Source: Candidatus Absconditabacterales bacterium (lineage in GTDB: Bacteria; Patescibacteriota; Gracilibacteria; Absconditabacterales; Absconditicoccaceae). Taken from it: 39,438 nucleotides of DNA. The notes under the pieces are model-generated. The model searched no databases, had not been told where the DNA came from, and saw only the letters and a program-made list of their open reading frames with translations. The stretch's first letter is position 1; each line of letters opens with the position of its first letter. The stretch is from contig CALGNI010000046.1 in assembly GCA_937958645.1 (NCBI GenBank), forward strand, positions 1 to 39,438, in the 5' to 3' direction. The position numbers and the translations under genes are program-made. Positions 1 to 39,438 of this stretch are shown here, piece by piece.

Positions 1-2
1 TT

Positions 3-164
3 TTTCGATATTGTTCAACGAAGTATGAGTTGTTTCAATATCAGATGCAGAGCAAAGCTTCGTTTTTACGTGGAGATGCAAAGATATCGAATGTAATGAA
101 GATGTCTTTACATCGAACGTATGCAGGGCAAGGGCCTATGCCAAAAATGAAGAAGGGAGCATAG
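3..164 (+). CDS. Possible 3' end of a truncated plus-strand gene
   Basis: A reading frame is open from the window edge to a TAG stop and ends in a basic tail (PKMKKGA). It would be the last 53 residues of a gene that starts outside the window. I do not recognise it, and an open stretch this short in AT-rich DNA can arise by chance. It converges with the minus-strand gene ending at 253. Confidence 0.2.
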   Translation, partial: FRYCSTKYELFQYQMQSKASFLRGDAKISNVMKMSLHRTYAGQGPMPKMKKGA

Positions 165-252
165 TTATGCTAATTAGCAATGTTAACGTATCGAAGCTAG
201 ACATACTTGTGAGCAGTTACCATGAGTGTTATTAATAGTACGCTATATACTC

Positions 253-702
253 CTATCCAAATCGTACCTTTTCCATATCAGTGATAGATGTATCATCGTA
301 ACGGCGGACGGTTGCAATCCACTCAGGAAGTTCTTCTTGGATTCTCTCTTTAAGTATCTCCATATCATGATCATCAATCATTCCTTTTTTGTTCAAAAAA
401 CTATAGAACTTTTTTATAGTACTTGCGCTTTGTTTAATGCCCGCAGAACTCGCTCGTGATGATTTTTTTATAAACCAATATCATAGATACATCCCAACCT
501 CATCACTTCCATTTTTTGCTTCGATAGGCTCTTCATACAACAAAAATTCATTGATATATAAATCAATATTGGAAAGATGCTTCTTTATGGAGTTTTCTCC
601 CAGTCATTCTTCTAGCATCGTCATCTCAAACTCTTTCAGCAACTCTTTGTTAGCAAATCTAATTTCTTCACAAGCTAATTCATACTTTGCATAATCATCC
701 AT
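253..702 (-). CDS. Recombinase-like protein with a core-binding (SAM-like) domain
   Basis: A 149-aa protein that becomes continuous only when UGA is read as Gly. The N-terminal half looks like the helical core-binding domain that precedes the catalytic domain in phage-type integrases: an acidic helix, then LGENSIKKHLSNIDLYINEF near residues 33-53, and a later SASTIKKFYSFLNKKG segment. No tyrosine-recombinase catalytic R-H-R-Y set is present, so it is a stand-alone core-binding protein and not an active integrase. Similar short proteins occur widely in Firmicutes and other bacteria, often annotated as recombinase or hypothetical. The start is the first ATG in frame; no clear ribosome binding site is seen. 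It lies in an accessory-looking region next to a phosphotransferase gene. The family guess rests on sequence pattern only. Confidence 0.6.
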
Positions 703-895
703 AGTAATAATTGGTTGTAATAATAAATAATTTAATTCTAAAACAAATAATATATGATTAGTTCTCAATAGCAACATTACAACACCTTCAATCCGAAAAC
801 TTTAAAGGCAATATCAGTAATTATTTTAGTGATCTGCAAATAATAACCTAGAGATATAGGAGTAGGTTAGGTGAGTAGTAACTTTAGATGTTGAT

Positions 896-1750
896 TTATC
901 TTCTTCAATATAATTCCTCCAACTCCACAACTACCTCCTCAATGCTTCTTTTCCTATCTTTCACGATATGATCTATACAAACATAAAGTCTTGCGCGTTT
1001 ATAATGCATTTCGATGCGATCTATGAATCAGTCATCAACTTCACCGTATACCCTAAGCATCTTTTGTAAGTTTTCTTTCCCGTATTGATGTCAAAAATGA
1101 CAAAAATCCTTTGCAGGATCAAAAATTGTTGCATCATCAAAGTCTATTATCCCTAGTCTAGTCTTTCATGCCAAGGATTCATCCCAAAAGATGTTTTTCC
1201 CATTCATATCTCCATGGATCAGACAAGGATTTGGGTGAACATATCAAAAAGCTCGCTCCACAAAAACAAAAATGTCATCTTGGAGCTTGGTATCAATATG
1301 TTCTGACAAATGAGTAATCACTTTCTCTTTCATATGCCTTACATATCAAGAATTATCGTCATCTCTAGTATATCAAATTTCTGCTAACTCTTTTCGAGGT
1401 AGGGAGTGAAGTTGCTTGAGAAAAAGTGCTATTTCGGTAAGAATTTCAAAGCTGTTATCTCTCGGTATTTCTCTTAATTTTGTTCCAGTTATAAAGCTCT
1501 CTTCCTGCCAACTTTCATCTTTTGAAAGATATAATGATTTTGGTATACGACAGTCAAATGTATTATCTAAATAACGAAGAAGTAGATGTTCTTTTTTGAG
1601 TGATTCACCTTTCCTCGAAAATCTAAAGATGTTTTGAAGATCAAACTGAATTCATTGATGACCTCGACCATCGTCAAATACTTTAGCTTCTTTATATGAA
1701 AAATCTCATTTTTCTTGCTTAATTTTATCTACGTATTGTTGAATTTCCAT
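896..1750 (-). CDS. Aminoglycoside/choline phosphotransferase-family kinase
   Basis: A 284-aa protein of the APH family (protein-kinase fold), which transfers phosphate from ATP to a small-molecule hydroxyl. The catalytic loop HGDMNGKN is at residues 178-185, with D180 as the expected catalytic base. The metal-binding IDFDDA motif is at 201-206 (D202 equivalent to the DFG aspartate). Length fits the family, usually 260-310 aa. The substrate cannot be told: APH members act on antibiotics, choline, homoserine, fructosamines and others. UGA occurs in frame as Gly, so the gene is adapted to the host code. It lies upstream of the recombinase-like gene on the same strand, with a 193-bp gap. A conserved hydrophobic-plus-HxxP segment precedes the HGD loop, as is common in bacterial APH proteins of unknown substrate. 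Confidence 0.85.
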
Positions 1751-1896
1751 TGAGTAATCGATGTAAATCAATTCGGGGTAGGGGGGGAAAGATAAAACCG
1801 TCCACTACAGAAGTAGAGAAAGTAACACAGTTTTTGTATGAGGATTATAGGTTTGATAACAAGGGATTGTTGTATCGTGCGAGTAAATTGGCTAAC

Positions 1897-1924
1897 AAAA
1901 AAAGCATCCAGTAACTACTGATGC
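1897..1924 (-). terminator. Rho-independent terminator after the response-regulator-like gene
   Basis: On the minus strand a GCATC-AGT stem pairs with ACT-GATGC (one bulged base, AGTT loop) and runs into seven Ts. It sits about 110 bp downstream of the gene ending at 2037. The rest of the 1751-2036 gap holds a 40-codon plus-strand open frame without a start codon (about 1794-1914), which may be a gene remnant. Confidence 0.65.
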
Positions 1925-2036
1925 TGTTGGCGGTTTGTATGACAACCTGCTGAACTCATAATGTCTACTGGCAATGCCTAAGCTTGGGTAGACGCCAATT
2001 ATTTCTGTTGCCAAGATAGTATTCTATCTCCGAATC

Positions 2037-2663
2037 TTATTCAAATTTTTGCTGAAGTTTTTGCCAAGATAATAACCAAGATTTACTGTCTCGTTTATGC
2101 AATCCTTCATACACATCTACTGAACTGATATCTCCAAATGTAGCAACATTACGGATAATAAAGCTTTGATGTAAATTTTCACCTCTAGCTAATCCATCAA
2201 TAAGTTTGCAGTAATTTTCTAAGGATGATAATTCTTCCCTCTGGAAAAGCTTATCATTTCTTTTATGAAATTCATTGCAACATTGTATGTCTTCATTCAG
2301 AATAGCTAAAGCTGGATCAACGGCACTTTCCCATTTGCTCACATCATATTCAAAGAACATTACATCACCATGATCAGCTATAGAAATTACTGGTATGCCA
2401 AGTTCTATGCACTTAATATGAATAAATGTTCCAAAACGTCCGTTTATGTAACTTCTATCAGAGAAGGACCAATTTTGAGGTAATTCAATGTTTGAACAGT
2501 ATGGCATTGAGCGGTCTGTGATAACAGCATCAATATCAGCCAAGGCGTTCATTGCTTCTATAAAGTTTTCAGCATAGATGAACTCATGTTCAGTAATTTG
2601 AGAGAAAAAAGATTTTGCAACTTCAAAGTTAGCTTGTGTGTCTTCAATAATTAAAATTTTCAT
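2037..2663 (-). CDS. Response-regulator receiver-like protein
   Basis: A 208-aa protein starting MKILIIEDTQANFEVAKSFF, which matches the first strand and acidic pocket of CheY-like receiver domains (E7, D8). A later strand-turn IDAVITDRSMP near residues 48-58 holds the expected phospho-acceptor aspartate (about D54, followed by R-S-M-P, as in D-x-x-M-P). After about residue 60 the match fades: the conserved K and T/S positions are not obvious, and an extra C-terminal part has no recognised output domain. No sensor kinase is nearby. All eight glycines I read use GGN codons and none use UGA, unlike most genes here. It has its own terminator at 1897-1924 and a 170-bp leader upstream, so it is probably transcribed alone. 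Confidence 0.6.
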   Translation of the reverse strand: MKILIIEDTQANFEVAKSFFSQITEHEFIYAENFIEAMNALADIDAVITDRSMPYCSNIELPQNWSFSDRSYINGRFGTFIHIKCIELGIPVISIADHGDVMFFEYDVSKWESAVDPALAILNEDIQCCNEFHKRNDKLFQREELSSLENYCKLIDGLARGENLHQSFIIRNVATFGDISSVDVYEGLHKRDSKSWLLSWQKLQQKFE

Positions 2664-2813
2664 ATTTTGCTTTTTAGTTAGTGATTTTTATTTTTTATAT
2701 ACAATACTGCACTCTTTCGAGACGTATTACTTTTCATTTTATCTATTAAGGGCCAAACTACTTATATTGACATATATAATAAAATATGTGTAAAATGCAA
2801 TAGATAGTTTGTT

Positions 2814-2969
2814 CTATACAAAAAAAGAGTGACTTCAAGCCGTTTGAAGTGACACTCTCTGTGCTTTTTTAGCTCCCTGAGGAGTAATATTTTGATATCT
2901 ATTGAGTAGATTTCTTTTTGATAGATATGATATAACCTTTTTATCCGTAAGTATTCTACGAAATTTCAT
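2814..2969 (-). CDS. Short RelE-like toxin fragment
   Basis: A 51-aa product starting MKFRRILTDKKVISYLSKRN. The first 27 residues resemble the N terminus of RelE/StbE-type mRNA interferases (pattern K.I.T.KKV..YL.KRNL...Y). The body of the toxin, with its catalytic Arg/Tyr/His residues, is missing; the rest is a short unrelated tail. The start ATG overlaps the end of the upstream antitoxin-like gene by 14 bp, the usual arrangement of such pairs. A UGA codon lies eight codons before the TAG stop, and the terminator hairpin covers these last codons. Reading UGA as stop would trim seven residues. It is most likely a decayed toxin; the homology is weak because the match is short. Confidence 0.45.
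2820..2858 (-). terminator. Rho-independent terminator of the toxin-antitoxin-like pair
   Basis: The minus strand reads AGAGTG-(TC)-ACTTCAA, a short loop, then TTGAAGTCACTCT and seven Ts: a 13-bp stem with a 2-nt bulge. The hairpin overlaps the 3' codons of the short toxin-like frame, which supports the idea that the toxin gene was truncated by a fusion to this terminator. Confidence 0.8.
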
Positions 2970-3231
2970 ATGATGGATTTGTATAAACAACAAATTCATC
3001 CTCTGATTTAGATTCAACTGTTTTTAGATCTTCTAGTACGCCATGAGGTATTTCTTGATTCTCTACAGCTATCAGGAAGGGAAAAGTGGACTCACTATCA
3101 TTCCTATGGATATACCAAGAAAGATATGAAAGAATAGACTCTTGCATATTGGTTCCTTCGCTTTCAAAATGCTTCTTAACTTCATCTAAGAAATCTTTGT
3201 TTGCGTTTATTTTTAGAACAACATCGCTCAT
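2956..3231 (-). CDS. Antitoxin-like small protein upstream of a RelE fragment
   Basis: A 91-aa acidic protein: MSDVVLKINANKDFLDEVKK followed by a helical segment and an acidic C terminus. The start resembles RelB/ribbon-helix-helix antitoxins (short beta strand, then helices), and the C-terminal acidic region would wrap a toxin. It is translationally coupled to the RelE-like fragment at 2814-2969. A good sigma-70-type promoter lies at 3259-3287, 28 bp upstream of the start. Both glycines are GGN-coded. The antitoxin role rests mainly on position and size. It could instead be an orphan DNA-binding protein. Confidence 0.5.
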   Translation of the reverse strand: MSDVVLKINANKDFLDEVKKHFESEGTNMQESILSYLSWYIHRNDSESTFPFLIAVENQEIPHGVLEDLKTVESKSEDEFVVYTNPSYEIS

Positions 3232-3258
3232 TACTAATAATGATAGATAAATGCTATA

Positions 3259-3287
3259 ATTATACTAATTTTGCTATCACTTTGCAA
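3259..3287 (-). promoter_or_regulatory. Sigma-70-type promoter for the antitoxin-like gene
   Basis: On the minus strand TTGCAA is followed after 17 bp by TATAAT, 28 bp upstream of the ATG at 3231. Both hexamers and the spacing fit the housekeeping consensus. It lies immediately downstream of the tRNA-Ser 3' end. Confidence 0.7.
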
Positions 3288-3299
3288 GTTTATCAAATT

Positions 3300-3386
3300 C
3301 GGTGAGGATGGGATTCGAACCCACGGTACAGTTTCCCGCACACTACCTTTCCAAGGTAGCGCCTTCGACCACTCGGCCACCTCACC
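3300..3386 (-). tRNA. tRNA-Ser (anticodon GGA)
   Basis: An 87-nt class II tRNA. The acceptor stem GGTGAGG pairs with CCTCACC, the D-arm contains GGCCGAGTGGTC, the anticodon loop is CTTGGAAAG with GGA at its centre, the variable arm is long as in tRNA-Ser, and the T-arm contains GGTTCGAATCC. The discriminator base is G. CCA is not encoded, so the 3' end must be added enzymatically. It reads UCC/UCU serine codons. Confidence 0.95.
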
Positions 3387-3500
3387 ATCTAGTTATGTCA
3401 TACTATTGTTGTTCTGTTTAATCTCCAGTTCTGTTGCGCCATCATGTTATATATCAACATAACCATCTTCATTACGCTTCGCTGATGAAGTTGGGTGTTT

Positions 3501-3523
3501 AATTAACTCGGCCACCTCACCAT
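3501..3523 (-). repeat. Partial copy of the tRNA-Ser 5' end (copy 1)
   Basis: This 23-bp sequence is identical to 3639-3661. Eighteen bases match the 5' end of the tRNA-Ser gene plus its upstream AT (3371-3388). The rest of the tRNA is not present. Both copies are preceded, on the tRNA 3' side, by a CGCTTCGCT string reminiscent of the tRNA D-arm-to-anticodon stretch. Together with copy 2 this fills most of the gene-free stretch 3387-3774. Confidence 0.8.
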
Positions 3524-3638
3524 ATAAGTACTGTTTACTATTTAATTTGCATTGTTGCCTTAAGTAAGATTGTTTTTCACGATATATATTCCTTGCATCT
3601 ATTCAATCTGTCGCTTCGCTCGGATTTCATAGGCAAGT

Positions 3639-3661
3639 AATTAACTCGGCCACCTCACCAT
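3639..3661 (-). repeat. Partial copy of the tRNA-Ser 5' end (copy 2)
   Basis: Identical to copy 1 over 23 bp and spaced exactly 138 bp from it. It lies upstream of the tRNA on the tRNA strand. The pieces may be remnants of integration at the tRNA gene or of local duplication. Confidence 0.8.
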
Positions 3662-3678
3662 GACAATTGATGGTGGAA

Positions 3679-3772
3679 AATTGATAATTGAAAATTTATT
3701 ACCAGTACTATGCATACTGAAATACTTTTCATTTACTATTAATTTTCAACTATCAATCCTCAATTATCAATT
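3679..3772. repeat. AT-rich inverted repeat behind the antiporter gene
   Basis: AATTGATAATTGA (3679-3691) and TCAATTATCAATT (3760-3772) are perfect 13-bp inverted arms, with further partial pairing inside. The structure starts just after the antiporter stop codon and could act as a 3' stem-loop, although no clean T-run follows. The same TTATCAATTATC wording recurs at 16036-16076. Confidence 0.55.
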
Positions 3773-3774
3773 AT

Positions 3775-5874
3775 TTAGTGCTTTCTCCAAATCTCATCAT
3801 CCATCTCCTGTACAAACTGCTGATAGATCTTTTGGGTAATCATGTCTTTGTGATAGAGCTCTTCGATGAGCTGTTCTTCTGATTTGATAATGCTCTTATT
3901 CAGCAGATGTTCGTTGATAGAGTTGGCGAAATCTTCGTCTTTGGCTCCATATTCCTGCATCTCATCGTGAGCGTTTTGATGGAAAGATTCGTAAAGTTTT
4001 ATTACTTTGCTGAGATGTTTTTGATCATATCAGAAATCAATTTCCATCAATGATTTGAGATCGCCAATAACGTTTTCGGTGATAATGTATTTGGCTCTAG
4101 AGATAATGTATTCGTTGTGTTCATCGTCTTGATCACATTTGGTAAGCCAGTACATGATACGCTCGATAGGATATCGACTTTGGGGTCTAATATCAGTACT
4201 GGATTTAAATCACCTGATCTGATTATTTCCTGCTTCGATTCTTGCTCCTTGAGTTTCTATCTTAGCGCTACGCGAAGCATAGATCGACTCTGAGATCTCA
4301 TTGTATGAGAACATTTCATGAAGGTATTCTTTCTCGATTCCCAAAGCATGGAGGGAGAGAGCTTTAGAAACAAGCTGGTCTGCGTTTGGCTGTTGTTGCA
4401 AAAATAACTGCATCTGGAGATTCGACTCATCCATCTTAGACTGATATTTCTGGATCAATGATTCTGACTGTCCTGGAGAGATTTTGTATGCAGTGGTCAT
4501 GGACTCTATCTTTTTGATGATACGATTATATACCAAGATATGAGATTCCAAAAGTTCAAACTCCTCAAGATCAGCTAAACCTCCGATATTTAGTTTCTTG
4601 ATAAGCGGCTTGATCGTGAGTCAGCGGATGATAAGCGAAAACATGATCGCGAGGATCGTCAGAGCGAGGATATATGCTTTGGGAGTGAAATCATAGGTCC
4701 ATCAAGGAACCAAGAAAGAGTCTGGTATCAATAACACCAGCATCAATCATAAAGCTCACCTCAACGATCACCGTGCGAGAAGATGCTGTCGCTTTTTCGG
4801 TATATTTTGTTGTTTGTTTTTTCTGAAAAAATTTACCAGCCCTATAGGGAGATACACCGCCAGAGCCCTTCAAACGATAAGCAACGCAATGATCACTAAG
4901 ATAGAGGGGAGGAGAATTTCTTGAGACAGACCGATGAACTTCACCATCATCCCCATCAAGATAAATACTAGGGAGTTGGTAACAAATGAGAAGAAGCTCC
5001 AAAACTTGTCCATATAGGCTTCTACTTTGGGAGAAATCTTCGTCTTACCATAGTTACCCATGATGATCGCCGCATAGGCCGTCGCGATCACTCCAGAGAT
5101 CTTAGGGTCAAATCAGTCGAAGCTCACTACATGCGTTACGTATTCTGCTATAAGGAACACCACATGCGCCAACACCATAGTCAGCGTGATTTCTACATGC
5201 TCGTTATTTCTAATATGTTTGATAACGCTAGAGAACAAAAGTCATAAGACAGTCCCGAGGATAATCCCTCAGATCACCATCATCAAGAAGTCTCCAATCC
5301 CAGACCAAACACTTCCTGCTCAGAAGTTTCCTTTACGGATAATTTCGATCATTACCAAAAACACCGCTACAGCAATACCATCATTGAACAGGCTTTCTCC
5401 TTCGAAGATCAGTCCAAGTTTCTTAGGTACTCATAAGTCTTTGAAGATCGCTAACACCGCCACAGGATCAGTAGAGGAGATGATCACCCCAAACAACAGC
5501 ATCACTTCGATAGGGATAGTGATCCCCAGTGCATTCAAGATATATCGCCCTCATCCTCAAACAATAGCCGTACTAATGATCAATCATAAGATCGCTAAAG
5601 TCCAGATCGTTGCATAGTTTTTGGTGAGTTGCTTATACTTGATATGATATCCAGCTTCGAATATCAGCACAGGCAAAAACACAAAAAACAAAAGTTCTGG
5701 AGTCAACGACAGTGTTTCTACCATGTTCCGCCCAAAAAACGTATTGATCGGCACCAACAGCATTCAAACAATGAACAACAAGATGGTATACGGAACCTTC
5801 ATCATCTTTGCCAGATGATGAATGAGTGATGCGATCACGAGTAAGGTACATATAACGATAATGGTTGAGAGCAT
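3775..5874 (-). CDS. CPA1-family Na+/H+ antiporter with long cytoplasmic tail
   Basis: A 699-aa protein continuous only with UGA as Gly. The first 400-odd residues form about 10-12 membrane segments. They carry the CPA1/NhaP signatures STDPVAVLAIFKDL and EGESLFNDGIAVAVF; the Asp of the ND pair is the expected ion-binding residue. The part after about residue 440 is hydrophilic and helical, holds no recognised TrkA or cNMP domain, and probably faces the cytoplasm. The likely job is exchange of cytoplasmic protons against Na+ or K+ for pH and ion balance. The start ATG gives the expected N-terminal membrane helix. It is divergent from the giant gene at 6023, with 148 bp between them. No partner gene is seen. 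Confidence 0.9.
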
Positions 5875-6022
5875 GGTGTTTCTTCGTTACCAAATGTTTT
5901 TAGTGGTATGGTTGTTGGGGGTTTTTTCAAGTGAGAGAGAAAACCATTGAAAAAGACATCTTAAAATTGCGAAAAAACCTCCTCATACGTATACTTATAG
6001 TGAGTATTTTCTTCTACAAATA

Positions 6023-9000
6023 ATGAACCCAAAAGACAAATTTTATGAAGATCTGTATAGGTCAGAAGTAAATAAAGAACCCACCAAAGAAGAGTTGGTA
6101 AATTTTGTTGAATCTAAACAACTAGAGTTGAGTACTCTACTAAATAAAGAATGAGAAAAGAATCTTTCATTGGTAGATATAATTACTCTGAGAGAAAAAC
6201 TATCATTACCAGAGTATATTAGCCTAGATGACTTCAATAAGCTCACGCAGCTACATATTGGTAAAGACATAGCGGATACTCAACGATATAATGAACTATT
6301 AATGTTACCAAAACATGATAAATTACTAGAGGTGCAGTCTCACCAAGCACCAACAGTAGAAAAACTTATTAAGTATCAATGATCAAAACTTGCTCAATGA
6401 TTGGTAGAAATTGTCGCTAATGCGATTGATGCAAGTAATCCAAATCAAAATATCTGAAGATTTTGAGAATGATTTTATCAAGCATTGAAATTTCTGGAGA
6501 ACCATGAAGATATTCTTACCGTCTCTACCAAAGCTTCGTGAACTTCATGATTTGATGTGAATTTCAAAGAAGATAGCGGTATCAAGATATGAACCTTGCA
6601 TAATAAGAACCTAGAACAATGAACAAGTGTTTCACTTAAAAAGAAATTAAATAATGAGACCTTGCAGCAACTTTCATGATTCGCTAACTCAAGATTTAAA
6701 ACAAATACATACGCAAATGTGTATCTAAATTGAGAACTCCTCAATGACTTCAAGGATACTACAGTCATCAATGGTGAGAAACTAGATATGACTAATAAAC
6801 CTGAGGTACATATTTCAATAGACTATAACGGATTTTCTATTAAAGACCAAGGAATTGGAATGAATAGTAAGACGATTGCTGAGAAATTAGTGTATCCGAC
6901 GGGGTCATCAAAGAAAAAAATAAATCCTTCAGAGCAAGAGCTTCCAGAATTAGTAAAAAAGGAAACTAAATTTTTCTATACGAAAAGAAATAAAACTAAT
7001 GAAGAGTCGATAGTACGTTTGCAGGTAGCAGGAGTGGTAATCGAAGAATTTAAAACAGAGACAGTTGGGAAAATAGAGTCATTTACTCTAGAGTGTCCTA
7101 GTTTCACGTGGTTACCCGAATCGAGAAATCAAATAATTCCAGAAAGATGTGTAGTATTAGCAATTCAACAATCACTGGCAAAAGTCCAGAAAAAATGATG
7201 ATTAATGGAAGAAAAAATAATGCTCACAGAAATGTTGGGAAAAATTATAAATAAACTCAAGAAGAGGAGAACTGATGAAACCAAAAAAGAATGGACACTG
7301 GATTATGTTACCAAGCAAGCATTCGTACCGCTCAAGCAAGAGATAGAAAATGCCTGAGGTATTGTGCTTCCAGGAGATAAGTATCTCATGAATAGATTAT
7401 GAAGTCCAAAGTGAGTATATTTTGTCTCACCAGATTTTGTAGATCTTAAGATTGAAAAGATTCCGAATATCAAGCCTCTCGACAACATCGTAGAAGATCC
7501 TAGATATAAAAGATTCCTTAGAAAGAGAGTGTTTTATACTATTCCATTTGGGATAAATGCGGAACATGATTATCTCATTACACCTCAGGCTATCTTAGTA
7601 AATAAAGATATCTTAGAGAAGGGAGATATGCAAAGGCAATTACTCAATACCTCAATCAATCTAAATATCTGATATGAGTTGCCAGAGGAGACTGTATACT
7701 ATGGAAGGATAGAAGATGCGGAAGTATATGTACAGAATAAAAAGAAGAAAGATGCGGAAGAGCAGTCAAGAAAAGCAAAATTATGAGAAACTCAGAAACA
7801 CAAAGAAGAGCAAGAAGAGGCTGAAAGGAAAAGAATCAATGCTTTAGCTAAAGAAACCGTAGAAAAATATAAAGATTTCTTGTTGAGTGATGAGAATAAT
7901 CACAATACAGCGGTAAAACAATTGAAGGATGATAGTACTTGAATTTACGGATTATTTTCTGCTATAGAGTCCAACGATCTTTGAATGATTACCTCTCCAG
8001 AATCGCTCCTTTTTTGCTGCATCACTTCTACCAGGTCAATAGAGCCAGATCGCCATACGCATCATAGCAAGTATTATGATAAGTTTTCTAGATTTATCTT
8101 GACGAATACAAACTCTGTTATTGCTTCTGCTATCAAATGAATAAGTCCCCTAGTGAGAAAGGTTAAAGATCCGAAAGTAAGTGCTGAACTAGTAGAAACA
8201 CTCATCGAACTCTATGAAAAAGAGCCAGAGTATATGATGCAAACAATAGAGAGGTTTGAGAAACAGTATGATGGAAACACGGGATGGGAGATTTTTGTGA
8301 AGTTTTTGGAATCAAAAGCAGTTGATTCAAAAATTGAAAAGCAGAAGTTTAAGATTCCTTATGATGAGATTAGTAAGAATGTTTTTACTCATCCTTCCAT
8401 GGTATTATTCTGGAAAAATCAAGTTCTTGATTGATTTAGTGATCTTGAGATTGTCTTTGCGAAAGGCTATATAAAGATACTTTCAACCTTATCTTATGAT
8501 GAAATATATGACTTTCATGGTTCTCAAGTAATTGTGCCAGAATTTAATAGTCTCTGCGAATCATACTTCTGATCGAGATCTTTCGCAAACAAAGATATTA
8601 TTGTAAAAATTACGGCGAAATATTTAAATACACTAGACAAAGACGGAATTTATTCTGAGGAATGCTTTGATCATCTGAGTATATACTATGATCAAGAGGA
8701 AAAATTACAGCCATTTCTTGAAGAAATATCAAAAGGATTTTTACCAATAAATAGTCATGCATTTAATGCCTTTCTTAGATTCTGGTTAAAAGAATGAAAG
8801 TCTTGCATCTTTGGTCTTGAAGATCTAAACGAGGGATTTATTGATGAGACATTTATTGAATGGAGTGTTGAACTTGATGAGTTGTTAGGTCATCAAATAT
8901 TGAGCAATGAAAAAGTTAAGCAATTATTTGAAACGTTAATTCAAGATTGAGAGATCAATGTCGATGACGTTCTTCATCAAAATCCTGGATCCACCATGGA

Positions 9001-12000
9001 TCGACCAACTATGGAATCGATTCACCATTCAAGCATGCCAAAGGTTGTCGAAAATTTATATTGAATTTTAAGCGAATGAAACAAATTTGACTATCCTCTT
9101 GCTAATTTTTATCATGATTTATTTAAGTATTACACAACGAAAAAATATATTCATAGACAACTTCAAACTAATTCGGTATTTAGAGAGACTTTATGTGAGA
9201 TGATGGAGATGGAAGAGATGCAACTTGATGATACTAATAATTGGAAATCAGAATGATTTTATGCTGAAGTTACTGATAATTTCACTGAATTTTTGAGTAA
9301 TTTTTACACTTTAAATATCGGAGAGGACTATCCAATTATAACTATAGGTGATACCTCATATGATCTTCTTAGAAATTTGTTAGTTGACCATTATGATAGT
9401 ATGAAATCTCTCTTGTTCCCCGCAGATCTTGATACAATTCATGTATTCACAGGAATTATTAATAGACTTTTGCATAAGAAATGATTAGCTCGAAGAAGTA
9501 CGATGATCTTCGCATGAAAAAAAGTTTATGAGACTCAGGGAGAAATCTCTGACCCTGCAATGGAAAAATTAGTGGAATGATATTCATTTGATGATCTCGG
9601 ATCAAGTCCTGATGATAAGACTACTGAGAAGAAAAAAGTATTATGTCTATATTACTATCTTTATTTTAGATTGCTTCAGCAAAGGAAGAAGGAGCAAGAG
9701 AAGGAAAAGGAATTGAGTGAAAATCTTGCAGTGAAAAGTAAACTAGATCAGCTGAATGAAGAGTTATGGAGTGATGGAATTGATACCTTGATAATACCTT
9801 GATCGGAGATTGATTGAAAATCTCATTATCTTCATTTACAAATGATGTTAAGAGATTTAGCGTATATGTGATATTGAGATAAAAGTAAGAAATTTATTGA
9901 AAAGTATCCGAATTTAGAATTTTTAAACGAGGTGTCAAATCGTTGAGTGCTATTTGACGACATTTTTGGAGAAGAAGTAGATCATTCTCTTGTGCTAGTT
10001 AGGATAATTGATTCTACATATAGACTCTTGTGATTATTGTCATTTGAGAGTAAAATTCAGTTGCTTTTATATGTTAAAAATTTAGGAGAAGTTCCATTTA
10101 CTGGACAAGAGCAATTTCAATTTATAAGGGAAGAATCAATTAGATTACTGAATCTTGATTGACAATGATCAGAACTACTATCTCCCAACGATTGGAAGAA
10201 AATTGCTATTGTTCTAAAGATGATTTCCGAACTCTACTTCGCTAGAAAGGAAACAGATTTTTCGCAGCCTGAAAAGCAAAAATACACAATGTTTGATGTA
10301 AGGTATAGTAGGGTGTTTGAGGAAATTTTGTCTAGAAATTCTCTGGATCACTTGGATCAATGAGCTATTTACAATAGACCTCAATTGTCTTGACTATTTG
10401 AACAGCTTAAAAGCAATGGAATAGATATTTGAAAGTGAGGTATTAGAGCAGTAGTGAATAGTCTTCTTGAGTATCGTAAAAAATGACTTTCTGAAAATGA
10501 CTTAATAGAGTGTGGAGAGTATACAAAATGAGATAGATCCAGTGGTAAAATTTCTAATTCTGAGGCTTTTAAGGCTAAGCGATTGATTAATGCTCAATCA
10601 GAAAGCAAGGCCTCAAAGATTGGATTTGGTTATAGAATCGAACAAGAAATCATCAACTTCCTCAAGGATTTAGATTCAGAATCAATCACTGCTGAAGTGC
10701 AAGTTGTCCAGTTTGATAACGAACTAGAGCAATTGAAGAGTAAGATACCCATAACAATTGATACATCAGAGTCTTGGTTAATTTGATCGTTATTTAAACT
10801 ATTTGACCGTTCAAAATGAGAAATTCGTAGTGAAGAAAATCATCTTTTAATTAATGAATTCCCAGAGTTTAGTCCTTTGATTGAATTTATAGCTGAAAAT
10901 TGAACTATAAACCAATCTTCATATTTGGAATTATTAAATAAGTATATATTTGGAACTATACCTGATAATGAGGAGTGACCATTTTTAGATGATTTACATC
11001 AAATATACTCTGATTCTAGTATTTCAGATAACCAAAAAATAGGTGCTATTGAGAGAAAGTATAATAATAGATACTGATTATCTAATCTTAGTGGTTTGCG
11101 AGATATATGTCTTCCAATGCTTCTTGTTCATAGAAATATCTATAATAGTAGAACACAGAATAAACTAACCCTCCCTCAAAAATTCACCAATACAATGTTT
11201 GACAAAGATTACCATGAAGTATTTAATGTGATACACAATTCACAGGAAAATGATATTTATAAGAGGGATGATTTAACCAAGATCTGATTATGAGAATTGC
11301 TTGATGAGTTGTGAATCTTGGAAGGTAAGAACAGCGCAAGTACATTACAGCGTTTGCGATACTTAGAAGTATTTTATAGATCATGATTAAGTAGTCTTCA
11401 AATCCAAACATTTAAATCTCTATGCGAAACATTCAATAATGATAAAGTCAATGAAGAAAGCGTAATTGATTTCTTGCAAAGAAAGAAAGATCACCCTGCT
11501 AGGTCCAGTATTGAGTCAATGTTGGATCAATCTGGATCTAGTTTACAGTCAATCTTAGAAGGAATTGAGTGTGAATCTATGATTATTAATTATCTAGCGT
11601 CTCTTAAAGAAAGAAAATTAGCTGGAGAAACTCAAGTAGCGACTAGGCAATCAGTTATCATCGAACTTTCCAAGACTTACCCTCAGGATCTCATTATTTT
11701 TGCTCAGTTCTTGTTAGAAGGTGGGGAATTGCTGAAGGAATGAAAGTCGGCGGTAGAAGCGTATTGAGAATCAACAGATTTCTTTCTATCTGAACTTATA
11801 TCAGCTAGTAGAGCTTATCCCCAAGACTTAGTCTGAGTTAGCTCAAGACAAAAATTTAAGGAGCTTATCTCTAGGACTCAAAAGGAAGAGCCCTTTAGTT
11901 TATCACAATTTAGATCTCATACCTTTAGTACTATCGAATGACAAGACAGAGGTAGTATGGTGTTTATTAGAGAATGTACGCAGAACTCTAGAGATGCATG

Positions 12001-13612
12001 AGCAACGCAAGTGCTAATCAATTACTTTACTGAAAATTGAAATCGAGTAACTAAAATTGAAGATAATATATGAATGAATTTACATAAAGTTGTTAACTAT
12101 CTTTTGGTTCCTGGGCAATCAGAAAAATACGCTGAGAAGTGAGATGTGGGAATGTTTGGTCAATGATTCTGGAGTACAGCAATAAAGGCTAAGGAGATAA
12201 GAGTGAAAACTGGAAATGGTAATTGAGAAGTGAATAGTGCCATAATATCTCCTTTGTTTGATGAAGAGAAGAATCTCAATGATTTTCGTATTCAAATTAC
12301 AACCAAGAAAGAAGAATTCACTTGAACTATTATTGAAAGGGTCGATGCTTTTGAATGAATACAGGCAAATTTGAGAGCAATGATCTGAGTGCATAATATG
12401 CAAAAATATATTTGAAACTTATCAGATATATCAGTAATGTACTGAGATCAAAAAATGAATAAGAAACAGGACCTCCTTGTTTTGGAGAAAATCATCGTTG
12501 ATTGATATTGAGAGATGAAACTCCAAAAAAACAAAGACAATATTCCAAGATGGACTAAGACAGACTTATTTATGAACGAAACTCCAGAGAGATTTTTTGA
12601 TGATTTACCAGCTCGAATGACTGATTTTGTTTTATCTCAAAACCTATCAATCAATATCCCAACGTGATTTTGACATCTTAAAAGTTGGAATTGACGAACC
12701 CCAGAAGATGAAAACTATCAATCACTTAGACCCTATCTCTTTGATATGTTTATCAAATATATTCTCAAAGAAGTAGTGAAGAGTAAAATAAGAATTCCTA
12801 TGTTGCCAGAAGATTACTTTGGTTTGGACATCTATGAATGAAGACAGACAGAATCAAGTAGGATAGCTCAGAGATATATCAACTGATCACAGCTACATGA
12901 TAGTGAAATAACGCATCTTAAAGATAAAGCTCATATGGCAGAATTTCTTGTGCAAATTCCCTTCGAGCGAAACTGACATACCTTATCACTATTGGATATG
13001 AAAAGAAGAAGAAAAGATGAGGAGATGAGAAGTGAGATGAATCTTCAATGATGATTGTTTGGTCGTCAGTTTTGAGCATACGCTGATATGTCTGATTGAT
13101 TACAAAGGAATATGGAGATGGTAGAAAGGTTAGTTCAGTCCTTGGAGCAAACAGCGGAACTGTTATGAATAAGTGTAGAGAGAGTTGAAGGCTTCTTACA
13201 TTTTGTAGAGGAAGATCCAGGGTTCAAGGAGACTTTACAGAAGGTATTTAAAAACCAAAATATAGAATCATACGAACATAGCTTTTATCTTAGGCAATGA
13301 TGAGAGTCTAGAGCTGCATTGTATGGTATAGGATGAGGGAAAGCATATATTACCTGGAATCTGAAATTAGAATGACAGAGGAATGTCTGAAGTCATTTGA
13401 TGAAGCGAATAAATGCGATAGAGGCAGATCCTAAGGATGAGGAACTTATTCGTGAAATGAAAGAAACTATCTCCCATGAATTTGTTCATGAAGTAGAAGT
13501 TCTCACGCTCAATAAACCAAAACGATGAACTCATGAGAAAGATCTTGAGCATGATGAGAGTTTTGAAAAATTGCAAAGAGATATGCTGACCACATGGACG
13601 AGATTGCTTTAG
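6023..13612 (+). CDS. Giant protein with two GHKL ATPase modules and a C-terminal HExxH motif
   Basis: A 2529-aa protein in one frame with very many in-frame UGA (Gly) codons. Module 1 (about residues 115-330) has an N-box with E129, N133 and D136 (EIVANAIDA), then directly a GRFGEGF lid motif at 145-151, GTSVSL at 200-205, and only later the DQGIGM Mg/ATP motif at 275-280. The usual order is N-box, G1, G2, GT. A charged coiled coil lies near 570-620, then a long helical region of no recognised family. Module 2 has the normal order: RECTQNSRDAGA with E1984, N1988 and D1991; EDNIGM at 2013-2018, one residue shorter than the usual DNGxGM; and GMFGQGF at 2043-2049. Near the C terminus HEFVH (2485-2489) and a later HDESF (H2510) resemble a minigluzincin zinc site. 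Hsp90, MORC and sacsin show the same ATPase fold, but I recognise no known family overall. No neighbour is co-transcribed. Confidence 0.85.
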
Positions 13613-13622
13613 AAATATCTCC

Positions 13623-14606
13623 CTACCCCAACTCTCCAACAAACCCCTCCAACTCCTTCTCCCAATCCTCTCAAATCTCCGTTTTTAAACCAGCTGCAGA
13701 TTTGTGCCCACCACCACCAAACTTGGCTGCGAGGTCGGCAACGTTGATTCATCCTTTGGATCTTAGGGATGCTTTTAGGAAGGGAGGGGATTCGTGATTG
13801 TGGATCTTGATGAGTGCGAAGACTCAATCGTGTTCGATACGCGTCATGATTCACAAAATGCTATCTGCTTTTTCTTTGTCCAGGTCGTATTGTTCTAGTT
13901 CTTCGTGACGGTAGTAGCTATAGATGACGCCATTGATTTTTGTAATTCTCTGGCTAAGTTCTCCCAAGAATTTGATGCTTTGGAAGCTCGCTGATCTATA
14001 GAGCTTGGAAATAATGGTTTTTTTGTCAGCTCACTGATCTACAAGATATGCTGCGAGTGAAAAAGTTCTAGAGGAGTCTTTCTCATAGATGAAGTGTCCT
14101 GTATCTGTAGAGAGACCTAGGAATAGATACGTAGCAACTTGTGCATCGATTCGGCTTGGATCACAGGCATGCAACAGTTCTGTGAGTAATTCACAAGCAC
14201 TACTCGCACTTTCATCTACGATATTGAACTTAGCGTATTGGGTATTGGAATAATGATGATCTATCACAAGTGTGTTCATTTTTTCAAAATATGCTTCATG
14301 TCCTACCCAAAACTCTTTGAGAAGCTGTGTAGGATCTGCTGTATCTAAGAAGATAAGGAGATCATAGTGAGGGTGGAAATCAAAGTTTGTCTTAAATTTT
14401 TCTATCCCATCAAGAAAATCGAACGACGAAGACGGCGTTTGTGTAGTATAATAACTCACTTGCTTACCAAGGTTTTCTAAGACAGCTCCGATAGCGAGAC
14501 ATGAACCTGCTGCATCTCCATCGACATTGCGATGACCAAATAATGCAATGGTGTTTGCAGCTAACAGCTGAGTCTTGAGTTGGGCAGTTTGATCATGAAT
14601 TTTCAT
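13623..14606 (-). CDS. DHH-family phosphoesterase, NrnA-like
   Basis: A 327-aa DHH/DHHA1 protein, the usual size for NrnA (oligoribonuclease/pAp phosphatase). Motifs in order: GHRNVDGDAAGS (residues 24-35, metal-binding Asps), LDTADP, the DHH motif in VIDHHYSN, LSTDTGHF, and the C-terminal DHHA1 glycine motif GGGGHKSAAG, which binds substrate. The enzyme would degrade short oligonucleotides or dephosphorylate pAp to AMP in the cytoplasm. It starts 12 bp downstream of the CaCA exchanger stop, so the two are probably one transcript. Its stop lies 10 bp from the convergent stop of the giant gene. A link with the CysQ-like gene at 27731 is possible, as both can remove pAp. Confidence 0.9.
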
Positions 14607-14618
14607 ACAGAAGTAGGT

Positions 14619-15584
14619 TTATATAAATGCAGTCAGTTTGGCTATAAATAGTACATACAGAAGCAATAAAGCAACTCCCTCTCGAAGCACGATCTTATTG
14701 TCCAGAGTCATGATAATCGTAAGAATCGAGACCAAGATCAAGAATCCAAATCAGGTCGTATAGGTAAAATCTGACACCACCAAATCTCAAAAGAAGGCAG
14801 GAATCCCAGTGATGAGTGTAAGATTGAAGGTATTTGATCCAAAAACATTACCAAATGCAATTCATGGATTTCCTCTTTTGATGGCCATCACCGAGGTGAG
14901 TACTTCAGGGAGCGAAGTCCCAAGTGCTACTACTGAAAGCGTAAGTACTGATGAACTAATTCACAATAAGGTAGAAATCTCTAAGACACTATCAATCAAG
15001 TATTTCGCTGAGAAGGCTAATGCAGCCATACTTACGATGATGATTGAAATATATGTAAATAAGTTTTTTGGATTTTTTTCTAATGAATGTTCAACTTCTT
15101 TGACTTTGTCATCAACGGTTTCGGTCTCTTCTCCTTGACTGATACTATACAAGATAAAAATCACAATAAACGCTAGCAAAAATATCGACTCTTGCCAGGT
15201 AATGATTCTATCCCATGCCAGAAACAGGAACATCGACATAGAAATAAAAAAAAAGGGAAGATCTACATCGATGAGTTTTGTGTTCACGACAAGTTTCTTC
15301 GCAACGATCGATCAGATTCCAAACACCAAAAGGACATTGGCAATATTGGATCCAATCGCTCCGTCTACTACATATTCTGGTAGTCATCAACCGATCACAG
15401 CATAGATACCAGAGATCAATTCGGGTAATGATGTTCCCAAAGCTACAATAGTCGCTCAGATGATAAACGAGCTCAATCCAAACATCAGACCAAGTTTTTC
15501 GCTATATTCTGTAAAGTAATCAGATGATTTTACTAGTCCTACTAAGGAAGCAAGAAAGATTCAAATTCGTGGTAAGAGTCACAT
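14619..15584 (-). CDS. CaCA-family Na+/Ca2+ exchanger (YrbG-like)
   Basis: A 321-aa inner-membrane protein with about ten helices and the two hallmark alpha repeats. The first is GATIVALGTSLPELISG with GSNIANVLLV, near residues 40-85. The second is SVVALGTSLPEVLTSV with GNVFGSNTFNLTL in the C-terminal half. The acidic residue in each TSLPE is the expected cation ligand. A charged loop with many E and K separates the halves. It would move Ca2+ or another cation against Na+ or H+. Standard-code reading breaks it in several places because many of the helix glycines are UGA. The gene is followed after 12 bp by the DHH phosphoesterase gene. ATG is followed directly by a UGA glycine codon. Confidence 0.92.
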
Positions 15585-15785
15585 ATTTTTAGGTAAATTG
15601 GATAAATTAGTCAAGTTAATTTCTTGTCTGAGAACTAGGACCGAAGGGACGAAGTGATCAGCTGCAAGGAATATATGCCGAAGGCAAAGGCAAGTTGGAA
15701 ATAATACTGTTTAGTACTATATCAAAAAAAAACACCACTGCAAGAGGGGCGTTAATAATTGGTCATATTTGATAGTTAGTTCTTT

Positions 15786-16016
15786 TTACTGAGAGGTATT
15801 GTTTGATAGTCATTTTTTGGTTAGATAGCTTGCTCATCAAATCACAACTCAATATCAAGCAAGTTTAGCGGCTCAATCTACAAATGCCGGTGCAGCATCT
15901 ACTACGCCTCATCAAACTACTCATAATACTCACACTAGCGCTGCAGCAGTTCATATTTTGATCAATCCATTCAAACTTTTCTGAACTAATCAATCTTTTT
16001 TTGATAGGATATCCAT
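15786..16016 (-). CDS. Small glycine-zipper membrane protein
   Basis: A 76-aa protein visible only in code 25: 12 of its 14 glycines are UGA. After a polar start (MDILSKKDGLVQKSLNGLIK) it has one long hydrophobic stretch rich in G, A and V at about 21-40, a short turn with APAFVDGA, and a second segment, AAKLAGYGVVIGGASYL, at 49-65. Glycines recur every three or four residues, as in glycine-zipper proteins that pack in membranes. I do not recognise a family. It lies alone between the exchanger gene and the pyruvate kinase-like gene. The 200 bp downstream hold no gene. It might be a structural membrane peptide, a holin-like or bacteriocin-like peptide, or an envelope protein. Confidence 0.65.
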
Positions 16017-16035
16017 CAGCAATGAATCAAAATAA

Positions 16036-16076
16036 ATTATCAATTATCCATTATCAATTATCCATTCTCAATTATT
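16036..16076. repeat. 14-bp tandem repeat behind the pyruvate kinase-like gene
   Basis: ATTATCAATTATCC is present twice exactly (16036-16049, 16050-16063), followed by a partial third unit (to 16076) that runs into the stop codon at 16076-16078. Related wording sits behind the antiporter gene (3760-3772) and at the end of the methyltransferase gene (24764-24778). Confidence 0.75.
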
Positions 16077-17485
16077 TAAATATCCTTAAACTTATACAAC
16101 TCCATCCCATTGATCATCCCTGCCTTGTTTTGCTCAAGACTTGAGTGAACGATAAGGATCTTGTCATCCAATGAGATATTTCCCTTGAACAAGATTCTGA
16201 TGATTTCTTTTCCGATTTGTTTGATATTGGTGTATTCGAAAGTATCAGCAATTTTATATCCTTTTACTCATCGCATGAGGTTGAGGTATCTATAGGCAGT
16301 ATCGTTTTTCGTAAAAGCGATAATAGGCACTTCAGGCTTGAGTGCTGAAAGTCTCGCTGGAGTGTATCATGACTCCGTAGGGCAAATAATCGCTTTGATT
16401 CCCATTTCTTTACTAGTTCTATATGCACTATAGGCGATATAATCTGATATTGTGTCATCCTCGTTGATGCTCACGTTCTTGAGAGAGTAGTCAGTGGTAG
16501 TTTTGAGTCCCTCTTCATTGATGATTTCATAAAGTTTGTAGATGTTTTCTATAGGTTCTTCCGCGATTGCTGTATCTCTTGTGAGCATAAACGCATCGAT
16601 TCAGTCAGTGATTTTTTCTCTAATGATCTCCATATTTGCTTTCGCTTGTTTTTTTTGAAGAACATCAAGATCAGTATTTCGAATAATTGGTTTACCTATG
16701 GTATGACATCGTTTAGTTGCATCTGAAACGATCTTTGCAGCCTTTTTTTCATCCGTGAGGATGAGAAGTTTTTTATAATTGATGATGATTCCGTCAGCTA
16801 CAGTGATAATCTCCTTGAGATTTTTCAAAGCATCAGCAGTTTCAATCTTTGCAATCACCCTTATATGCTCACCTTCTACTGTTCTAAGAAAATCTCTTAT
16901 CTGCGCGATATTTCATGCATTTTTGATATAAGAAACAGAAATAGCATTGACCTTATGTTCTATTCCCCAGACGATGTGCTTCTTGTCTTTCTCTCATAGA
17001 TGAGGGAGTTCTGGAATATATCCATCAAAATCGATGTGTCTATTGATCAGCACTAATCATTCTTTCTTTACTTTACCCATCAACTTCCCCTTTTTGTTGA
17101 TGACTTCGATAATTATGCTTCCATTATCGATATCGATAATAGTTCAAGAGGGAATATTTTCTGTTTGAGGATAATCAATATAGAAAGTATCTCGATCATC
17201 TTTGAAAAATTCTGCATGTTCAATAGGGATCTCTTGATTTTTCTTCAAGATAAGTTCTTCTTTATTTCTTGTCCTTACTTCAGGCCCTCTGGTATCAAGA
17301 ATAATCGTTTTTGAACTATCAAGTTTGATAATCATTCCGATATACTTTTTTTGAATTTCTTCATCGCCATGAGCGAGATTGATTCTAAACGTATCGATAT
17401 TATTAATCACCTTTGACAAAACAGTTTCCTTATCTAGTGAAGGTCACATTGTGGCTATGATTTTCGCATTGTGAAATGAGTTCAT
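16076..17485 (-). CDS. pyk: Pyruvate kinase-like protein with a degenerate active site
   Basis: A 469-aa protein, the usual length for pyruvate kinase. Recognisable motifs are KIIATMGPS (residues 8-16), FRINLAHG (PEP/ADP-binding Arg), LDTRGPEVRT, VIAKIET (the catalytic Lys and the first metal-ligand Glu of KIE), and FMLTRDTAIAEEP for the usual MLSGETAxGxYP. The segment that should read DGIMVARGDLG is DGIIINYKKLLIL, so the second metal-binding Asp of GDLG is missing. The C-terminal allosteric-type domain is present. Either the enzyme is very divergent or it has lost catalysis and kept another role. It follows a lipoprotein gene after 43 bp, so it probably belongs to the same transcript. Many glycines are UGA-coded. 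Confidence 0.85.
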
Positions 17486-17528
17486 GGGGAGAGATTGATA
17501 AAACAGAAGGTAAAATATCAGATGTTCT

Positions 17529-18008
17529 TTATTGTGCTGTGATTTGTATGTATCCATATTGTCCTAATTTTTCTGTTACTTGACCAGCTTCGATAATATC
17601 AAATGACTTAACACTTGCTTTGATCGTATCTCAGACGGTGATATCTTCGAAAGCAACTGGGTCTCCAGCTGGACTTACTATGATTGTTGATCTTTTTTGT
17701 TGACTATCAGGTAACAAAGGAATAGTACTCGTAGCTCATTGGATCGTCGCAACATCTACCCAATTTGAAAACTCTCAAGAACTTGTATCATAGACTTTAG
17801 TGATCGTTCCTTCAATCACTGCATCTCGGTCCAAATCACAAGAACTTGGATTCGTTTCACAAGCTTTAAATTCTTCTGCGAATTGATCACTAACTGCGTA
17901 TGGACTAGTGGGAGCAGTATCTGATGATCAAGTCGGTGTTGATGAGCTACAACCAGTTACTATTACAGTACTTAACAATATTGATGTGAGTATTAATACC
18001 TTTTTCAT
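17529..18008 (-). CDS. Predicted lipoprotein
   Basis: A 159-aa protein with a lipoprotein signal: a short positive start (MKKV), a hydrophobic core, and the lipobox VTGC, with Cys about residue 20 as the lipidated residue. A Ser/Thr-rich linker follows. Two further cysteines near ACETNPSSC may form a disulphide. The rest is beta-rich with repeated VDV, TIKASV and TVGDTI patterns, similar in style to OB-fold-like extracytoplasmic domains, but I cannot name the family. It would be anchored on the outer face of the cytoplasmic membrane. It lies 24 bp downstream of the COG1855-type ATPase gene and 43 bp upstream of the pyruvate kinase-like gene. Confidence 0.75.
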
Positions 18009-18032
18009 AATAATTGAAGATGATAAAATAAA

Positions 18033-19424
18033 TTATTCTACTAGTGCGAAGTCTCATCATAAAATAATATCTATGAGTTTTCTTCTGCGAATTTGAATGA
18101 TTCATTGATGATTCACCACGAAGGTCATCATTTTTCATCATACGATACAGCTTACTTCTTCATGAGCTTTATTTTTTGAGAGTTGGATGTGAAGTATTTT
18201 CTTGCTTCATTTTTTGATTTCATGGATCTGAAATCATTGCTTTGATTGGTCGACAGTCTGGTTTCATCAACTTCAGCTGTATTCGCTAATTTCTCTAACT
18301 CAGATACTTAACCCTAATTCTTTTTCGTATTCTTGGATTCTAACTCAAGCTTTCCCAATAAATTTTGGTTTGATATTGTTAGCCACATATACCAGAATAC
18401 GTTTTGCTGTTTCTATTTTAACATATACTTTGGTGCGTAATTCGTGAGAGAAATATTCTTCCAATCATTCTTTAGCATAGTGTGATATGGCATTATGTTT
18501 CTGCTGTTCTTGCTGTTGAATCATCTCAGCTGGCATCACTACTACGCTATCTCCATAATTATACATTTCATACTTTATTTCATCAGTGAGGAAATCTTTT
18601 ACTAAGATTACTGGACGAGCAAGGTCTTCTGAATTCATTCAAAGGGGAGTCTTGACGGTTTGTTCTAAGGTATATACATCACTTATTTCTCAAGCTTTGA
18701 TATACATAATCGTATCAATTACCTGAGGTATCAGTCATAGTTCTATGGTTCATATCATTCTTTGTACTCCATCAATAGCTTTGGTGGCGTGCATCACCCC
18801 AATAAGACCAATTCAGGTTAACCTCAAGTCCTTGAACAGAAGAAAATCATCCTTATTTCTTATCTCATCATAGATACTTACATCAGGTCTTGAGAGTAAA
18901 AGAATATCTCTAATCTCGCTGTGAGGCGCATGTGAAAAACTATATTGACTGATTGATTCATCTACTTGTAAGTCACGAGGAGATTCGATCGTCTTGATAA
19001 CAAGATCCTGTTTTGCTAGTTCATTTACATATGCAGTAGCAAAGGTTGATTTTCCTTCTCATGGAGATCAGGTTATTAAGACTCCAGATGCTTCACTTAA
19101 GAGATAGTCCTTAAGACTTTCTTGTAGTTCATATTGGTCCAAGGTGCGAGTCACTACAGGTCTTACTGCAGTAATTTCTATTCTTTTGCTCAAGGGCGGA
19201 TGGACGATGACGATTCTATAGGGTCAAGTTTGCAGTACTTTTGAATATCTTCTATCAATCTCAATAAATGAATCCTGTTTTGTGCTTGTTTCATTAAGAA
19301 GATCATTCATAAGATCTTTACATTCACTTGAACTCATGATTTTTTTACTTGATTCCATGCTCCATCAACCAGGTTTTCATAGCTTCGATACTATTGGTTG
19401 ATTTTCGACAAAATGCACTGACAT
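18033..19424 (-). CDS. COG1855-type PilT-family ATPase with KH-like domain, lacking the PIN domain
   Basis: A 463-aa protein matching the archaeal/bacterial COG1855 ATPase family. Motifs: MSVHF near the start, [38 protein letters not shown], Walker A GSPGEGKS (about 119-126), [18 protein letters not shown] with IYDEIR (Walker B-like), [13 protein letters not shown], and a C-terminal KH-like part, [17 protein letters not shown]. Family members normally begin with a PIN nuclease domain of about 130 residues. Here the frame meets a TAA about 36 codons upstream of this ATG, so the PIN domain is absent. TTG at 19481 is an alternative start. An RNA-linked ATPase role is likely, but the substrate is unknown. 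The gene heads a transcript with the lipoprotein and pyruvate kinase-like genes. Confidence 0.85.
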
Positions 19425-19639
19425 AATTCAGTCTTTGAAGTAGGAATCTAAATGATATTCAGAATTATCTGATTTTGTCAAAATGAATTGTGATATATTA
19501 CTAAAGTTTCAATTTTTTTTGGGCAATTAGTAGCATGTATACTGAGGGAATCGAATTTTGCAAGAGTAAATCGAATTTAAAATATGTCAATGTATAGTGT
19601 ATACCGCAAATTGCATTATTGCGCAAGACAAGTAGATTC

Positions 19640-21088
19640 ATGGTGATACCTTATTTTTGATTCCCTCATATGTGAATTCTTTTTTTTCTTATCCATATAA
19701 TCTTCATTCTTTATTTCGCTGCAATCGGCGTTTGGTGGCTAGGTTTAGTGCCATTGATCATGATGATTGTGCTTTTGCTATGAGGAGAAAAATGAGAGAG
19801 TTGAGAACCGGAAGGAGTTCTGCAGATGAACCAATCAACATTCACTTTAGAATGATTCCATGATTTCATCACAAAAAATGCCTTAGTGATTGCTCGAAGT
19901 TTGATAGTGCTTTGATGATGGGGACTTATTGACATTTATGCGAATCTAGGTTCTCAGCAGCTTTTTTGGCTTCTATGAATCCATATTATCTTGCGATGAT
20001 GATCTTATCTGTATGATTTCCATGATGGGAAGAAGATCTTCCATGTTGGTTATTATGTTACCTTAGTCTTGTTATGAATCCAATTATTTAGGTTTAGTGA
20101 TCGATACTACTTTATTCATTATGTGATGGCTTTTATAGTGTTAACTATGGCAATTTACTCGAGTATAGTTTTTTTGATGTCGGCCTTGGGAAAAAAAGTC
20201 GATTCTCTTACGAAATACTTATTCTTTATCATGTTCAACATCTCTGTCATTATTTTGATTTATCTTTGGTGAAGAGATGACTTGCATTCTGCAGTGGTCC
20301 TTGCTCAAGTGTATCTGATGGCTTTATATGTAATTATCTATGGAGTTGGCTGGTACTATGATCAGATCAAAGATGATGTGGTGCTTGATGAAGAACACTT
20401 AGCGGAAGAAATCTTGCAGGGGAAGCGTGTTTTGGGAAGACGTGTTCCTTTTATAGGCGAGGCAGTAGTAACTGCACAATCATTTTTGAATGGATTAGAT
20501 AAAAGAACGAGCTTCTCGATGAGTTTTATGAATATCGTTTTGGTAGTGATACAGCTGTATTTGTTCGTGGTATGATTCTCATGACCTGGTTGATGGATGA
20601 TACAAGTGATTTTTTGGTTTTGATTGTCTGCTTTTTTTGTAAATTATCTTTTGTTAAGAGAGATCTGATTTTCTCACCAACTGCAAAGGGCTGTTGCTTT
20701 TGTTTTACTGAATTTCTGAATTTATCTCAGTATTATCCAATGATTTGGAGCCAATATTTATCGAATTGTAATCTTATGAATAGCTCGAAGTCTTTTCAAT
20801 AGTCTTCTTATCTTCTTGTCTAGTCAGCTGCGTCTTGATATCTTGCTCCAAAAACAAGATTTTATTATCTGGATCTGAACTACAATTCTCTCCACGATCG
20901 TAAATATGTACTTTATTTTGCGTCTACCACTTTCGGGTCAATTTAGATTTTCTGTGATGTTTGTGTATATGGGACTTCAAAGTGTTTTCATCTTATATGC
21001 ATTGAGACGCATTTTGCGCAAGCAAACACCACTAAATATCGAGCAACAAGTAGAAAAAATGATCCAGGATGGCATGAAAAATTATTAG
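19640..21088 (+). CDS. Polytopic membrane protein of unknown function
   Basis: A 482-aa protein made mostly of hydrophobic helices, about 10-12 by eye, with aromatic-rich segments. Between the second and third helices a short polar loop occurs (GEPEGVLQMNQ). A longer cytoplasmic-type loop near residues 245-280 is acidic then basic (DDVVLDEEHLAEEILQGKR). The C terminus is a charged amphipathic tail, LNIEQQVEKMIQDGMK. UGA-coded glycines are common throughout. I recognise no transporter signature, catalytic motif or known family. It is divergent from the COG1855-type ATPase gene, and a 150-bp gap separates it from the next plus-strand gene. Confidence 0.75.
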
Positions 21089-21157
21089 TTTGCTGGCATG
21101 AAAATCGCTTAATAGAAACAATCTTCTTAGAAAAAGTTATTATTAGTCACTAAAAGT

Positions 21158-21185
21158 TTGACAAAGTTATAAAATTATGTATAAT
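21158..21185 (+). promoter_or_regulatory. Consensus sigma-70 promoter
   Basis: TTGACA (21158-21163) and TATAAT (21180-21185) are both perfect consensus hexamers, with a 16-bp spacer. It is 51 bp upstream of the ATG at 21237 and should drive the small membrane-anchored protein there. Confidence 0.85.
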
Positions 21186-21236
21186 ATTGATACATTAAGC
21201 TATTGTCTTTCTCCTTTAGTCTGTATAAAACAAAAA

Positions 21237-21527
21237 ATGTTAAAACGTTTTCTCTCAGACATCACTACTTCTGTACTTATATTGGTCATGATATGAGCAG
21301 CATATTTTATGACAGCACAAAGAGTTCTTCATGAAAGGACCCAATGATTTGCGCATTGTGCAAATACAGTTTCTTTAGAAGAAAGCATCAATAAACTTAC
21401 TTTGCGTAAATGACTTATCCAGTATAAAGACCTTCCAGATCATACCAAAGCAACATTGGTATTGGGATATGATGAACAAATAGCCTTATTCAAAGAAAAA
21501 CTCAATGAGTGTTGAAAAATACAATAA
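21237..21527 (+). CDS. Small membrane-anchored protein
   Basis: A 96-aa protein with one N-terminal transmembrane segment (about residues 9-28: TTSVLILVMIGAAYFMTAQR) and a short soluble domain with two cysteines (FAHCAN and NECGK). The soluble part has the helical wording SLEESINKLTLRKGLIQYKD. I do not recognise a family. A perfect-consensus promoter lies just upstream, which suggests strong expression. The gene is convergent with rlmH, leaving 19 bp between the stops. Two or more glycines are UGA-coded. Confidence 0.7.
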
Positions 21528-21546
21528 TATAGATTTAGCTGCCTCC

Positions 21547-21999
21547 TTAGTAATGATAAGATCTTCATTGGTCCATCATAGTGGATCTATATACTTGCTC
21601 TATGAGAACGAGTTTTGCTAGGCCATGGGGCATCGTATGCTTACCAAATGAAATCTTCTTATATAAATATGGTTCCAATCTTTTCTCATCAAGTCAGTAA
21701 GGACCTCAAAGGATACACACAATATCATGAGTTCATATGAGCATTTTTTTGTATTCATGTGAGGTAAACGATGTTCATTCTTTACTTAAGAGAATGATTT
21801 TTTTTCATTTCTTCTTTAATGCTTCAATTTTTCACAGAAGTAGATTTGTTTCTTTTTCGATAATCTGCTGATGAGTTCAGTATTTAACAGGTTTGATGTT
21901 CTGAATGCTCACTTGTTTTCCAAGTCTCTTCTTATATTCTCAGATTGCTTGTGCAAAATGCTTGTCAGAATCGCTGATGCAAAGAATAAGAATTTTCAT
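21547..21999 (-). CDS. rlmH: 23S rRNA (pseudouridine1915-N3)-methyltransferase RlmH
   Basis: A 150-aa SPOUT-class methyltransferase, typical size for RlmH (about 155 aa), which methylates pseudouridine 1915 in helix 69 of 23S rRNA using SAM. Seen: the N-terminal strand MKILILCIS, EYKKRLGK, KIILLSKEG (usually LDxxG), the SAM-binding knot motif GGPYGLDE at 98-105, KISFGKHTMPHGLAKLVLIEQVYR at 115-138, and the C-terminal signature GRSYHY, in which RxYHx contacts the substrate. With standard code it breaks at the first G of GGPYG. It is divergent from obg, with an inverted repeat between the two genes. Confidence 0.95.
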
Positions 22000-22033
22000 A
22001 AAATCTTCAGAAACAAAATGAATATCTCTATTT

Positions 22034-22063
22034 TATATGTATTTTCACCCTAAAATACATATA
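22034..22063. repeat. Perfect 12-bp inverted repeat between rlmH and obg
   Basis: TATATGTATTTT and AAAATACATATA are perfect arms around a 6-bp spacer (CACCCT). CTCTA and TAGAG flank them and could extend the pairing. It lies in the short divergent promoter region between rlmH (start 21999) and obg (start 22093). It may be an operator that regulates both genes, or a cruciform/hairpin element. Confidence 0.6.
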
Positions 22064-22092
22064 GAGTACATTCTTAGTTACTATTATCTGTT

Positions 22093-23565
22093 ATGAAATT
22101 TTTTGATGAAGTAAATATAACGGTGAAGTCTTGATCTGGAGGAGATTGATTAATTTCTGGTAGACGTGAAAAGCATGTTCCTTTTGGGGGACCAGCTGGA
22201 GGAAATGGAGGAAATGGTTGATCGATCTATCTTCAAGGAACTTCAAATGAGCGAACCTTAATGAAGTATAGATATAATTTGATGTATAGGGCTAAACCTG
22301 GAGAGAAAGGCTGAAATAAAGAACAGTATGGGAAAGACGCTGAAGATCTTACTCTCATGGTTCCTTTGTGAACGCTTATTAGACAAACAAAGACATGAAG
22401 AATAGTTGGACAAATTACTAAAGAATGAGAGCAGTTACTCCTGGTGAAGTGATGAAAATGATGAGTTGGAAATATGCAGTTCGTCACACCTCAAGTGCAG
22501 TACCCAGAGATGGCTTTGCATGGTGAACCAGGTCATACCTTGGATATAACTTTAGAGCTCCAGTTGCTTGCTGATGTGGCTCTGGTATGAATGCCAAGTG
22601 TAGGGAAATCTAGTTTGATTAATGCTGTATCAAATGTGAAAGCAAAAACTGCTGAATATCATTTTACCACCTTAATCCCCAATGTGGGTGTGGTAGGACA
22701 CAAATCAAAAAGTTTTGTGTTGATAGATATTCCAGGACTGATAGAATGAGCAAGTGATGGAAAAGGCCTAGGGAGTGAGTTTCTTAGACATATCCTCAAG
22801 AGTCGTGCTTTATGCTTTATGATTGATGCTCAAAAATTTGAACAAGGACGAAACGATTTTGATATCTTATATAATGAATTATATACCTATGTCTTGGATA
22901 AGTATCCTTGAGCAAAGATCAATCTCGTACACAAGGAAGAATTGGTAGTAATGGAGCTCACTGATGACCAATGATCAACAATATTTTCTAAGGCTCTGTA
23001 CTGGATCGTAAATAAGATAGATATGCTATGAGATGATGATATTATTCAGGAATACAATGAAGGTTGGAACAGTCACTTGCGTGAATCTTTGAAATGATTG
23101 GGGTTGAAAGCACCTTGATTTGATGCTACTTCTTTAAGTTATCCAATCTCGGCGGTTACTCGCATCTGAGTTGATAATCGATTGGATAGTATGATATGAG
23201 TAGTAGATAATCAATGATTAATAAGTACTGTTGACTATGAAGCGGTGACTATTGAGCAAGAGCATATCGATTCAGTAAATAATATTACAGACACTACGTT
23301 AGATGAATTGTTGGATAAGGGATATCTTCCTGAAGAGAATGAAAACAAGAAGAAAAAAGTGCGGGAGGTAAATAGAGCGCAAGTATCATACTTAGCTAAT
23401 GTTGTCCCACGATGAAATGAACAAGCAGAAATGCGATTTTGGCGTCAACTGGATCAACAAGGACATTTAGATCGAATGCAAGATGCAGGAGTAAAAAAAT
23501 GAGATATTTTGAAAGTAATTTCTTGGTATCATGGAGTGCAAGATAAGTTTATTATGCGAGAATAG
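22093..23565 (+). CDS. obg: Obg-family GTPase (ObgE/CgtA)
   Basis: A 490-aa protein with all three Obg parts. The N-terminal glycine-rich Obg fold has [19 protein letters not shown], then [14 protein letters not shown]. The GTPase domain has P-loop GMPSVGKSS at 166-174, switch region [12 protein letters not shown]3 [16 protein letters not shown], and G4 NKID (in WIVNKIDM). The C-terminal region, rich in E and K, matches the OCT-type domain. It binds the 50S subunit and acts in ribosome assembly and stress signalling. The first P-loop glycine is UGA-coded, a clear check on the genetic code. It starts a plus-strand run with the FtsB-like gene (24-bp gap) and truB (10-bp gap). Confidence 0.95.
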
Positions 23566-23589
23566 TTTTTTTACAATACTAGCATTGGA

Positions 23590-24027
23590 ATGCGTTTCCA
23601 TAGGTTTATTAGAGTGACTATGTATCGAAGGTATATTATCTTTTTTCTTACCTTATTTTTTGTGTTATATGGAGTGCAAGCATATTTAAATAAACAGAAT
23701 ATGGAAGTAGCGATAGAGGAAATTCAGACTGAGATCAACGATGCAGCTGAAGAAATCGCCTTTATCAAAAATTTTGAAAGACCTTTTCTAGATAGTGAGT
23801 GGGCAGAGTATTATCTATGACATGAAAATGGAGTGGTGTATGATGGTGAACGGGTAATTAGACTAAGGAATAGAGAGAGAATCTTGGCAGACACACAAGA
23901 TGATATTCTTTCCTTGCAAGCAAAAGATGATAAGGATGTGATAGTGATCTCATCCCCTCAAGAATCATGGTATTACTTTATCTATGACAAATTGGAACCT
24001 CTGAAAGACCTTTGATTTATCGAATAA
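23590..24027 (+). CDS. FtsB/DivIC-like small membrane protein
   Basis: A 145-aa protein with an N-terminal membrane segment (about residues 14-33, YIIFFLTLFFVLYGVQAYLN), a short coiled coil (EVAIEEIQTEINDAAEEIAFIKNF), and a C-terminal region with ERPFLDSEWAEYYLGHENGVVY. This layout is like FtsB/DivIC septum-formation proteins, where the tail often reads EYIEKIAREELGMVKPGE; here the corresponding LDSEWAEYYLGHENGVVY is a good match in place and style. It would act in the divisome with FtsL and FtsQ. It sits between obg and truB in the same transcript. Standard code splits it at the Gly in YYLG. Confidence 0.7.
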
Positions 24028-24037
24028 TAAGCGTGCT

Positions 24038-24649
24038 ATGATTTTATATATCTCCAAACCTAAAGGCTTTACAAGCTATGATCTGATTCATAAGATCAAA
24101 AAACTCTATCCAAGAAAAACTAAAATAGGACATGCATGAACGCTTGATCCCATGGCCACAGGACTCATGATCGTCGCGATCGGTAAAGATACCAAACGCA
24201 TTAGACATTATGTTTGAATGGATAAGGTGTATCAGGCAAGCATAGATTTTTCTAAAACCTCCGACACTCGAGATATGGATTATCGAAAAGACTTTAAGCA
24301 ACTTGCTTTGGAATCCCTCACGGCGCCGACATTGCAAGAGATTGAAAAAACATTAGAAGCAAAAATTTGACGATCAAGACGACCATTAACACCATTTTCT
24401 GCAAGAAAGATCAGAGGGAAGAAACTCTATGAATACGCAAGGGAGGGAAATCCAATTTTCATGGAAACAGAGATGCAATTACTCTGATTTACCATTCTTT
24501 CTTATGACTTTCCAGTCTTGGAGGTAGAATTACATGTATGATCATGAACCTACATCAGATCTATAGCTCATTGGCTTGGCTCTCAATTTGCCTTGGGATG
24601 AATCTTGACGGCGTTGCATAGATCGAAGGTAGGGGATATTAGTCTGTAG
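24038..24649 (+). CDS. truB: tRNA pseudouridine synthase B
   Basis: A 203-aa protein of the TruB family, which makes pseudouridine 55 in the tRNA T-loop. It opens ISKPKGFTSYDLIHKIKK and has the catalytic motif GHAGTLDPMATGLM with D37 as the nucleophile. VYQASIDF, RPLTPFSARKIRGKKLYEYAR and GTYIRSIAHWLG follow, all in the expected places. It is shorter than the E. coli enzyme (314 aa) because the C-terminal PUA domain is absent. This is common in compact genomes. Its start lies 10 bp after the FtsB-like stop. Confidence 0.95.
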
Positions 24650-24763
24650 GGGAGTTTTGTGATATAGCATACATTTAATGAGTAAAATAAAAATCACTGC
24701 GAGTGTAGTGCTTTAATTACTACTTTACTCTAGTGTGATGTAATATATGGTAGCCTTAAATAA

Positions 24764-26482
24764 TTATCCAATTATCCTTTCTGGAATCTTCTTAAGAATG
24801 ACTTTTACATTGGTTGGTTCAAAAGTTAATTGTTTTCACCTTTTTCAATTGTTATCTTCGTATATTGAAAATCTTTGTTTTTTCGTATTTGGATTTATCT
24901 TTCAATATCTATTTTCATAAATCCATTGATTACGATCAGGTATTACTTCAGTTTCAAATCAATGCTCTTTTCAAAATTCTTTTCGATCGTTGCAAGACAT
25001 CGTACAAAATGCTTCATTACATTCATCAAATCGATTTTTCAGGTAGTCAACTTTTGGCATAAACTCGTATAGATCTTGGTTTCTTATGAGAACTGTTCAG
25101 GTGTTGTAATCTAAGACATCGAACTTGTATCAAGCATCTCCATGAGTTTTAATGAATGATTTTTGGAAAACGAATAATCTTCAGAAAGTACTTAAGGTTG
25201 CTAGATAATCGGAAAAAACTTGTTTAACTTCTTGTTTTTCAATATCAGAAAATGCGCTTTTTATTCATGAGTTGTATAAATCAACAGCGGCATAATAAGC
25301 AGATTCATCGAATGGTAATCAATCTTGTGTATCTAATTCTGCAATGACTTGTTTGTTTTTATCATTAGGTCACACTACATCCATATTTATCCATACTCAC
25401 TTTGGAGTAAGTTTTCTATGAATGTTATTTGCGAATATTTTCAATGCGTTTTGTTCTCAGTATGAGATTACTTCATGTGTCGTTGAAATGCTTGTGATAG
25501 TGTCAACTGAACTATCTTGTATAAATAATTCATCTACTCCATTCCCATGATAAATATGTGTATGAGGGTAGTCAATTTTTTTCATATTATTTTTTGCGAC
25601 TTCATACAATGTCCTAGACATTTCTACTCAGATAAATGTGCTTCAGTTAAGTTTAGGATCTTGTGCGGCACATGCAATAAGTCATCATCAAGCGCATCAT
25701 ATATCGACTAATACTCCTTTTCTTATATATTTTTTTATCGCCTCATATTTTCTAGGTGAGGCAGTTTGAAATGATTCTTCATAAATCCTATAATCTCTAA
25801 CAGTATTGTCAAAGTTTCAATCCTCATTCAGTATATTATCTTCATATAGCTTTAAGCTATGTTCGAAGAAGTTGTATTTCTTGTACATGTTATATGATCA
25901 CTGGTGTAGATGAGATTTAGCATATTCAAGAGCGATTTCAGGAGATTTGCTATATTTTTCCAGAGTGTTATTTAAGATTTGCCATGAAAATAATTTATTA
26001 TCTTGTCATTGTATTTGTGGTGATAATGCATCTATTACTGTATAACCCAGTTCTTGATATAAAGGTATAAGTTCAGGATTTGAACATAGGATGAGACTGT
26101 TTTCTGGAGTTAATAATTCATAGTTTCCTTCGTTTGCCATAGCAATGTTTGTAGACATAATGGTATACTCTGAAAAATTTTCCATTTTTCACCTTTCTTC
26201 AATCAAATAAGGAAAGATCGGTATATCTTCCGAGTTTGCTACATTTATTAGTGACTCGATTCTTCTTTCTCATCTAATAGGATTTCTTCTTGTATTGCTG
26301 TGATTTGCTGATGTTATGGGAATGATTAGTTTTTTTGGATTTTTGAAGCTTACCTCATTTCCAGATGTATCAAGAAGAGTAATTAGTTCATCTTTGCTCT
26401 TATTAAAGATTCTTTTCCAAACATCTACTAGTGGTTTTGAAACCGCAATATGCCTTCATGGATTGATGATGTAGTTTATCAT
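24764..26482 (-). CDS. SAM-dependent methyltransferase (class I), large
   Basis: A 572-aa protein. A class I methyltransferase core starts near residue 255: VLVDIGCAGGGLIACAA (glycine-rich SAM loop; DIGCAGGG at 260-267), the second strand FIGVEMSRTLYEVAKNN with the acidic ribose contact, and a fourth strand, SVDTITSISTTHEVISYGE. About 250 residues precede the core, with NPGRHIAVSKPL and an ITSANHSNTRRNPIRGERR region; they may be a substrate-recognition domain. The C-terminal 150 residues are rich in aromatic residues. The substrate is unknown: no rRNA, DNA or protein methylase signature such as NPPY is seen. It has its own promoter at 26568-26595 and converges on truB. Confidence 0.8.
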
Positions 26483-26567
26483 AATGTTTTGATGAAAAAT
26501 TGAACAACGTCTAACAAATCACTGTTTTAGGACTCATTGTGTATATCAAGCTTATAAGTTAAGTACA

Positions 26568-26595
26568 ACTATACTTAAATACATAAAAAAGTCAA
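26568..26595 (-). promoter_or_regulatory. Sigma-70-type promoter for the methyltransferase gene
   Basis: The minus strand reads TTGACT, a 16-bp spacer, then TATAGT, 86 bp upstream of the ATG at 26482. It starts just after the end of the Nudix gene. Confidence 0.6.
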
Positions 26596-26600
26596 TTATG

Positions 26601-26624
26601 TCTACACAAACTTCTACACAAACT
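26601..26624. repeat. Perfect 12-bp tandem duplication over the Nudix stop codon
   Basis: TCTACACAAACT is repeated exactly twice. The unit length is a multiple of three, so the Nudix frame meets TAG at 26614-26616 and the same TAG again 12 bp later. Confidence 0.85.
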
Positions 26625-27669
26625 TCCCATGATGTTTCATGGCCCATTGGACTTTAGTCAGCTGCTCATTCGTTATCCATTCTGTTTTTTCTAGATCACT
26701 AGATCCTTCTGGACTTGGTGAACCAGTGAGTACTACTCATTTTCGGGCGATCGTTGCGGCAGGTCCGCGGGTGTCTCAAGGATTGAAGTCAGGTGATTGC
26801 GGATCTTCTATGTACAGTATTGGTTCTTGATCGATTGCCACTCATAATTTGTAAGCCCTTATCGTTCAGGTTATTAATGTATTTCCTCAAATTTCTTCTT
26901 TTTTATAATTGATCTTTTGCGCAATGATTTCATCTGATACTTTGAGTCAAGAGGTTTCTTCGAATCACTCCCTGATTGCACTAATGATGCTGGCTTGTTC
27001 TTTAGATAATCCTAATGATGATCCAATAACTGCATCTTGTTTGTCGATATATCATCACACCCACGCTGATCAACGTGGATATTCCTTTCTGGTTCATACA
27101 AGAATATGATCTTTAGCTCAGGAGTCACTTAGAATTAGATCCACTGCTCCCGGATTATCGGCTTTACGTAGTCAAGAAAAATACTCTAGGCTTTGTTTCT
27201 TGATGTTTTCGTCCGATAGGTAGAGATTTATGATGGAACCATCAGGATCAAATCAAGTGTATACTGAAAGCTCATTACGCCATCTTGCGATTTCTTCTGT
27301 ATTTTCTGATGCTAGTCATCTGTGATACATTGCAATTTGAAAAGCAATAGACCTTTCATAACATTTTATCTTAATGGCTTTATCGATGTTGGTGCTGTTG
27401 GTAAAATCTCAAGAGTATGATACTAGCGTGTCCATGAGAGAGCTTGCGATATTTTTTTGTAATTGCTGATGATCTACGAAGCTGATTCAATGTAATTTTG
27501 CTCATGATTGTTCACAAAGAGTTTCAATAATTTTCTTTTTGCTTAGTTCACAGAAATATCATTGTTTATTACTTACTTTAAGATCTAGAGATCCATGAGA
27601 TCCTTGCTTGTGTATCAGTTTTTGTAGGTTACTATCTACGGTGGCAGAGTTGATTAGAATAGTATTCAT
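26614..27669 (-). CDS. Nudix hydrolase with a large N-terminal domain
   Basis: A 351-aa protein. The Nudix box is in the second half: GSSLGLSKEQASIISAIREG ending in REGFEETSG with R233, E234, E237 and E238 (consensus REUxEExGU). It sits behind YPRGSAWVGGYIDKQDAVI. The N-terminal 190 residues are not recognised; they carry no zinc ribbon, so this is not a plain NudC. A Nudix enzyme here could cleave ADP-ribose, NADH or dinucleotide polyphosphates. It is the last gene of the NAD block. The region upstream carries a TGTA-N5-TAGAATAAG box (27698-27715), 29 bp from the start. Many glycines, including one in the Nudix box, are UGA-coded. Confidence 0.85.
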
Positions 27670-27697
27670 AAGAGAAGAGTGAGGTAATAAATGTTGC

Positions 27698-27715
27698 TGT
27701 ATATATTAGAATAAG
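27698..27715 (-). promoter_or_regulatory. TGTA-N5-TACA-type box upstream of the Nudix gene
   Basis: TGTA-TATAT-TAGA-ATAAG: one mismatch in the second half-site compared with the boxes at 31802 and 32585. It lies 29 bp upstream of the ATG, so it could be an operator or a promoter -10 region. Confidence 0.4.
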
Positions 27716-27730
27716 ATAAAATCAAAAAAA

Positions 27731-28555
27731 TTAATTCAATCTCGTGGGCTTGAGTAAAAACGCTTCCATAATCTTTTCTGAAACAGCTCAAGGTTTATGG
27801 ACCATAAATGAATTGTTGAGAGTGGTTGGAGTATTGTAATTTATTCCTTCAGTGATCAGTCATTCATGAGTAGAGTTTACTAACAATCAAGATTCTCTCG
27901 CGATAAGTTCTCCGGCTGCGGTATCTCGATGGTGTGTGCTACGGTTTTGTGCAAATAATTCTCATTCATCTTCTGCCATAAGACAGAATTTGAGTGCACT
28001 AAAGACTCTTTTTTGTTGCACTGTTGAGTGGAGAGATTGAAGTTGCTCGGTAGTTTTTTGGTATGCTTTTGGTTCGCTATTGATGAAGCGATAAGGATTA
28101 GTTTGAGCAGCTCCAGTTTTAAGTTTTTCTCGTTTTCCTTTTTGTCGCTTTATGCTTCATTTATCTTGTTTAGCACTGTAGAAAATCTTATTTTTAGGAT
28201 CATAAATCGCACTATATACAGGTCTGTGATTTACCATAAACGCTACGCATATACAGAAATTTCCGCTTTTATACATAAAGCTTTTGGTTCCATCTATTGG
28301 ATCGACCAACCAGTATGATCATAGTTTTTCTTTTATTTTTTGTTCAATTGGAGGTCCTTCTTCAGATAAGATTGGCGCATCAATTATTGTTGGGAGACCT
28401 TCATTTAACATGATGTGTGATGCCAGATCTGCTCTGGTTAGAGGTGAATTATCGCTTTTTTTCTTGGCTTCAAAGTCTCAGGAAGTATAAATATCCATGA
28501 CTTCTTCTCATATGTTGTCCAATAGTGGAAGCATTTGTTTATCAAGAGAGTTCAT
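27731..28555 (-). CDS. CysQ/inositol monophosphatase-family phosphatase
   Basis: A 274-aa protein of the Mg-dependent, Li-sensitive phosphatase superfamily. Motifs: DNSPLTRAD at 35-43, LSEE at 63-66, metal-binding DPIDGTKSF at 85-93, and near residue 215 HHRDTAAGE in place of the usual WDxAAGx. Family members dephosphorylate inositol phosphate, pAp (CysQ) or related compounds. The closest pattern is CysQ, 3'(2'),5'-bisphosphate nucleotidase. pAp and NADP recycling would fit the neighbours: nadK lies 97 bp upstream and the Nudix gene 61 bp downstream. Its start, ATGAACTC, follows no clear ribosome binding site, as for most genes here. Confidence 0.85.
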
Positions 28556-28652
28556 GGGATACGTAAGATATAAATTATTTTCTTTCTTATGGATTGATAG
28601 TGACAATATAACTTTTTTCGTTTTAAAACATAGGTCTTATTGTTGACATGTT

Positions 28653-29486
28653 CTAGTTTATGACTCATCAGTTTTTTCAAAGAATTACATTTCACAATGA
28701 TTCTTGGGCTAATAGGATTCTTCTATCATGATAATCTTCATCATGCTTGAAGGCGATCTTTGCATATCTTTCTGGTGGATAGATGGTTACTTCTTTCACA
28801 TTATCTATCATATTGTCTGGATTTTTCCCATCATGAGCTACTTTTCGAGGATCTCTTCATCTCGTGTCTGTGATGGTGATTTCTTCAGGTTTGAGATATC
28901 CCCATTTGAATCATTTTGGTCGAGCGCAGGTAACCCCCAATAACTTACTTTTCATATCCATGAGAGGTAAGTCGCCATTCAGAGCTTGTCACGTAGATCA
29001 TAATGGAGTATTGATGAGTGCTTCTGAGCAAAATATATCGATCAGTTTTCATTGGGTCTTTGAAGTTAATTCGAAGCAATGGAAGTTTCCTCAATACACT
29101 CCAATCAAGAGGTCATTGATAAAGAAGTTATCATGTACTCCATTGTCGTGAGTTGTAGTTTTGGTATTGATAATGGGAACATCAATGATATTGAGCCCTT
29201 CAAGCGTCTTTGGTAGGTCTGGTGTGTTCATATGATTCAAGATAAATCATACCGTACCCGCATTGATACCAAAATATATTTTATCTAGATCCTTGTATTT
29301 TTTTATCATCTCGATCATGAAACCATCGCCTCATCAGACAAGTAAGATATCTGCTTCTTCCGGGCTCTCGACAAGGAGTATTTTAGCAAGATTATCTTTT
29401 ACAATAGTATTGATTCCATCAAGTTTGGTCTTCTTTTCTTGATTTCCGTAGTCTTGATCTAGGAGGAGATGGTATTTGAGAGTCAT
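28653..29486 (-). CDS. nadK: NAD kinase
   Basis: A 277-aa protein, typical for NadK, which phosphorylates NAD to NADP. The diphosphate-binding GGGDGFM is at 51-57, GINAGTVGF at 73-81 (usually GINxGxLGF), and LINTPLGSTGQALN fits the TPTGSTAY signature. A C-terminal segment resembles the beta-sandwich domain, ending with VAHDGK, which matches the D-G-x substrate contact. The gene lies 30 bp downstream of nadE, consistent with one transcript pncB-nadE-nadK. Three glycines in the catalytic motifs are UGA-coded, so standard gene callers would miss it. Confidence 0.95.
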
Positions 29487-29516
29487 GGGGAGAGGGTTAT
29501 TGATAAAGCTTGTTGA

Positions 29517-30389
29517 TTATAATCCAGGTAAAGTAGCTACCGGTGGCATCTTCATCTTGTGTTCTCCTTGGAAGTATCTTGTGAGATAGATATCCATGAC
29601 TTCGTGCTTTCTACCTGTAAATGATGCTAAGAAGTCCTTGGTTACGATAGGATCATTATACATCACTCAGTTAGTTGCTATCTCTGAGATGAGGTCATCG
29701 TGTTGTTCCATAGCCCATTCTAGTTCATCATATGTTGCACCTAATTGATCTTCATCTGTGGCTCCATCTGGATGAAGTCAATCAGTAGGTCTTGCTTCCA
29801 GTATTTCTTGGATTACATCCATGTGAGCTCATAGTTTGTATACCTCAGATTTGACCAATTCTCCGATAGGACTATAGTCTACTCAACCATCTCCGTATTT
29901 GGTGAAGAATTTGATTCCGTAGTCTTCAACTTTATTTCATGTTCAGATTACGATTCAATTATTTCCTGGAGCCATTCAATATAATGTTACCATTCTCAAT
30001 CTTGATCTAGTATTTACTAGTGCCATATATAAGTCATCATCAGAAAGTCAGGTTTCTTTGAGTTTTGCTTTTAGTGAGTGATAGGTGTCGGTCAAATCGA
30101 TATTGTGGTGAATGATATTTGGATATTTATTTTGTAATTCAGCGATATGTTTATCGCCGCGGGTGACTTGATCAATTGCTTGGTCGATCGGCATGGTCAA
30201 TAATACTGTTTTGAGTCATGTTTTTGCTGCGAGAGTAGACACAACTGCCGAATCTATTCATCAGCTCACTCAAACAATGCATGCTTCTGAATGTGCTTCT
30301 TTAGTGACGTAGTCTTTGATTTGATCTACCAAGGTTTCTTCTATTGCTTGGTAATCTAGATTTCTGTCTGTTGCTTTGAGAGTTTCCAT
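29517..30389 (-). CDS. nadE: NAD synthetase (ammonia-dependent type)
   Basis: A 290-aa protein. The ATP-pyrophosphatase P-loop SGGIDSAV is at 42-49; further signatures are NTRSRLRMVTLYGMA, IGTGNKVEDYGIKFFTKYGDGG (read in two parts), PIGELVKSEVY, and DGLHPDGATDEDQLGATYDE. It amidates nicotinate adenine dinucleotide to NAD. There is no N-terminal glutaminase (CN-hydrolase) domain, so it should use free ammonia. The stop lies 30 bp before nadK, and the start 43 bp after pncB. The adenylyltransferase NadD needed between PncB and NadE is not in this window. Confidence 0.96.
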
Positions 30390-30432
30390 GGTTTGGGTAT
30401 AAAGAGTAAAATAAGAGTTTATCTGTGTAAGA

Positions 30433-31785
30433 TTACACCAAGACTGCTTGTTTCGTCATTCCTTCTTCACCAAATACTTCTTTGATATGCTGATTTCTTT
30501 CTTCATCGTATCAGAAGATCTTATTGGGATTGTCGGTTAGTTTTACGCATGCCATTCGCGACCCATCTGGTCTTTGTACTTCTTTTGGTTTGATAACGAC
30601 CGAGAACGATCAGAATGGTCCAAAGGGTTCAGTTTCTCTAGGTCGACTTCCTTTTGTATTATTGGATAAGCTCGTTCATATTCCAAACCCTTGAGATCCG
30701 AATTTTTCGCCAAACTCTGAGAAAGTATTGGTGCTAGATCTTGCGTTTTCTCCATCGCTAGGTATTGCTTTTTTTGTCATAGGATCTATTCAGTGTTTTT
30801 TTAGGAATTCTAGGTACTCTGGTAACGCTTCACTCGGATCCTTTGAATCAATTCTTGTTCAAGTGTGTGTATTGATGATATCTTCAGGACAATGATCAAA
30901 GTAGAATTTCGATCCATAAGTATCTGGTAATAAGGTTGCAAAGTCAGGGAAGTGTTTCGCTCGTTGTCTATCAACTTCATACATTTGATTGATGATATCT
31001 TGTGGATTATCATGGAGTGCTACAGGGATCATGCGTAATTCATGAGCATTAGTTCCAAGTGGATTGATTCATTTTTCTTTTCAAAACAGTACGTTACTTG
31101 TTCAGATGCATTGCTCAGGGAGTTCGGCTTTTAGGATATCAAAGATCATTCTATGATAGTCGGTGCTCATCGCTCTTCTGGTTCCAAATTCCATGAATTT
31201 TAGATCAGGTTGAGTTTTGAATTGAGCTATATCATCATAGAGTCTCTGCTTTGTTTCATTGATGATGCTGGTAAATTCTTCATTGCTAAGGTTTGCTTTT
31301 TTGATGTAATGGTACATGTAGCTGCTATTGATGATTTTTAATCCGTAGATTTCTCGCATCATTGAGCTTGGTCGTGGTCATTCGAAGCTGAGGGTATAGT
31401 TATTGGTTTCATCAATTCATATGGTGTAGTCAGGGAGTTTCATGGTTTTTAGGTATTCTAGCGTTTCTTCCTTGAGTAATTGTTCTCAGTTGGATTTTTT
31501 GAGTGCCCTGAGATAAGAAATATCTTCTTCAGATGCTCATGGCATATTTTTTGTCATTTCTAGTTGTTGTTTGAGTGCTTCCAGTGGAATAACATCAGCT
31601 GTTCTGATTCCTTGAGTTCTGATCTTCATTTCTCGATTTACGTTCAGATCTTTGTATTGTTCATTGGCTAAGATGAAGTCCATCATGTATAGTTTGTAAG
31701 CGTCGGTATTGAGAAGTGTTGTTATTTCAGCTTCACCTCTTGCTTGTGCAAAGAATTGTTCTGGAGAGTATTGAGGAGTATTCAT
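30433..31785 (-). CDS. pncB: Nicotinate phosphoribosyltransferase
   Basis: A 450-aa protein, typical for PncB, which joins nicotinate and PRPP to make nicotinate mononucleotide. Seen: the N-terminal LLNTDAYKLYMMDF (usual ALLTDLYxLTM), EFGTRRAMSTDYHR with the catalytic-site residues of the GTRR motif, and the C-terminal phosphate-binding GFGIGTSLSNNT with KLTDNPNKIFG. The frame reaches the TAA only with UGA as Gly. MNTPQY is taken as the start; an in-frame ATG 30 bp upstream would add ten residues and overlap the TGTA box. The gene lies 179 bp downstream of pncA, with a TGTA-N5-TACA box between. Confidence 0.95.
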
Positions 31786-31801
31786 GATGTTGCATTGATG
31801 G

Positions 31802-31819
31802 TGTAAAATATACAATAAG
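31802..31819 (-). promoter_or_regulatory. TGTA-N5-TACA box upstream of pncB
   Basis: TGTA-AAATA-TACA-ATAAG, 17 bp upstream of the pncB ATG. The same 18 bp occur upstream of pncA. It may be an operator for an NAD-responsive regulator or part of a shared promoter. Confidence 0.5.
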
Positions 31820-31964
31820 ATGCAGGTAAAAAATATATAACCAAGACTGATTTTTTATACTTTTTACCTAACTTTCTTCAGATCTATAGATTTAAGTTTG
31901 CGCAATAATGTGCCTGTGCCAAAAAGCGTATCTGATTGGCACGCTATTGTATTTGTCACAATAA

Positions 31965-32570
31965 CTAAACGGCAATTTTCTTTAGATTCTCAAGAACTTC
32001 TGATGAGTGTTTAAAAACAATTCATGCTGCTTTCATTTCATCAATCTTGGCTTCTCATTGTTCTTCATCTACAGCTTTAACTGCATCTGATACTACTGTT
32101 ACTTCATATCATAGTTTTCTCGCATCCAATGCTGTTGCTGATACGCAATAGTCCGTAGCGACTCATGTGATCAGTAATGATGTAACTCCGTATTCTTTGA
32201 GAGCAGCGTTTAGTGCTCCTGTAGCGAAACCGCTATATTCTTCTTTGTTTTTGTTCATTCACTTGTGAATTACTTTATCTACTGAATGATTTATGCTTCG
32301 ATGTAATTCTGATCACCGTTTTCATGCTAGGCAGTGATCTGGTCGAGACCCATCTTCGTATCTAGGTTCTTCTCATTTACTTGAAGCAAATGACAGGTGA
32401 TTACGAGGATGCCAATCTTTTGTCGCTAGGTTCTTTATTGCATTTTTTTTGCATTCATCGATTATTTGACGAATGATTCATCACAGTTCTTCTGCGGTTA
32501 CACTGAGAGCACCGTTTTCTGCTACGAAATCATTTTGAAAATCCACGGCAATATGAGCAATATTATTCAT
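31965..32570 (-). CDS. pncA: Nicotinamidase
   Basis: A 201-aa cysteine hydrolase that turns nicotinamide into nicotinate. The catalytic triad is visible: D10 (in VDFQNDF), K103 (HKGMN) and C142 (VATDYCVSATALDA). The metal-binding part DWHPRNHLSF is at 52-61. The length matches bacterial PncA. It heads the left block of the NAD genes, followed by pncB, nadE and nadK. A TGTA-N5-TACA box lies 15 bp upstream of the ATG. The product feeds PncB directly. Confidence 0.95.
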
Positions 32571-32584
32571 TTTATAATAGTTAG

Positions 32585-32603
32585 TTGTAAAATATACAAT
32601 AAG
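32585..32603 (-). promoter_or_regulatory. TTGTA-N5-TACAA box upstream of pncA
   Basis: TTGTA-AAATA-TACAA-TAAG, a perfect 5-bp inverted repeat 15 bp upstream of the pncA ATG. It is identical over 18 bp to the pncB box and similar to those at 32771 and 38528. Confidence 0.55.
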
Positions 32604-32637
32604 TAGCGTGTAAAAAAATAATAGCAGATAGTTGACC

Positions 32638-32736
32638 TTAGAATTGGTATGGGGTGTTCGTAGTCATAGTTTCTGTGATAGAATGCATCCCATATAGCAT
32701 AGATATTTCGTAAGCCGATCTATCTATTAATCGCAT
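32638..32736 (-). CDS. Possible 32-codon leader ORF
   Basis: ATG to TAA gives a 32-aa peptide beginning MRLIDRSAYEISMLYGMHSI. It starts 35 bp downstream of the TTGTA box at 32771 and ends 35 bp before the pncA box. No ribosome binding site or known family is seen. It could be a leader peptide or a chance frame in the 450-bp gap (32571-33021), which otherwise holds the box, a terminator and inverted repeat copy A. Confidence 0.2.
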   Translation of the reverse strand: MRLIDRSAYEISMLYGMHSITETMTTNTPYQF

Positions 32737-32770
32737 ACTAGTATTTTTTTTTGAAATTGCAAGAGGTAAT

Positions 32771-32789
32771 TTGTATTTTGTACAATAAG
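32771..32789 (-). promoter_or_regulatory. TTGTA-N5-TACAA box in the pncA upstream gap
   Basis: TTGTA-TTTTG-TACAA-TAAG: perfect half-sites with a different spacer from the pncA and pncB boxes. This argues for selection on the arms and not simple duplication. It is 200 bp upstream of pncA. Confidence 0.45.
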
Positions 32790-32803
32790 CATCGTGATTC
32801 TTA

Positions 32804-32838
32804 TAAAAAACTTGGTAGAGTATTTCTGCCAAGTTTTT
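32804..32838. terminator. Bidirectional terminator hairpin at the left edge of the inverted repeat
   Basis: AACTTGGTAGA pairs with TCTGCCAAGTT (one T-G wobble, 5-nt loop), with an A-run on one side and a T-run on the other, so it can act in both directions. It should end transcripts coming from the HD hydrolase gene. It directly abuts inverted repeat copy A. Confidence 0.75.
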
Positions 32839-33017
32839 AGTATATAGGAAATTTTAAGTTGGTAGGTGAGATCAGTATTATGAATGATGTTTACTGAAGA
32901 ATACTTATTCTGCATACATATAAATATTCAATTTGCTATTCACTAAAATCTTGTGCTCTTGTTGAATTCCTTGTTTTCAGTAAGTATCAAAATCACAAAG
33001 TGACTATTTTATTACCA
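32839..33017 (+). repeat. Inverted repeat copy A, left edge of the salvage cassette
   Basis: About 180 bp that match the reverse complement of 38566-38744 with perhaps two thirds identity and one or a few gaps. The outer 14 bp, AGTATATAGGAAAT, are identical. Further shared blocks are CAGTATT, CATACATATAAATA, TTTGCT, TTTCAGTA and AAAATCAC-n3-GTGACTA-n-TTTATT. It ends at the 3' end of the HD hydrolase gene. Its AAAATCAC...GTGACTA block can fold into a small hairpin. Confidence 0.75.
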
Positions 33018-33021
33018 TTTT

Positions 33022-33933
33022 CTAAGCAGCCAAAACCGCAAGAACCTCATTTTTTCTAGATGCTATCATGGTTTTGTGATCAGTTTCAAGGACTTTTTTG
33101 ATTTCATCTGAAGATGTTTTTTGCTGTAATTTGCGCCAAGCTGTATTCAGGGATAGTATTAGAGCTTCTTTCTCTTCTTTCATTCACTTGTTTTCTAGTA
33201 TCGGTAAGAGATACTTTTCTTTCTCTGATATTGTCTTTCTGATCTTACGAGCTTCTAGTGTATGACATGATCATAAGTTGTGTATACTATCTCATGTTTT
33301 GACTCTAACATCTCATTCTTGTGCTTCAGCTAGGGTAGCAAAGTACTTTTTTCCTCTAAATAATCCTAGTTCTTTTTTATATTTTTGAAGAAAGTTTTGT
33401 TTTTCGATATCATTCAAGTTTTCAAATTCTTCTTTAGTGATGATGGGGAAGTTGATTTTTTCTTCTCAAGTTATCTGAGATATTTTCTCTTCAATAGTTT
33501 CTGGAAGATAGTCTTCTAGATCAAATTTAGTTAAGTTTGATATTCTCTGTTTCAACATTTTTCATCGTTTGTTTGGACCAAAGATGAACTCTATCTTATC
33601 CAGTGCTTGTGTATAGCTTAGTTCTCTATGATCTTCAACGAAATCATGACCCAATCAAACAATCACATCTCGAATTGTAGAGTTTTCGAATCAGCTGGTA
33701 ATATACGCTACTGGTATAACATGACCGGTGAAGTAACCTTCTCAGGTAAGTCTCGTCTGATCACGGTGTCATTCTTTTGTTGCTAGGTAAAATTCTCTGA
33801 TCTTGTTGATGAGTTCTCTGCTTTCTCTTGGATCTTCATATCACAGATCTGCTCCAAATTTCTCCTGCAAAGCGCTAACAAATCTTACATCTCATGTTTC
33901 CTGATGTTCCACTTTTTTTAGTGTATCAACCAT
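33022..33933 (-). CDS. RelA/SpoT-type HD hydrolase (MESH1-like)
   Basis: A 303-aa protein whose N-terminal half matches the metal-dependent hydrolase domain of RelA/SpoT and the small hydrolase MESH1. GHRDQTRLTGEGYFTGHVIP at 55-74 corresponds to the family AHxGQxRKxGxPYxxHP. VIVGLGHDFVEDH at 90-102 corresponds to LLHDVVEDT, with H96, D97, E100 and D101. VKTGDSIHNL corresponds to KLADRLHNM. There is no synthetase, TGS or ACT domain. The last 120 residues are helical and unassigned. It would remove pyrophosphate from (p)ppGpp. Animal MESH1 is also known to dephosphorylate NADPH, which would fit an NAD locus, but that is inference. The gene sits just inside inverted repeat A. Confidence 0.75.
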
Positions 33934-34099
33934 GATGTGAAAAAGAAGATAAAATTGACCTGTAACGTACCGTTGTAAAACTCATTTTGTACCTAATCTC
34001 TTGACTTTTTAGTTTGTTCAGTTAACAGTAGTTACATGCTTGTGTCAGAAAAAGTAGGGTAGTGTTGTCGAGTAGTTCGACGATGTTTTTTGATAAAAG

Positions 34100-34126
34100 A
34101 AAACCCAATAAAAATTATTGGGTTTT
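34100..34126 (-). terminator. Terminator behind the ADP-ribosylglycohydrolase gene
   Basis: AAAACCCAATAA and TTATTGGGTTTT form a perfect 12-bp stem with a 3-nt loop, 16 bp after the stop codon at 34142, followed on the minus strand by CTTTT. It isolates this gene from the HD hydrolase gene further down. Confidence 0.8.
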
Positions 34127-34141
34127 ACTTCAAAAGATAAT

Positions 34142-35143
34142 TTACAGATTTTGCTCTACAGAAGTTTCCCTATGGAATTTTTCGTAGATCTTTGTTCCTA
34201 GTGTTTCCATTCTTTCTAGTCCTTCAGTTTGGTCTAGCATAAATTTAGGTAAGGAATCAAGGCCATAGGCACCAGAAGCTATTCCAGTGCACACAGCAGC
34301 TAGTGAATCTACGTCACCACCCATTCTAGCACTATATTTCAGTGCTTCAAATGCATTGTTTGCATGATGCAGTACATATACAACATTCAACGCTGTTTTG
34401 AAACAAGCACATGGCATTCCATAGATGTTGTCATCCCATGAAATATGAGGTAACGGCTGTTTTCCATGGAGAAATAAGTAATCAGAGTGAGTAAGCTCAT
34501 TCGGACTTGGCATTCTAAATATAGTAGAGACTTCTAATCTGATTGCAGGATCAATATCACTACTCAGTAGAGTTTTGATGAGATTTTCTTTTGGATTACC
34601 GTTGAGTAAGTGCCTTGCACACAGTACTGTTAGATAACTTCCAGCTCTTGCTAGTCGATGAGGATGAGTTGCGTTGGCATTTATATCCGAATATCTTTTT
34701 TGATCCTGTACAGGGGCAAATGCAATAGGTACAGCTCTCATGACTGGTGCGTTTCCTGGATCTTCACGTGAGGCTTGCTTTCTTCTGATCTCTTCAATTG
34801 TTTCCAGTCCAAGATACCATTTTTCTATAGAACCATGTCCATCTCTATGATGGCCCTTAGCTTTTAGATCAGTTTCGTATTCATTTTTAAATTTCTCTAA
34901 CAAGAGTTCTTCAGTAAATTCTCTTTCATCTAATAACGCTTCAGTAACTCCTATACTGTGTTCTGTGTCATCGGAGTAGTAACCCGGCAGTATATTGTTT
35001 TTGCCTCCTTTCCATACATTTACAAATTGATCGAAATGTACGTTTTCTAGTATCCAGGGCCTACTTTTAAATTCAATTCCAAGGCAGAAAGAGTCACCGA
35101 TAGGAATTCCTTTTTTTGTGTTAATGATCGTTGTTTCATTCAT
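34142..35143 (-). CDS. ADP-ribosylglycohydrolase-family protein, without UGA glycines
   Basis: A 333-aa protein of the ARH/DraG family, which removes ADP-ribose from proteins, nucleic acids or small molecules using two Mg ions. Motifs: IGDSFCLGIEF near residue 15, the metal-binding YSDDTE at 56-61, GNAPVMRA in the middle, and the C-terminal GGDVDSLAAVCTGIASGAYG at 275-294, where D277 and D279 complete the metal site. All of its roughly 23 glycines use GGN and none use UGA, although most neighbours use UGA for a large share. The gene therefore reads correctly in either code and looks recently acquired. It has its own leader (35144-35217) and its own terminator at 34100-34126. Confidence 0.92.
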   Translation of the reverse strand: MNETTIINTKKGIPIGDSFCLGIEFKSRPWILENVHFDQFVNVWKGGKNNILPGYYSDDTEHSIGVTEALLDEREFTEELLLEKFKNEYETDLKAKGHHRDGHGSIEKWYLGLETIEEIRRKQASREDPGNAPVMRAVPIAFAPVQDQKRYSDINANATHPHRLARAGSYLTVLCARHLLNGNPKENLIKTLLSSDIDPAIRLEVSTIFRMPSPNELTHSDYLFLHGKQPLPHISWDDNIYGMPCACFKTALNVVYVLHHANNAFEALKYSARMGGDVDSLAAVCTGIASGAYGLDSLPKFMLDQTEGLERMETLGTKIYEKFHRETSVEQNL

Positions 35144-35217
35144 ATTATTTATGTTTTTAATTTACTTATTAATATATATGTCAATATAGTATTCAAGTGC
35201 TTAACGATATGTACGTT

Positions 35218-35958
35218 TTATATCACATTCAATAGTTCATCTGGCAAGTCAACCTTATTTACCCTTCATGCATCTAGATCCTTATCCAAAGCAATAGCTG
35301 TAAGTAAATCATAAGGATGCGAAAGAATAGATGAATCTTTGTAAATCTCGGTATACTTCGATGGATTCATTTTCTTGAATCTCTCTTTTCGATACAGAGC
35401 TTCTTGATACAGGTGATGTTGAGCTGCTCATAGTTTGCTGAAATCGTGAAAGCTAGACTCGCTTATTCCATACTGATAGCTCAAGTCTTTATCTACCCAA
35501 CTATGGGGAATATCTTGATTGAAGATGTGATTTGCTGCTTCCATGTCATTTTTATAATTGTAGCAAGCATCACTAGGTGTTCAGTCACTAAAAACGGTTC
35601 CTTGTGAATATATCTTCGTAGGAGGATGTGTAGTAGCGTTTATGAAACTTGAAATATCAGTCATAGGTCCAAGCGATAGTATCTCGTATTCACTTGGCAG
35701 CAAATCTATAATGGGCTGTAGTAAGGATGTATCAATCTTTTTATCAGCAGATTCACTACCTGAGACAATCAGAGGTTTTTCATTCACCTCTAGTACATCC
35801 AACAATTCATGAAGTGTTTTTAACTTTTCTTCTGGTGGACCTCGAGTGACGATACCAAGTATTTCATGTTCTGTTTTGGTAAGGAGGTAGGTGAGTGCTA
35901 GACTATCGTCAATATCATCACCTATATCGGTAAAGATTATGATGTTCTTGTTTTTCAT
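35218..35958 (-). CDS. Inosine/uridine-type nucleoside hydrolase
   Basis: A 246-aa protein of the nucleoside hydrolase family. The N-terminal DIGDDIDDSLAL at 11-22 matches the Ca-binding DxDxxxDDxxA cluster (D14, D15, D17, D18). Further matches are GIVTRGPPEEK (usually TVxGN) and LSLGPMTDISSFI (usually LGPLTNxA). It is shorter than usual (about 310 aa) and lacks a clear C-terminal HD motif, so specificity is uncertain. It would split ribonucleosides into base and ribose; the free base could feed APRT. Its start is 2 bp after the Prs stop, so the two are coupled. Confidence 0.8.
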
Positions 35959-35960
35959 GG

Positions 35961-37043
35961 TTATGCTGCTTGAGCTAAAAATTCTCCCGCTCCATTTCTA
36001 TCTACTCACGTACCTTGTAGCAATGATGCGATCGTGTTCGCGTACAGTGTATAAGTAGGAAGTACGGTTATCCAATCTGGTAGATTTTTTCTGGTGATAG
36101 AATCTGAGACGATAATTTCTGAGACGATGCCTTTCTCTATATATTCTTTGAGTTTCGGTACGGCAGATGCATTAAACATCCCGTGAGATGCTACTATTCT
36201 AATAGATCTTGGTCAATAAGCGTGAATTTTATCGATGACTTGGCAAATTGTTCCACCAGTATCGATCATATCATCATAGATGATAATATCTTTATCTTTG
36301 ATCTTGGCGAATCATGGAATGATCATTACTTCTTTTACACTATTTGGTATTGTTTTATCCCTATTTTTGTCTGCTGCGTAGTTATTTAATCATTGATCAT
36401 TTGCGCTCTCTTTGATTTTTGTTGTACCTCCTAGATCAGTGGATCCGATTTCGACGTTACTTTTATCTAAGTCTCTCATTGCATATTCCATGAGTCGTCG
36501 ATACTCAAGGTTAGTTTTCTTCAGACGTGAATCATTTCCCATTCAAAGGATGGCTGGATTATGGATATCTAAGGTAATAAGGTTTTTTGTAAATCCATCG
36601 CTTGCATCTCTCATCACTTTCTTTGCCATGGTGGGTACTTTTTTTGATTTTTTCTTAGATCAGACATTTTGATTTTTATCTGATCTTGCGTAAGGAAAGC
36701 TAGGATAGATAATATTCACTGATTCAGCCCTATTGTCTTTTGCAGTTTCGATGATATGTTGATAGAACATATATTTACTGTTTAGATCAGCGCCCTTATA
36801 ATCACTAAAACAATCTGCATATACCCATACTTGTTTCCCACTTACCAGGTCTTTAAATTCTTCTTCTTTAAATTCCGTATTCCACGATGTGTCAGCAAAC
36901 TTCTCATAAGGCATCGTGTATGTTTGAACGTCTATATCTAGTAGTCAGACTAGATCTTTTTTGACAGCATTGGCTTTATCGATAGTATCTGGTGCTGCTA
37001 CAAGGAGAATGTCTTGTGAGTGGAGGAGTGAATTCATGAGCAT
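35961..37043 (-). CDS. prs: Ribose-phosphate pyrophosphokinase
   Basis: A 360-aa PRPP synthase, which makes PRPP from ribose 5-phosphate and ATP. FPYARSDKNQN matches the catalytic FPYxRQDRK region, LDIHNPAILG follows, and the PRPP-binding loop IYDDMIDTGGTICQV is at about residue 256. It is longer than the usual 310-320 aa; extra residues lie in the N-terminal half around the charged KSKK insert. Two start codons six bases apart are possible (37043, 37037). PRPP made here is the co-substrate of both pncB and the APRT-type gene upstream. The nucleoside hydrolase is coupled downstream, with a 2-bp gap. Confidence 0.92.
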
Positions 37044-37062
37044 AAATAAGTAAGATAAAAGA

Positions 37063-37488
37063 TTATTTAGCTGAGAATTTGAAGTATGCGTCGAAATTTT
37101 CGTCATAGCACGGTTTATCATATGTTACTTTCCATCATGTTAGTCTAAAGACTCTTTCCATTGTATCCAACCGTGTATACTCAAACTTTTTTCAAGGATG
37201 TTGTTTTCTTCGAGCTGCAGTGATTACTTTTTGTTTGATGGTGCAATAGTTTCCATTTGAGGTATTTAAGAGTATATTGTTTGTTATCTCTACCAATGCT
37301 CAGACTTCTTCGCTTACATTCTGTGTGTTTTTTAGTTCATTTGGACTTAGTGCTTTTGATGTGCTAATAGATGCTACTTCTTCATCAAATATAGCCGTTA
37401 ACTGATCTTTAATGTCTTGTAGTTTTGCTTTTGTTTCAGGATTCTTATCTGCGCTATATGCTTCTAGTTTCTTAATGAGATCATTCAT
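37063..37488 (-). CDS. Conserved-looking protein of unknown function in the salvage cassette
   Basis: A 141-aa protein that needs UGA as Gly. The N-terminal half is an acidic helical segment (MNDLIKKLEAYSADKNPETK and on, with DQLTAIFDEEV). The C-terminal half looks like a compact basic-aromatic domain: AARRKQHPGKKFEY, then ERVFRLTGWKVTYDKPCYDENFDA in two parts. I do not recognise a family. It starts 30 bp after the MazG/APRT fusion stop and ends 19 bp before prs, so it is transcribed with nucleotide-salvage genes. That suggests a related role but does not prove it. Confidence 0.6.
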
Positions 37489-37518
37489 GAGAATAATAAG
37501 AAGGATAAAGAGGCGGAC

Positions 37519-38487
37519 TTAGAATTTTACCATGCTTTTCACGCGTGATGAAAGCTTTTCACGTCATTGTAATCCCAACAATTCCATGAGGAAGTAGTAT
37601 CATTCAACAATTCCTCAAGCTGCTTCGATATTTTTTCAGGCAGCACCAGCCGTTCCAGATGTTGCAAGAGCATCATCAATAATTGCAACCTTTTGTCAGG
37701 GTTTAATTGCATTTTTTTGCAAACACAGAGTATCAATTCAATATTCTTTTTCATAATCTGTGCTAATTAGCTCTCATGGTAATTTCCCAGGTTTTCTCAT
37801 CATCACGAACGGCTTTCCTGTGTCTGTTGCTATATTTCTCCAAAGAAATCCTCTAGCATCAAGTCATACAATCACATCAGCATCCCTAGTTCGGAATTTA
37901 AATTGTTTGTCGATATAGTCTGCGTATTCTGGATTTGCAAGCAATGGGCTGATATCCTTGAAGTCAACTCACTTGAAATCATATGATGTGATGATGTCTT
38001 TTAGGTCAATCTGTGGCTTATAGGTTGCCATTCTTTGTGTTATCTTTCCTAGACTATGTTCTACAAGTGATGCAACCGTTACGCTGGGGTCGATCTGATT
38101 TACTTGATTCAATATTCAAGCTACACAGTCTCTTGTCTTTTCTAAGACCTCTTCCTTGGTGATTGATTTTGTGTTCCTTGTATAAATACCGCGGTAGGTC
38201 TGAAGTGCATCATTTAATCTAGCATAGCTAATTGTTGTATTTACAATATCTTTTGAGGAAAAAAAATCTTTTTCCTCTGGAACTTCTCAAATTACTCTGA
38301 ATGTAGCAATCAGTGTGTTGGTCACGGCATCAGCTGCTTCATCTACAATGTGATCAATATCAGATCACAAGAGTGCTTCTTGAAATTCTCCGTTTTCCTG
38401 AGTTGCTTTGTGCATTGATGCATCAGTATCAATAAACGCTGCATCTTCTAGATCAACTAATTGCTTGAGTGTTGAGGTATAGTTCAT
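37519..38487 (-). CDS. MazG-like pyrophosphohydrolase / adenine phosphoribosyltransferase fusion
   Basis: A 322-aa protein with two parts. The N-terminal part (about 1-120) resembles a MazG/HisE-type all-helical NTP pyrophosphohydrolase: FQEALLGSDIDHIVDEAADAV matches the ExxE...EExxD metal-binding pattern. The C-terminal part (about 150-322) is a purine phosphoribosyltransferase of APRT type: VIVGLDARGFLW, PFVMMRKPGKLPGE, then EYGIDTLCLQ, and the PRPP loop IIDDALATSGTAGAA near residue 270. It would convert adenine and PRPP to AMP, while the N-terminal part would remove pyrophosphate from a nucleotide. It is the first gene of the cassette operon. A TGTA-type box lies 41 bp upstream. Confidence 0.8.
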
Positions 38488-38527
38488 GAGAAGACTGGTG
38501 AGGGATAAAAATGCCAACCAGGCTTAA

Positions 38528-38545
38528 TGTATATTAGACAATAAG
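38528..38545 (-). promoter_or_regulatory. TGTA-N5-GACA box upstream of the MazG/APRT fusion gene
   Basis: TGTA-TATTA-GACA-ATAAG, one half-site mismatch from the pncA and pncB boxes. It lies between inverted repeat copy B and the gene start (41 bp away). The surrounding 355-bp gap (38488-38842) otherwise holds copy B and a terminator. Confidence 0.45.
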
Positions 38546-38565
38546 TTATTAATTGCAAGAGATTT

Positions 38566-38744
38566 TTTGAATAAACTAGTCACTACGTGATTTTGAGATA
38601 TACTGAAATCTAGAAACTCAGTATGAGAACAAGAATTTAGGTATCAGCAAACTGACTATTTATATGTATGTAACAAAGCATCTCTTGAGTAATTGGCATT
38701 TGCAAATACTGGTCCAACTAACAACTTAGGATTTCCTATATACT
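38566..38744 (-). repeat. Inverted repeat copy B, right edge of the salvage cassette
   Basis: Reverse-complement partner of 32839-33017. The outer 14 bp are identical, and the inner part shares the same ordered blocks. Copy B is in minus orientation and copy A in plus, so the two point towards each other and bracket 5.5 kb of genes. The outer end abuts the terminator at 38748-38784, as copy A abuts its terminator. Confidence 0.75.
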
Positions 38745-38747
38745 TTT

Positions 38748-38784
38748 AAAAAAAAGTGAGATCAGGATTTTCCTGAATCTCACT
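38748..38784 (-). terminator. Rho-independent terminator of the last gene
   Basis: The minus strand reads AGTGAGATTCAGG, an AAAAT loop, CCTGATCTCACT and eight Ts. The stem is 12 bp with one bulge. It lies 59 bp after the stop of the gene at 38843-39235. Confidence 0.85.
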
Positions 38785-38842
38785 AGCGCTAATCATCGAT
38801 TAAGTATGTTTTTGATAGGATTTTCTACAGGGCTTTGAAGTT

Positions 38843-39235
38843 TCAATACATAACTTTCTTCCCTTTTCTTTTTTTTATTTTTTCCTCTAGTAGTTTCAGT
38901 AGCATAGATTTTTCACTATGATTTTTTGATCTTCTTTCTATCATCAACTTAAGACTTACCAATTCTTGAGGAATTAGAGGACGACTTACTTTTCGCATTT
39001 CTTTTCCTGAAAGCAAGTCGATTAAAAGTTTTTTTTCGTTTGTTGTAATCCCTGGTATTTTATACTCTTGCAAGCTTTTTATCATTTCTTTTGAGGTAGT
39101 TTGCAGCTTTTTCCTCTTAAAGTAATGATATATTGAATTAATAGTAGCTTCTGTAATTCTGTATATGTTATACAAATCATTCTCAACGACTGTTTTTACA
39201 TATACACCCAATAAGCTTTTACTTTGTTCTGACAT
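38843..39235 (-). CDS. Unknown small basic helical protein
   Basis: A 130-aa protein, strongly basic at the C terminus (KIKKRKGKK). Two helical segments precede it: SLLGVYVKTVVENDLYNIYR and TINSIYHYFKRKKLQTTSKE. The style resembles small DNA- or RNA-binding proteins, but I do not recognise a family. All four glycines use GGN. It has its own terminator and a TATAAT-like region (TAGTATAATATTG) about 30-50 bp upstream of the start, so it is a single-gene unit. It lies just outside inverted repeat B. In the remaining 200 bp to the window edge two minus-strand frames are open, and neither is recognisable. Confidence 0.55.
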   Translation of the reverse strand: MSEQSKSLLGVYVKTVVENDLYNIYRITEATINSIYHYFKRKKLQTTSKEMIKSLQEYKIPGITTNEKKLLIDLLSGKEMRKVSRPLIPQELVSLKLMIERRSKNHSEKSMLLKLLEEKIKKRKGKKVMY

Positions 39236-39438
39236 TTTATTTGTTTATTTAGTTATGTAATCAATATTATACTAAGTATGTCAATTATCATTGCAAGATG
39301 ACGAATCAAGACTTTTTGGGTGCATAAGCCAATTCGGTTCATCGTCATCCGATTTCATACGTGAGAACTGATGCTTCCTTAGATTCTGCTCTACCTTCTT
39401 GATCAAATTACATAAACTGACTTTCTCATATCACCTAG

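Follow-up and report, generated by a model that had tools for sequence, protein, structure and literature searches.

A giant gene in genetic code 25

The window analyzed here is the whole 39,438-nucleotide stretch of Absconditabacterales DNA. On its forward strand lies a giant gene whose code-25 frame runs for 2529 codons, 89 of them TGA read as glycine, with TAA and TAG absent before the end. When the same bases were shuffled 200 times, no TAA/TAG-free run exceeded 159 codons, so the first-pass annotation of this DNA was right to describe one uninterrupted frame of 2529 residues. TGA supplies 89 of the 152 glycine codons of the giant gene (59%) and 20 to 42% of those in four neighbors, an excess that would fit a different history or level of expression. 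The gene is divided as follows.

6023..13612, + strand: giant gene, code 25, 2529 aa, with two GHKL modules, a variable helical middle and a C-terminal HExxH
6317..6448, + strand: module 1 block A, N-box helix EIVANAIDA with E129/N133/D136 (alignment and block test)
6449..6793, + strand: module 1 block C, directly after the N-box, with G2 NIGRFGEGF, strands, G3 G200-T201 and the NGE.LN strand
6794..7006, core 6794..6916, + strand: module 1 transposed block B, with two strands, G1 DQGIGM (D275/G277/G279), the lid helix and a linker of ~30 residues
7007..7135, + strand: module 1 block D, start of a transducer-like domain, ending in LPESRNQI (block test and hhalign)
7136..7717, + strand: remainder of the domain after module 1, conserved in 3/3 Gracilibacterial proteins (alignment)
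7718..7864, + strand: long charged helix, probable coiled coil, residues 566-614 (AF2 secondary structure)
7865..11674, + strand: middle, ~1270 aa, no recognized domain (Pfam and comparison with class-mates)
11675..11914, + strand: helical lead-in to module 2, with LLEGGELL, similar in homologs of another class (alignment)
11915..12352, + strand: module 2 in canonical order, with RECTQNSRDA (E1984/N1988/D1991), EDNIGM, GMFGQGF and GTIIER (Pfam, NCBIfam, PDB profile and foldseek)
12353..12838, + strand: transducer-like domain after module 2, with W2222 at 12686..12688 (alignment and foldseek)
13220..13609, + strand: putative WLM/SprT-type zinc peptidase domain, with HEFVH at 13475..13489 and the candidate third ligand His2510 at 13550..13552

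The coiled coil proposed at first pass fits one long predicted helix at residues ~566-614, and the long stretch noted there as lacking a recognized domain corresponds to the middle of ~1270 aa, which has no Pfam domain. From a reading of the sequences, this region varies among carriers: it is helical in the window, made of ~41-residue beta-like repeats in one class-mate (L010), and of other sequence in a second (L011).

The giant gene is present in a single copy in its genome, and its neighbors are housekeeping genes, with no conserved neighbor seen that would point to a client protein. The adjacent DHH protein is 69% identical to its counterpart in a genome of the same genus, indicating that the contig is native to the lineage and ruling out a contaminant. 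In that same-genus genome, the flanking DHH phosphoesterase and Na+/H+ antiporter genes lie 650 bp apart, with a short unrelated open reading frame between them and the giant gene absent, so the site is variable and the giant gene accessory. A mobile element was considered and rejected, as no integrase was found among the neighbors and the flanking repeats were not convincing.

Homologs are rare and scattered

A full-length query found the window alone among 40 relatives and 145 class genomes, and homologs were recovered by searching with the two protein ends separately. Two full-length homologs come from another family of the same class, one of 1952 aa (L010/L012) and one of 1835 aa (L011/L013); they are 36 to 39% identical to the window protein in module 1 and 34 to 35% in module 2. 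Farther away are a protein of 1822 aa encoded in the standard code in another Patescibacteria class (L020), one of 1846 aa in an Oligoflexia metagenome-assembled genome (MAG) (L015), and one of 1638 aa in an Omnitrophota MAG that ends near the contig end (L014). All of these homologs have two GHKL modules. Homologs of the same length, which the first-pass annotation had proposed to look for, were not found: the relatives have 1822 to 1952 aa against 2529 aa in the window, a difference that lies in the middle.

A module 1 profile run over 352 genomes of the class returned only the L010 and L011 homologs, and the window is the sole carrier among the 49 genomes of its order, so that the giant gene is rare, with 3 carriers in about 350 class genomes. 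Plasmids and phages searched by tblastn with P0004 and P0006 gave no homologs, and viral contigs searched with the full protein, A2 and A3 gave no match. One stand-alone GHKL protein (G334; L018/L021) was placed outside the giant two-module group, and weak matches such as phosphomannose isomerase, TcaA and PBP1A were treated as chance.

Module 2 is a canonical GHKL module

Module 2 is the sole GHKL module of the window that Pfam recognizes (HATPase_c_3, 1.8e-8, residues 1982-2073, above the cut-off). Its motifs follow the canonical N-G1-G2-G3 order, with E1984, N1988 and D1991, then D2014 to M2018, G2043 to G2048, and G2101-T2102, as had been proposed for the second ATPase module. Foldseek matched Hsp90, MORC and MutL over the ATPase and middle domain (4e-11, probability 1.0), and a PDB profile search matched Hsp90; the AF2 model used for module 2 plus tail, built from four sequences, has a mean pLDDT of 54. 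Module 2 is hence confirmed as a GHKL module. At family level, the NCBIfam HSP90 model gave 25 bits against a cut-off of 455, well short of its full-length score. The sacsin-like and MORC-like character suggested earlier holds in part. For sacsin it holds at the domain level, where the NCBIfam sacsin ATP-binding domain (NF047352, cut-off 50 bits) reaches 51.7 bits in the Oligoflexia homolog but only 29.2 bits in the window; for MORC it holds at the level of the fold, but no MORC or CW model in Pfam matches.

An SRN-like motif is conserved after each GHKL module, LPESRN after module 1 and LTK[ST]RN after module 2, both of which we take to recall the SRE arginine motif of the Hsp90 middle domain. 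W2222 of the window replaces the Arg of LTK[ST]RNAI found in the homologs, and given this Trp, the ATPase of the window's module 2 may be weak.

Module 1 carries its blocks in a crossed order

In an ordinary GHKL ATPase the motifs run N-box, G1, lid, G2, G3. Module 1 of the window contains all four GHKL motifs (E129, N133 and D136; G148/G150; G200-T201; D275, G277, G279 and M280) in the order N-box, G2, G3, G1: the N-box occupies residues 129-137, G2 follows five residues on at 143-151, G3 lies at 200-201, and G1 (KDQGIGM) at 274-280. The earlier claim of two different GHKL modules therefore stands in that both are present, but module 1 is no ordinary GHKL, and its rearranged motif order had been missed. 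The key residues and the N-G2-G3-G1 order are invariant in 3/3 Gracilibacterial carriers. Compared to the other homologs and Hsp90, ~40 residues comprising two strands, G1 and the lid helix are displaced by ~125 residues downstream, giving a block order of A-C-B-D instead of A-B-C-D. The homologs from Omnitrophota, Oligoflexia and the other Patescibacteria class have module 1 in the ordinary motif order.

For the block test, Gracilibacterial module 1 was split into A, C, B and D, and each block was aligned with the three ordinary homologs, with 500 shuffles. On the L020 protein (G404), the window blocks fall at 14-48 (A), 51-86 (B), 92-201 (C) and 214-256 (D). Block B landed between A and C in 9/9 comparisons, with z of 6.0 to 15.2 for B and 5.5 to 14.6 for C, the best shuffle equaling the real score in one of the nine block B comparisons. 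Its alignments with canonical homologs extend over 33 to 53 residues, at best 18/33 identical. Scores for A and D were weaker, and D against the Oligoflexia protein was not significant. A chance origin of the G1 motif in module 1 was considered and rejected on this test. Other comparisons agree. Independently of the blocks, a three-member module 1 profile found HtpG/Hsp90 in the PDB at 3e-6, with profile positions 30-102 aligned to chain positions 132-201 and positions 143-193 to 72-124; BLASTP of the window against the L020 protein opened a 42-residue gap exactly at the vacant G1 position; and hhalign aligned C and D and left out B (9e-21).

Pfam does not recognize module 1 of the window. The AF2 model, built from three sequences, has a mean pLDDT of 61, and from this model the best foldseek matches all belong to the Hsp90 family (8.7e-6, prob 0.97), but at a TM of about 0.2. 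The GHKL identity of module 1 is supported by sequence rather than by structure. The three swapped module 1 sequences form one clade (98/99), so that one event explains all three. That event could have been a tandem duplication of B-C, after which the first B and the second C were lost. The swap appears geometrically plausible, since the N-box helix and G2 come together at the nucleotide, so that a short A-C link would be possible, and the long linkers of module 1 would sit where block B must reach back.

A decaying module 1, in which G1 was lost and the D.GIGM farther along arose by chance or is unrelated, would explain the absence of Pfam recognition and the low AF2 confidence around the pocket. 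We regard it as quite improbable, because the moved block aligns with canonical block B with z up to 15, and the D, the glycines and the M of G1, the Glu and Asn of the N-box and the G2 glycines are invariant in three carriers, which is not expected under decay.

A conserved metal-ligand pattern at the C terminus

The C-terminal HEFVH noted at first pass as a zinc-peptidase-like motif lies at residues 2485-2489, and the wider comparison bears the observation out. Counterparts of H2485, E2486, H2489 and H2510 are invariant in five homologs (5/5) from three phyla, and the C-terminal metal-ligand pattern is conserved; elsewhere the tail domain is about 17 to 42% identical among homologs. Invariant ligands within so divergent a tail are as expected for a metal site under selection. 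In the five intact C termini, the distal His lies 9 to about 46 residues after HExxH in an H..[SF]F-like setting (H..SFE..QRD.L around His2510), the third His of the Oligoflexia tail having been placed by MAFFT alignment after trimming of its end.

The sequence thus carries the ligand pattern of the SprT and WLM families, an HExxH with a downstream His as third ligand. The family profiles themselves score below their gathering thresholds, at 21.7 bits against 26 for WLM (Oligoflexia) and about 13 against 25.6 for SprT-like (three members), and Wss1 (5jig) matches the tail at 13.7 bits. With this pattern and these matches, the tail weakly resembles WLM/SprT proteases. The first-pass annotation had named two GHKL folds and a minigluzincin fold as what would support its reading; the former was obtained for module 2, but the tail, modeled with pLDDT below 50, does not confirm the latter.

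Origin of the two modules

In a tree of the collinear parts, a single branch (84/91) separates all module 1 rows from all module 2 rows, suggesting that the pair is older than the split of its carriers or was passed on as a unit. The tree has long branches, which makes it moderate evidence. With moderate confidence, then, the module pair appears ancestral and its modules not interchangeable.

Two GHKL genes stand directly one after the other on a virus contig of 330 kb (L036). The first encodes a protein of 552 aa that matches module 1 far better than module 2 (hhalign 1.5e-15 against 6.5e-5), the second a protein of 1324 aa. The latter shares the module 2 motifs TIxxQ and LTKxRN and is probably module-2-like by these motifs and the tree; by profile it scores about equally against both modules (1.2e-9 and 2.2e-8). 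Two further genes lie just upstream, one AAA-like and the other containing HEHSHH and a vWA-like part; Pfam recognizes neither. The viral proteins P0007/P0008 had no match in annotated phages, and further viral scans returned the L036 contig only. If module-1-like and module-2-like GHKLs do occur here as separate neighbors, the modules also work as separate partners, which would favor a heterodimer-like clamp.

A possible single-chain clamp and its alternatives

Clamp cycling driven by ATP is common to GHKL proteins, and MutL-alpha is a heterodimer of two GHKL subunits (PMC12733681); VcSduA offers a precedent for a GHKL that is proposed to govern an effector enzyme (PMC12137116). For the giant protein we tentatively favor, a little short of even confidence, a clamp made of one chain, driven by ATP and coupled to a zinc protease; the layout kept in five intact-end proteins of three phyla counts for it. 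Each end of the chain would hold an Hsp90/MutL-type unit made of a GHKL ATPase and a transducer-like domain, and once both hold ATP, these two unlike units would clamp together within the chain, such that the pairing of identical subunits, as in Hsp90 or MORC, would be replaced by intramolecular closure. The variable middle, helical in the window and built of beta repeats in a relative, might serve as an arm gripping a client protein, and closure would deliver that client to be cut at the C-terminal HExxH...H site. In the Gracilibacterial module 1, the lid would be tethered to the transducer and no longer run from G1 to G2. We infer ATP binding by both modules, intramolecular closure and proteolysis from this layout; the client would most likely be a damaged or foreign protein. 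Chains could also dimerize with each other instead of closing intramolecularly.

Other explanations share part of this evidence. The giants might be chaperones only, bacterial sacsin-like remodeling proteins with a degenerate or structural HExxH domain, in keeping with the matches of module 2 to Hsp90 and the sacsin ATP-binding domain and with sacsin itself, a very large protein that has three Hsp90-like modules and shows chaperone activity (PMC3710099); the invariance of HExxH and the distal His within a divergent domain argues against this, and we consider it unlikely. An anti-invader effector, in which the ATP clamp would detect DNA or protein from a phage or plasmid and so license the protease, would suit the rare, patchy presence and the variable locus and has a precedent in VcSduA, a defense protein that joins a GHKL domain to an effector enzyme (PMC12137116). 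The neighbors, however, are housekeeping genes and form no defense-gene neighborhood, no PADLOC model of a known anti-phage system matches beyond 12.4 bits to TmtA, and homologs are absent from the searched plasmids and phages; the anti-invader role raised at first pass gains no direct support, and we hold it to be unlikely.

The carriers found all fall within Gracilibacteria/Patescibacteria, Omnitrophota and Oligoflexia, where host-dependent or predatory members are numerous, and the Oligoflexia protein has a hydrophobic, signal-like N-terminal stretch. A factor directed at host or prey, working within the other cell with the ATP available there, would fit both, but the window protein and its class-mates have no signal-like N terminus and the carriers are few, so this reading has a low probability. 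An assembly chimera or frame artifact, which the first-pass annotation had named as grounds for refutation and which a sole carrier within its order might suggest, is extremely improbable: two independent assemblies of other genera have every part in the same order, the layout is found again in other phyla, and the neighbors are native to the genus. We therefore rule out a chimera.

Relation to known systems

The domain kinds in this protein are already known. The combination of two GHKL modules with HExxH, the family that shares it, and the block swap were absent from the libraries and literature searched and, judged from these sequences, appear new as far as searched; the earlier statement that no known protein has this combination agrees with Pfam, NCBIfam, PADLOC and PHROGs as searched. 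A literature search, with most subscription journals outside its coverage, found no report of a permuted GHKL, and there is a fair chance that the swapped fold is a first. The giants may, on a tentative view that we hold with somewhat less than even confidence, constitute an undescribed family of one-chain ATP-dependent zinc proteases on two Hsp90-type engines, whose Gracilibacterial branch would be the first natural Bergerat-fold block swap (A-C-B-D), with the ATP lid freed from G2 and tethered to the transducer.

ATP-dependent proteolysis is commonly viewed as the territory of AAA+ proteins, and a self-contained GHKL-powered protease, if true, would be a different solution from AAA+ rings. 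The block swap amounts to an experiment of nature on a very ancient fold, asking whether the GHKL lid must be a loop between G1 and G2, and the canonical homologs in other phyla are ready controls for both the swap and the protease questions. Block rearrangements of this kind escape standard domain annotation, as the blindness of Pfam to module 1 of the window illustrates.

For both modules, Hsp90/HtpG is the top match in the PDB profile searches and by fold; it, too, has a GHKL ATPase and, after it, a domain with an SRN-like motif. The giant protein differs in carrying two different units on one chain, a zinc-peptidase-like tail and a rearranged module 1, and the Hsp90 C-terminal dimerization domain is not seen in it. 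Sacsin is also a giant with several Hsp90-like modules, to which the NF047352 match of module 2 points, but the protein described here has two modules, not three, and a C-terminal HExxH, and no DnaJ, HEPN or ubiquitin-like part was found. With MORC and MutL clamps it shares a GHKL plus S5-type domain by fold match and an expected ATP-driven closure; unlike them, it has both units on one chain, and no CW, nuclease or other MORC/MutL parts were found. The WLM/SprT minigluzincins (Wss1, SPRTN) likewise have an HExxH and then a third His before an aromatic residue, whereas the tail of the giant protein scores below curated thresholds and is fused to ATPases, a fusion that, to our knowledge, is not known for these families.

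The virus contig recalls a MoxR and vWA-metallopeptidase chaperone pair of jumbo phages in that its AAA-like gene and vWA-like HEHSHH gene stand beside the two GHKL genes; in the available part of that source, the pair is made of separate genes and GHKL neighbors are not mentioned (PMC7824862). The Shedu variant VcSduA resembles the giant protein in pairing a GHKL ATPase with an effector enzyme at the opposite end of the chain, the GHKL being proposed to control the C-terminal effector nuclease; it differs in having one GHKL per chain, a nuclease as effector and a demonstrated anti-phage role (PMC12137116).

Gene neighborhoods of the giant protein family

The interval between the DHH phosphoesterase and Na+/H+ antiporter genes carries different cargo in sister genomes (window 5875..6022 and 13613..13622; L034, the locus in the same-genus genome G002, 6507..7157), holding the giant gene in the window, whereas G002 has a short convergent ORF there. 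Elsewhere in the window, a run of genes reads as NAD salvage and ADP-ribose metabolism, a density that is unusual for a reduced genome:

Window 26614..38517: NUDIX, NAD kinase-like, NAD synthetase-like, nicotinate phosphoribosyltransferase-like, nicotinamidase-like, ADP-ribosylglycohydrolase-like, and PRPP synthetase-like genes

In one class-mate (L011 12865..15447), genes for a ClpB/ClpC-like chaperone and for a peroxiredoxin lie close to the giant-protein homologue gene; neither was seen near other members of the giant family.

Variation within the giant proteins

Module 2 of the window protein has Trp (W2222; window 12686..12688) at the LTK.RN Arg position, which is Arg in other family members, and this replacement may impair its ATP hydrolysis. 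In the homologue from another Patescibacteria class (L020 3678..9146), the N-box-to-G1 stretch of module 2 is longer by about 190 residues, so module 2, too, can accommodate major alterations close to its ATP site. The middle of the class-mate homologue at L010 (9022..14880) contains repeats of about 41 residues (GDIHTGEDGKLRGRIKIDG..LFIGDEIIETIGG), beta-rich by eye, where the helical middle would be. At its N terminus, the Oligoflexia homologue has a signal-like hydrophobic segment (L015 9248..9350), odd for an ATPase unless it is membrane anchored or active in another cell.

Viral GHKL genes

A jumbo-virus contig (L036 454..10453; IMGVR_UViG_3300028840_008160) encodes an AAA-like protein, a vWA-like protein containing a HEHSHH motif, and, side by side, two GHKL proteins. 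One of these has 552 aa; the other, of 1324 aa, contains hydrophobic segments and matches RIIA weakly. This gene set is possibly a split form of the giant two-GHKL family. Another viral GHKL protein, of 522 aa (L037 4860..6428), is encoded between ssDNA-binding-like and RecA-like genes and probably belongs to a distinct phage GHKL family.
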